From: Cladochytrium replicatum
Taxonomy: Eukaryota > Chytridiomycota > Chytridiomycetes > Cladochytriales > Cladochytriaceae
Length of the DNA: 64,000 nucleotides
Reading direction: 5' to 3'
NCBI GenBank assembly: GCA_025526935.1
Contig: JAHLKD010000070.1
Location: 242,029-306,028 of the forward strand
Below the pieces are notes generated by a model. That model did no database searches. It was not told where the DNA came from and worked only from the letters and a program-made list of their open reading frames with translations. This document shows, piece after piece, positions 1 through 64,000 of the stretch (positions are counted from its first letter, which is position 1; each line of letters opens with the position of its first letter). Both the position numbers and the translations under genes were made by a program.

Positions 1-2
1 GT

Positions 3-968
3 GGGGACGCGAAGGCGGCGAAGAAGATTGGGAAGGGGGGGAAAGGGAAGGAAGGGAAGGAGAAGGAAGGTGGTGGGTGGTTGAAGGGAAGCAGTCATAA
101 AGATGGGGGGAGTTCGGCGGTGAATGCGTTGTGGGTGTCGGTGATTGGGAAGGTGCCGACGACCGAGGAAGGCGGGGAGAAGAAGAGGCGGGGATCGGAT
201 GCTGGGAGTGCAAATGGCGGTGGGGTAGGGGTTGTGGGGGTCGGTGTGGATGAGTTGAACACGGAAGAGTTGATATCGATTGCTGCGGAGGCGATAGCGC
301 GGTTATACGAGCAGACGAGCGTGGCGATGTACGGCGGAAAAAACGGGGGTGGGAATGGGACGATGATTGGGCTGGGACGGAACAACCATTCTGACGGGAA
401 TTTGCCGCGGAGTCTTTCGGAGACGGGGACGATGGTGCACGAATTGCAGAAGCGGGAGTCCATGATGTCGCTTGCGACGACGTCGGAGTCTGGGTCTGTG
501 AACGTGAAGCGCGCGTCGATGTTGTCGATGGCGAGCGTGTCGGAGGTAGGGAGCGGGATACTCACCCCCGTGCTTCGAAACGCGACGCCGGACTCCGACG
601 GGGGAAATTCGCCGCGACTTGGTGGAAACTCGGCGCAGCTTGCGAGTGACGGCGGGGTTCTGAGTGGGGCGGAAGGGTTTGGGACTCTGCAGAGCACGAG
701 TTCGATTGGGACTGCGATGAACGAGGAGGGCGGGGGTGGTGTTGTCGTGGACGAGGAGAAGGCGAACACGGTTGTGTATTTGGATGAGGCGACGTGGGCC
801 GTTGTGATGAGGGCTGCGGCGAGTGGGGAGGGGTTGCCGGCGGACTTGCAGGCTACGGTGGAAGCTGCTGCTGCGGCTGCCACTGCGTCAGCGGTTGCGG
901 CGGGAGGAGGGAGCGGTGCTGGGGGACGAGCAATGGCGCACGTTGGGGTTGTGCCCAGAACAGATTGA
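3..968 (+). CDS. 3' part of a low-complexity Gly/Ser/Ala-rich protein (5' end outside window)
   Basis: The frame is open from the first bases of the window to a TGA at 966-968, so this is the C-terminal part of a longer protein. The first residues visible are a Lys/Gly/Glu-rich stretch. Then come a short ordered-looking segment (VDELNTEELISIAAEAIARL), Ser-rich linkers with repeated RxSMxS-type motifs (RESMMS, RASMLS) that could be phosphorylated, a second ordered segment (YLDEATWAVVMRAAASGEG), and an Ala/Gly-rich tail. GC content and third-position G/C are high, as in a translated fungal gene. There is no in-frame ATG near the left edge that must be the start. I do not recognise the family. 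The opposite-strand open frame here is a shadow. Confidence 0.6.
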   Translation, partial: GDAKAAKKIGKGGKGKEGKEKEGGGWLKGSSHKDGGSSAVNALWVSVIGKVPTTEEGGEKKRRGSDAGSANGGGVGVVGVGVDELNTEELISIAAEAIARLYEQTSVAMYGGKNGGGNGTMIGLGRNNHSDGNLPRSLSETGTMVHELQKRESMMSLATTSESGSVNVKRASMLSMASVSEVGSGILTPVLRNATPDSDGGNSPRLGGNSAQLASDGGVLSGAEGFGTLQSTSSIGTAMNEEGGGGVVVDEEKANTVVYLDEATWAVVMRAAASGEGLPADLQATVEAAAAAATASAVAAGGGSGAGGRAMAHVGVVPRTD

Positions 969-1805
969 TGAGGGCTTTTTTAATGCTTTATGGGCTTAAT
1001 ATCTGTTTTCTTGGTGGAGTACGTTTAATGTGTTGGTCGTGAAAACGGTTTGCGAATGGTTTTGTTTGCGGTGTTTTTGGCGTGGTTTGCCTATTTCAGC
1101 AAGGTATTTTTTGTTGAGTGTTGCGGCAATTCGTGTGTTGTTCTTATATAAGAAGCTGATTTTATTGGTTTGTTTTTTTGTTTTTGTGTTGCTATGAAGT
1201 GGAGATTGCTTCTTTTTTTGTTTTTTTAAAACGAGTTCTTTGTAACTCTGATGAATACATGTGAGATTTTTTTTGTTCAGGTTGAAGGGCAGTGCAGGTC
1301 CTGTTTCCTCTGGTGTCAGATCACTGCTTTTCAAGCTCAAGCTCATTTTCGTACGTCAGGTCATGTTCATCACAGCTTCTATCGATGCAGTCAGACCTGG
1401 TTACACCAGACCCATCTGTGCAGCCCAAAATGTGGTTGTAAGGGGTGTCCAGTCTCCAGTTTGTTCGAAATAACTTTCAACAAAAAACCTGGACCACACA
1501 TCATCAATGTTCTGCTACACCATGCCCTCAGCAAGAAGTCCCTTCGCCAATACTTCCAACGTCGAAGAAGAGAGTTGAGGCATTGCAGAAACGAAACCCG
1601 AGGTTCTCCACCAAGTATCAATATGATGAGGGATGTCGGTTTGGATTTATGTCTGAGGTCTCGCTGAGCGACTCGCTTTAGATACAATGTTCGAAAAAAG
1701 ATTACTGAAAATAGAAATGAGAAACATACATTGATCATCAAAACGGGCCGTTCATCCACAGCTTCCCGCTCAAAACAAGTTCTTTTTTGCACGTTCAAGC
1801 ATTTC
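969..1805. other. Stretch without a supportable gene
   Basis: After the TGA the sequence becomes T-rich (1040-1260), which fits a 3' UTR. Short frames on both strands between 1250 and 1800 lack recognisable motifs, consistent splice signals or a credible start. One plus-strand frame ending at 1679-1681 has a basic, Ser-rich tail and could be a relic exon, but I cannot support it as a gene. Confidence 0.4.
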
Positions 1806-2500
1806 TTAGAAGAGTAGAACAGTTGAAACAGCTACACACAAAACCATCAGCCGCACAATTCCAAGTCCGCTCTGGACCACACCACCGCTGACGGTAAACA
1901 TGACCGTAAAGTCTGCGCACTGGTACCAAGTCTCATTGATGTGCGTCCAGCCGATCCCGCCGTTCGTCAGGTTGAAAACATTTAAAAGCGAAAACACATG
2001 CTGAATCGTGCCGTTGGCTCCTGGCCCGAATCCAAACTTGCTCGGCACAAACTCGACTTCCTTTCCATACGGAAACAGTTTCTCCGCGTCGCTCAATGAA
2101 TGGAACATCAAGTGACGGTCGAGTACTCCCTTGAGCTTTAATGAAGAATCGAGGATGTTGATTGTGTGGTTCCCGGCGAGGGGCTTGATCAGCTTGATTA
2201 CTTTTATTGAGGTTTCGTTTGTGAAGATGATGCCCGGGTTTGCGGAACGAGTGTTGGGGCCGCCGCAGGGGGACTGGAGCTTGGTTGCGTTGTCGTAGGC
2301 TGTGGGGTAAAGACGGGTGAAAACGCCGTCGGATGCGGAGAGTTGGTTGAAGTTGGTGCCTGGATATTCGTAGCCTTTTTGAAGTGAGTGTGAGCAGATG
2401 CAAAGTTTGGCTGAAGTTGGGAATTATTACCTGCATCAGCGCTCTCAATGCAGTGGCAAAGGAGCCATAACACGAATAATAGCACTCGATGTTTAGTCAT
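1806..2500 (-). CDS. Secreted/GPI-anchored-type protein with BIM1/X325-like domain, paralog 1
   Basis: Two exons: 2431-2500 and 1806-2374, with a 56-nt GT-AG intron that falls right after the signal peptide. The model gives 212 residues. The start ATG at 2500 opens directly into a hydrophobic signal peptide ending in SADAG. An in-frame ATG at 2527 would add nine residues. The domain carries SPCGGPNTRSANPG, a conserved His followed by INILDSSLKL, GANGTIQHVF and WYQCADFTV, the landmark motifs of the copper-acquisition-factor BIM1-like (X325) family. N-glycosylation sequons are frequent. The C-terminus is a hydrophobic tail (VLCVAVSTVLLF) with no charged residues after it, as in GPI-anchored proteins. 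The residue after the predicted cleavage is not His, unlike canonical BIM1/X325 proteins. Close paralogs lie at 2939-3664 and 5367-6011. Confidence 0.8.
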
Positions 2501-2938
2501 TGAGCATGAGAGTGAGAAGAACGTCACAGCGCTATAAATTTAGAAATTTTATCACAACAAAAATTTGACGAGCCTCAATGCCATTGTTTCCGATCACAGC
2601 AATCACCTCCAAAGTGCAACATTCATATAAGCCATAAAAACACGAGCCAATAAACAACGTTTTAGTTTTCACAACTGCCGTATAAGCTTCATGAACCATG
2701 ATAATAAGTCTCTGGCTGAGGTTCTGCAACTGCATCATCCAGTTCTAATCATTCATCCGCTGAACGTCGCAAAAGCACAAACGCTGCAGCTAAACGCATT
2801 GATCTGGACGATCCTTGCTCGATTCACAAAGATGCTGCTCATTCTAATGCTGAATGTCGCCGTCAGGCAAGGGAGCGTCCTTCAAAAGACAAAGGCAAAC
2901 AACCTGCACACAAGTCTTTTTCAAACGCTTCATCTTCT
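2501..2938. other. Intergenic region between BIM1-like paralogs 1 and 2
   Basis: This is the promoter side of paralog 1 and the downstream side of paralog 2. It is AT-rich. Short frames on both strands have no motif or splice support. Confidence 0.5.
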
Positions 2939-3664
2939 TCATAAAACTAACAGAAAGGAAAGACTGATGCCGAAAAATAGCAACCAAACGCTTCCACGCG
3001 CATCTTGAACTGCAGCGCTCACTGTTGAGCGGATGGATGTAGAGTTGACGGTAAAGTCTGCACATTGGTACCAAGTATCGTTGCCATTTCCGGGCGTGAA
3101 GACATGCTGGATTGTGCCATTTGAGCCGGTGCCCCACCCAAGCTTGTTCAATGCAACGTCGAGATCTGGCCAGATATGCTCCGAGTCGTTGATCGCCAAA
3201 GGACTGACGAAGTTAACGAGTGCGGGAAGTTTCACTGCAAGTTTCAGCGAAGCATCGAGGATGGCGATCTCATGGCGACCCACGAGCGGCTTGGTTAGCC
3301 TTACTACTTTCCCTGCTGGTGGTGAGTCTTTGGTGAGGATAATGCCTGGGCTGGTGGACCGGGCGTTAGCGCTGCCGCAGGGGGACTGGAGTTTAGTGGC
3401 GTTGTCGTAGGCTTCTGGGTACAGTCGAGTGAATACGCCATCGGATGCGGAGAGTTGGTTGAAGTTAGTTCCTGGATATTCGAAACCTAGGAGACGGCGA
3501 CATACAAGAAATGTTGGTTGGGATGACTTGTTTCAGTTTGGAGAATTTTTACCTGCATAAGCGCTCTTGGAGCAGTAGAAAAGGAGCCCGAATACGATCC
3601 ACTGTGCTGCTGATAGTTTATAGGTCCACACAAAAGGCAGCTGAGCAAGTGAACAAATTTTCAT
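2939..3664 (-). CDS. Secreted/GPI-anchored-type protein with BIM1/X325-like domain, paralog 2
   Basis: Exons are 3553-3664 and 2939-3486. The 66-nt GT-AG intron is in the same place and phase as in paralog 1. The product is 219 residues. The start at 3664 is chosen because it opens a signal peptide (about residues 1-37, ending in KSAYAG). The upstream in-frame extension is charged and lacks a hydrophobic core. The domain motifs are SPCGSANARSTSPG, GRHEIAILDASLKL, GSNGTIQHVF and WYQCADFTV. The C-terminal hydrophobic stretch (VWLLFFGISLSFLLVL) suggests a GPI signal. The mature N-terminus would be Phe/Gly rather than His. Near-identical segments such as YPGTNFNQLSASDGVFTRLYP show recent duplication with paralog 1. 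Confidence 0.8.
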
Positions 3665-4428
3665 TGAACTTTTTGCCAAATTCCAGCGTCGAGACATTGG
3701 CGTCGGGATCCAATGTTGACGAGAGGATTCAACTCCAGTGCCTCGAGTTCTTGGAAGCTCTGGCATCTGCGTGGATATTTGCTTTCGACGATTCTGAGTT
3801 TTACATGAACGTCTATTCCCCTGCTCCCTCATCACCCACCTCTTTTCAATTTCGCACTTTATCTCAAATCTCATTGCCCAGGCTTTTTTTATGGTTTCAC
3901 CGTCCAGACACCTCGGGACAAGAAAGTATCCGACCTGCTTGTTGGACGACCGTCCACCAAAAAGTATGCGCTGCTCGAAGCCCTTGAGAAAATATTTACA
4001 GTTCAATACTAAGGATCTGTCGGAAATACAGGCGTTTTCCACTTAGCAATTGCGTTGACAAACTTACATATCCTAAGCGTACATGAACTCGAGGCTTTAC
4101 AACTTAACAAGAAAATCCAAAACTTGGAGCTGTACCACCTATTCATCTTCCAGTGCGCCGAGATCCGATATCTGAACCAAAAACCGCTGCAGAACAGGTA
4201 CAAGACAATCTGTCTTACAGATCCTTCGATTGAGAAATAGTTTACTCAGCAATCTCCACAATCGCCTCGATATTTTGGAGCTCAGAGGACCTCCTTTTGA
4301 GAACGATCTGAAGAGACTCTCTGGACTTTTCATTGCTTTATGCTTTTCTTCCAGCCGTTCACAGACACGTTTCAATAATTTCCACCTCCCTTCCCAAGCC
4401 GCTCGCAGACTTCCTCCACAATTTGTTG
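3665..4428. other. Divergent intergenic region between BIM1-like paralog 2 and the GT34 gene
   Basis: The two flanking genes are transcribed away from each other, so this ~760 bp should hold both promoters. I see no supported gene inside. The frame upstream of 4429 is open, but it encodes a basic, non-signal-like leader and is treated as 5' UTR. Confidence 0.5.
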
Positions 4429-5271
4429 ATGCTGATCAGCCCTCGCTTCCGTTTCGCCATTCGCGCTCGCTTCCTCCGCATCTCAATCGTCTTACTTCTG
4501 CTCCTGTCTTTTGTCCTTGTTGCTTCGCACTTAAGTGTTCGCTGGCAACCTCCGCTCCACCGCTTCCATGCTCTAGCCACCAATCCCACCGCATCCTCTC
4601 CCTTGAAATTCGCAGTTCTAACCGTGGTCATTCCTCGCACCTTCGATCCGCTCCTCACGTTTTTCCATCTGCAACCCGACCCGTCGCTCACCATCCGCAA
4701 CAAGCTCGCTTACTGCCGTCGCCATGGGTACGACTGCCTCATCGTACGGCAATCCTCCGCATCCCATCCAAGCTGGGAAAAAGTTCACTCCATTGCACGA
4801 TGGATGCAAGACTACGACTGGATCTGGGCCATCGACGCCGACGCTCTTGTCATGAACAAGGACTTTGACCTCCCCTCCATCATCGCGGAAGCCTCCGCAT
4901 CTCAAACACCAGATCTGATCATCGCCCGCGACTACGACGATCGCGTCTTCAACGCTGGCTCGTTTCTCATCCGCACAGGGTCTAAAGACACGCCGCAGCT
5001 TGTCCGGAAATGGCTCGAACTCGAGCACAACGTCCCGCGTTTCAAGTTCCTAGAGCAGGACGCACTTTCATACCTTTATACGACAGACTATGCTGGACTG
5101 CGATCGCGGACAGTCTATGTCCCGATGCGAGCGTTTAATTCGTACTGTGCGGAACATGAAGTCGAGCAGTTTAGATACAGACAGGGAGACTTTGTAGTGC
5201 ACTTCCCGGGACAGTGCAAACATCTGCTTATACAGTTCCTGAACGATCATCGCGTTGATCTTGTGAAATAA
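4429..5271 (+). CDS. GT34 family alpha-glycosyltransferase (GMA12/MNN10 type), type II membrane protein
   Basis: Single-exon gene. The ATG at 4429 gives 280 residues with a short basic N-terminus and one transmembrane anchor (ISIVLLLLLSFVLVAS), the usual Golgi type II topology. An upstream in-frame ATG at 4333 would add 32 residues and place the anchor deeper. The catalytic domain shows IRNKLAYCRRHGYDC, the metal/nucleotide-sugar DxD in WIWAIDADALVMN, a FNAGSFLIRTG element, FLEQDALSYLY, and a C-terminal VVHFPGQCKH matching the HF-G-C signature of GT34. Family members add alpha-1,2/1,6-mannose or galactose to N-glycans in the Golgi. The exact linkage cannot be read from sequence. It lies between glycosylated, secreted BIM1-like paralogs, but no direct functional link is shown. 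Confidence 0.88.
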   Translation: MLISPRFRFAIRARFLRISIVLLLLLSFVLVASHLSVRWQPPLHRFHALATNPTASSPLKFAVLTVVIPRTFDPLLTFFHLQPDPSLTIRNKLAYCRRHGYDCLIVRQSSASHPSWEKVHSIARWMQDYDWIWAIDADALVMNKDFDLPSIIAEASASQTPDLIIARDYDDRVFNAGSFLIRTGSKDTPQLVRKWLELEHNVPRFKFLEQDALSYLYTTDYAGLRSRTVYVPMRAFNSYCAEHEVEQFRYRQGDFVVHFPGQCKHLLIQFLNDHRVDLVK

Positions 5272-5366
5272 TTATACGGGGGGCATGGTCGAGGCTTCCA
5301 TGTGGACTTTAGCACTTTATTCAACTGTGACATGTACATAACTTCATCTTGGGGTGTTTACTTTCT

Positions 5367-6011
5367 TCATACAAGTAGAACAATCGAAACCCAAACACAG
5401 ATCACCAAAACCCACACGCTACCTCGCAATTTCTGATGAGCATCGCTGACTGGCCCGCCAACGATGACTGGCCCGCCAACGGTGAAATCGGCACACTGAT
5501 ACCAAGTCTCATTTGTCCTTTCCGGCATGAATACATGCTGAATCGTCCCATTGGATCCCTTCGCGCCCAATCCATACCTCGAAGGGTAGAACTTTGCGTC
5601 AGCCACGATGATCTCGGACCACGGAATCACGGTCAGATTGAGCACTTCGCCTTTCAGATTCAATGAGGCGTCGAGGATGTTGAGGACGTGGATACCGACA
5701 TGGGGTCCGTTTATGCTGATCACTGTTATATTTGTGGTTGAAATGTTGCCGGGGTTGTTGGATCTTGTGTTGGCGCCGCCGCAGGGGGGTTGGTATTTGG
5801 TGGTAGGGTCGTATGACGAGGGGTACAGGCGGGGGAATACGCCGTCTGGTGTTGAGAGGAGGTTGGTTGTTTCGGCTGCTGTTGGAAAGGAGGTTAGGTC
5901 GGTCTGTGAAGGTGTTTGGATTTTTTGGGGATCAGCACCTTGGGTGGAAGGAAAATAGAGACAGAGGAGCCAGATTGGCAATGAGATTGCTGAGAGGGCG
6001 ATAAGTTTCAT
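5367..6011 (-). CDS. Secreted/GPI-anchored-type protein with BIM1/X325-like domain, paralog 3
   Basis: This is an intronless member of the family, 214 residues from the ATG at 6011. The signal peptide is followed by an unusually long Thr/Ser/Pro/Gln-rich linker before the domain. Domain landmarks are PPCGGANTRSNNPG, GIHVLNILDASLNLKGEV, GSNGTIQHVF and WYQCADFTV. The C-terminus is hydrophobic (SVWVLVICVWVSIVLLV) with a GPI-signal look. It is more diverged than paralogs 1 and 2 and lacks their intron. The residue after the signal peptide is Ala/Asp, so a histidine brace of the canonical kind cannot form at the N-terminus. It is convergent with the GT34 gene, with about 95 bp between their stop codons. 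Confidence 0.8.
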   Translation of the reverse strand: MKLIALSAISLPIWLLCLYFPSTQGADPQKIQTPSQTDLTSFPTAAETTNLLSTPDGVFPRLYPSSYDPTTKYQPPCGGANTRSNNPGNISTTNITVISINGPHVGIHVLNILDASLNLKGEVLNLTVIPWSEIIVADAKFYPSRYGLGAKGSNGTIQHVFMPERTNETWYQCADFTVGGPVIVGGPVSDAHQKLRGSVWVLVICVWVSIVLLV

Positions 6012-6283
6012 GATGATGAGGTCAAGAGTGAGTGTGCTCGGGGCACAACGGCACGGATGGGTGCCAACTTGAAAATTTGTCAACAGATAAAAAATAACGA
6101 CCTATTATGATGTCGAACTGGTATCACATGGTAGGTAATTGATTAAATAACGCTACCACTGAATGAGTCAGTCACCGAATTGTCATGACCCGTTCAGTGT
6201 GCCGCACCACCGCTCCCGTTCCCACGCCCCTTGCCATCATTAATTCATTAATTTGGAACAATTCAAACTTTTCGAACATCAAA

Positions 6284-8749
6284 ATGGACGGGAATGTCTC
6301 GGCCAGCGACGATGCCAACCATGCTTGGGCTTCGACTGCTACTCTCGAAAAAGGAAAAACTGCCTACATCCCCCAATCCAGTTCACATGAGAGTCTGCCG
6401 TCGTCGTTGACTCGAAACTCAACGACTGCCTCTCTCACCTCAGCTTCTCCAAGCCCTCGTCGTCGCTCTTCAGGCGCTTCGACCTCCATCTCTTCCCATT
6501 CCGAACTATCTGCTTCCTCCTCGTCGTCCTCTTCCACAACTCCCATTGCAGCACGGCGCGTGACACTCACCTCTTCAGCTCTCTCCTACGACCCTCCACC
6601 CTCAAACCACTCCACTGGCAACTTCAGAATCCACATCCCCTCATCACGCTTCAGCGCAACCTTACCCTCTCTCCTCAGCAGCGCATCTAGCACTGTACCA
6701 GAAGCGTTCCCAGTCGATGACGGTACCGCATACCACCCTTCAAATCTCCACCAGCAGAACCAGTTCGTCACTGGGATTGCCGTTGCTGGCCCGCTGAGAC
6801 CACCAGCTGTCACCGCAGCTCAAACCGCACCCAACTCTCGGAATAACAACCAAAACGAGCCTAGACGGAATTGGGCTCAGCAGGTTTTGGAGGAACAGAG
6901 GGACGAGAAGGCGGAATTGCGGAACGGGGCGTTGGTATATAATAGGGACGAGAAGGGCGGTGGGGGCAACGGAAACGGTGCAGAGTTTTTGCCGAGTGTT
7001 GCTGCGGAAGCGTTGCGCCTTGCTCGACGCGATGTGTTCAACATGCCACCTTTACCAGCCTACTCTGCCGCTATTGGAGAAGGGAAAGGACCCGCGGTTC
7101 CAGAAGAAATTCACGATGCGGTAGTTGTGGAGGACTCTGCGCGGGGTCATTGGGGTCGCAGAGAGTCCGAGACCGCCGCATTGGTTTCGCCAGTACACCC
7201 GCCACCGCGATACATGTCGGGGCTTGGAAGCTTGTCTCAGCTTTTTGCGGAGGACAATAAGAGGTCAGAGGGGAATGGTGGGAGTGGAAGTAATTCGAGG
7301 CGAAGTGTGCCTGAGATGGCGCAGGTTCGGCATCCGGGGAGCTTAGTACATGCGGACACGGTTCTTGGACGTGTGAGTGGATCCGGATCGCTGGTAAGAC
7401 ACCAGTCTGGCGAAATCCTGCATGGCGTTCGGACGCGGATGAAAGGGAAGTCCGCGAGGAGACACGAGGTGGACTACGATGAGAGTAGTGGTAGCAATAG
7501 CAGCGATAGCAGAGATGATGACATGGACTCGCAGGCGACGCTAGCTAGAAACACTGACGAGTATGCGCATTTAACCGCAAAAGACTTGCCGCGTCATCCA
7601 TGGTGGATGTTTTGGAAGAAGAGAAAGGCAGAAACTGGGAAAGGCGGCGCGGGCGTGTTCCGCGGGCGTCAACGGAAGCGGCGAAAACGGCACCCGCTTG
7701 CTTTCATTGACCCATCGTCTCCACGTGGACGACGGATGCTCATGGTCGTGATCTGCTTGTCGCTGGCTATGATTGCCGCGAGCGTAGTAGCTGGGATCGT
7801 GATTGGGATGCGGATGGACGATCAGGGTGGTGCGCCGAAAGTGGCACCTGATATTGGCAAGAACGCGTCGTTTACTCTTCCTCCTCCACCACCGCCCAAG
7901 TTCTTGTACAGCGTGAACCCGGACATTGCAGAGTTTTGCAAGACATGTGACGTCAAAGGAATGACATGTGTTTGTGGTGAGTTTGGCCCATTTCACAATC
8001 TTCTCGAGCAATTTTCAGCTAACTGAATTACAGCAAACGACAAGCGATTCGGGAGACCGCCACCACCGCCCGGCCCACCCCCCACAAACTCACCCAAGCC
8101 TGAATTGTTCGTCGGGAACAACACCAGCTCCCTCACTTCCGGAAACAGCAGTTTCATAGGTTCTTTCGACGACGAGGAAGGCGAGAGGCCTACTGGCGAC
8201 ATCTCCCGCAGCGACGCCGAGCAGAGCGAGCTCGAGACACCCGCCGACGACCCCGTCGAACTCAGCGACGACAGATCAAAGTCCGGCCCGTCATTCAACA
8301 TGCGCGCGCGGCTCAAGCGACGGGACGATCCCGTCGATGACGAAGAATCACATGCCGAAGATGACCACGGCGACCGGCCCCGACGGAACAAGCGCAACGA
8401 TAAGCGCAAAGACAAGGAGCGGAGTACCACCGTGACACGGGTGCGTGGGTCGTCGACCACCACGACGGCGAGCGGGAGCACGAGCACGCGCGTCACGCCG
8501 ACACGGTCGACGAACGGGACAGTTGTGAGTGTTTCGGAGACGAGTGGGACGACCGAGAGCACGACGCCGACGTCGGGTGGTGGGGTCGGGAAGGACCTGC
8601 GATCGAACATGTGGTGCTGGTGCGCGGCGAAAGCGTCGAGTGCACCCGGGGATCATGCCCATCCTCCCGGGACGGAACGGAGGGAACCGACGGCTAGTGG
8701 GAGGTCAGGTGTGGCTCCGAAGACGACGGCGACGGGGAAACGCAGATGA
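6284..8749 (+). CDS. Large Ser-rich single-pass membrane protein, function unknown
   Basis: Exons 6284-7976 and 8034-8749 are joined by a 57-nt GT-AG intron, giving 802 residues. An in-frame ATG at 6185 would add 33. Residues 1 to about 480 are hydrophilic, very Ser-rich and probably disordered, ending in Lys/Arg-rich patches (RGRQRKRRKRHP). One transmembrane helix follows at about 486-508 (VVICLSLAMIAASVVAGIVIGM). Just outside it is a Cys cluster (EFCKTCDVKGMTCVC), then a poly-Pro segment and a long acidic/basic Ser/Thr-rich tail. The intron cuts directly after the Cys cluster. The layout resembles fungal plasma-membrane sensor or cell-wall-linked proteins, but no known domain is recognised. 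Orientation in the membrane is inferred from the basic residues before the helix. Confidence 0.7.
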
Positions 8750-9284
8750 GGTCGCGGGTAGCGTGAAGGGGCGGTTTTGTGCGGTGATTTTGAAGAATTT
8801 TCGATTCAAGGGACGTGTTGAAACAAATTTGGGTTTTTCTTGGCCAGTAATGTTTCTTTGCTTTTGGTCCGCGTTTGGTTGATGTTTAGCCCTAAATATC
8901 AGGCAGAGGAAATCGGTTTGTTTCCGTACTTTGATGAACAACAAAACAAAACAACTATGTGATTTTGGTTATTCTGGCGGTCAGCTCGGTTCTTTTTCCT
9001 CTTCTTTACTGCTACACTTTCAGTTTTCTTTTCCATGGCGATCAAGTGGGTTGTGAATACTGTTAAATGGAACACAGTGAATAAATGCGTTCATGAACAA
9101 ACAACACACTTCTTGAAAGCAATTGATTTATAGAAGTATATATCCTCATATTTATCGCCAGTACAGTACGCCATCATTGGTAATCAAACCTAAAGGTTAC
9201 AAATGAAGCCATCAAATCACGTTTGTCGAGGTCGGGGGCGTTGTGTTTGCAAACAGCAATAAGTGTGCTCTTCGGAGCATGATG
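8750..9284. other. Intergenic, no gene seen
   Basis: 3' flank of the membrane-protein gene, AT-rich. Small frames on both strands lack support. Confidence 0.5.
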
Positions 9285-9947
9285 CTACGTCAATGACCGG
9301 ATCGTAATCACCGTATCTGCATTCAGCGCATTCCAGTATGCTCCATCCCACTCGTACATCTCCGCCCCAACAAAAATGTAAAACGTGGCTCGCGTGTCGG
9401 TCCTCAAGCAGACAACACGAAGCAGCACGCCGTGTGCCATGAAGCCCGAGATTGCGACGAAAGCGCTGTGGTACCCGCGAAAAATTCTAAGATGGCGCTG
9501 GCGGTGAGCGCTTCGGCCATGACGGGATATTTGCCGTTGAGCTGTGAAGATGTAGGTATACGTGTGGGTGATAGAGGTGTTGCTTTTTCTGATCATGACT
9601 CGATATAGACCATCCATTACCGTGAGAGGGTCACCCGGCCTTATCCTGAAATGAACATTGATGAAACCATCTCGCCTAACCCACCGTACGTCCATATGCA
9701 GCATTATGTTTTAGGTGATTTTAAAGCTGATCGTCATCGTGCACACGTACAGCCGAACTTCCCCGCCGATTTCAAGCAGATCATGCTCGAAAATTACAAC
9801 GAAATAGACGCTCTTTTTCCGAGGAAGTGTTCGCCCTCATCGCACTCTCCCACGACCCTTCCCACTGACATCATTGAATACAAGGCATCCCAACGCACAA
9901 CTCATGATCACTATAATCATTATCTGGTGGGAACTGTATATTTTTAG
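9285..9947. other. Possible coding segments on both strands, unresolved
   Basis: On the minus strand a frame ends at 9285 with a protein-like C-terminus (TRATFYIFVGAEMYEWDG followed by AYWNALNADTVITIRSLT). On the plus strand a segment from about 9609 to 9947 reads TIHYRERVTRPYPEMNIDET, then SPNPPYVHMQHYVL, then QIMLENYNEIDALFPRK, and is preceded by an AG that could be a 3' splice site. Codon use looks plausible on each strand, but I cannot join either to a start with clean splice phase, and neither matches a family I know. Either may be a real short gene, overlapping tail-to-tail with the other. Confidence 0.25.
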
Positions 9948-10750
9948 ATGGAGATGCGTTGACGTTGGTCGTGCAAGACCACGCCGGTCTGTCCATTCCG
10001 GCAACGTCCAAAAGGGACGCTGGACGGATGTACCCAGAGTCAAAAGAGGGCGTGGCGAATCCCCGGCTGTGACGTGTTGTGCGCTAGGGGACATACTTCA
10101 CATATTGGACAAATGGGTTGTACCGGAGCACGATCCACGTTTAAGTTCGAGAAGGACTGGTTCTCGTTTGGGTTCTTAACGATGGGGCCGTGTGGAGCGC
10201 GAGCTTGGGCGTGCTGTGGCGTGCGTGATGTGGTATAAAGTTGCTTAATGGCAAGATAACGCCGAAGACCCATGTGCAGAGAAAGGGTGGAGGCTTTGAT
10301 TTTAAAGGAAGAAAGTGTTGTTTTTATTTTGGTTTCTTTGTATGCAACAGTTGCTTTCCTAAAATATACAACAGCGTGCCGCGTTGCTTGCAGTAATATT
10401 CTCTTACTTGAAATCAGCCCCTGAGAAGATCCGATAATCAACCGTTCAGAAGTGGAGCCGCACTGTAAATCTCCATAGAAAACAAAAACAAAAGAAGTAC
10501 TCCACAATCGCGATTGATATGGCTCCAAAGGCGTCTTGCACATGAGGGTCCATTGCAAGTGGTATAAATAGATAAACCCGTCGCATCTCTTCGAAATTGT
10601 GATAATAATAATGTACTATTCCTTTCACCGCTAGTATTACCCAGTGTCTATTTTTGTGTATTTTATTTTATTTCCTTATTTTTCAAATTGATTGCTGTGG
10701 CTCTGTCTCGTGCCACTCGTCCGCAATTCAATTCATTTCGGTTCAACTCG
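9948..10750. other. Intergenic, no gene seen
   Basis: No frame with family motifs or splice support. The region becomes strongly AT-rich after 10600, towards the promoter of the kinase gene. Confidence 0.45.
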
Positions 10751-10782
10751 ATTCAATAATTCAATAATTCAATAATTCAATT
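10751..10782 (+). repeat. Microsatellite of four ATTCAATA-type units
   Basis: The 8-mer ATTCAATA is repeated about four times, and related ATTCAATTC words continue on both sides. It lies about 300 bp before the kinase start codon, in its 5' flank. Confidence 0.85.
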
Positions 10783-11070
10783 CATTTCATTTCAACATTC
10801 GAACAGGAAACTGTCTGCCAGTCAATCCTTTTTGGCTTTTCGGTTGAAAGTGTGACGGGTTCCGTTTGCTCTTCCGTCTTGGGAACTTGGCCGTACCCAC
10901 ACCAAGATCTCTTTGGACCTTCGCCCGTTGCTGTCGATCAACACTCCAGATTCAGCATTTTGGATTTCCGGCTGCCAGTTGAACTTTCCTCTCCTTACCT
11001 GGAAACTCCCTCCTCCACATAATCCCAAACCGGCCGAGTACCAAACCCTTCAAACTTTATTCTATACACC

Positions 11071-12478
11071 ATGAGCGCCGCAACCTCCCACGGCGGAACT
11101 GCTCACAAGCGCCGCAACGCGCCCAAGATGACCGTGAGCGTCAACAATATGTCGCCGAGTGCGGGCGGTCTGGACAGCCCAGGTGCAGTCGAGGCTGGCG
11201 ACCCGCTTGTTGGAGCTCTCGCACAGCCGATGCAGGAGCTTGCGCTGCCCCAGGAGATGAAGCAGGATCTGAAACAGGAGGATCTCGAAGTGCTCGGGGA
11301 ACTCGGAGCTGGAAACGGGGGTACCGTCAACAGGGTGCGGAATAAGCTTACCGGGCAGATTCTTGCGCGAAAGGTAACCTCACTAAATCAACGGAACCGA
11401 ATCGCGATTTAATTTCTTATCGCTTTGGGGTGGTTTGTAGGTTATCCATGTCGAGGCGAAACAGAGTGTTCGGAAGCAGATTCTGAGGGAACTGCAGATC
11501 ATGCACAAGTGCAACTCGCCGTACATTGTTTCTTTCTACGGCGCTTTCCTGAACGAGGGAGACATTTCTATCTGCATGGAGTTTATGCCGTGCGGGAGCT
11601 TGGATTACATTTACAAGAAGGTCGGTCCAATACCCGAGGACGTGTTGGGACAGATCACGTACGCTGTGCTCGCTGGGCTGGTGTATCTCTACGACGCACA
11701 TCGCATCATTCACCGCGGTATGAAAAAAGTGAATTAGACTGTTGTTCTGGATTTTTGATGGTTTGTAATTTTCAGACGTGAAGCCGAGTAACATCTTGAT
11801 GGATTCGGAAGGGAATGTCAAGATTGCAGACTTTGGTGTGAGTGGGCAGCTCATAAACACGTTTGCAAACACCTTCGTCGGCACGAGCGCTTACATGTCT
11901 GTAAGTTGCAGAACGTTTATCCAATTCAACATGTCATAATGCACGGGGTTTCTTTGTACATACAGCCAGAGAGAATACAGGGAGGGAAGTACACCGTGCA
12001 ATCCGACGTGTGGAGTGTTGGGATGAGCATTATGGAGCTCGCAACGGGCAAGTTCCCGTTCCCACAACAACAGCTCTCCGTGTTCGAGCTGCTCGAGTTT
12101 ATCGTGAATGAACCTGTGCCAACACTACCCGCTGGAAAGTTTTCGAGCGATCTGGAACAGTTATTGGCGACATGGTGAGGAAAATGAGAAATTTCCAAGT
12201 AGTATTTTTTGATTAAGTTTCGGGGGGTCGATAGTTTGATCAAGGACACGACGCAGGAGAAGGACAAACCGCCGAGACCTGTGAGGCCAACGCCGACGGA
12301 ATTGCTGGTGAGCTTTCGCTATGTTTCGCTTTTGTGGTAGACTTTGAATTGAATGTGTGACAAATCTTCTTTACAGCACAGCGATCCGTTTGTGAAAAAG
12401 GCAGAAGAGCAAAAGGGCAAGGTGGACATGAAGGCTTTTGCAGAGATTGTGTTGTCAAAGAAGAAATCGTCGTCGTAG
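11071..12478 (+). CDS. MAP kinase kinase (MEK/Ste7-class dual-specificity kinase)
   Basis: Six exons (11071-11373, 11441-11717, 11776-11900, 11966-12174, 12235-12307, 12377-12478) give 362 residues. Kinase landmarks in order: Gly loop [14 protein letters not shown], catalytic Lys in ILARKVIHVEAK, a MEK-type hinge [27 protein letters not shown] (Asp about 194), DFG at 212-214, [20 protein letters not shown], and a C-lobe ending in HSDPFVKKA. It phosphorylates a MAP kinase in a three-tier cascade (mating, invasion or cell-integrity type). The hinge and start of the activation loop match Ste7/Fuz7-like enzymes best. The N-terminus is short, without an obvious MAPK docking site. The phosphorylation motif reads T-F-A-N-T where S-x-A-x-T is usual. 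The splice between the HR and D of the catalytic loop is supported by the restored motif. Confidence 0.93.
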
Positions 12479-12829
12479 AGAGAGTTGGGTTTATTTGTGA
12501 GCTATGGATTTGTTCGATTTGAACGAGTAGAAGCTAATACGGTGGAAGAGGTTGTGGAGTTTGGATACTGATTCCCGGTTCGAACGTGTTTGGTTGTGCA
12601 ATGTCCAGTTTTCTTTCTTCCCCCTTTCGTTTCTCTTTGTCTAATAGTGTTCAAATAGTTCAATCTCTCGACAGAGCATAATTTGATTTCGGACACTGGC
12701 ACAACCGCCAAAGCATTGCTGTCCACCTCAACTTACATTGTCTGTTTCAGGATGCATAATTCGTAATGCTCGATCTGCCGTCGGCTTCCACTGGTTTGTG
12801 CAACCGCTCAGGGCTTCTCAAATATTTCG
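12479..12829. other. Intergenic, no gene seen
   Basis: 3' flank of the kinase gene. No supported frame. Confidence 0.5.
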
Positions 12830-13051
12830 TTGAACTGCAAGTATTCCAGAATGACGACGACGGCAAAGAAAGGAGAGCGATTTGACGTTTATAATCCCGT
12901 GTTGAAGTCTCCAAAGTTGTCAACCACATCAAAAGCACTCGAGATCGTTCTGAAAGATACAAAGACGGTACTCCACCAGTTTTGCGTTGTAGACCCCCGA
13001 GTGCTCGGTGTTCATAACGACTTTGCGCAAGAAGATGACAAAAAGCTTTAA
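12830..13051 (+). pseudogene. N-terminal fragment of a BTB/BACK-like family gene
   Basis: The translated piece YNPVLKSPKLSTTSKALEIV followed by LKDTKT aligns with the start of the larger fragment at 14741-15210 (SNPVLRVFKITKTSSTFEVV followed by LKETTT). After about 30 aligned residues the similarity stops and the frame soon ends. I read it as a decayed copy that kept only the N-terminal part. The family assignment rests on the downstream fragments and is tentative. Confidence 0.45.
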
Positions 13052-13476
13052 ACTTATGAAGTCAAAAACATTTCATCTAACACTTTGAAGGGTTTTAAAA
13101 TCTCCAGGAACTATCGAGGAGCATTTACGCAGATTTCACCAATATTTCTGAAAACATGGCATGGCGTCTTCAATACCGAAAATGGTTTTCGGTGAGCAAC
13201 ATTTTGGCAGCGTAACCTAAGCTGAACTGCAGTTTCAGTCGGAAGATTTTTGTATTTCGAAGGGGCTTTTATCGAGCAGAAGTGACGAAGAGGGACAAAA
13301 ACGAAATCGCCACAAGGGACTTTGACCCCAAAAGCTTCTTTTAGTATTTTTGCTTTCTACACCCCGATCTATCACGCTGAGCAACACTGACGCTTAGACC
13401 AGTATCTGGCTTTTACTACGTTGAGCTGTAGATTAACCGAGTCTAACCGCGCTGTTTTAAAACATCTCTGTTCTTT
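13052..13476. other. Degenerate or non-coding stretch
   Basis: No open frame with family similarity. It lies between two oppositely oriented fragments of the same gene family. Confidence 0.4.
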
Positions 13477-13692
13477 TCATTTCTGGTGGTCAGATATGCA
13501 CATGGATAGAAGCGTCTCGAGATTTTTGACGGTCACATCGGTTCGCTTTTGAAAATAGTGACTGCAATTCAGCAGAGAGCCTCGTTTCCAAAGGATCATG
13601 CACTCATCATTATCACTGCCAATATCCAACATCAAGTTGTGCGAAGAAAAGAAGTAACCATGATTGATGCAGTCATTTGATGAGCCTCCCAC
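13477..13692 (-). pseudogene. BTB-core-like fragment
   Basis: The frame reads GGSSNDCINHGYFFSSHNLM, then DECMILWKRGSLLNCSHYFQ, then TVKNLETLLSMC. The pattern (D-x-I, H-x-x-x-L, S-x-L-L-x-C-S-H-Y-F, ending in a lLsmC helix) looks like a BTB/POZ core, and LETLLSMC matches the ATLLSMC of the fragment at 14741-15210. The frame has no credible start and stops in mid-domain. BTB is my inference. Confidence 0.4.
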
Positions 13693-13715
13693 ACCATTTC
13701 CGCGCCGTTGGTGAC

Positions 13716-13979
13716 TCAGCGTTGCTCGAGTGCTTTCATTATAGATGCCCTAGCGCGAATGTAGCTCCCAAGGGCAGCATAAGTTCTCAGTTTCGACCAC
13801 TTCTTGTCTGCCGACAAGCACATTGACAAAGAGTAGCGAATTCGTTGCGTAGTATCCGACCATGATTGCGCAAGAAACTTTGATTCGAAGTGATCGTCCG
13901 CACGGAGGAGAAAGAGAAGAGTTGGATCATTATCATAGCCGAACTTGCGAGATAATGATGCGAACGTAAGCATGTGCAA
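13716..13979 (-). pseudogene. BACK-like C-terminal fragment of the same family
   Basis: DPTLLFLLRADDHFESKFL aligns with DTSVILSLIRAADYFGPNQ of the 14.7-kb copy, and LSMCLSADKKWSKLRTYAAL aligns with LSMCFFADDKWTELKKHCVT. Between the two blocks the similarity moves to another frame (NQSFLRNHGRILRNEFATL), which shows at least one frameshift. On the minus strand this C-terminal half lies upstream of the BTB-like piece at 13477-13692, so the two belong to different or rearranged copies. Confidence 0.5.
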
Positions 13980-14740
13980 TACAGTTGCTTTATCAACAAC
14001 TTCAACGTTGAGCTCAGAGATGGCGGAAAAGAAACAAGGTTATGAATGTTAGAAATTATCCGGCATTTATTTCGGAGCGGGAAACGATGCATCTTAAACT
14101 TTCAAAAACGAAGCTTCCCGGTATCTCAGTTGCTATACCAGAAAGCTGCAGTTGCGATAATCCTCAAGATTCTGGTGAATCGTGTTTTGTGCCTTGTCTG
14201 CAGAACCTCCCACGCAATAAAAAATTCACGGTCACCCACTTGCCGTTATGCACCTGCTCATCCTTCGTCACAAAATGCTTGTTGCACTTATAAAGGGCTG
14301 GGGGTTGACCACCATGAGACTCACAGAGCGACGGAAAGGCGCATTGTATTCTGGTGAAATCTGCAGCTAGTCTTAAAAAGCCTAAATCATCACCCCAATA
14401 TGAACTACCCCATTGGCTTTGAGTGCACCCACTTAGTTTCGAATCTTTGTTCTGTAATGCGGAATGAGAGATGAAGATCAGGTTGCTTTCCGTGCTCACT
14501 TTGTATTGGCCGACCGAACGAACAAAACCCCAAGTAGCAAACCAACCCACGAACGATAAACCCAGAAAGGAACGAGAAGCAAGCCAACTGTCGCATTGCA
14601 TAAATTTGGATTGGAGTAAAAATTCCCACAAGTGAACAACCAGCCATGATAACATTACACCAGCCTCACTCCAAGCCGTAATTTCAGCTCTCCATACCCC
14701 CCAAATCCAAATCGCGAAGCCAAGTCGAACGCTAATGAAA

Positions 14741-15210
14741 GGTTTTACATCTCCAATCCCGTTCTAAGAGTGTTCAAGATAACAAAAACGTCAAGCACAT
14801 TCGAGGTGGTTCTGAAAGAAACAACGACGTACGGTCAACTAAGCAACAATTGCGCTCTTAATCTATTTTGCTGTTTCTGGCTCGATCGACATGGCGGATA
14901 CCAGCGTTATCCTCTCACTGATTCGTGCGGCAGATTACTTTGGACCCAATCAATCTTTTTATGGCGGTCATATTTTAGTGCCGAAGATGTAGCGACACTT
15001 TTGTCCATGTGCTTCTTTGCGGATGATAAATGGACTGAGTTAAAGAAGCACTGCGTGACTGAACTTGGGAAGTACACAAGGAACAAGGAAGCGATCTTGG
15101 ATGATCTCAAGGCCAGAGGAGTTGCCCATTTTGCGGAAATGGTCTGGCAAGCCCATGAGCTGGCGATCGATGATGAAGATGATCCATACAAATACTGTAT
15201 AATTCATGTC
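14741..15210 (+). pseudogene. Frameshifted BTB/BACK-like gene copy
   Basis: This is the most complete copy. It keeps the N-terminal block (NPVLRVFKITKTSSTFEVVL), then a short unrelated-looking link, then the helical block (SLIRAADYFGPNQSFYGGHI) in one frame. The continuation (SAEDVATLLSMCFFADDKW, then ELGKYTRNKEAILDDLKARG and HFAEMVWQAHELAIDDEDDP) is in another frame. The BTB core expected between the first two blocks is missing, and one frame change is needed, so it is probably inactive. An intact gene with unrecognised introns cannot be fully excluded. Confidence 0.5.
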
Positions 15211-16083
15211 ATATCATACTTTCATTTGCCTTTTGTGGGTACATTGATCTTCGTGGCTTGTACAAATGATCAGCAAATTGGGACAACCCGATAATCGGTT
15301 CGAGATCTCGACTCCGTCGTTTTGTTCCGCTCCAGCACTTGGTGACTTCGATTGAGTCGGGATTAACACAGGGGAAAGCAAGGCCTCTCCGCAATTCTAA
15401 CCCTTTCCACCGATATCTTTCGTGCACTGCTTAGCACGGTTGACGCCGCCTAGTTGCAGGCAGTCGAATATGAGGATAGTGGCTGGCTGGGCAAACTTTA
15501 CCACAAGGTTTGTTCATTTATGAAGTGACTTTGTATAAGGGTCTTGCACACTGCGGAGAGAAATATGCCCTCTCGTGCTCGATTAATCAGGTAACTTTTC
15601 TTGGCGGTTACATACGCGATCGAGCCCAAAGTCCTTCCAAACAGCTTGGATCCGTGCTGCCACTCTTGCGGAATTTAAACTTCTCCGCGCGAACCCTTTT
15701 CACTTGGAACTGTCTCCAAGCAGTTTGGAGGAAGTAAACTCCTTTGACCTTGATTAACTGTTCCTTTTTTCATATATCGTGAACATTTAGATGTGCTCAC
15801 ATACAATTCGTTGTTCTCGAAGTTACCTGTTGCGGTCCATTGACTGTCCCAGGACCCAAGTCAGGACGCAAGCCAGGTAGTAGCCTGGACAGAAGCAACA
15901 TAATTAATCTCAGCTTTCTTCGGCTGCATTCGGCAGCGTCAGTTCTGCACTGTACACTCGTTGGATAGTGGCAGCTGCATTATGTTTCTAAGAAAACACG
16001 AATTGAATTAGCAAAACAGTGAAAAGGAATCTAGCTCTACTAACTTCGAACAAAGCGTTATACTCCCGTGCGTTAGGCGGGCC
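15211..16083. other. Non-coding or unrecognised stretch
   Basis: No family motif was found. A plus-strand frame at 15510-15737 has no similarity I recognise and no start context. Confidence 0.4.
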
Positions 16084-16623
16084 CTACCAAGCGATAATCT
16101 TGTTAACAGCCGCAACAATATCTGTTTCATGTTTAGGAGACTCGATTATATCGCAAAATGTTGCAGTCATACCTCCACTCGGTGCTTTACTTCTCATGCG
16201 ATAGGCGAGTTTTTGTGCCTCTGAATGAAGCACACCCATGAAGTTCGCATATCGGTTGCTGATACTTGCAGCCTGTGACCCATTTTTCAGCATATCTCGA
16301 ATTGCTATATATTTGCCCAACTTACGAATAAGTGCTTTCCCAACAAATGATCTTCGTCGCCAGTTCAGTTGGATCAGTGCCGCTGCAGCGTTATTCGCGG
16401 CCCGGAGGCGACGTGGCTTCTTTCTTGCAGTTCTTTGGATCAAGATCGTCGCGGCGTGCTGTTTTGCATGCAAATCTCGACGCACTTTCGAGGCACAGCG
16501 TCGTCTCCCTGTGAGAGGATTAATAACATGTTCTTCTTGAGATGAATCTACTCTGCCTCGCTGAGTGATCGTCGGTATGTCGATGGAGGGAAGTGCGAAA
16601 AGCTTCTGATGTTTCGCGCCACT
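16084..16623 (-). CDS. Last exon of an IQ-motif (calmodulin-binding-type) protein
   Basis: On the minus strand an open frame starts after a plausible 3' splice AG (TTTCGGTAG, just above 16623) and ends at TAG 16084-16086. It carries two IQ-like repeats: HAATILIQRTARKKPRRLRA and AAAALIQLNWRRRSFVGKAL. A helical tail follows (HSEAQKLAYRMRSKAPSGG, ending HETDIVAAVNKIIAW). No ATG opens this frame, so upstream exons are expected between 16.6 and 17.6 kb, but I could not build them. IQ motifs bind calmodulin or EF-hand light chains. The rest of the protein is unknown. Decay of the upstream part is possible because the surroundings look degenerate. Confidence 0.45.
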   Translation of the reverse strand, partial: SGAKHQKLFALPSIDIPTITQRGRVDSSQEEHVINPLTGRRRCASKVRRDLHAKQHAATILIQRTARKKPRRLRAANNAAAALIQLNWRRRSFVGKALIRKLGKYIAIRDMLKNGSQAASISNRYANFMGVLHSEAQKLAYRMRSKAPSGGMTATFCDIIESPKHETDIVAAVNKIIAW

Positions 16624-17834
16624 CTACCGAAATCCAGAACATCCCATCTTCGAGCATTGCAAACCGTCGATGTCGGAGTGTACTCAAGGCTTCTCAACAC
16701 CTCCCAAGCGCAAGTCAGACATCATTCGGTTTGACCTTCCAAAGTCTGCCCAGTGGATTCCGCATCAATTAGTATCCCTGACCAACAGTTTGCAGACGAA
16801 CTTGAGGAGTACTATACTCCACGGACTGCAACAAGCTCAAGTTATCATGTTAACACATTTCTTTCTTTCACGAATGAATCTATTCCTTTGACAACATCTA
16901 TTGGATTCGACCATCTCTAACAACAGCAAACAACCGCTTGGGTTTATCAGTGGCGAGTACCAAGTTCGAAGCAGCTCAGCTGACAACCGCGACCCAAATC
17001 AGCAGCCTATGTCGTGTGAGCCCGCAAACCTGGTTCACGCACCCGAGTGAGTGCAGCGACGAACACAGTTGACTGGACAATCCCATGCTACCAACATTAC
17101 CAGCATGATTCGCAAATTCACCAACGACGTGCGGGCATTATAAGCGCGAAGGATCTTCAGGAATTTACTTGTAAGAATCGAACCAGAATGAACAAAATAG
17201 TGGAGACACAAAGGTTCTAGGCAATACACGTTTCGAGTCTCTGCGAGAGCACATCGTGTCTCACGCATTGCCAAGCAAACCGACGACAAGACAGAACGTA
17301 CATATTGCGATCAAAGAAGAAACGCAGCACTCAGTCATTCAAGTTCTGCGTACGCAAATTTCGCCAAAAATGTCCGTGCAAATCCGACGGCAAACTGGAC
17401 CGCCCTAGTTCAATGACCGCTCAAACTCGGGAATTCCCTCCACGCCTACCTCCTCGTATCCCTCGACGGCTACATTTGACGCGAATGCTTCGCAGTTCCA
17501 GGCTCGGCTCTTCATCCTCAAATATACTGTTGAATAGTTTCCTCGAGGAAGAATCATGATGGCATTAAATGGAGTTCCTAAACAGGATGTGCAAGGTGGA
17601 ATTATTAAATTTCTGAATGAAATAGTGGAGCTGTATCATCATTATTACTTTCTGTTCCCGAGATTCAACCGTCAGCCGTGCATTGTTTTTTGGAATTTCC
17701 GTTTCCGTTAGTTCCCACGCTTTGCCACATCACCTCACTGTATGTCACAAAACCGAAGCAGCAGAATACCGTCAAGTAGTGAGTTACAGAACGAATCGTT
17801 CGTTTATGAATAAGACTCATCACTTCGTAAAAAG
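16624..17834. other. Unresolved stretch, no complete gene
   Basis: Short coherent pieces exist on the plus strand: IPDQQFADELEEYYTPRTA at about 16770-16916, and an ATG frame at about 17551 reading GVPKQDVQGGIIKFLNEIVE. Neither shows a family or consistent splicing. Upstream exons of the IQ-motif gene (minus) and of the gene at 17835 (plus) may both lie here. Confidence 0.35.
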
Positions 17835-18373
17835 CTCTTTCAAGAGCTGCAGCGTTTCTACCATTAATAGCGGAAGCAAACAACGTGCTCCTTGAAAGAA
17901 TACAAACCGGGCAAGTGAAACCGGAAGAAGTCAATGTGATCGACTCCTTGAAGGAGGATAACGGAGAGGATGAAAGTGGTGAAGAATCGGATTCGGAGGA
18001 AGAAGATGATCGCTCCGGTCGTGTTGAAATGGTACATTGGTTACGCTTTGATTTCATCCGTTCCCTGACGCTCATCAATGACATGTAGACTGTTGGTTTG
18101 GGTGTATTCGACATGCTCACTGCTGAGAATGGAGTCAGCGTGAGATCAAGGAAGGTCGTGGGCGATGAGGATGGGTCAATTACGGAACAAAATCTGATCG
18201 TGCCGGTGCCGGGATGCGGCACAACGCCAAGTGCCAGGAAACGAAAACGGGGACTGTTAATTGAAGAGATTGGCAGTAAAGCAGACATCGATGGTGAAGA
18301 GGAGGAATCGTTAAAAGAAATTGACCACACGAAGCGATGCAACAACACAGACAGCGATATAAAATCAATTTAA
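17835..18373 (+). CDS. NOPCHAP1/C12orf45-like (DUF4598) protein, 5' end unresolved
   Basis: Exons 17835-18031 and 18089-18373 are joined by a 57-nt GT-AG intron. The sequence LSRAAAFLPLIAEANNVLLE, then VKPEEVNVIDSL, an acidic Glu/Asp/Ser tract, and VEM joined across the intron to TVGLGVFDML fits the DUF4598/NOPCHAP1 pattern (FLPxxxxAN... followed by IEMxxGLGVFD). That family in animals is a cofactor of box C/D snoRNP assembly with the R2TP/PAQosome machinery in the nucleus. The C-terminus has a basic patch (TPSARKRKRGLLIEE) that could be a nuclear signal, then an acidic tail. An in-frame stop lies at 17828-17830, so a first exon with the ATG must be upstream; I could not find it. The long opposite-strand frame here is a Ser-rich shadow of the acidic region. 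Confidence 0.6.
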
Positions 18374-18575
18374 AAATGATGTCCAACGAACGAGACCTCG
18401 GAGATAGCGATGCGGTCGAGTCAATGTTCCCACCGCCCACCACATGACGCAGGCGCCAAGTTATTTTCACGTTTGTGCGGAAAAGAGAAGGTCATCAATC
18501 CTACGATATGAACATTTTTTGATAGATGTGATGCATATTATCGCTGATTAGTATTTCTGATGTGAACACATGTGA

Positions 18576-19194
18576 TTACTGTGCTTTTGGCTTTGCCGGC
18601 AGTGGTTTAGCAGGAACTTTCTCAGCCTTCTTTGGTGCAGGCACATCGTCGTCGTCTTCGCTCGCTCCATTCACCAAGCCCAACGCAAGGATGACAGAGA
18701 ACACAAAAGCGAGGTTTGCAAGCGCCAGATCGCGAAGCGCCAACGCCTGGTCAGCCATCTTCGTTCGCTTCGAAGCCAGTCGCTCGCGACTAGGAAGGGC
18801 GTAGAAGTACTGAGCAACTACTCCCAGTACAATAGCCAAGATGCTCAGGCCATGAAGGATCTTTTTGACGAGGACCTTCTGCTGAACGATGTTTCCGACC
18901 GCAGCCAAGACGAACACAGCGGCGGCGGCATGCGGACCCCACCGTTGCCAGAAAGGGTATCCAGTAAAGTCGAGCGAGTTGTAAAAGGCGATGGATTCAG
19001 TGCGCTGCTTCGCGGTCACTTTTGACGGAAGGGCTGCCGTGTCGAGGAAGAGGTAAGGCCACCATGCGGCATCGAAGCGGCTGGAATGAAGAGTGTCAGA
19101 GCGGCAGAGCAGTTCATGGTTCTTTTGCTTACGAGAAGATGAAAAAGATGCCGATGAAAAACCCTCCAATGCCCGCCTGAAGTGCCTGGTTCAT
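18576..19194 (-). CDS. Small multi-pass membrane protein of unknown function
   Basis: Exons 19133-19194 and 18576-19080 (52-nt intron) give 188 residues starting MNQALQAGIGGFFIGIFFIF. The first helix is at the very N-terminus. Two further helices follow in the middle (GPHAAAAVFVLAAVGNIVQ; ILHGLSILAIVLGVVAQYFY) and one near the C-terminus (LALANLAFVFSVILALGLV). The tail is acidic then Lys/Pro/Ala-rich (GASEDDDDVPAPKKAEK, then repeated PAKP). Between helices 1 and 2 sits a conserved-looking loop (RFDAAWWPYLFLDTAALPSK, LDFTGYPFWQRWGP). I do not recognise the family. A mitochondrial or ER membrane location is possible but not shown. Confidence 0.75.
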
Positions 19195-19301
19195 CCTGAC
19201 TGATCTGGTGTACGTGGCTTGGACGTGAGTCAAGTTATCCTCATAAGAACAGACTTTCGGTTGATTTAATCCCGATCCCAATTACACAACAAATACAAAC
19301 C

Positions 19302-20126
19302 ATGCTCCGTTCGGCTGTCTCCGCGCTCAAGGCTGTCGCTGGGGCACACTCGGCCGTTGCTTCGATCCCAACACGTCTGACCGTTGCTGCTTCCACAAGA
19401 AGTTTCTCACAACCTGCTACTCCAGTATGTACCCGGCGAACCACACGTGTAGGTACTTCCAATCTCTTGTGCTCACAATGGCATCTACTTCAATAGCCAG
19501 CACTCTGGAAACTCGGTGCCCTTAACCATGTTGCCGTCGCAGTTCCGGATCTCGACAAGGCATCGTCGTTTTACCAGCAAGTGATGAATGCACAGGTCAG
19601 CGCTTCTGTGGTAAGCTGCTGAATGTGGGGGTCCGCAACATTCTAACCTAAGCATGTTTCTTCTCTGACAGCCCCTCCCAGAACATGGCGTCTACACAGT
19701 CTTCGTAAACCTGGGAAACACAAAGATTGAGCTTCGTACGCGATGAGTTGCACCCAAAATCATAATGTCTGATCTTGGTTCGGTTTAGTCCATCCTCTGG
19801 GAGAAAAGAGCCCAATTTCAAACTTTTTGAAGAAGAATCCTTCCGGTGGGATCCACCACATTTGCATTGAGGTGATTTTGATATGTTGGGTTCAATTCGG
19901 TAACTAATAGACGTATCAGGTCGACAACATCAATGTGGCTCTGAAAGATCTTGTCGGTAAGGGTATCCGCTCGCTTGATCCCGTGCCCAAGATTGGAGCG
20001 CACGGAAAACCGGTCGTATTTCTTCATCCAAAGGACTGCGGGGGTGTCTTGGTAGATAAACAGAACACAACTTTCTGTTTAAACAGTACTGAACCTTTTC
20101 CTCAGGTTGAGCTTGAGCAGCGATAA
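19302..20126 (+). CDS. MCEE: Methylmalonyl-CoA epimerase, mitochondrial
   Basis: Six exons (19302-19424, 19497-19610, 19672-19735, 19789-19871, 19920-20051, 20106-20126) give 178 residues. The N-terminal ~40 residues are rich in Ala, Ser, Arg and Thr with no acids, a mitochondrial targeting sequence. The single VOC/glyoxalase-fold domain follows: LGALNHVAVAVPDLDKASSF, PLPEHGVYTVFVNLGNTKIE, LLHPLGEKSPISNFLKKNPS, GGIHHICIEV, and the end block FLHPKDCGGVLVELEQR. The metal ligands of the family (His in LNHVAVAV, His in GGIHHICIEV, the final Glu in VELEQ) are present. It interconverts (S)- and (R)-methylmalonyl-CoA in propionate/branched-chain catabolism. Its presence suggests a working B12-dependent mutase pathway, which early-diverging fungi can have and Dikarya usually lack. 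Reading through the last intron would replace the C-terminus and lose the Glu ligand. Confidence 0.93.
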
Positions 20127-20571
20127 GTGATGTGTTCTGTTAGGGTCTCATCTCATCTCCCTTTCTCAATAAACATGCTGTCCTGTATCGTGATGGAATA
20201 CAATCCTACAAATTTTCGTCCAGAACGCGTCAACATCCCAGTCACATTTGAACAGCTGCAGATGCGGTCAACCGACGATCGAGTCTAATGGCCTGATCAA
20301 CTACTGATTGAAATGAACATGTCCACTTCCTGACTGTTCCCAATGTGTTCTTCTGCGGCATTTCCCCCACTGATCTCAGCAATCACGTGCCCTGTGGCTT
20401 CACTGCCTCCTTGAGTTCACCCAATTTTAAGGGGCCGTCAGACTGCCGTACTTAAATTCATCGTTAGCCACGAACGACGTGAGGTCAAACATTTCCTGTT
20501 AGAGGTACCTGCTTTTCTCTTTTCACCTCACAAAAAGTACTCCCGTCTCATTCTCGATTAATGCATTAGAC
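20127..20571. promoter_or_regulatory. Intergenic region and putative promoter of the myosin gene, with a CACGTG box
   Basis: No gene. A perfect CACGTG E-box lies at 20384-20389, about 180 bp upstream of the myosin ATG. Identical boxes precede three other genes in the window (26356, 38752, 40060). Confidence 0.45.
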
Positions 20572-23500
20572 ATGGCTGCTCCGGAAGGATCCTCAGGGCT
20601 GGAAGCCTATGTGAAGGTTGAACTCTGCGCACCGATCTGTATGCGACTTGCTCACCTTTGGCCTCCATAGGGTACTAAAGCGTGGTTTGCGGATGATGAG
20701 GAAGGATGGATGCGTGGTGTTCTGCAATCGAAAACCATCACTGGCGACAACGTTCAGATGCTTTTCAAACTGGAGAAGCGCAACAAGGCATGCATGCTTG
20801 AACCCGACGTACTTCGATAGCTGATCATTTTCCACAGGAGGTTAAATTCGAATCGACTATCACTAAATTGGCCGCCAACAAGTTCAACGATCTCCCACCA
20901 CTTGATAACCCACCTCTTTTGGTGAGCTCGTGAGCTTATCTTTTGCGTAAATGGTTTTTTAACATACCTTATAGCAAGGAATCGATGACTTGGCAAACCT
21001 TTCATACCTCCACGAGCCTGCAGTTCTGCAGAACGTTCGCGAGCGTTACGCGCAGGAGCAGATCTACACATACTCGGGTATCGTGCTAATCGCCATGAAC
21101 CCGTTCCAACGGATGACGTCGCTTTACAGCCCCGACATCATGAGGTTTGCAGCACTCCTGGAGTACAAAGATCTGCCTTTGCTTATTGTGTCATTTCAGG
21201 GAGTACTCCGGAAAGCGACGTGGAGAGCTCGAGCCTCACTTGTTTGCTATCGCCGAAGAGGCTTACCGTAAGATGCTCACTGAGAACAAGAACCAGTCTA
21301 TCATTGTGTCCGGTGAGAGTGGTGCGGGCAAGACCCAGAGTGCGAAGTACATTATGCGATACTTTGCTACTGTGGACGACTTGGAAAAGAACACCAGAAA
21401 CGGTTCTGGCGCTGGCGCCGGAGGCACTGTCAGTGAGATTGAAGAGGCCGTGCTGTCTACCAACCCTATTATGGAGGTAATGATTGAAGTATGAGGATAT
21501 ATACGTGCAATGTCTGACAGTACTTACAGTCTTTCGGTAACTCGAAAACTACCCGTAACGACAACAGTTCTCGTTTCGGAAAGTACATCGAAATTTTGTT
21601 CCAAAAGGCGGATGGCGGTGCTCGTATTTGCGGTGCCAAGATGCGAACTTACCTCTTGGAGCGATCTCGATTGATCATGCAGCCCGCCACTGGTATGTTC
21701 ACTTCGCCAGAAAACAATGATACGACAATCTTACCATGTTTTGTCCAGAGCGTAACTACCACATTTTCTACCAGATGTGTGCCGCCGTTCCTGCCGCTGA
21801 GCGTAAGGAACTAGGCCTTGGTTCATGGGACTCTTTCCACTACCTCAACCAAGGTGGTTCTGGCACCATTCCCGGTGTTGACGACGCTGCCGAATTCGCC
21901 ATCACTCAGAAGGCACTTTCCACCATCGGCACGTCAGTTTCAACCCAATGGTACGTTGGAAACTGGCCGTTTTGATGTCAGCACGATCCTGACAATGGTG
22001 TGTAAAGGGATATTTTCAAGCTTTGCGCTGGTCTTCTCCACATTGGTAACATTAAGGTGACTGCTGTCCGGGACGAGGCTCAGATCGCCGACGACGACCC
22101 AGCTCTCCAGACTGCTACTCGTCTTCTGGGTGTCGACCGTGCCGAGTTCCGCAAATGGATTGTCAAGAAGCAGATTATCACCCGTAGCGAGAAGATCGTT
22201 ACCAGCGTGAACCTATACCAGGCTACGGTCGGCAAAGACTCCGTTGCCAAGTTCTTGTACAGCATGCTGTTCGACTGGTTGGTCAAGCTTATCAACTTGA
22301 ACCTAGCTCGTGATGAGGCCCTTGCAAACAGCTTCATTGGTGTTTTGGACATTTACGGGTATTTCTGACATTTTCATACCGGAAGACCAAAAGTTGACAG
22401 GTTTCTTCAGTTTTGAGCACTTCAAGAAGAACTCGTTCGAGCAGTTTTGTATTGTGAGTCCACTGTCCCGATTCTTCATAGCCCTTGCTTACGCTTCTCT
22501 CCTCTCCTTATAGAACTACGCCAACGAGAAGCTTCAACAGGAGTTCAACCGTCACGTTTTCAAGCTTGAGGTAAGATAAATAGAGTTTCTGTCGACAGTC
22601 GCTAAAATGCATTACCTTGCAGCAAGACGAATACGTCGCCGAGAAGATTGAATGGGTAAATAATCTGCCAAGATCTGTACTGAACAATCAATTGACGATT
22701 CCTTTCAGTCTTTCATTGACTTCGCGGACAACCAACCGTGCATTGACCTCATCGAAGGAAAGCTTGGAATCCTGTCGCTGTTGGATGAAGAATCTCGTCT
22801 CCCTTCCGGTGCTGACAAGTCGCTCATCACCAAGCTATACCAGAATTTCGCAGTCCCCACCCAGAAGTTCTTCGAGAAGCCCCGATTCGGCCAGAACGCC
22901 TTCACCATCAAGCACTACGCCAACGATGTCACCTACGACATCGATGGCTTCATTGAGAAGAACAAGGACACTGTCTCTGACGAGCAGCTTGAGGTTCTTG
23001 GCAAGAGTGACTTCGCTTTCCTCAAGGAAGTCATCACCATCGAGCCCGAGCCTGTTGTCGAGACTCTGGTATGGACATCTTTTTTTTGCTGCCTTAATGG
23101 GGATCTGACATTTACTCCTGACAGTCTCGTGCTCCCACTCGCTCTGGGCCTGGTGCCGGAGGTGCACTCAAGAAGCCCACTCTTGGTTCCATCTTCAAGA
23201 GCTCGCTTGTCAAGCTCATGGACACCATCCGCTCTACCGAAGCTCACTACATTCGTTGCATCAAGCCTAACCAGGCGAAGGCAGCGTTCCAATTCGAGCC
23301 CCAGATGGTGCTCTCTCAGTTGCGTGCTTGCGGTGTTTTGGAAACTATTCGCATCAGTTGTGCTGGCTACCCCTCTCGCTGGAGTTTCCAAGAGTTCGCC
23401 GACCGATACTACCTTCTCGTTAAGTCGAAGCAGTGGGTCGCTGACCCTAAGCTCCTCACCCAGACGGTTGTCAAGGAGACCATCAGCAACACCGACAAGT

Positions 23501-26157
23501 ACCAGCTCGGTCTCTCTAAGGTGTTCTTCCGCGCGGGTCAGCTCGCCGTTCTCGAGAAGCTCCGAACAGAGCGTCTGCGCTTCTGCGTTGTTCTTATCCA
23601 GAAGAATATGAGGAAATTCATTTACCAGAAGAGGTACAAGGCCGTCAGGGAAGCAGCAGTCAACACCCAGACCCTCGTTCGTGCGGCAATCGCTCGCAAG
23701 CGTTACACTGAGAAGAGGGAGACAATTGCGGCGATCAGGATTCAGTCTCAAGTTCGTCGCCACGTTGCGGAGAAGGAGTTCACTCGTTTGCGCGATGCCG
23801 CCCGCTTGGTCCAGAATGGTGAGTCTGTTCGGCTAGGAAAATTTCAATTGAAGCTAAATGTTCCTTTCAGCTTACCGCAAGGACGTTTCCCAGAAGAACT
23901 TGATCTCTCTCCGCCAGAACCGTGCTGCCGTCAAGATCCAGGCAAGGTGGCGCTGCTTCTCCGCTCGCAGGCAGTACCGCCAATCGGTGGCTCGTGTGTG
24001 CCTCATCCAGTCTGCTGTTCGTCGCAAGGTTGCGGTGAAGGAATACTCGTCGTTGAAGGCGGAATCCCGATCGATCGGAAAGTTGCAAGAGATCAACTAC
24101 CGCCTCGAAGGCAAGGTTGTTGAGCTTTCTCAGGGTATCGCTGCCAAGGAGCTTGAAAACAAGGCTCTTTTGGATCGTGTTGCACAGCTTGAGAGCCAGG
24201 CTGCATCATGGAAGGAGAAGTTCACCTCTGAGTCTACTAAGAACAAGACTACCACGGTCCAGGTCACCGAGGCATCTGCGGAGATGAAGAAGGAGCTCCA
24301 AACTCTCCAGGAGACCAAGGAGACTCTTCTCCGTGACCACGAGAGGATGGTTTCGCTCATCAAGAGGAAGGACGACGATATCGCAGCCCAAGAAGTGGAG
24401 ATCCTAAAGTTGAAGGAGGAGAACAAGAAGTTGAAGGAGGACTTGCTCAACGCTCCCAAGCAGGAGGATGTTGGCGTTGTCAACTCCCTCAAGAAGGAGG
24501 TGTCGTCGCTTCGCGACCAGCTCAGCAAAGTTGTCACAACCAAGTGGCAGAAGACCAGCCAGCACGAGCAGCAGCTCAATGGCTACGGTTTCAACCAGCC
24601 CGCATCGCCACCTACAAACACTGCGTCTACCCCGTCAAAGAGGTACTCTTTCGAGCCTCTTGCTCTGGGCAGGACTGGCCGCTCCAAGGAGGAGCCTTGG
24701 TCGCCCGAGAACACCCCAGTTGGTGCTTCAGAGCCCATTTCGGTAGAGTCCGAGGTCAGTCGCAAAGAATAGTACCTTTTGAAAGTCTGGTGACTGATAT
24801 TCATTACTGTAGCGCAAGCTTGGTTTGCTTGAGGAGAAGGCACTGGAAGACGAGATAATCGAGTCTCTCATCACCAACTTGCGTATCCCTCTCCCCAGCA
24901 CCCAGACTGTCGCCACAAAGAAGGAAATTTTCTTCCCAGCACACTTGATAGGTACCATCATGATGCAGATGATCCAGAGCGACCTCGCTTTCCGCATGCA
25001 GAACTTGCTCGGAAACGCAATGAAGGCCATTCAATCATTGACCATGGTCAGTATTTAACATTCCCGCTGGTCGAGAAATAAGCTTAACTTTGTGATTAGA
25101 AATTCGAGGACGACTACGTCTCTGCTTTCTGGCTTTCCAACTGCTACGAGTTGCTTTGTGTTGTGCGCACTGCCCAGGAGAAGGAAGCCCGCGAGCAGAG
25201 TCGCCGCAGGATGGCAAACGGCCGTCGCGGTTCCGACGACGCCTCCGAGGCGGAGCGTGCTCTTGAGAAGGTCAGATCAGATCTCGACTACCTTCTCGTT
25301 GAGATCTACCACGGATGGATCAAGGAGCTCAAGAAGCGTTTGAACAACATGATTGTGCCCGCTGTCATCGAGAACCAGTCTCTTCCTGGATACATTTGCA
25401 AGCAGTCAGGCGGTCTTTGGGGCAAGTGGGGCAAGTCGGCGTCGACCTCTCAGTTCACTATCGAGCAGTTGCTCAACTTCCTCAGCAAGTTGTCTAAGAC
25501 CATGCGCTGCTACTACATGGAGGACTCGATGACTCGCCAGATTCTGACCGAGTTGCTCCGTGTGATTGGTGTTTCTGCGTTCAACCACTTGCTCATGCGC
25601 AAGAACTTCTGCACATGGAAGCGTGGTGTGCAGATCCAGTACAACGTCTCCCGTCTCGAGGAATGGTGCACCAGCCATGGCATTGCCGAAGGTTCGTCAC
25701 ATCGATTCTTCTTTTTTGAAAAGTTTATTGACGTCAACTCCTTACAGCAACGCTGCACCTCCAACAGTTGTTGCAGGCCGCCAAGTTGCTTACGCTTAAC
25801 AAGACATCCCCGCAAGATATCGAGACCATCTTCGATGTCTGCTTCCTCCTCAACCCGACGCAGATCAAGAAGCTGCTATCGCTCTACTACGCTGCCGACT
25901 TCGATTCACCGGTAAGGCAGAATATCTTGTCTCTCCCTGACTTAGTCTGACCAATCAATGTCCAGTTGTCACCTGAGCTCTTGAAGATTGTTGCTTCAAG
26001 GGCGATGCTGAACGAGAAGTCGGATGTGCTCTTGCTCGACTTGGACCAGGGACCCGACTTCTCGAAGCCGAACCCTCGGACAGTTGACCAAGTGGAGAAG
26101 TTCGTTCCGGCTTGGATGAACCTGCCGAACATCTCTGCTGCTGTTCAAACCGCTTAA
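20572..26157 (+). CDS. MYO5: Class V myosin heavy chain
   Basis: Eighteen exons (20572-20616, 20671-20787, 20838-20921, 20975-21144, 21200-21476, 21530-21692, 21749-21950, 22008-22358, 22411-22453, 22514-22570, 22623-22655, 22709-23068, 23125-23818, 23871-24754, 24813-25046, 25100-25691, 25748-25911, 25966-26157) give 1,553 residues, the size of yeast Myo2. Order: SH3-like N-terminus ([15 protein letters not shown]), motor with P-loop [19 protein letters not shown] (about 177), switch [12 protein letters not shown], relay region [19 protein letters not shown], actin-binding [10 protein letters not shown] and converter; six IQ motifs from about residue 786; a coiled coil; and a C-terminal DIL cargo-binding domain ([20 protein letters not shown] to [20 protein letters not shown]). 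It carries vesicles and organelles along actin in polarized growth. The second intron (20788-20837) has a GC-AG boundary. Confidence 0.96.
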
Positions 26158-26430
26158 AAAAGTGGGCCAACCAAAATATCGCAATCCTTGCATTGTCACA
26201 CATTCAGTTTTTGTAGTTTTTGGGGTTCCTTTGTGTGTTTTCATGTACGAAATTTTCTTTTTCTTTCTTCCTCACAACCATCAAAGAAGTGTTGGTGCGG
26301 GATTCTGAACTCAGGAACATTAACCGTTTTCTATAGTTTTTCTTCCGGTTTTCTTCACGTGCATAAGCATTAAATAAATTCCACTCTAAAATAATACTTG
26401 ACTGTGGCTTATCGTGCTGCGCGTGCGTTG
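26158..26430. promoter_or_regulatory. 3' flank of myosin V and promoter of the CNNM-type gene, with a CACGTG box
   Basis: T-rich 3' UTR-like sequence after the myosin stop. A CACGTG box lies at 26356-26361, about 70 bp before the next ATG. A TAAATAAA run follows. Confidence 0.4.
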
Positions 26431-28640
26431 ATGATTTCGGGTGTGAGAAGAATTGCGGTGCTGACGCTGGCGGTGCTATTGGCAGTCGCCTCGGTCGGAG
26501 GGCTGTACGCAAATCCACTGGAATTTTTGGCTTTGGGTGGGAAAAAGAAGCCCAAGCCGGAATTGGACCCCTGGGAATATTGGTCGGTTTTGTTTGCTAT
26601 CCCCGTTCTAGTCATTCTTGGCGGGATCATCGCAGGTGCGAATTCAAACATTTCTCGAATTTTGAAATTTAATTGTTTTGTAGGGTTAACCATCGGTCTT
26701 TTATCGCTTGATGAAACGACTCTTAAGGTCTTGAAGCGTTCTGGTACGCCGGCTGAAAAGAAATGGGCGGAGCAGCTTGAGCCTATCCGAAAAGACACGC
26801 ATCTGCTTCTTGTCACGTTGCTGCTTGCGAACACGGTCATAAATGAAACACTCCCAGTTTTGAGTAGGTCAGCATGCTGATATGGCAAGACATGGAACAT
26901 TGACTCTGTCTTAACTATAAGTGCACACTGTCCATCTTGATGGATACCAAGCTGTCTTGATGTCCACCGCGCTCATTGTAGTTTTCGGAGAGTATGTTTT
27001 AGAACGTGACGAAATAGTTTGTTTCTGACATGATTTGAATAGGATCATTCCGCAGGCCTTGTTTGCTCGTTATGGGCTCGCTATGGGAGCGTTTTTTGCC
27101 TGGCCTGTACGCGTTCTCATCTGGATCGAGTGGATCGTCGCTTACCCGGTTGCCAAACTGCTGGATTGGATCTTGGGTCATAAACAGGGTGTTCTGTACC
27201 GACGTTCTGGTATGTCTCATTTTTGTTACGCAATAATGCAATGGGAGTCATCTAGTATACCCAGAACTTAAAGAGCTGGTGGCTCTTCACGGAGAAGATC
27301 AGAGCGGGCCATTGACAACTGAAGAAGTGTCCATCATGAAAGCAGTGTTGGATCTTCGAGATAAAACTGTGGGGCAGATCATGACGGATCTGAACGATGT
27401 TTTCATGCTGAATCTGGACACCCGATTGGATCACAAGACTATGCAGACTGTGCGTAATGTCAATTATTTGCTTCATTCAGAGCAATTTGCTGACAAACAA
27501 CATTGTCGTCACTAGCTTATTCATGCCGGCCATTCTCGCGTTCCAATTTGTGACAAGGAACAGAAGAACATTATTGGAGTTGTTCTGGTTAAACAACTTG
27601 TGATTTACGACCCCGACGACGCTGTTCCAGTGCGTGATTTGAAGATTCGTCGATTGCCTCGGGTGCTCGCGAACACCCCTCTCTTCGATATGTTGCATGT
27701 GTTCGAGCAAGGGGGTTCTCACATGGCCCTTGTGGTGGAGAACATTGACGACGTGAATGGAATTTCCCCTGGAGACGCGAGTGTGGCAACTTCTCCCATT
27801 ACCATTAGCACTGGTAACACTCCGGCATGGGTCCCGACAACTCCAGGACGCCTAGCTCGATTTAAGGCTGTCGGAATCGTCACTCTGGAGGTAACCAACA
27901 ATAGTAAGCATTCTGCAATCTTCTCAATTTTTTTTGTTGCAAGGATATTATTGAAGAGCTTCTTGGGCATGAGATTGTTGATGAAGTAAGAACATTGGTC
28001 TGTGCTCCAACTTTATCTTTCCTGAATTTTTTGGGGTTAGACCGATGTTTTTGTTGACATCAAGACAAAGGTTAAGGTTGTCCGGGCTTTTCGCTCTCGC
28101 AATTCTAAAATATTCGACGACCGCCTTCCATCCATGTCTCCCATTGTTGCAACAAGCACTTCTCCCGAAGCAGCGGGTCAAGCTGGCGAATCTTACAGAG
28201 AAAGACTTCCACTCTTGCCTCCTGCTGCGAACGGAACTCTGTCGACAAGTTTAACGGTGGGCATGACGACCAGCACGACTGGTTACGGAACAATAACGTT
28301 GGAAGTCACCGATCCTTCGGATGATTCAAAGAACTTCACCACACCGGCAAAGCTATTTGAACTCAGTGGCTCTTCGACTCCGACAGGGGCTGGAGGATCA
28401 ACTGCGGCGACGTCTTTGCAACCCTCCAATTCAACGACGGCTTCGAAAACATCGCCTAACTTGACGAGTTTGAAGACAAAAGTTCCTAAAAAGAAAAAAT
28501 TGAGAGAAGAGATGACAGCAGGTCAGCTTGCACAGGAAGTCCTGCGAGAGCCGGAGCTGCTGGAACCCATCATGACTCCAGCATTGCGAGCTGCGGCAAA
28601 CTTGTCTGCGGTGGATGACCTGAAACTAGATGACAGATAG
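26431..28640 (+). CDS. CNNM/Mam3-type DUF21 + CBS-pair membrane protein
   Basis: Eight exons (26431-26635, 26684-26863, 26922-26991, 27043-27209, 27256-27449, 27516-27890, 27944-27985, 28041-28640) give 610 residues. An N-terminal signal or first helix (VLTLAVLLAVASVGGLYAN) is followed by the DUF21 core: VLILGGIIAGLTIGLLSLDE, ALIVVFGEIIPQALFARYGL, FFAWPVRVLIWIEWIVAYPV. The cytosolic CBS pair begins at VGQIMTDLNDVFMLNLDT and contains LIHAGHSRVPI and ILLGHE-like DIIEELLGHEIVDETDVFVD. The C-terminal 190 residues are Ser/Thr-rich and disordered. Relatives (yeast Mam3, animal CNNM) take part in Mg/Mn homeostasis at vacuolar or plasma membranes. Whether they transport ions directly is debated. The start at 26431 is the first ATG in frame. 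Confidence 0.9.
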
Positions 28641-28905
28641 CCTTCGCAACGGCGGAGCTATTCATCATTTTGCATTTATCTTGATTTCTTCCATTTTTGG
28701 TCGAACCGGCATTGTGCTGCCACCTGTTCATTTTGAACCGATCTGCTATCTGTTACTTCTATTTGATAAGTTCATGATCGAAATAGCGAAAGGAATCTAT
28801 TTGCCATGTAAATGTTTGCTTTTTTGTGATCCAATCAAGTCTCACATTGTGATTTAATCAGGGCGTAGTTTGTTCAGATCTCTGTCGAAGGCTTTCGCCT
28901 GAAAG
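28641..28905. other. Intergenic
   Basis: AT-rich spacer between two head-to-tail genes. No gene seen. Confidence 0.5.
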
Positions 28906-31900
28906 ATGCGAGAACAACCGACAGATTCACCGTTAAATACTTCAGCGGGAGCGTTGGCTCTGTCCGCTATGCGTGGTTCGGAGAAGCCGGCATTGGACGT
29001 CCATGGATCTTCGAGTATTAAAACCTCTGGCTGTTGTGTTAAAAGTATTCAACCTCTTCCCCATAGGTCATTTTTGGTCAGAAACTGAGACAGCAGCCTA
29101 TGTGGAATGGATCAACAGTCAACTGAGCAATGACGTTGAACTAAGCGCATACCTACCTGTTTCCAAGGCTGGCACTGCTCTCTTTCAGGCGTGTAGAGAT
29201 GGTGTACTCTTGAGTAAGCTTGTTAACAAATCTGTACCAAATACTATCGACGAGAGTCGTATCAACAAAAAGCCCAAATCACCGATTCATATGAGCGAGA
29301 ATCTACAGAAAGTATTGAATGGAGCAAGAGCGATCGGATGTCAAGTTCACAATCTTGGACCAGAAGACATCAAGAACGCAGTACCTCACCTTTGTTTGGG
29401 ATTGATCTGGCAAGTAATAAAGGTATGCGCGAACATCACTTTCATGTACCAGTTCCTCACAGTACTCTGTAGATTGGCTTATTATACAAGGTGGGAAATA
29501 CAATGCGCTTGGCATCTGGCATGGAGGATGCAAACTTCGGATCTAACGAATCAGTCAACTCCTCGAGCGGAAAGTCAGGCAACTCGGCTTCGAAGAACGA
29601 GAAAGTTCTGCTTATGTGGTTTAATTTGAGACTGGAGGAGAGCGAGTGTCCAAAGAAAGCAAACAACTTCGGAAATGACCTTTCCGACTCAGTCTGCCTC
29701 AGTTACCTCGTCAATCACTTGTCACCAGACAACCTGAAGCTTCAGTTCAACCTCGATGGAGTTTTGTCGGAAACAAACCTATCACAACGTGCGGAACTTA
29801 TGTTGCAAGCGGCAGATAGGATTGGGTGTCGCCAGTTCACAAGCCCTGCCGACATCGTCGCTGGAAATAAGAATCTGAACATGGCATTCGTAGCAGTTCT
29901 CTACACTGCAGAGGTATGAGAGAACTTTATTATCACACTATTACTGTTCTAACTCATTGTTCTCTCAGAGTGAACGAGGAAACTCAGCAGAAAGAGATTT
30001 AAACGAGCGCAAGCTGCGGAAGGATGTAAATGACAAGGATTCTCTTATCAAGAACCTGCAAGAGCAGCTCGACGGGGCAACGAAGCTTATATCTCAATTG
30101 CGATCAGAGTATACCACGCAAGAAGCGGATCTACAAGCGATTCGTCGACAGCTAGATTCTCTTCAGAACGCCTCAAAGAAAGCTGAAAATGCCTTCCAGG
30201 TTGAGTTAAAGGGACTCCAAGGGCTACTCGAGCAGAAAACAGCAGAGCTTAGAAGTCTTATGCAAAACTTGCAACAATCCCAATCCGGAGCATCTGCAAG
30301 AGAATCTGCCCTGAAGACTGAGTTGCGCGCAGCCCAAGAACTTGTGACCCAGCAAGATGGAGAAATCCAAGGGGTGAAACGGAAACTGAATACTTCACTC
30401 AGCGAAGCCCAAGGAAATAATACGCAGTTGAAAAATGACCTTCGAGAAGTGGAGGACACTCTCGCTCAACGCGAAGCCGAGCTTCGGTCGCTCAAGCTCC
30501 AGCTTACGTCAGCTCAAAGTGGTGCAAATGCGAACGACGTCGCGGTGCGAGCTGAACTAAGGGACACCAAGGAACAATTGGCAGAGAAGGAAACGGAACT
30601 GAGGAATGCAAAGTTGGCTTTAAGCTCCCTGCAAGCTTCTTCAGGAGTTACTGAGGAGCACCTGCGAAATGAACTACGTACCATCCAAGATGAAGCTGCT
30701 GCCAAGGAACGAGACCTTGCTCATATTCGTGACAAGGCAAAGGATATGGAACGACTGCTGGCTGTGACCGAAGGAGAAAATATCAGTCTTCGTGCACAAA
30801 TCCAAGGTCTTCAGTCCGGGCACGAAAGATCCGAAACAGATGCCGCTTCACACAACTCCAAACTAAAGGCCGTTGAGGACCGCTTGCTTAATTCAGAGCG
30901 TACCCTGGGGCAAACTAAGGCTGAGCTTGAAGCCGCACGCGAAAAGCTTGCCAGACGGGAGAAGCGAGTTGCAGAGCTTGAAGCAAGCGAGCAAAGTCTT
31001 AAAAACAAAGTTGAAGCAGTGGAAAAGTCAAACTGGGGCATTACAGGGGAACTTACACTTGCCAGATCCGAAACAGAAAGAACGCACAAAGCGAACGCAA
31101 AACTTCAAGAAGAGCTACGAAACGTGGAAAGAAGGCTTTCTGAAGCTGAGAGCATTCGAAGCTCGCTTCAATCTAATCTGGATCAAGCAAAATCTCGATC
31201 TGACAAAGCTGAACGAACAGCAGCAGAAAAGGAAGAGGACCTTCGAATCTTGGGAGACAAGATGCAAGCAGTTGAACGATCTTTGGAGGCTTCACATTCA
31301 GAAGCCATCGCTGTTCGTGAGCTGAATACTAGTCTTCAGCACGCGAGAGATCGCGATGCTAACCAAATAGCGTCCTTGCGCGATCAGCTGGCTCTAACGG
31401 CTTCTCAGATTGGACCTTTTGCCGCGCAAATAAAAGCTAAAGAGCAAGAGATCTTGTTGCTCAGGAACGTCGGTGATGAAAAAGACTCTGTCATAGAGAG
31501 CCTCCGATCACAAATCGACAAGGTCAGAAAACGTTCTCGTGACCTTGAAGAGCAGTTATCTTCCACACACGAGCGCGCAAAAGCAAGCGACCGCAAAGCA
31601 GAAGACTTTGCACAAAGGCTACGCGATTTGCAAAATCGGTTGGATGCAAGTGAAGCGGACGTGGAGCAGCTTAAGATCCAGGCAAATATGTTGCGAGACG
31701 AGAATTCTCTTCTACAGAGCAGCAGCAAGCTCGACTTCTCTCAAGAGATCTCAAAATTAAAGCAGCAGTACGAGGATTTGCTGAGCGATGCTCGTCGTGA
31801 GGCAACGGAGCAACGACAGGCAGCTGTCTTGTTGCAAGAGAAGTTGAATGAAAACCAGAACGAAGTTGATGGCCTAGAAGGACGCCTGGCTAACGAAGAA

Positions 31901-34900
31901 GAGCGAAGCAGAGTATTGGCTCAAGATGTAGATACCACACGATCCGAAAACGAACGTCTCTTGAGTGAAATCACCATACAAAAGTCGCAACTGGCTGCTA
32001 CAGAGGAGCAACTATCCGCAGTCAAGACTCAAATCGAAGCTCATGAAGAGGAAGCAAGCACCACCCGGGCAGATTTGGAGAAGCTTCGTCAAGAACTTGA
32101 GGATATTGTGAGAGAGGCAGGTGTCGGCCCAGAATTGCAAAGCCCGACAACAAAGGATCTAGCCACACAGCTACGTGTTCTCAAGAAGTTCTCATCTGCC
32201 GCACTTTCTGAAGCCGCAAACCAGGGACAAGAAGTTTTGTCATTGAAGAACCGACTTGATGAGGCAGAAAGCACGATAAGGCGATTGGAGAGTGATTTAT
32301 CAAGGAAAGAGTCAGAATTAGACAAAGTCGTTACAGCGCAACAAGAAGCCGAGCGCTCACTCAACGAGATTGGTGAAAGGCATCGTGTAGCCCTAAATGA
32401 CGTGACCGATGTGCTGCAAGAAAGTGATTCCATTGTTCGTGACCTTCGCAAGAAATTAAACGCAGCGGAAGGAGAAGTGGAATCTTTGAAGGAGCGTCTT
32501 GGTGCCGCAGAATCCGAAGCCCACGGCGCAAAACAAGTGGCCAAGCTTCTTAAACAGGAGAGTGCATTGATGATGCGAGAAAATGCCGACAAGCAGAATG
32601 AAGCAGATCAGGCACGACGAGCATTTTTCCGAGCTGCTTCTATTGCAGCTGCAGAAAGCATGGATGTCACTCAACTTAAAGTACTCTTAGATGAGAAAGA
32701 GCGAGAAATCGAGTCTCTCAATGCACAGCTTGCCGAACGTGAGAAGATCAATGTGGAATTGCAGCAACAACTCGACATTGCTGCCGATCGGGACGAGGAG
32801 GCTACCCGTCTAAAAGAGCAGGCTGCTGCAAATGAAGCTCTGATTGCTTCATTGAGAGAATTATTGGAAGAAGCCGAAACGAATTTGAGAGACGTGCAAA
32901 CAAAGAGGCGAGGATTGCAGGCCGAGCTTCGAATTCAACTTGGAAGTATTGGAGCAGAGAAGAGCGGCGATACTGACGCTGATATTGTCCGTCAAATTGG
33001 CAAGCTTAAGAAATCTAAAGAAGAGGCTGATGATGAAAACGAAACGCTCAGAAAAAAGAATGAAACAAACAATGGCCTTCTGGAAAAATTGGCGAAAGAA
33101 GTTGCAGATGGAAATGCACGCCTTGATTCACTGATCCAGAAGCTTACTTCAGCGGAGCAGCGAGCTGATGTGGCCAATGCTCACACGGCTCAGTTGAAAA
33201 CCCAGATCAGTCAAGTTCTTGATTTGCAAGGAGGGGAGTCTGACACGCAGGACCTCATCCGACAGTTGGAGGCCATCAAAGCTGTTGCAAGGGATGGAGT
33301 ATCACTGCAGAACGTTGGCCAGGAAACTAATGACATTGCCAGCCAGCTACAGCAAAAGTTAGCAGTCTCCGAAGCTCAGATCAAACGCTTGAAAACACAG
33401 CTCCAAGAAGCCGAATCGCAAGCGCAGAAGGCACAAGCCGAACTGCAGCTATTGCGAGTTGAGCTAGATCGCATGTTCCTTGAAGCGGGACAAGAGGGTG
33501 TGCGTGCAGGCGACCTTCTCCGAAATTTGCGCGAATACAACGCAATCGCAGCTAGGGGTTTCTCTAAGCCAAATGACGACGTCAAGGATCTCCTGCACCA
33601 GTTAGATACGAAGAGAATTCAGGAGCTTTATTCAAATGACGAGTTGGATCATGCCCGTGGACAACTGATTAGACTCGAAGGGAAGATCAAGCTGTTGGAT
33701 GAAAGATTGCGTAGTACAAACGAAGTGATGGATCTGCTGAAGGGAGAAAACAAATCACTGAAGGACACAAACGAACGCCTCTTCAAGGGTTCACAGAACT
33801 TTAGGGAACGCACAGAGATTGCGGAGAGGCTCGCACAAGCAGCTGGTATTGCGGCAGCAAATGTCGGGGAGCTTAGCGCCCTGGAGGAGTTGGAGTCGAT
33901 GAAGGATAAGCAAAACGTAGTCGAAGATTTGTTCAACCGTGCCCGCAAAGCAGAATCTTCCGCAAAGGCGTATCTCGAACAACTTCGCTTGGTGCAAGAG
34001 GACGCTTCCAAAGATCGTACTTCGCTCAATCAGGTGCGCAGAGAGCTTGAGGAGAGTAAACGCGAAGTTTCCAGAGTTGGTGTTGAATTGCGGCAGACAG
34101 TCGAGAGGGCGAACCTGATGAAACGTGTAGTCGACGCCGCTACTTCTTTCGCAGCAACAGAGAGTATGGCTAAGAATGCTAACGAATCAGAGCTATCAGA
34201 ACTTCGCCGGAAGACTGAAAATGAAAAGGAAACCTTGATCCGACTGCTCTCCGAGAAACTCTCGTCGTGTGAAGCTCAGCTTGTTAGATTACATGAGGCT
34301 TCAACCTCAAAAGAAGAGCTATTGAAATTAATGGAATTCAAACTTCAAGAATATGAAAAACGTGGCGTCTCTGCAAGACCCAAACCATTTATTACGGACG
34401 AAAAGGCATTGAAGAATCAGAAAGAGTTGTATCGACGAGTAGCTACAGCAGCACAGGAGGAATTCGCATTAGCAAGCCAGGAAAACCTGGTTCTCCGCAA
34501 AAACCACGATGCGCTTCAGGGCGTTGTTCAGGCATCTCAAAAGTCCACAGAGCAGTCTTGGGCAGAAAACAACCAATTGCGCGAAGAAAACAAGAAAATT
34601 AGAGAAAAACTTCGTCTTGCTGAGGCAAACATGGAAGAAACTATCAGGAGTCTACAGGAGCAACTTGACAGCGCAGAGCGAAGCGCAAGGATAGCTGCAG
34701 ATGCCGCAACTTCACTCAGAGAACAGAATCAGGCATTATCGGCGTCCAGTGGTGATCCAGCGACCAGCGGCGAGCTAAAAACTCTAGAGGTAGCAAAAGC
34801 GGAGCTCGCCGCCCTACAAAGAGCCGAACAGGGATTCCAAAAAGACCTAGAGAACGCGAGAAAGGCAAGCCAAGAGGCTGTCGCTCGAAGGCAGCAACTT

Positions 34901-35158
34901 GAATCGGATGTCCGGAATCTCCGCACTGCGAATGAGAATATGTCCGAGCAAATCAGGACTCTGGACTCTGAATTGCAGTCTACCAAGGTGCTTTTAGATC
35001 GGTTGATGGTTGTTGCCAACTCGCGGGTTGTTTCCCCACAATCACCAACAAAGAGCACCGACATGCTTAACTCTCCCACCAGGTTCTCACCAAGACAGAA
35101 GCAGCCGGGAAATGAAGACTCAACTGCAACACAGAGCCTGGAAGGTTTAACCAGATAG
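28906..35158 (+). CDS. Fimbrin-like tandem CH-domain protein with a giant coiled-coil tail
   Basis: Proposed exons 28906-28972, 29067-29422, 29473-29913 and 29969-35158 give about 2,017 residues. The first splice is uncertain: GT at 28973 restores the frame, but a start inside the first intron (ATG in the frame reading MDLRVLKPLAVVLKVFN) is an alternative. CH1 (AAYVEWINSQLSNDVELSAY, GVLLSKLVNKSVPNTIDESR, LCLGLIWQVIKIGLL) is of the fimbrin/plastin kind. CH2 follows (EKVLLMWFNLRLEESECPKK, DSVCLSYLVNHLSPDNLKLQ, GNKNLNMAFVAVLYTAE). From about residue 290 to the end there are some 1,600 residues of heptad-rich coiled coil with only short breaks and a Ser/Pro tail (RVVSPQSPTKSTD). It should bind actin through the CH pair and act as a long tether or scaffold. 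Fimbrin proper has four CH domains and no such tail, so this is not fimbrin. Confidence 0.88.
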
Positions 35159-35622
35159 CATGTATTTTATTGCCGTAGGACAATCTTGTTTCTCACAAAA
35201 CATTAAAAATACACTGTGATGAGAAAATTCAGTGTTGTAGTAGAACATGTGGGAGAGTCCCATATGCTTAGTGCTGTGATATTGGTAAAGTTCCATTTAT
35301 CAACAATCCATTGTCACTGGTGTGGTTTGGACAGTTTGGCTGGGGGACGTAAGTCTGAAGGATAGCTTGTGAAGGGCTTACACCGTAAATTGGTTCAGCT
35401 GAACACTGGTGACAAAGAAAATAGTGTATCGAAGTTTGCAGTATAAACAACGACTGAGGATGACATTGAGCAAATTAAAGAACCAAAAAGCATCAGAGAA
35501 CACAACAGGTTGAAGCAACGAGGCAGGTAAAAGCACTGATAATGTTTCTCCACCTCAGTTCTTCCGGTGCGATTCCATGCGCCCCTCCATGCAATGGACA
35601 CTCGAACCAGACCAGGAGCGAC
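35159..35622. other. Convergent intergenic region
   Basis: Between the stop codons of the coiled-coil gene (plus) and the Rab8 gene (minus). Contains AATAAA-like words. No gene seen. Confidence 0.5.
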
Positions 35623-36605
<983 letters not shown>

Positions 36606-36940
36606 GATGGAAGCAATCTAATATACAACGGCTAATATGTTGTGACAGTGATCGGCATGAAGACGAGGTGGCCAAATTCAACGGTCAGCAACCATGAACT
36701 ACGACGCAGAGATGCGGAAATAACGCTACCCACCACTATTCAATGTAATGCGCTGGTCGATTCGTGGTGAGAGGAACGACAAGGCGGACGAATGTCAGTC
36801 GCGTGTGAGTGGGTAGGTGCCGCGTAGCAACTATTAAATTTGGTAGTGGAATCGGAATCTCTATTTCTTAACAGCAGAACGACAATTGACATAAGAGAAA
36901 TAAGCTATCATTGACTCAGATGATATCCCCTTCTATAATA
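36606..36940. other. Intergenic
   Basis: Promoter side of the Rab8 gene and 3' side of the AP180-type gene. No gene seen. Confidence 0.5.
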
Positions 36941-38737
36941 TTACCCAAAATTGTTTTGTTGCAACAACGGATTATTGGATGGCACAGGCATACTGACTGA
37001 TCTTTGTTGCTGTTGTTGTATTTGAACAGCTGCAAACGGATTTGTGTTGGCAACGTTATTTAATCCCGGGTACGCTCCACTAGCAGGAAATGTCCCGCCT
37101 CTAATCGATGCCTTGGAAAGTGTCCCGAAAGGATCGATTAAGGCTGGAGGTGCGGAAGGCGTCTTGGCCATCGGTAGTGAGTTGACACGCATTGTAGAAC
37201 TGGGAAATGAAGGCGCAATCTCAGAAGCTGTACCAGCGCCGGAGGAAAATACTGCCAGGTTCGAGAATACATTCTCTGGCGTGAAGTCGATGGTGTTAAA
37301 ATTGGGTTGAGGTGACGACGCTGGCAGTTGGAGACCATTTTGGGATTGCAGTCCCGTCACTCCAGTTGCCATGAACGGGTTTATTGATGCAGCATTTCCA
37401 AATCGTGGTAGTAGCAGTTGATTTTGCTGAAGCTGTTGCTGCTGCTGAATTTGCTGTTGCAAGCGCATTTGTTGCTGTTGCTGCTGAAGCTGAAGCTGTT
37501 GTTGCATCTGTAGGTTTTGTGCTGCCATAAAATTTGCATTAATCGAGCCCTGGCCGAACGGATTGGTCTGAGGAAAGGGATTGCTGTTAAGACCAGACGT
37601 CCCGAAAGCCGCAAATCCATCAAACTGCTTCATGATATTCGCGTTGTTTTGTGAGATCACGTTCAACTGGTTCACTTCCTGGTTAATGCTTGTAAAGAAG
37701 TCAAAGGTGTCTGGGTTGGGTTGAGTCACTCGAGCTTTTGGTGCACTTTTGGTGGATGATGTTGTCGATGAAGGAGTAGCTGACCACGAAGTTGCTTTTG
37801 GTTTCTCTACTTCGCCATTTTCCCTGTCTTTGTAAGCCTGACGCTGAGCCTCAAAGTCTGGGCTTCGTAAATATTCGTCAAGGGCATTGGTAAGGGAAAG
37901 TGGAGCCTACAAAGCGAAGTATAAGCCAGACGTAAACCATCAGAGCAGAATAGCTTACGTGGTTAAAAGTTGGTATCTCAATGCCAAGCTGCCCCCTAAG
38001 GCTCTTGGCGGTATCAAAAAACTCAACAGCTTTCGTAGTCTGAGAAGCAAAGCGCTTGTAAATAGCAAGGGATTCGGTCGCCTCCTGCTTTGTCATCTCA
38101 AAGTATGAACCTTATATCTTTTTACATATCTTCAATGGACGAAATCCTTTTGTGTTTCGCGATACGAAACCACCTTTTCCTCGAGGTAAGCAGCATACAA
38201 GCGAATGTTCCTAAACTGCGAAGCACCTTACAGTTCCATTCATTAGCCACAGATATAACTCTCCTGGGGGAGGTTTACCCAGCGGATCTAGGCTCTTATC
38301 TCGAAGTCCAGTTACGTTAAGAATTCCATGGCTTGTAGCTAGGTGTTGGAAAACTCTATACACATCCCCCTCACGCATTAACATGTGAACGACTATAAGT
38401 GCCTTGAAAGTGACCTGAATAACATGAGTCAACATCCATCCAGGCATTCTGGTGTCCTTGCGCACACGCACCACCCAATGCGATTTCCGAATACGATAGT
38501 TTATGATTCGGAAGAGTTCGTTCACAACACCGGGCGAAAATGAAGAGGTCATCATGACTCCTAGGGATTAAGTCTTACGTTGACACATCGACAAATCAAC
38601 ACACCGTGCACATGCTTCGGCTTCAGTGGCTGAAGCTTTTTTGAAGTAGATTTGTTGACTGAGCGCTGTCTCGCAATTGTTAGGCCATTCTCAGTGTATC
38701 TCAGTAGCTTTCGGCACACCTCAAAGTCGCCAACCAT
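36941..38737 (-). CDS. ANTH-domain clathrin adaptor (AP180/CALM/Yap1801 type)
   Basis: Six exons (38605-38737, 38472-38560, 38279-38414, 38141-38226, 37959-38096, 36941-37906) give 515 residues. The ANTH domain is restored across introns: LQPLKPKHVHGVMMTSSFSP (the K-P-K-H phosphoinositide-binding motif), RIRKSHWVVTFKALIVVHML, MREGDVYRVFQHLATSHG, ASQFRNIRLYAAYLEEKVVS, TTKAVEFFDTAKSLRGQLG. After APLSLTNALDEYLRSPDFEA the protein is disordered, with a Gln-rich block and peptide motifs for endocytic partners: NPF several times (NSNPFPQTNPFGQ, INPFMATG, NTNPFAAVQ) for EH-domain proteins and DPF (IDPFGTL) for AP-2. It links PI(4,5)P2 membranes to clathrin during endocytosis. The start at 38737 places the PIP2 motif at about residue 40. 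Confidence 0.92.
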
Positions 38738-38751
38738 GATGGATGTCGATT

Positions 38752-38757
38752 CACGTG
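38752..38757. promoter_or_regulatory. CACGTG E-box upstream of the ANTH gene
   Basis: Perfect palindromic CACGTG, 15 bp upstream of the ANTH start codon at 38737. The same box precedes three other genes here. Confidence 0.35.
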
Positions 38758-38862
38758 ACCGCTCGAATGCCGAATGCCGAATAAAATTATATTCGGATGT
38801 TTAAAATCCACAATAAGTGAAAAACACAGAAAAACACAACGATAAAAATTCATGCACCGCTT

Positions 38863-40048
38863 TCACTTCTTGGATGCTGCATAGCGGGTAGCAACATCGC
38901 CCCAGTTCACCACATTCCAAATGGCCTTCAGATAGTCCGGGCGAACATTCTTGTACTGCAGATAGTATGCCTGAAGAAATATTGGAGCAATTAGTGACAG
39001 TTCGGCAGGTAGTTTCGGCTGCGCCTACATGTTCCCAAACGTCGACACCCAAGAGAGGGACGTGCGCTGCAAACCAACTTAGGGAAATGCCACATTCGTG
39101 GATAACATTGTATGATCCTACCGGTGAGTGGGTCTTGGTTGGAAGTAGTAACAATCTCCAACTGCTTGGTTGCTTTGTTAAGACCCTATTTCATTGATCA
39201 GTCCGATATCAGAGATAGTGTCACAATTAATATGCTCACAAGCCAACCCCAGCCGCTCCCTGAATTTGAAAGATTAAATGAAAGATCTCTACCATTATTC
39301 AAAGAAATCACCTTGAACAGATGTAGCTTGAGTGCTAAAGTTTGTGACGAACTTCTCGAACGACCCGAACTCCTCGTTAATGGCTTTGAGAAGCTCTCCT
39401 AAGGTAAGTGTGTTATTCAAACCAGTAACGAGATTGAGATCATGTGGAAATACTACCAGTCGGCTCTCCGCCTCCGCCATTCTTTGGTGGCGCCAAGTTC
39501 TTCCAGAAAATGCTAAATGCCGTCAATAATCAGATTCTTGAAGCAAAGAGTGATCCCGTTCAGGTATACCTGTGATTGATGTGACCTAATTTCAACAGAA
39601 ATCTATCAACGAACTTAATCACAAAGAACTAGTCAACATACCTCCTCCGTTGAACTTGAAAGCTTGCTGGAGAGAAACCTCCGCGATAACATCACTCTTC
39701 GCACGGGCTTCATGCAGTTTTTCTTCCGCCACGTTCAAGTTCGTGACGTAAGTTTGGTGGTGCTTGCTGTGATGAAGCTTCATGATATCGCCTTTTCAAA
39801 ATAAAGCGGATTGAAATGAATCACCAGTGACTAAACTTCATGCAAATAAATTACCTGAAATGAATGGTTCGAGCTGTTGTGGGTAAAATGTTTAGATCTA
39901 CGAATGAATCTTTAATTTAAGTTGAGCTTACGGCATCGTAGTCGTACGGAAGGTCAGGGAGGGTGTGTTTGGAAGCAAAAACAATCGGACGAGCAAAGGA
40001 TGCCTTCAGAAGAGATGGGGCCGGGCGAGATCGGATAATTCGAAGCAT
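38863..40048 (-). CDS. SOD2: Mitochondrial manganese superoxide dismutase
   Basis: Ten exons (39932-40048, 39855-39873, 39642-39791, 39570-39585, 39457-39512, 39313/39312-39398, 39240-39259, 39122-39185, 39029-39066, 38863-38970) give 224 residues. The N-terminus ([20 protein letters not shown]) is a mitochondrial presequence. The mature enzyme starts near [13 protein letters not shown]. Metal ligands are visible: first His of MKLHHSKHH (about 52), His of GGGHINHSIFW (about 100), Asp and His of [15 protein letters not shown] (about 185 and 189). Gln in TSVQGSGWGWLG (about 148) marks the Mn type. The end reads [18 protein letters not shown]. Three exons are only 16, 19 and 20 nt; the 16-nt one encodes GHINH and the 20-nt one GSGWGWL, so skipping either would destroy the active site. 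The ATG lies only 26 bp from that of the divergent SGF11 gene. Confidence 0.95.
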
Positions 40049-40074
40049 GTTGTGAGTAACACGTGACCAAGGGA
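40049..40074. promoter_or_regulatory. 26-bp divergent spacer between SOD2 and SGF11 start codons, with a CACGTG box
   Basis: The two ATGs point away from each other with only 26 bp between. A perfect CACGTG sits at 40060-40065, in the middle. Each gene's 5' UTR and core promoter must overlap the other gene's 5' end. Confidence 0.5.
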
Positions 40075-40862
40075 ATGGACAAGGACAAGGTTTGGCTTTG
40101 AAATGATCATCACATATTGAATTGCTTATCATGTTTCACACAGGAGAAAGAGTACCTTTTGGAAGTGCTAATAGATGAGTGTGCGTTGGAAGTAATTTAC
40201 GAAGCTCATCGTGAGAGCAAACTCGCAAATTCAATTTGTCAAGTTTGTTTGAAGAAGTGTGTCGCTTAATAATTCGGAGAGAGTGCACTAAATTTAAGAT
40301 GCAGGTGTCGAGGATTCGGTATGATTGGGATTGACTGTGCTTCGATTAAAAAGCTTACGAGACCCCACAGTCAACCAACCGGGTGTCGATATATTTGGAC
40401 AGAACTCGTCTCAGACAAATGGAGAAAAGTACGAGTGCAATAATTGCCACGAAAAGTATCCGGCAGTGAGATTTGCGCAACATCTTGAAAAGTGTTTGGG
40501 ATTCGGCCGAACAGCAACCCGAGCAAGGCGGCGAAACAAAGATACGAACAGTTATGCTGACCGTAACTCGTCTTCTCCGTTCGGAGATTCGGATACCGAT
40601 AAGGACAATAGAGGTTTGGCTTCATGACCGAGTTCCAGAGGAGTGGCTAACTTATCTTTTCCATTTAAAGGAAAGCGGAAGGTAACATACTATGGTATGT
40701 CGAAGAAATTCATTAATAAACCAGCGTAGGCATCGCCCCCTCTCAGGAAAGCAGTCGGAAAGAAGCTAAAAACAGGCATGTTGTATTGTACAGCCAAATG
40801 GCGTCACTCATTGTATTTCAGAGAAGGATGGTAATGACTCGGTCAAGGTCAAACCAGAATAG
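40075..40862 (+). CDS. SGF11: SAGA deubiquitinase-module subunit SGF11 (ATXN7L3-type)
   Basis: Proposed exons 40075-40089, 40144-40256, 40354-40613, 40671-40681, 40730-40775 and 40822-40862 give 161 residues. The N-terminal helix (MDKDK joined to EKEYLLEVLIDECALEVIYE) fits the part of Sgf11 that binds Sgf73/Sus1/Ubp8. A DPTVNQPGVDIFGQ segment follows. The SGF11 zinc finger is clear: YECNNCHEKYPAVRFAQHLE, with C-x2-C, then H-x3-C in HLEKCLG, followed by a basic GRTATRARRRN stretch that contacts the nucleosome acidic patch in the family. The C-terminus is basic then acidic (LRKAVGKKLKTEKDGNDSV). The 11-nt exon and the last intron (GC-AG, 40776-40821) are supported by frame. The second splice (40256 to 40354) is less certain. 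Its stop is 6 bp from the UBC1 stop. Confidence 0.8.
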
Positions 40863-40868
40863 TGTCTG

Positions 40869-41784
40869 TCAACCTGAAAGTAAAGCGTCAAGTGCTCTAT
40901 CTTCATCATTGTTGTGTTGTATCAGCGCCTGCCGAATTTGTGCCCGATCGAAACCCATCTCCAACAATTTCTTCAATTTAATCTCATCAACAGGGTCTTC
41001 ACCTGTGGTCGGTGCTCCTCCGTATATTTCGGCCCATTTTTTGGCCGTTCGATTAAATTCATCACGGTTTCGAATGAATACGCCTGCAACTTCAGCATCT
41101 TGAGGGTCAGAAGGGTTTGGGTCGGACATAAGCGATGAAAGCGATAACAGCTGTACAAATATTATAGAAACGAAGTTAACAACGAAATACACCAGAGGGA
41201 GAAATCTTACCATCGATTTCAAAGTAAATACTGGGGTCCAGTTGTCCTTAAGAATGTCCAGACAGATCGCACCTAATATTCGAGGTTAATACCGTTCCAG
41301 ATTCCTGTTACATTCCGACCTGTCTGTGAAGACACATTGGGGTGGTAAATCATTGTTTCGAACTTCACCTTTGGAGGCGTAAACGGATAATTATCTGGGA
41401 TCCTGATATCTTTATGCTATTCTCAGCTGAGAAAGGTTTGAATAGTTGTTGGTGAGACTTACCGACTGTGTATCTACCGCCTACTCAAATTGCCAAAATT
41501 GAAGTTTAGCGTATCGCCAACGATTCTCCCTAATTTCCCACCTTCATAAGGAGTTCTTTGAGAAAAAATTTAAAAATCAGTCCAGAAGGTTGGTCTTATT
41601 TCAGCTCACCCTGTCGGACCCGCGAAGATCCCCTTCAAGTGGTTCAAACTATCATTAACCCGTACGATCTCTACCTTGAAATCCTTGTCAGCTAGGCATT
41701 GGCGAATTTCTCTCTCCACTCCTGAGAAGCGATCAACTTTAAGAAAAGGCGAGAAATTGTCTTTGCATTCATACGAGCAGTCAT
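40869..41784 (-). CDS. UBC1: Ubiquitin-conjugating enzyme E2 with C-terminal UBA domain (UBC1/UBE2K)
   Basis: Seven exons (41775-41784, 41610-41736, 41542-41555, 41463-41480, 41320-41409, 41211-41272, 40869-41150) give 200 residues, the exact size of UBE2K. The UBC fold reads [80 protein letters not shown] (catalytic Cys about 90, HPN upstream), then [20 protein letters not shown]. The UBA domain ([32 protein letters not shown]) has the MGF loop and C-terminal LL. This E2 extends K48-linked chains for the proteasome. Exons of 10, 14 and 18 nt occur. The 10-nt first exon (MTA plus one base, followed by a 38-nt intron) is the weakest point of the model. Confidence 0.92.
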
Positions 41785-42069
41785 TTCTGTGCAGTGGAGT
41801 GGCTTGGAAAATTTATATCACCAAAGATATTAGCATGCAATAAATTCGATTCCATTATTCGAGGAATCCAACTATTTACTACGTTGTATTTACTATCGCC
41901 CAGCAGTACTTAACAGCAGAGTTCCAGTTGATATGCAGAATTGTGGCTTTGTGAATGCACAGCATCTGGAACAGGATGACCCATCCTTACACAACCCCAA
42001 AATTAAATTTAAGCAAGCAGCCACTCCCTTTCCACTCGACGCACAGTCAAGCACATACTAATATTGAGT
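41785..42069. other. Intergenic
   Basis: Divergent promoter region between UBC1 and the FN2-like gene. No gene seen. Confidence 0.45.
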
Positions 42070-43759
42070 ATGAACCTCAACATTCACAGTAAGTACACCA
42101 CACTGTATGTAATAGACTACTCCAACATATTCTTACACTCAACTCCAGAGTATTCGGAATGCGACCCAGCGCTTTCTTTCAAAGGTTATTACATTAAAGG
42201 TATGCGGTGTTTGCCAAGAACCTGTTTGATGGTCCTTTAAATTGAAATTCGCGCAAGGATGCACCAACGTGGAGAGCGAATCTGTTGCATGGTGCATGGG
42301 AAAGGAATCGCTAGTGCCGACTCACAACAAAGGAGACCGATGGTTCGTCTGCGACACAGACACGATTCCACCACGAATGGGTATCAACTCGCGAGGAGAA
42401 TATATGCGGTGCAAGGATTTCTACCTTGACGGACCCAACGACAATAACGAGACCTTCGCAGTCTGGGGTTGTTCGGCTCGGCTTCAGGACGGGGTTTTGA
42501 AGGGCGACCTGCAATGCGAGCTAGAAAACGGCGAAAGAGGGCTCTGCGTAGACGAATTCAGCTTGACACCAACTGAAGATCCTCAAGTTCCCGGCAGATT
42601 AATTGCAGCCCTGCCACCAACCGTCCCCCCTTCCGAATGTGCAAACACTTGGTCGTACAACGGTTTCACCTACATGGGCTGTACGAACACGGGATTTACC
42701 AATGGAGCGTGGTGGTGTGTACTTAAAAACGAACGGGCAGGTGCACCTATGCCAACTGAGAAAGGGGTTCGTTCCAATCATCTATGGGGATTATGCGACC
42801 TTGCTCAACCGCAAACATTCCATGGAGCGCTAGCAAACGGCACTATCGTCCCATGCGAGCAATTTTACCAAGCAGGACATCAGTTTGGAAGCAAAGTCGA
42901 AATGGGAGTGTCAGGATGCTTGGCTGCTCTGAATAGCCAAGGAGACCCATTGGGACCGCACATGTGTATTGCTCAAGGTAGCGACACGCTTATCCGATGC
43001 GTGCAGAGTGCGGAGAACTCCGTGGGCTGGGCTGATGATGAAGGGGTCGCGTTCGCTCAAACTATTCTGCCTTCTGACTGCGAGCCGTCGTACGAGATCG
43101 ATGCGGGCTACCTTATCCAAGGATGCTCAAACTATGGAACTGCTGGGGTTCCTTGGTGCTACAAGAGGGACGATGACGACCGAAGAACAAGAAGGCACGA
43201 CCCAGTGTCCGCAATCTGCGAGGTAAACAAAATGCCTCAATACTACGGAGTCAGCTCCAGCGGTGAAACTCTTCCCTGTTCAACAATGACGAATATCGGA
43301 CCAACGAGCGAAGGCAAATATTTCACCGTCTACGGCTGTTACCAAACCTCCGAGGATGCAGATGCGAATTCCCAAGATTTCCACTGCAAGTCTTCTGCTG
43401 GGGAAACTCTTCGCTGTCTCAAGTTGGAAGATAGCCCTGCGGTTCAAAGCTCATCGTTAGTGTGGGAGCCTGAATCATCCTGGACTACCACTTCGAGTCT
43501 TGGAGTCGGAGTTGCGGCGGTTGCAACAATCGTCGTTGTCATTGCCCTAGTGATTAATTGGCGATCCAGGAATCAAGTTGGATACACAGCGACCGCGAAA
43601 TCTGATCCAAACGAGGTTAGTTTCTGTCGTCTTTGTCAAACATCCGTTGACATCGTCCCATTGGTGCAGTCCGAGCTGGCTGTCGTTGGGGAAAATGATA
43701 AACTGTTCGAAAGAAATTCAGATACGATTTTTGATTCTGAGAGAGAGACAGAGGAATAG
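42070..43759 (+). CDS. Membrane protein with three FN2-like Cys modules alternating with a second Cys repeat
   Basis: Exons 42070-42088, 42149-42199 and 42258-43759 give 523 residues. Three modules share the pattern C-x(~9)-Y-x3-GC-(S/T)N ... WC ... C: ECDPALSFKGYYIKGCTN, ECANTWSYNGFTYMGCTNTG and DCEPSYEIDAGYLIQGCSNY, each followed by VAWC, GAWWC or GVPWC. This resembles fibronectin type II/kringle-like folds. Each is followed by a second type of unit (GINSRGEYMRCKDFYLDGP; GALANGTIVPCEQFYQAGHQ; GVSSSGETLPCSTMTNIGP) with an internal GC and a C-terminal LRC/IRC. A transmembrane helix (GVGVAAVATIVVVIALVI) and a short cytosolic tail end the protein. No signal peptide is visible, so a 5' exon may be missing. 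43616-43669 has GT...AG ends and is exactly 54 nt, so it may be an in-frame intron (505 residues if removed). Confidence 0.75.
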
Positions 43760-43894
43760 TCGAGGGTGTGAGTCGGAATTTGGTGTTTCACGTCTTTCTA
43801 ATTTGTTGTGATTGGAATGAAATACAAATTTGATCTCCCAAATTGACATAATCTGGAGTATTTTAGTGCATATTTACTTTCATAAGCTCATCCA
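43760..43894. other. Intergenic
   Basis: Short head-to-tail spacer before the dynein start codon. Nothing recognised. Confidence 0.5.
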
Positions 43895-46800
43895 ATGTCG
43901 AATGGCTCGGTGGGTCGATGGATTGCATGTTATACTGCATGATGCTTACACGATTTGCAGAGAGCACCTCAAACATGGGGACGTACATGGTCTCGAGAGA
44001 TTTCGTATGTTCCCCAAGACCCGATTCCTCTTGATTCTCCGCTGGCAACCTTCAACAAGCTACATGCCAAGATGCTCGGTGTTGACCAAGGTAAGCGTAA
44101 TCCTTTCGCGCCAAACGCCATCCTCCTGAGCTTCATCTAGGTGCGTCGAAACCGCCACTTCATCCGGTTGGATCAAAATTGGAGGGAAAGCTGCTTGCTG
44201 GTGGAGTCGCCTCTCAGATGTCACGCAAAGCCAGTACACAGCCTTCTCGAGACGTTCAGAAAGACAGGGGAATAAAGCGCGACCGTGAGTCGTTTCGGAA
44301 TGCCTTGGTGTATATGTTGATGTAAGTTGTTAAATTTGAAATCTGTCACACTACATTATTAAGGAAATGTGCGTTAGGCAAAATCCGTCCTCCTCAAGTC
44401 GCCCGGCAACTTCAGACCAAAGTGAAGCGGACAACGCCGATGCAGAAGCGGTGAAACCTCAGCAAGACAAAGATGTCATGGTAATAATCATACAATCAAA
44501 CATGGGACAATAGTTTTAATCACAAATCACAGCAACGCTACTACTACTACATTGCAAATGGAATTGATACAAATCGTGTGGCAGAAATGGAGGACAGGTG
44601 GCTCGAAAATGTTTTGAGGTTGCTTCCAGCAGTTTTGAAGTCAAGGCACCACCGAATCGTTCAAGTTCTTTCTGGTGAAATGCGTGATGACTACCATATG
44701 AGTGTAAAGAAAGCAATTGGTTCGTGATACAATTTCCTTGTCTCCTGTATTTACATCCCAGAGCAGTGGACTTTGTCTTGAAGGATCCCAGAGGGAAAAA
44801 CACTGATGGAGAGCACACAATAGAGTCAGCAGAAAGTTTTGTCAGGTAGTCATAAACTGAGAAATTCTTTCGTTTCTTATGTTCTTGTGCTTCAGGATAC
44901 GGTCCTCAACTCCTACATGGCAATTATTTTTTAGACATGCATATGATCATCTCCAGCGAAATCTGCTCCTCATCAACCCAACTGTTGTCGGAATATTCAA
45001 CCTATGGCACAAATTTTCAGATATACGATTGTTTGATGCTGATTCATTGCTCTTGCGATCAGGACCATTTGAGCTTCGTACCTTTAAATTATTGATGGCT
45101 CAAAAGTTTGAGAAAGCACACGAGCGCTTAATGACTACGTTAGTACCACCAAAAGGCATGATATACTTTCTGAAAATGTCCATACTTCCAGATGGTATCC
45201 TGCTATGTTGAACATTTTTTATCAGGGGAGCAAACGCAACGAGTGGACTTCAGTGCAACCTGAAAAAATGGGTTCTCTTTTCCAGATGGTTTCATTTATT
45301 ATGGGGAACCAGCTTCGCTATATTGTTGAACAGTCCATGTCTGATTATATCAAGCTGTTTGAAGCAAATCCTGGGAAGAACTATACCAATTTAAAGGGAT
45401 TAGAGAATGCTAAGCCAGTCAACTTTCTGGTGCGGCTCATGCTTGATGAAACAAAAGTGAAGTTCGAACCTTCATTGCAAGATATTCAGACAACAATTGA
45501 AGCTGTTTTTGACCAACTACTTGTTGCAGCCGATAAAGTTCCCAAGATTGAGACACAGCTGTTTTCCAATGGAACGTCTTCTGCTGCAAACAATCGAGCA
45601 AATATTGGTGTTGTAAAACCTGAGCAACGAATTAGGGTTGCCTTTGAAGAAACTTTTCCAGTTCTTGTACATAGGACTCGTGAAGGATTAAGGAAAAGCA
45701 TTAATCAGATGTTGCAACACCCTTCAATCTACTTGCAGGAATATGAAAAACATCGTCCTCTAATATCAAAAAGTATTGATGGAGACGTTACTGAATTCCT
45801 CAAAATTGATCATCCACAAGAAAAGCTGATGGAGGTTAGTGTGCATAATAATGTTGACACTCATGAACTAAAGAGCGTCAATCCTTAACAGGAGGTTAAG
45901 AAGTACCGACAACAAGCTACAAAAATGATTCTTTGTGCATATCCATTCATCGTCCACTTTCCTCTTGTCGAACTACATTGCGATGAATTTCTCCAAGATT
46001 TGTCAGGACGAGCAATATCATTAGCTGGAAGGATTATGGATAAGATGGCCTTGCAAAGAAAAGTTCATAGTGAAGGGTAACCACCTGATAATTAAGCGTG
46101 TTTTACACTCAAGTATCAAAATTAGAATCATCAAGTCTTTCGAAGAAATTGCTGCTAAAATTGTTACAACTCCTAATACCGTTGAAGAAATGGTTGAACT
46201 GCAAAAGTTTGTCGAGCGGGCAAGAAATGCTGACATGCAAACCCTTGAGGAACAAGTCGAAGAATCCAAAAAGAGGTACTAAAATATGCGAGATTTGGTT
46301 TTCAAATGCTTACAGACTTATAAGGCTAAATTTTATGATAACCTATTCAGAATTGAAAAAAGAAGACTATGAGTTGAACACTACATTATTCACTTGGCTG
46401 CAGCATATACAGCCAATATTTGTAGAGAGTGATACAATTTTGCAGAATTCACGTGAATCAAACCAGGAAGATATAAAGTCAAGACGCGAGAAAATCTCAT
46501 TAGAGCTTGATGGATATGCAAAGCAGCTTGAAGAATATCATACATTTGGCGATTATGCTGACATAAGTAGATATCTCAAAACAGCACAAAAATTGCAAGC
46601 ACGCCTTGATTCAGTGCGTGAAAGGATTCAGCAGTTCAATTATGAAGAAGATTTACTTGGATGGAGTGCAACAACCTTCCCACTTCTTGAAGAAACTTCA
46701 CAGGCTCTTGCACCATTTCTTTCACTCTATCAGACTTCAGTTGACTTCCAGCGATGCTATCACACGTGGATGTCAGGTTCATTTCTCAAACTTGATCCTG

Positions 46801-49800
46801 AAATGGTTGAAAATGAAGTTGGCAATATGTGGCGGAACATTTACAAACTATGCATTACATTTAATCAAGATCCATGTCCACTAGAAATTGCTGAAATTAC
46901 GAAGCTGCAGATAGACCAGTTCAAGGTCCACCTGCCCTTAATATCGGTGCTTTGCAATCCTGGCCTTAGAGAAAGACATTGGAGAGACATTTCTCAACAT
47001 GTTGGGTTCAGATTACAGCCAGATGAGTCAACAAGCTTAACAGCCATGCTGGAACGAAATTTGTCAGAGTATATGGTGAAGCTTGAAGAAATTAGTGGAC
47101 TGGCGACAAAAGAGTACTCCTTTGAAAAAGCTCTCCAAAAAATGTACACAGAATGGCAAGAAATGGCATTCTCGACTGTTCCATACCGAGATACTGGGAC
47201 ACATATTCTAGCCTCTGTCGAGGAAATTCAAACGTTATTCGATGACCATATTGTTAAAACACAAACCATGAGAGGATCACCATTTATCAAGGCATTTGAA
47301 GAGGAAACACATGCATGGGAGAGCCAGTTAATAACTATGCAGGAAATTTTGGACGAGTGGCTGAAGGTCCAGTCTACATGGTTATATCTAGAACCCATTT
47401 TCAGCTCTGAAGATATCATGCGACAAATGCCAACTGAAGGGAAACGATTTGTTCAAGTTAATAAGACATGGAGAGATATCATGGACTTTTGCTCAGCCAA
47501 AAAGTTGGTGCTACAGGTCTGTGCAATGCCAGATTTATTGTTACGCCTAAAAGAGAGCAACGGAGAACTAGAACTCATCCAAAAAGGATTGAATCATTAC
47601 TTGGAGATTAAGAGACTCTACTTCCCAAGATTTTTCTTCTTGTCGAACGATGAAATGCTTGAAATTTTGGCTGAAACAAGAGACCCACTTCGAGTGCAGC
47701 CACATCTCAAGAAGTGCTTTGAAGGTGTTAACAGCCTTGAATTTGATGCAAATCTTGATATCCTGGGAATGTACAGTGCACAAAAAGAGTATGTCAAGTT
47801 CGTAAATACTGTTTCAACTGCACAGGCAGCCGGTGCAGTGGAGAAGTGGCTTTTGGATGTTGAAAAATCTATGATTGCAAGCATGAAAGATGTTGTGGCA
47901 AGAGCATATCATGGTTATGTAGTTTCACCGCGAGATCGATGGGTTCTAGAATGGCCGGGCCAGGTCGTCTTAACCGTAAGTCAGATATATTGGACAAATG
48001 AGGTCGAAGCAGTTCTTCTGGAAGGTGGGAATAATGGTCTCAAAAAATATGTAGACCTAAGTACAGAGAGGCTTTCAAAAATTGTTGAGCTTGTGCGTGG
48101 TAATCTCAGCAAACTCAATCGCATCAGTTTAGAAGCATTAGTTGTTGTAAGTAATCTATTATATGTTTTTACTGCATTTTAAATGTTAATCATCAGATTG
48201 ATGTTCACGCAAGAGATGTTATTTCAAAACTCGAAGAAGATAAAACAAAAAGCATGAATGACTTCTCCTGGTTGAGTCAACTCAGATACTACTTTGAGAC
48301 AGAATTTGGTGTAATAGTTAAAATGATTAATTCAGTTCAGAAATATGGATACGAGTATTTAGGGAACACACCTCGTCTTGTAATTACTCCACTAACAGAC
48401 AGATGTTACCGAACACTACTTGGTGCCTTGCAGCTTAATCTTGGTGGTGCCCCAGAAGGACCAGCTGGTACTGGTAAAACAGAAACTACTAAAGACTTAG
48501 CAAAAGCGCTTGCGATGTTTTGTGTTGTATATAATTGCTCAGATGGATTAGACTATATTGCAATGGGAAAATTTTTTAAGGGACTTGCGGCAGCTGGAGC
48601 ATGGGCATGCTTCGATGAGTTTAATCGTATTGACCTTGAAGTATTATCTGTGGTAGCCCAGCAAATTCTGACAATTCAGCGGGCAAAAGCTGCAAAATTA
48701 GATACGTTTGTTTTCGAGGGGACAGAATTACAAATGAATCCAATCTGTAGTGTTTTTATCACTATGAATCCTGGTTATGCTGGAAGAAGTGAGCTTCCCG
48801 ATAATTTGAAGGCATTATTCCGGTAAGTAATTTCTGAAAGGTGCTGGAGTAATATTAATGAATTTTCTCCTTTATATAGCCCAGTTGCTATGATGGTATG
48901 AGCATATTCAAATTGAAAAAGTGATATTCTTAAATCTTGTTAGGTTCCAGATTACACATTAATTGCAGAGATTTCATTGTACTCATTTGGATTTGTTGAA
49001 GCAAGAAGCTTGTCAGTGAAAATTACTGCAACATACAGGTTGTGTTCAGAGCAGCTCTCATCTCAGGATCATTATGACTATGGTATGCGAGCTGTTAAGT
49101 CAGTGCTTTCAGCTGCTGGAGCTCTGAAACTCAAGTACCCCAATGAGAATGAAAATATTCTTGTATTGCGCTCTTTGGTTGATGTGAATCTTCCTAAATT
49201 CTTATCGCATGATATCCCATTATTCAAGGGGATTACAGCCGATTTATTCCCAGGGGTTCATTTGCCAGTTCCTGATTATCAGCTTCTGAACAAAAATCTT
49301 GATAGTGTGTGTGAAAGAATGAATGTGCAGGTGATACCAGCTTTCCAGGAGAAAGTTTTGCAAGTGTACGAAATGATGCTTGTTCGACATGGATTTATGC
49401 TTGTTGGTGACCCATTTTCTGCAAAAACAACATCATATCAAGTTTTACAAAATGCTCTGACTGAAATTAACAAAACAAACACACAAGAGGAGAGAGTGCA
49501 GACAGCTGTACTAAATCCAAAATCTATCACCATGGGACAACTATATGGACAATTTGATCCAGTTACACATGAGTGGTCAGATGGGGTACTTGCGGAAGCA
49601 TTTAGAAGTTTTGCCTCGTCTACTTTACCTGATCGAAAATGGATCATATTCGATGGTCCAGTTGATGCGATTTGGATTGAGAATATGAACACTGTCTTGG
49701 ATGATAACAAAAAGCTTTGTTTAAACAGTGGAGAGATTATTCAATTATCTTCAACTATGAGCATGATTTTTGAAGTTGGAGACTTGGCTGTTGCATCTCC

Positions 49801-52800
49801 AGGTATATAGTACAAGAAAACACAACTCAAAATGTAAATATTTAACACTACCAATTAGCCACAGTAAGTAGATGTGGAATGATCTATATGGAACCTGGAA
49901 GGATTGGCTGGAGAGATACCTTATTCATATCATGGCTGAAATTAAGCTCTTTGGATGAAGGTCAAAAGAAACTAATAATTCAGATGGCCCATTGGGTCAT
50001 TGATGCTGTACTTAATTTTGTACGAAAAGAGTGTTTGGAGCTTTCACCCACATCCAATAGTAATCTTATCACTTCATTTTTGAATCTATTCGAAAGTCTG
50101 TTTGATGACTTTGTGAATGATAGTAGTAAAGATCATGATATAAGTTCAAAAATTGTTCAAGGTATTTTTATTTTCTCGGTAATATGGTCTCTAGGATCCT
50201 CTATTAATGATTCTGGGCGAGTTAAATTTAATTCATTTTTCCGCTCACTATTGAATGGTGGAGATCCAGCAATTCTTCCCCCTGAAGGTTTCTTACTTGA
50301 AGCTCCAATACCAGAAACCTCTTTGGTGTATGATTATGTATTTGACAGAAAAGATGGAGGGAAGTGGGTTTTGTGGATAGAGACAATTCCAACTACTTTT
50401 ACAATTCCCGCAAAAGCAAAGTACAGTGACATTATGGTTCAGACAATTGATACTGTAAGATACTCATTCCTTCTGAAACTCCTTGTAAGACATGGCAAGC
50501 ACATTCTTTTTGTTGGCACAACAGGCACTGGGAAGTCTATGTATATTACAGATACCATGATGAATGGATTGCCAAGTGATAAATTTATCCCCATGTTTAT
50601 AACTTTTTCGGCCCAAACGAGTGCAAATCAGACACAAGATATGATTGAGTCACGATTAGATAAACGGCGGAAAGGTGTTTTTGGCCCACCTCTTGGGAAA
50701 AAGAGTTTGATTTTTGTAGATGATCTCAATATGCCTGCGAGAGAGCAGTATGGCGCTCAACCTCCAATTGAACTTTTGCGTCAATGGATGGACCATGGAG
50801 GCTGGTATAATCTTGCAGAAAATCAAATACAAGAGTTTGTTGATGTCCAGTTTATTGGAGCAATGGGCCCACCAGGAGGAGGTCGAAACCCTATTACTCC
50901 CCGGGTAACTGCAAACAAACTTTTTGATACAGATGACTGACGGTTGTCACTTAGTTTCTTCGCCACTTTAATACAATTACTATTGGTGCTTTTGATGACA
51001 CAACTTTGAGTAAAATTTTTGAGACAATCTTAGACTGGCACTTCATATCAAGTCGGTTTGAAAAAGAGGTTATTTCATTGTCTAAAGCAGTTGTTGCAGC
51101 AACACGAGAAATTTACCGAACTGCTGCAGAAAACTTACTTCCAACTCCAGCAAAGTCACACTATCTCTTTAATCTTCGTGACTTTGCAAGAGTTATTCAG
51201 GGGCTTCTCCTTTCGAAACCTGACAGCTTTAAAGACACAAATAAAATGTTGAGGTTATGGATCCACGAAGTTCACAGAGTGTTTTATGACAGACTGATAG
51301 ATGATTCAGATAGAAAATGGTTCTTCAATCAATGTCAATCTTCAATCAAAAATTACTTCAATTCTGACATGAGCATCATATGTGCTGCATATGATAATGA
51401 CCATGATCATAATGTTACTGAAGATAATCTCAGGAGTCTAATGTTTAGTAGTTTTCTGTCACCACCAAATACTTGTATATATGATGAGATTTCTGATCTT
51501 GGTGAACTTACCGTGCTCATGGATAAACACTTGGGTGAATTCAACCTCATGTCAAAGAAACCAATGGACCTAGTCATGTTTCGGTTTGCTATTGAACATC
51601 TCTCTAGAATAAATCGTGTTCTAATGCAACCCAGAGGGAATATGCTGCTTGTAGGGGTTGGTGGAAGTGGACGGCAGAGTCTCACTCGGCTCGCAGCACA
51701 TGTTGTTGATTATGAATTACTTCAAATAGAAATTTCAAGAAATTACAGCATTGCTAACTGGCATGATGATATTAAAAAAATTTTGAAGAAAGCAGGTGGA
51801 CAAGGCAAGCAAACAGTTTTTTTATTCAGTGACACACAAATTCAAGATGAAGCATTTTTGGAAGATATTAATAACATTCTTAACTCCGGAGATGTCCCCA
51901 ATATCTGGGCTGCAGATGAAAAACAAGAGCTATTTGAGCTAGTTAGACCAGATGCAAGAGTTGCTGGAAAAGCAAGTGATGGATCACCAACTGCTCTTTT
52001 CAATTTCTTTGTAGATAGGTGCAGGGAGAATCTTCATGTGGTTCTTTGCATGAGTCCAGTCGGAGATGCATTCAGAAACCGTCTACGAAAATTTCCTTCC
52101 CTGGTGAATTGCTGCACAATTGACTGGTTCCAAGAATGGCCTGCAGATGCTCTGGAAATGGTGGCAACTAAATTTTTAAGTGAAATCGAGATGCCTGACA
52201 CAGTCCGGACCGATGCTGTTTACATGTGTAAACATTTTCATGACCAAACTAGGAAACAATCTGAGAAATTTAAGAGTGCCTTAAGGAGGCACAATTACGT
52301 CACACCTACATCTTACCTTGAATTAATTCGAACTTTTCAAAACCTTTTAGGAAAAAAGCGCACATTTTTAAACCAGCTTAAGTTTAGGTATCTAAATGGT
52401 CTTGAAAAGCTTGCCTATGCACAAGGTGCTGTCTCAAAAATGCAGATTGATTTGGGGGAGCTACAGCCACAACTCATAAAGACAAAAGGAGAAACAGATA
52501 TAATTATGGTTCAAATTGAGAAGGAATCCAAAGATGTGAATGAGACAAGGAAAGTAGTTCAAGCAGACGAAGAGATTGCATCAGGAAAAGCTGCTGAGGC
52601 GAAGGCAATGAAGGATGAATGTGAAGGGCAACTTGCTGAAGCTATTCCTGTCCTGAATGCTGCACTTGCAGCATTAGATACCTTGAAACCAGCTGATATA
52701 ACTGTATTGAAGTCAATGAAGAGTCCTCCTCAAGGGGTGAAGCTGGTAATGGAGGCTGTATGTATCATGAAAGATGTAAAACCAGTCAAAATACCAGATC

Positions 52801-55800
52801 CAGCTGGGTCGGGAAAAAAAGTAGAGGATTACTGGGGTCCATCCAAGCAGGTTCTTTCAGATATCAAGTTTCTTGATAGTTTGAAAACATATGACAGAGA
52901 CAATATATCTGTCAACATCATGAAAATGATAAGGTCAAAATATATGGATAATCCAGAGTTTGACCCAGATAAGATCAAAAATGCTTCTTCTGCTGCTGAA
53001 GGTTTATGTCGCTGGGTGCGTGCAATGGAAAGCTATGACAGAGTTGCCAAAATTGTTGCACCAAAGCGAGAAGCTTTAGCGAAGGCTGATGCAGAATTAG
53101 CTCAAACAATGACATCTTTAAATCAAAAGCGCGCCACTCTTAAGGCTGTAGAGGACCGCATGAATACATTAGAAGAAAATTTTAAAGCCATGGTTGCCAA
53201 AAAAGAAATGCTAGAAAAGCAAGTCGACTCAGTTTCAAAGCAACTGATAAGAGCGGAAAAGCTGATAGGGAGTCTCGGTGATGAAAAGGAACGATGGACA
53301 AACTGTGCAGCAGATTTAGAAGAAAGAATTGTTGCTGCAACCGGCGATGTATTAGTTTCTTCAGGGATAGTTGCTTATCTTGGTGCATTTACAAAAGCGT
53401 TCAGGGATGAATGTATTGTAGAATGGACAAACTTATGTAAACAGAGGAATATTCCTTGTTCTGATGATGTACGGCTAGCAACAGTTCTAGGTGATCCTGT
53501 TAAGATTCGTGCCTGGATTTTAGCTGGCCTCCCCAATGATTCCTTTTCAATTGATAATGGAATTGTAATATCAAATGCAAGGCGGTGGCCACTATTAATA
53601 GATCCACAGGGACAGGCTAATAGATGGATTAAAAACATGGAAAAGTCCAAATCACTCCAAGTTATCAAGCTAACGGACTCTGACTATCTACGAACTTTAG
53701 AGAATGCAGTCCAGTTTGGAACACCAGTGCTTCTTGAAAATATTGGAGAAGAAATAGACCCTGTTCTTGAACCTCTTCTGCTTAAACAAACTTTCAAACA
53801 AAGTGGAGTGAATTGCATTAGAATTGGGGACTCAACTGTGGAGTATTCACCAGAGTTCCGTTTTTATATAACAACAAAGATGAGAAATCCTCACTATTTA
53901 CCTGAACTCTCTATTAAAGTAACTTTATTGAACTTTATGATTACTCCCGAAGGGTTAGAAGATCAGTTACTGGGTATAGTGATTGCCAAAGAACGTCCAG
54001 AGCTTGAGGAAATGAAGAATCAACTTTTGCTGCAATCAGCAGAAAATAAGAAGCAACTGCAGGAAATCGAAGATAAGATTCTTGAAGTTCTTTCTTCCTC
54101 TGAAGGTAACATTCTTGAAGATGAAACTGCCATTCAAATACTATCATCTTCGAAAGTGTTAGCAAAATCAATCTCTGAAAAACAAGCTATTGCTGAGAAA
54201 ACTGAGCAAAACATTGACGAGATTCGTGTTGGATATAAGCCAATTGCTGTTTACTCCTCTGTTCTGTTTTTCTGTATAGCAGACCTCGCTAATATTGAGC
54301 CGATGTATCAGTATTCTCTCACTTGGTTCATTAATCTCTTTATTGGATCAATTGAAAACAGTGAGAAGTCGTCAGATCTACAAATCCGCCTTGAAAAACT
54401 CCAGTCCCACTTTAAGTTATCTCTTTACTCAAATATATGTCGATCGTTGTTTGAAAAAGATAAACTTGTTTTTACTCTCCTCTTATGTGTTGCCATTTTA
54501 AAGGGTCAAAATTTGGTTGATTTGGAGGAGTGGAGATTTCTTCTGACTGGAGGAATTGGATTAGATGATAACTTTAGACCAAATCCCGATAAAACTTGGA
54601 TAAGCGAAAAGTCTTGGGCTGAATTTTGCAGACTCTCTAGTTTGCCAGTGTTCAATGGATTTTCATCAAGTTTTATTGTTGGTGTGGATATTTGGAAACA
54701 GATATTTAACAATAATAGCCCTCACTTGATGAAACTTCCAGGTACGGTCATTTGCTTTTTGGACCATTAAACTAAATATGTACTCTATTAGCTCCTTGGG
54801 AAGACTCTCTCAACCCATTCCAGAAGCTTCTTGTTATGCGATGCCTCCGACCAGATAAAATGACAGCAAGTGTGACAAAGTATATCATTGAGATAATGGG
54901 GAAAGAGTTTGTTGAGCCACCCCCATTTGACCTTGCAAGCAGTTATAGTGATTCAAGTCCAACTAGTCCTCTTATATTTGTCCTCTCTCCTGGTGCTGAC
55001 CCTATGACTGCGTTACTAAGATTTGCAGAAGATAGAAAAATGGGTGCAAGTCGCTTGAATTCAATATCTCTTGGACAAGGACAAGGACCAATTGCAGCAA
55101 AAATGATCAATCAGGCACTTCAGGATGGATCTTGGATTGTTCTTCAAAACTGTCATCTTGCAATAAGTTGGATGCCAACACTGGAAAAAATTTGTGAAGA
55201 AATATCACTTGAATCAACACAGCCTTCATTTCGCCTGTGGCTAACATCTTATCCATCTGATAAGTTTCCAGTAACACTTTTACAAAATGGCGTGAAAATA
55301 ACAAATGAGCCCCCAAAAGGGTTAAAAGCAAACCTAACCCAGTTGTATCTTAGTGACCCTATTAATGACAAGACCTTTTATGAGGGATGTAAATCTCAAA
55401 AGAATTTTGAAAAGCTCTTGTTTGCATTGTGCATGTTTCATGGTGTAGTGCAAGAAAGGAGATCTTTTGGACCTATTGGATGGAATATTCCTTATGAGTT
55501 CAATGACACTGACTTGAGAATCTCAGCAAGGCAACTCCGAAACTTTTTGAATGACTATGAGGAAGTGCCATTTGAAGCCATCTCATATATGACAGGTAAA
55601 CTGTTACCCAAATATTTAGCCTGTATATAAACTTTTAATAGGCCAATGTAATTATGGGGGAAGAGTTACGGATGATAAAGATAGACGTGCATTGGTGTCT
55701 CTTTTATCTTTGTACTACAATCCAAGTGTAATTAACAGTCTAAACTATTCATTTTCAGCTAGTGGCAATTATTATGTACCTGCACATACTGATCATCAAC

Positions 55801-56912
55801 AATGTCTTGAGTTTATAAATGGGCTTCCATTGGATGCAAGACCAGATATATTCTGCCTTCATGAAAATGCCGATATAACTAGAAATCAGTTAGAGACAGA
55901 TCTTCTCTTTTATTCAGTTCTGCTAACTCAAGCAAGAACAGAATCAAGTACTGGGAAATCCAATGACAAAATTGTTATGGATGTTGCAAATGACATGCTT
56001 TCAAAGTTACCTCCTCCCTTTGATACTGCAAAGATTTCTTTAAAGTACCCAGTCAGCTACATGGAAAGCATGAATACAGTTTTGCTTCAAGAAGTCATAA
56101 GATATAGGAATCTTATTGAGATTGTTCGTGAAGGATTGAAAAATGTCCAAAAGGCTGTCAAGGGATTGGTTGTTATGTCAGCAGAGCTAGAAGATCTAAG
56201 TACAAGTATTTTGGTTGGCAAAATTCCATCTTTGTGGCAGAAAAAATCATACCCATCAATGAAGCCTCTAGGAAGCTATTTCCAGGATCTCTTAAACAGG
56301 GCTAACTTTTTTATTAAATGGATAGATGAAGGCCAACCAATTGTGTTCTGGCTCTCTGGTTTCTTTTTCACTCAGGTATGTTAGGTTGATGAACTTCATT
56401 TAGACTTACTTTCCTGTTTTGCTCAAATTCAGAGCTTTTTAACTGGTTGCCTGCAAAACTATGCAAGAAAATATGCAATCCCAATTGATCTGCTAGCATT
56501 TGAATTTCAGGTCATGCCATTTAAAACTGCTGGAGTGCGTCCTGATGAAGGCCAATATGTAAATGGGCTATTTTTAGAGGGTGCAAGATGGGACATTGAG
56601 GAAAACTCCATCCAAGAATCATATCCGCGTGTACTTTATGATACTGTTCCTGTAATATGGCTGAAACCTGGTGAACGGTCAAGATTTAAACTAGAAAATA
56701 CTTATGACTGCCCTGTTTACAAAACCAGCGCACGAAGAGGTGTTTTATCAACAACAGGGTATGTTTTCATTCCCTACTATAGTCCCCTTTTATTTATTGT
56801 TCTTTTTAGGCACAGCACTAATTATGTGATGTCCATGCGCTTGCCTACAAAAGTCCCTGAAGATCATTGGATAAGGCGAGGTGTTGCTTGTTTACTTGCA
56901 CTTAATGACTAA
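43895..56912 (+). CDS. Axonemal (inner-arm) dynein heavy chain, DNAH3/7/12 group
   Basis: Twenty exons (43895-43909, 43961-44090, 44141-44321, 44378-44480, 44533-44719, 44767-44845, 44896-45138, 45192-45834, 45892-46076, 46126-46275, 46316-48146, 48197-48822, 48880-48895, 48944-49802, 49859-50904, 50955-54741, 54792-55595, 55642-56375, 56433-56758, 56810-56912) keep phase throughout and give 4,015 residues, the size of DNAH7. N-terminal hallmark: [23 protein letters not shown]1 P-loop [20 protein letters not shown] (about 1337) with [11 protein letters not shown]2 [14 protein letters not shown] (about 1618); AAA3 [16 protein letters not shown] (about 1969) with [11 protein letters not shown]4 [15 protein letters not shown] (about 2332). 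The stalk/MTBD (about 52.4-53.4 kb), AAA5/6 and a C-terminal end [10 protein letters not shown] complete it. It drives flagellar beating in zoospores and implies a flagellated organism. Exon 13 is 16 nt. The gene is visibly AT-richer than its neighbours. Confidence 0.95.
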
Positions 56913-58200
56913 TATAGAAGCCCATACTCAGTGGAATTTGAAATTATTGCATGAATTGTCAAGTAGAATATGTTAGGATATACACTGATTTAGCGAGGGT
57001 TTTTGTTACTGTGGGATGCTACTTTGTGGTCTGTGTTCAATATGTAATTTGAGCATCAAAAGAGATCCCTCAATGTCCCTTTTATGTGTTGTGTGCCTGT
57101 GTAATTCTCCGTATTATTAATAATATGTCAAAATAGGAGTTTTGAGATAATAATGTCTTCAATGTAATCTCTTCACTTTGCTACTTTTATCCATATGTTT
57201 GCTTAATGTTGAGAATTTGTTTCATTGTCTCTTTTGTGTAGTTTTTAGCCATATATGTTGAGCTTCTATCTGTTGGAGATTTTTGTAAGCTCCCGAACTT
57301 TTTAGGAGTTCGGGCATTGCTGATGTTCTAGTAACATTAATCCCTGCAAAAAGGTAGATAGCAATGTAGAAGCAAATGGAGGTATTTTTGATGGTGAATT
57401 AGCGTCATGGATGCAGGGTATACTCCACTACATGGTTGAGTAGAGTCAATCCTGAGACTCATACACGCTATTCAACCATCGAGCTTTTTACAGATACAGT
57501 TTTATTGCTAAACTTCTCTTCCAAATAAGTAAACATTACTCTTGATTACTAAATCGTGCCTGAATCAGACCATGGATTGTTTGTTCCTAATTGAGAATAA
57601 TGATACTCTTGAATTGATATGAAGCGTAACATAAGCAATATTTCCACATGTGGTAACATCATAGAAGACATGTAAATATGTGTTTCTCACCATCATAAAT
57701 ACTTATTATTCACCCAAGTAAATAATTGCTATCAACTTAACAATAATGTCATAAACTTATATCAATGTGACGCTAAATAAGTTTATGGGTTGATTCAGTG
57801 ATTGGCCAGCTAGATAGCTGGTTCAATCCTGCAAGTTTGAGGGACAGGTTGATTTCAACGTCACTGTCTACAAATGCAAACCTCACGATCCATAAGGTTA
57901 TGAGCTCGCTGATGCTTGCTCACAGCCTCATAAACAAGATAATACCTTTTGCATTGCTTCAAACATCCCTGCGCCTAAGCAAAGGAGATCGCAACCTTAA
58001 CAAAAAATGAGCGGACAGAGAAAAGTGAGTCAGGATTGCTTTGAGACTTTGCATCCCGCATTGAGAGAGCTCTTGAAGTCTCCAGTCTATCTGTTATGAG
58101 TTTGTTTTGTGTATAGTTGTTAAGTGACGGTAGTAATAGAGTCCTGTAATGTACATAATCCAACAGACACTCCCAGTCCTTTAAGAACGTAAATGTTGTT
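56913..58200. other. AT-rich intergenic region with small inverted repeats
   Basis: No gene. It holds the dynein 3' flank, a perfect 8-bp hairpin at 57292-57314, and an imperfect inverted pair (GGTTGAGTAG / CTATTCAACC) at about 57433-57477. Confidence 0.5.
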
Positions 58201-58214
58201 GACTGAGTTTTAAA

Positions 58215-58840
58215 TTAAAGACAACACTTTGTGTCTCTGTGGACAGTGTGTTATTTACAAACACTATCGTAAAGATGAACAAAACTCCACTGAACAATCA
58301 CAAGTTGATAGTGGAACAGCCCAAATCCGCTTCTGTATATGGTTCATATCGTCAGACTCCCATCCACCACTTGTTGCGTCCTTTGCCAACCCAGTCCTGA
58401 TGAACCGATCGATGTAGTCATTTGAAACCATGAAATCCCTGGCTAAACCTGTCTTCCAAGGTTTCCAATCCACCTCAGGGAGTGTGATGGATGACAGATG
58501 CCGGATGTATGCCCTCCAAACCTTAGCCACTCAGAAAGATATGCATCCACTAATGCTCTGAACATGCGATAGATAGTGGCAGACGTACTTAGCGAGTTGT
58601 TGTGCCGTATCCAGTTTCCGAGCAAAATGTGCACCCTAAGAAGAGTAGGGCCACTCCGAGCACTGCTACTTAAAGTTGATGTTCGGCTTGAGCTTCGTCA
58701 GATTCAACGAATATGAACTCATTTCGGGAAAGGACTTCGTAGTTAACACTGAAAAACTTGACTGATGGTGGAAGAGATGGCAATTTAAGGTCATGAATAA
58801 CCTCATTGATCTTATGCATCTGGAAGCAGATGCTAAGGTT
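58215..58840 (-). pseudogene. Truncated, frameshifted 3' copy of the 560-residue coiled-coil ORF
   Basis: About 600 bp is nearly identical to 59061-59665, including ~70 bp beyond the stop codon (CACTTTGTGTCT...GGACAGTGTG). Translated pieces match the C-terminus of the intact ORF: HILLGNWIRHNNSLSTSATI, SSITLPEVDWKPWKTGLA, SGGWESDDMNHIQK. Single-base gaps shift the frame (for example the last one, CCACTATC against CCACCTATC), so it cannot make the same protein. Similarity ends at GGAAGCAGAT (about 58832), next to the GC-rich TIR element. Confidence 0.85.
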
Positions 58841-58996
58841 CGGCGGGTCCGGGTCGGGTCCGGGTTTCAGTGGCGACCCGCACCAAACCCTTTGGGTCGG
58901 GTCGTGTTTGTCTGGGGACCCGCCGGGTCACTGACGGGACAAAGGGAATACCCGGACCCGAAGTGGTTGAAACCCGTACCCGACCCTGACCCGCCG
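58841..58996. mobile_element. Short GC-rich element with ~30-bp terminal inverted repeats (MITE-like)
   Basis: The left end CGGCGGGTCCGGGTCGGGTC and the reverse complement of the right end CGGCGGGTCAGGGTCGGGTA agree at about 27 of 30 positions. The ~156-bp insert is rich in GGGTC/GACCC words and has no coding frame of interest. It lies exactly where the truncated ORF copy loses similarity. Target-site duplication is unclear. Confidence 0.7.
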
Positions 58997-59132
58997 GGTT
59001 TTTGCTGCCCAGGAGAGGATTGATTGAATTTTGAGTTAGACCACGGATATTTACATGAACACTTTGTGTCTGTGTGGACAGTGTGTATTTTAGAAACACT
59101 ATTGTAAAAAGAAACAAAACTCCACTGAGCAA

Positions 59133-60815
59133 TCACAAGTTGATAGGTGGAACAGCCCAAATCAGCTTCTGTATCTGGTTCATATCGTCAGAGTCCCATC
59201 CACCACTGGTTACGTCCTTCGCCAACCCAGTCCTGATGAACCGATCAATGTCGTCATTTGAAAGCATGAAATCCTTGGCTAAACCTGTCTTCCAAGGTTT
59301 CCAATCCACCTCAGGGAGCGTTATGGACGAAAGATGCCCGATGTATGCCGTCCAGAACCTTAGCCACTCAGAAGGATATGCATCCACTAATGCCCTGAAC
59401 ATGCGATAGATAGTGGCAGACGTACTTAGCGAATTATTGTGCCGTATCCAGTTTCCGAGCAAAATGTGCACCCTAAGAAGAGTAAGGCTGCTCCGAGAAC
59501 TGCTACTTGAAGTTGATATTCGGCTTGAGCGGTCGTCTGATTCAACAAATATGGGCCGTAAAAACTCATTTCGGGAGAGGACTTCGTAGTTTACATTGAC
59601 GTACTTGATTGCTGGTGGAAGAGACGGCAATTTAAGGTCATAAATAACCTCATTGATCTTATGCATCTGGAAGCAGATACCCTGGATGACCTCTTTCACC
59701 AAAAGGATAGCCGTACGACGATGCTGCTGCAGGCTAAGCAATGCAAGGGAACTCGTTGGAGAACTGGTTCGATGTACCTTCGGAATTCTACCAATCCCCT
59801 TGATAGCCGACGATATGCTTATTAGGCCGCCTGTTGATGTTGGCGCCGCAGGTGCTGCAGCTTCTGAATGACCAGCCTGTCGTTTCAGAGCAGCAAGCTC
59901 TCCCTCCAGGGCGGTCTCACGTGATTTCCATTGTGAAATCTCCTGGGAAGTTGCCTGCTTCTCCCTTTCCATTGCAGCGGTGATCTCCCTGAATCTTGCT
60001 AGCTCTTCGTGCTCGCCGTGCTGAATCAATGCACCCGCCCTGCCCAATTCATCAATGAGAGCCTTCTCTCGCACTTCTGCTGCGATGCGGGTCCTTCTCT
60101 CGTTCATTGCAGTCTCTTCAAGATCTTTTGTCATGTTCAACAGTCGTTCTGACTGTTTGAGGACCTGTTTTGTCCTTTCACGGTCCTCATCTGCTCGTTT
60201 GATGGTCGCTTGGAACTCATCAACCTTTGCAGTGACGGGCATTCCTCTGTAAATGCCGTACTTGTGTCCCTGCCGCCTGTAAAAGTCCAGAAATGTTGTT
60301 TCCTTCTGAAAGGAAGAGCTTTTCAAGCACTCCATACGATAGGCGTTTGCTGCTGTTATGAACTCCGTTCGTCCACTGCATTCATCGTGAATTTCGTTCA
60401 GGGCTTGACGAACTAGCTTGCTGTCAGAGTTAAGTCGGTCGATCAACCCTTGAAGAACAAATCTTGGGCCGCATTCATCACGATTTGTTTGACAGTTGCT
60501 GATGAAGGCCTCCGAGTCGTAGCTGTGGCCGCTCGCTTTGAATTTTCGATACCAAAGTCGTATGTCTGAAGCAGGACAGAGTCCGTCGATGAGCAAATAG
60601 TCAGCATCCCCTTTAGTACCACGTCGCGCCGGTTTCTTTGAAGGAGCTGTCGATTTGACATCTGTCGATTTGACATCAAGGCCAACTTCTTCTGCTTCCA
60701 CTTCAGAACCCGATGCCAGAGATGTTTCAGGTGCAGTCACAGGTTCTGCACTTGATTCTCTTTCAGATGATGGTCTGGATTGTTTTAACGCTCGCTTCTT
60801 TGTAGTTCGAGGCAT
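59133..60815 (-). CDS. 560-residue coiled-coil protein of unknown family, probably transposon-associated
   Basis: Single-exon frame. N-terminus is basic and Ser/Glu-rich (MPRTTKKRALKQSRPSSERE) with a possible nuclear signal. Residues about 70-190 form a compact conserved-looking domain (DADYLLIDGLCPASDIRLWY, DECGPRFVLQGLIDRLNS, TTFLDFYRRQGHKYGIYRGM). Residues about 190-310 are a charged coiled coil. Then a Pro/Ser linker and a C-terminal domain (QMHKINEVIYDLKLPSLPPA; HILLGNWIRHNNSLSTSATI; SSITLPEVDWKPWKTGLA). No zinc finger or transposase signature is seen. It is divergent from the hAT transposase and separated from it by the inverted repeat array. A second, broken copy lies just beyond its 3' end. 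This suggests an accessory gene of a mobile element, but a cellular multicopy gene is also possible. Low-complexity codon use is absent, so it looks translated. Confidence 0.6.
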   Translation of the reverse strand: MPRTTKKRALKQSRPSSERESSAEPVTAPETSLASGSEVEAEEVGLDVKSTDVKSTAPSKKPARRGTKGDADYLLIDGLCPASDIRLWYRKFKASGHSYDSEAFISNCQTNRDECGPRFVLQGLIDRLNSDSKLVRQALNEIHDECSGRTEFITAANAYRMECLKSSSFQKETTFLDFYRRQGHKYGIYRGMPVTAKVDEFQATIKRADEDRERTKQVLKQSERLLNMTKDLEETAMNERRTRIAAEVREKALIDELGRAGALIQHGEHEELARFREITAAMEREKQATSQEISQWKSRETALEGELAALKRQAGHSEAAAPAAPTSTGGLISISSAIKGIGRIPKVHRTSSPTSSLALLSLQQHRRTAILLVKEVIQGICFQMHKINEVIYDLKLPSLPPAIKYVNVNYEVLSRNEFLRPIFVESDDRSSRISTSSSSSRSSLTLLRVHILLGNWIRHNNSLSTSATIYRMFRALVDAYPSEWLRFWTAYIGHLSSITLPEVDWKPWKTGLAKDFMLSNDDIDRFIRTGLAKDVTSGGWDSDDMNQIQKLIWAVPPINL

Positions 60816-60949
60816 GGTGTTTGTACTGTTTGTCGTGGGAAGATACTGGCCCGGTGTTCTTAGCCGGAATGTTACAGGAATGTATGCTATAATACTTCCC
60901 TGACACTATAGTTTTCTACCCGATCTGAAAATAATAATAAGCTAGGGAA

Positions 60950-62035
60950 GAAACTGGCTAGTAACATTGATAGAGAGGATTCTGTCCGGGTGGACAGAAA
61001 TCTTATTGCTAGTAAAATTGATAGAGAGGTTAGCTGTACTTGATAGAGATCACTGAAGTACCGTCAATGAGTTGAGAAAGTGTCCGGGTGGACAGAATCT
61101 TATTGCTAGTAACATTAATAGAGAGGTTAGCTGTACCTGATAGAAATTACTGAAGTACCGTCAATGAGTTGAGAAAGTGTCCGGGGGGACAGAATCCTAT
61201 TCTACCCAGACAGACACAGTGACACTCAGTCTCCCAGATTTCTGTCCACCCGGACACTTTCTCAACTCATTGACGGTACTTCAGTAATCTCTATCAGGTA
61301 CAGCTAACCTCTCTACAAATACTACTAGCAATAGGATTCTGTCCACCCGGACACTTTCTCAACTCATTGACGGTACTTCAGTGATCTCTACCCAATACAA
61401 CTAACCTCTCTATCAATGTTACTAGCAATACGATTCTGTCCACCCGGACACTTTCTCAACTCATTGACGTACTTCAGTGATCTCTACCCAATACAACTAA
61501 CCTCTCTATCAATGTTACTAGCAATAAGATTCTGTCCACCCGGACACTTTCTTAACTCATTGACGGTACTTGAGTGATCTCTATCAAGTACAACTAACAT
61601 CTCTATCAATGTTACTAGCAATAAAATTATGTCCACCCGGACACTTTCTCAACTCATTGACAGTACTTCAGTGATCTCTATCAAGTACAGCTAACCTCTC
61701 TATCAATGTTACTAGCAATAAGATTCTGTCCACCCGGACACTTTCTTAACTCATTGACGGTACTTGAGTGATCTCTATCAAGTACAAACTAACATCTCTA
61801 TCAATGTTACTAGCAATAAGATTCTGTCCACCCGGACACTTTCTCAACTCATTGACGTACTTCAGTTATCTCTACCCAATACAGCTAACCTCTCTATCAA
61901 TGTTACTAGCAATAGGATTCTGTCCACCCGGACACTTTCTCAACTCATTGACGTACTTCAGTTATCTCTACCCAGTACAACTAACCTCTATCAATGTTAC
62001 TAGCAATACGATTCTGTCCACCCGGACACTTTCCA
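60950..62035. repeat. Inverted array of ~97-bp tandem repeats
   Basis: Each unit holds the box CTGTCCACCCGGACAC, then TTTCTCAACTCATTGACGGT, ACTTCAGTGATCTCTATC, and ATCAATGTTACTAGCAATA. The box occurs in reverse orientation near 60982, 61081 and 61179. It occurs in forward orientation near 61242, 61339, 61436, 61532, 61629, 61726, 61824, 61920 and 62014. Spacing is 94-99 bp. The orientation switches around 61200-61240, where a unique link (CAGACAGACACAGTGACACT) sits. The box core GTCC-N4-GGAC is itself an inverted repeat, so it is a good candidate protein-binding site. Confidence 0.9.
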
Positions 62036-62153
62036 AGAAGTCACAACGGAAGTTCTGTAACAAACAATTTCTACCACGACAGACCTCGAGAGCTGTGCTT
62101 TCTGTGCACCTGGACATTAGAGTCGGTAACGTTCCAGCCACACCACAGCAAAA

Positions 62154-64000
62154 ATGGACGCCGCCTTTGTTAAACCAAAGCGTAAGGCAGCGTCCGACGC
62201 AAGCCAAAGACTAGTGGACAGTCATCCGCTTGACACACGGAAGCGAAGTCTGCCAGCCCCCCAAATTTCAGAGGCGTCCAGCGAGGGGAACATCATGCAG
62301 GACAAACGCAGACGTGTATCAGGACACTGTGGCAACAACAGCGCTCGAGAGCCGAGCTCCACATCTTCTTCCAATGACTCCAGCGAGTTGGGCCCGGCTT
62401 CTCAGCATGCACCACAGCTTCCTGCCGACGTTAGTTTTGCTGACTCTTCAGTGCGACAGGAGCCTGCAGCTGGATCAGTTCAACCATCAATGCTTTCATC
62501 AGACGCAGATGTTGATAGCATGTCGGACTGTAGAGGTAGTCGAGGCGGCATAGCGAAGGATTACTATAAGGTTGATAATGGTCTGAGAACATGTTTGGTT
62601 GCGAAATGCAAGTGGAGCCAGAAGGTCGATAAGACGGGATCAACAAAAAACTTCCTCCGGCATCTGAAAAACCACCATGGAAGTATTGCCAGGTCGCTTG
62701 GACTGTTGGACATCGTCCCCAAGGGACAACAGACATTGAATTTCGGCTCGCAGGAGAAGGAGCAAAACTTTGTGTTCAATCCAGACGTAGCGTGGCGGTC
62801 GATTTTGGACTGGATTGCTGCAGACAATCAGGCTTTTACTGTTGTGGAGAACGAGTTCTTTGTCAGCATGCTGAAGACTTTTCAGCCAAACTATACACCA
62901 AAGACGGCAAAAGCAGTGAAGCAAAAGGAGATGGATCTTTACGATAGGCAGAAGGAGCTCATTAAAGGTCTGATTGTTGGTTCGCCTTCAAAAGTATCAA
63001 TAACAGCTGACTGTTGGACATCGAAGAACCAGATTTCTTTTCTTGGAATTACTGCCCACTTCATCACGAAAGAATGGGAGCCGCAGGACTTGCTGCTGCA
63101 GATGATTCCGATGGTTGGAAAGCATGAAGGCGTCGCCATGGCTAGTCAGCTTGTCAAGTGTCTGGATGAATTTGGCATGCTATCGGGTGAACGCTTATTG
63201 TGCATTACAACCGACAACGGTTCAAACAACTTTACCATGAGTGCTAAGCTGGAGACGCTCTTGGAAGATAGGGATATTGCGTGGTCTGCAGAAACTCAAC
63301 ACATGCGGTGTATGGCACACATTATCAATCTTGCAGCAAAGGATTTTATCGATACATTCGCGCCCGCAGGGGACACAGTCGCAAATGGACGATAACTCCG
63401 GCGTTAATGTCATAAACCTTCTTCGACGGCTAGTCCAGAGGATCCGGTCTTCCCAAAACGACGAAGCTCATTTATTGATTCGTGCCGATTTCGTGAAACT
63501 GGTTCCTCTATTACCAATTATCGATGTGACAACTCGCTGGAATAGCACGTTCTATATGGTCAAACGAGCCTTACAGCTACGAGAGGCAATGGACAAAATA
63601 TGCTGGATTGAAGATTCTTTGAAAGATTGGTCAATAAATCCAAAGCAATGGGAGGTCCTACAGAAGATCCGGGATGGTTTGAGTGTTTTCGAGGTTATAT
63701 CCAAGGCAATCGAAGGGTCTAGATATCCAACACTCCGCTTGTTATTCCATTTTACAACGATCTTATCGATCAACGGGAGGACCTAGAGGATGCAGAATTA
63801 GAATGAAACTTCACCAAAGCATTTCGAAATGCACTAGATAAGCTGAGAATATATTACTCAAATCGCTAAGAGCCCCATGTTTAGCAGTTGCTACGGTACT
63901 CGATCCTCGTTTTAAGGATCATATTATCGATTTTCAAAGGCTTGGGAGAAAGATGTAGGAAGGGATCAGGTCACCCTAGTGCGGAAAGTCTGGGAGGAAT
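62154..64000 (+). pseudogene. hAT-superfamily transposase, frameshifted and cut by the window edge
   Basis: The first frame (62154-63395, 413 residues) has a disordered N-terminus and a BED-type zinc finger (TCLVAKCKWSQKVDKTGSTK then NFLRHLKNHHG). It continues with the hAT catalytic-core blocks SITADCWTSKNQISFLGITA, ERLLCITTDNGSNN and HMRCMAHIINLAAKDFI. It then stops. The protein continues in another frame from about 63385 (NVINLLRRLVQRIRSSQN; IDVTTRWNSTFYMVKRALQL), shifts again near 63730, has in-frame stops, and near 63900 reads LAVATVLDPRFKDHI, the usual hAT block before the dimerization domain. At least two frameshifts and a stop make it a pseudogene as written. The C-terminal dimerization domain lies beyond the window. 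Confidence 0.85.

Follow-up and report, generated by a model that had tools for sequence, protein, structure and literature searches.

We consider it fairly probable that the last part of the window analysed here, a stretch of 64,000 nucleotides of Cladochytrium replicatum DNA, holds a rearranged member of a hAT transposon family that carries two genes and was active recently, and whose second gene, ORF2, would encode a helper or regulator. Transposase and ORF2 were found together at many loci, within shared terminal inverted repeats (TIRs) and 8-bp target duplications, and we therefore treat them as parts of one hAT-type element; such co-occurrence had been raised as a possibility by an earlier sequence-only reading of the window, and it holds across the genome. 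A perfect 8-bp duplication was present at 26 of 45 neighbouring left/right end pairs and absent from the other 19, against 1 of 1406 in a cross-pair control. Two more elements with such a duplication (C109 and C63) bring the total to 28, and 12 of these 28 contain a full-length ORF2 along with a same-strand transposase match, among the matches listed. One row (C101) was dropped because it mixed two loci, its matching flanks lying ~17 kb apart on opposite strands. The whole two-gene unit inserts with 8-bp duplications.

Hundreds of element ends are present in the genome. The TIRs are short (15 bp, TAAGGWTCGGCGGGT) and start at both ends with TAAGG, which fits the hAT consensus YARNG. Both ends are also rich in CGGGT/ACCCG clusters, e.g., 15 occurrences within the final ~180 bp at the right end of C109 compared to a shuffle mean of 0.8, and these clusters are candidates for subterminal transposase-binding repeats. 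The left end could be placed with single-base precision at 25 of 30 fetched transposase loci, and the right end fell at the identical base position at all 30 fetched ORF2 loci. Based on the listed ends up to contigs C59 (left) and C58 (right), an exact right end lies ≤600 bp downstream of 32 of the 41 ORF2 copies scored on contigs C1–C58. In the canonical element, an array of about nine 97-bp units is followed by the transposase gene, a reversed array with three forward units, and ORF2, with both genes on the same strand. The units begin ~210 bp from the element end, while the stretch before ORF2 consists of 7–16 reversed units (seven measured copies) and then the three forward ones, and the units next to ORF2 face a transposase on the other strand. 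Seven full, duplication-flanked copies measured ~6.7–7.6 kb, and their length differences were multiples of 97 bp, within six bases.

In the window, the right end of the element (58834..59003, minus strand) includes the TIR, TAAGGTTCGGCGGGT in window orientation, with the right-end motif at 58834–58850, and a CGGGT/ACCCG cluster. It directly abuts an older ORF2 fragment (58223..58831, minus strand), the 3′ part of the gene with its trailer, into which the element inserted and which is 90–94% identical, piece by piece, to 59058–59678. The octamer beside this end (GCAGATGC, 58826..58833) is presumably one half of the target duplication, whose counterpart would be located past the end of the contig. 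As the sequence-only reading had described, a 560-amino-acid ORF occupies the minus strand (ORF2, 59133..60815, present ≥78 times genome-wide), and a tandem array with a single switch of orientation follows it. Three 97-bp units directed toward ORF2 (60957..61201, minus strand; detected as a tandem array over 60983–61201) lead to a turning point (61202..61239), across which the start points of the facing boxes are 71 bp apart, and then to nine units directed toward the transposase gene (61240..62033, plus strand). That gene (62154..64000, plus strand) is truncated by the contig end, and its frame is broken from 63387 on. No Rfam match was obtained for 57500–64000. Among five other frames of the window scanned against Pfam, three matched, two to dynein heavy chain and one to myosin.

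The transposase is clearly of the hAT type, based on Pfam, a Hermes fold, and DDE and CxxH residues. It matched Dimer_Tnp_hAT (PF05699) with an E-value of 2.2e-20 and 72.7 bits (cut-off 21.4), while the hAT-like RNase-H model PF14372, at 23.6 bits, fell short of the required 27. The predicted structure aligned to Hermes in Foldseek (E = 1e-18, TM by target 0.71), and all 12 matches with E ≤ 0.001 were Hermes. Across 18 aligned transposase sequences, D286, D354, C386, and H389 were invariant and E730 nearly so, residues that we take, from Hermes, to form the DDE triad and the CxxH motif. For an N-terminal BED zinc finger, a Pfam search gave no match at E ≤ 1, and the conserved C152 and H170 align with relatives bearing PF02892. 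The window copy had been read as a relic of a hAT transposase; the assignment to hAT and the plus-strand frame from 62154 both stand, but the relic reading does not hold for this copy. Compared to an intact 811-amino-acid copy (L036), its first 1233 bases carry a single mismatch, and nearly all of the damage, 11 single-base indels and 3 mismatches, is confined to the 614 bases that precede the contig end. From this distribution, the frame breaks are probably consensus errors at the contig end.

The GTCC-N4-GGAC boxes reported from the sequence alone were found exactly 12 times in 58200–64000 and never in the remaining 58.2 kb of the window, whereas base shuffles of 58200–64000 contained 0.05 on average and 1 at most (n = 500). 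We found no support for the box as a specially conserved core of the unit: its conservation across 60 distinct units (0.972) is only slightly above that of the rest (0.950). The motif ACCCGGAC occurs within the usual box and four times in the two element ends. A connection between arrays and ends through shared words is borne out by 7- and 8-mers, for which 0 and 6 of 1000 shuffles, respectively, reached the observed level, but not by 9-mers, for which 155 of 1000 did.

ORF2 encodes a protein with a basic N-terminus and a coiled coil at about residues 194–316, and is on that account probably multimeric. Its predicted fold was of low confidence (mean pLDDT 47) and unusable except for the coiled coil. 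We found no recognized domain or relative in Pfam, no relatives in PDB or in IMG/VR viral contigs, and none among 5.8 billion proteins. With the full protein, scoring was limited to the 7996 candidates that had most words in common with it, and because coiled-coil words may have crowded this list, residues 352–560 were also used alone, with the same result. Within the genome, 70 of 78 scored copies are 98–100% identical and 55 are free of in-frame stops, while silent changes are weakly and unevenly in excess among older copies; taken singly, p < 0.05 was reached in only two of eight older copies, L063 and the relic copy in the window. In the 30 young copies, changes were too few for selection to be judged. 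These copy comparisons indicate that the gene is kept.

ORF2 could nonetheless be a passenger acquired by a hAT element, without a part in transposition, which we regard as rather unlikely. To our knowledge, one protein is generally enough for hAT elements, and suffices in the well-studied ones; a protein resembling nothing in the searches made would suit a passenger, as would the damaged ORF2 of some duplication-flanked copies (C23:465000, C18:283906, and C1:1018245), although that damage may postdate insertion. On the other hand, most scored copies remain free of in-frame stops, the mild silent excess points the same way, and the array units upstream of ORF2 are the same as those upstream of the transposase gene. 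Further, we identified no ORF2 copy that stands apart from the element, though 9 of 41 copies lack a nearby exact right end, and none of the three ORF2-deletion junctions tested was seen to have spread, i.e., none recurred at two independent insertions. Each junction occurs at one or two places only, and in the two-place cases (C23/C8 and C18/C24) both places share the right flank, so that these deletions may have arisen after insertion. For the same reason, we dropped the idea that ORF2 is dispensable in cis.

Our best guess remains that ORF2 helps or regulates the element that encodes it, in the way that TNPA serves En/Spm. The transposase would bind the CGGGT-rich ends, then cut and paste the element; the 97-bp arrays would control both genes from upstream and might also offer additional protein-binding sites; and ORF2, basic and coiled-coil, would help or regulate through arrays or ends. 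A stronger version is tentative, possible but with the balance against it: a two-component hAT lineage in which ORF2 is a new protein family that works with the transposase by pairing the ends, binding the arrays, or relieving silencing, and finds its sites in the 97-bp arrays. This would be a TNPA-like system of independent origin within the hAT superfamily. Alternatively, ORF2 might be directed at the host, as an anti-silencing factor or repressor acting on the arrays instead of a helper of the cutting complex. The position of the arrays upstream of both genes, not confined to the ends, would fit this reading, but the domain and relative searches lend it no support, and we consider it unlikely.

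The two genes had also been described as divergent across an inverted array, which is true of the window but not typical of the family. The nearest transposase match ≤8 kb upstream of ORF2 was on the same strand for 53 of 78 copies, on the opposite strand for 4, and absent for 21, among the matches listed, and a divergent layout is thus not the norm. A second copy, on C31 (L062), does show the window's order, with ORF2 on the minus strand, array, and transposase on the plus strand, and no left end between the genes, as expected if the divergent pair were a natural unit, either transcribed both ways from a single promoter array or built around a transposase cassette that can invert. However, the C31 locus has two right ends with unmatched flanks, and the window copy lacks a left end and terminates at the contig end, which together with the strand counts makes such a unit very improbable. 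Instead, the head-to-head layout probably reflects either recombination between the inverted arrays of two copies or a misassembly at the contig end. Two unrelated elements, adjacent or nested, can be dismissed: nested copies appear to exist (C13:411549–422929), but in 12 copies the two genes lie together within one outer pair of duplications, which refutes this reading for those copies, and no internal ends were seen between the genes in the C31 locus or the window.

Taken together, these results describe a young, high-copy hAT family with a retained, relative-less second gene and variable arrays upstream of both genes, which allows a direct test of whether hAT elements can acquire a second protein for transposition or its control. 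Its inverted arrays may also cause rearrangement in this genome.

The element resembles hAT elements such as Hermes, Ac, Tol2, and Herves in its 8-bp duplications, short TIRs starting with TAAGG, dimerization domain, Hermes-type fold, and short repeated motifs near the ends, and differs from the superfamily in its second gene without relatives found and in long 97-bp arrays that also lie mid-element. The Anopheles element Herves, in the excerpts available, has three repeats and one transposase gene, whereas here about nine units lie at the left and a further long array, in reverse orientation, separates the two genes. No two-gene hAT element appeared among the open-access literature matches listed, as far as their excerpts go. 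Galileo, of the P superfamily, carries tandem repeats within the inverted ends of one copy, and ectopic recombination between its copies has produced inversions (PMC4168063); its transposase belongs to another superfamily, its repeats are part of the TIRs, and the available text describes no second gene. KolobokP, as excerpted, is a eukaryotic DNA transposon with a second, different protein (PMC9587614), but of the Kolobok lineage and with a recognizable homing endonuclease, whereas ORF2 has no recognized domain. In En/Spm, a CACTA element, the accessible part of the source describes two element proteins, TNPA and TNPD, one of which binds the element's subterminal repeats (PMC2613891). En/Spm differs in its CACTA ends, 3-bp duplications, and unrelated transposase, where the present element has TAAGG ends and 8-bp duplications; the likeness lies in the two element-encoded proteins, with ORF2 as a putative DNA binder.

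ORF2, the 560-residue coiled-coil frame beside the transposase, occurs in at least 78 copies across the 50.5-Mb genome (198 contigs), a lower bound from scoring 78 of 1100 initial candidates. Identity was 96–100% overall and 98–100% in 70 of these copies, and 55 of the 78 lacked in-frame stops. The N-terminal part of the transposase was found in at least 101 copies (101 of 756 candidates scored), and a 32-base array word occurred 2823 times at ≤2 mismatches, compared with 0 for its reversed control. Extracted loci terminated at fixed positions: of 30 transposase loci, 25 share the left end (TAAGGATCGGCGGGT) at an identical base, as do all 30 ORF2 loci for the right end (reverse complement of TAAGGTTCGGCGGGT). 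Genome-wide, 305 left and 354 right ends were detected at ≤3 mismatches, and none for reversed control words. Among the exact ends listed (left to contig C59, right to C58), 45 adjacent left/right pairs lay <20 kb apart. The 40-base flanks of 38 pairs included 21 perfect 8-bp target duplications (TSDs) and 1 more that differed at one position; cross-pair controls gave 1 in 1406. The remaining 7, judged from earlier loci, were perfect in five (C3, C10, C34, C43, C58) and imperfect in two (C53, C56), and two further elements on C109 and C63 bring the TSD-flanked total to 28. A full-length ORF2 match, among those listed, lies inside 13 of these 28, with one in-frame stop in each of the C3 and C34 copies; 12 of the 13 also contain a same-strand transposase match, whose whole frame is open in some but not all. 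The co-occurrence within common terminal repeats and 8-bp duplications put forward as a check by the sequence-only reading was thus found in 12 of 28 TSD elements. A 2560-bp copy at C10:598701 carries ORF2 and, among the matches listed, no transposase.

The C109 copy illustrates the canonical arrangement. It spans 7595 bp and comprises a left end with 14 CGGGT/ACCCG motifs within 270 bp, a forward array of nine 97-bp units with boxes at 212–979, the transposase (starting at 1117), an inner array of 16 reversed and then three forward units, ORF2 (starting at 5613), and a right end with 15 CGGGT/ACCCG motifs in ~180 bp; shuffled ends contained on average <1. Seven TSD-flanked copies measured 6719–7595 bp and differed by whole 97-bp steps (± six bases), so that the number of array units differs between copies. 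Adjacent units were spaced by 97 bases in 314 of 538 intervals and by 93–99 in the others. Among the matches listed, the nearest transposase match ≤8 kb upstream of ORF2 was on the same strand for 53 of 78 copies, on the opposite strand for 4, and absent for 21, three of which (C91, C75, C132) begin <700 bp from a contig start.

In the window (G000:C70:242029-306028), which ends with the 306028-base contig C70, all three components described from sequence alone were located, namely ORF2 (59133–60815, minus strand), a hAT-like frame (from 62154, plus strand), and a 97-bp array. The array indeed switches orientation once, and the estimate of ~12 GTCC-N4-GGAC boxes proved to be exactly 12, with 0 elsewhere in the window and a shuffle mean of 0.05. 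In this copy the transposase and ORF2 point in opposite directions, away from each other, and a left end is lacking; a C31 copy is arranged likewise and has two right ends and unmatched flanks. The window copy's right end, at 58834, abuts an older, fragmentary ORF2 copy (58223–58831), and the element was thus apparently inserted into a relative. Compared to an intact copy, window positions 63387–64000 display 11 single-base indels and 3 mismatches, all within the contig's final 614 bases, which suggests unpolished sequence at the contig terminus. The window also encodes a dynein heavy chain in several pieces (46092–54767; N-terminal region and motor domains) and a myosin motor (23122–24120).

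The transposase is a hAT transposase. An intact 811-aa copy (L036) matches Dimer_Tnp_hAT (E=2.2e-20), and its AlphaFold model (mean pLDDT 71) returned Hermes for all 12 structural matches at E≤0.001. Across 18 aligned sequences, no variation was seen at D286, D354, C386, or H389, and E730 was nearly invariant. Among 120 listed of 131 relatives, identity was 22–37% across the aligned part, and the closest named ones were from Rhizophagus.

For ORF2, no relative was detected among ~5.8 billion proteins, either with the whole protein (E≤0.01) or with residues 352–560 (E≤10); a query of this database with the transposase yielded 131 proteins, including many from fungi, indicating that fungi are represented in it. 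No Pfam family scored above its cut-off, the best PDB match reached only E=0.86, no match to viral contigs was confirmed, and the structural model was confident only for the coiled coil (about residues 194–316). Changes common to ≥2 of 8 older ORF2 copies included 14 silent and 17 replacement changes (normalised ratio 0.48, p=0.03). Individually, L063 (22 silent, 22 replacement; p=0.002) and the older fragment in the window (17 and 22; p=0.03) displayed a silent excess; none of the other six reached significance individually. These counts point to a mild excess of silent changes among older copies; in 30 young copies, changes were too few to judge selection. Two ORF2 copies, L066 (C127) and L067 (C113), have a 595-codon open frame with an additional DVKST-type repeat near the N-terminus.

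Damaged copies were considered as evidence of movement without ORF2. Elements at C23:465000 (L145) and C18:283906 (L147) have perfect duplications and have lost the initial part of ORF2, the remainder being 100% identical to an intact copy, while C1:1018245 carries an internal ORF2 deletion (98.6–99.2% identity). The C1 junction occurs once in the genome, and those of C23 and C18 recur at C8:9400 and C24:3102, where the right flank matches that of C23 or C18, respectively, a pattern more like duplicated or misassembled segments than fresh insertions. None of these three junctions, checked genome-wide, was found at two independent insertions, so this reading is not upheld and the ORF2 deletions may postdate insertion. 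TSD halves were also displaced between loci, i.e., L124 (C40) with L131 (C27), L117 with L032 (both C6), L041 (C14) with L017/L049 (C58), and L015 with L060 (C101; about 17 kb apart, inverted), a pattern expected both from inter-copy recombination and from misjoined contigs. Equal 8-bp flanks across contigs (L050 on C89 with L012 on C159; L052 on C169 with L009 on C89) are suggestive of contig breaks within a copy of the element, or of exchange between contigs through one. The element at G000:C13:411549-422929 (L028, L019), whose duplication is TTAGTTAC, apparently contains a second copy, the right end of which falls in array sequence.

Beyond the ends, duplications, gene order, array variation, and hAT identity, which are demonstrated here, we propose that the transposase would move the element by cut-and-paste, with the CGGGT clusters as candidate binding sites, the arrays possibly exerting control, and ORF2 as a putative helper or regulator. 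Words common to array and ends exceeded shuffles for 7-mers and 8-mers (reached by 0 and 6 of 1000 shuffles) and showed no excess for 9-mers (155 of 1000). One 8-mer, ACCCGGAC, is part of the usual box, is absent from variant boxes, and occurs 4 times in the two ends, hinting at a link between arrays and ends. Conservation of the box does not clearly exceed that of the remaining unit sequence, an argument against a scenario of simple box binding.

Among the open-access papers listed by literature searches, none was seen to describe a hAT element with two genes, and we therefore regard this one as a new form within hAT. En/Spm requires two proteins, one of which binds subterminal repeats (PMC2613891), BED domains of Hermes act on subterminal repeats (PMC10368747), and Galileo carries tandem repeats within inverted ends and generates inversions via inter-copy recombination (PMC4168063). 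Herves, another hAT element, carries three 100-bp repeats in the left end (PMC3143072).
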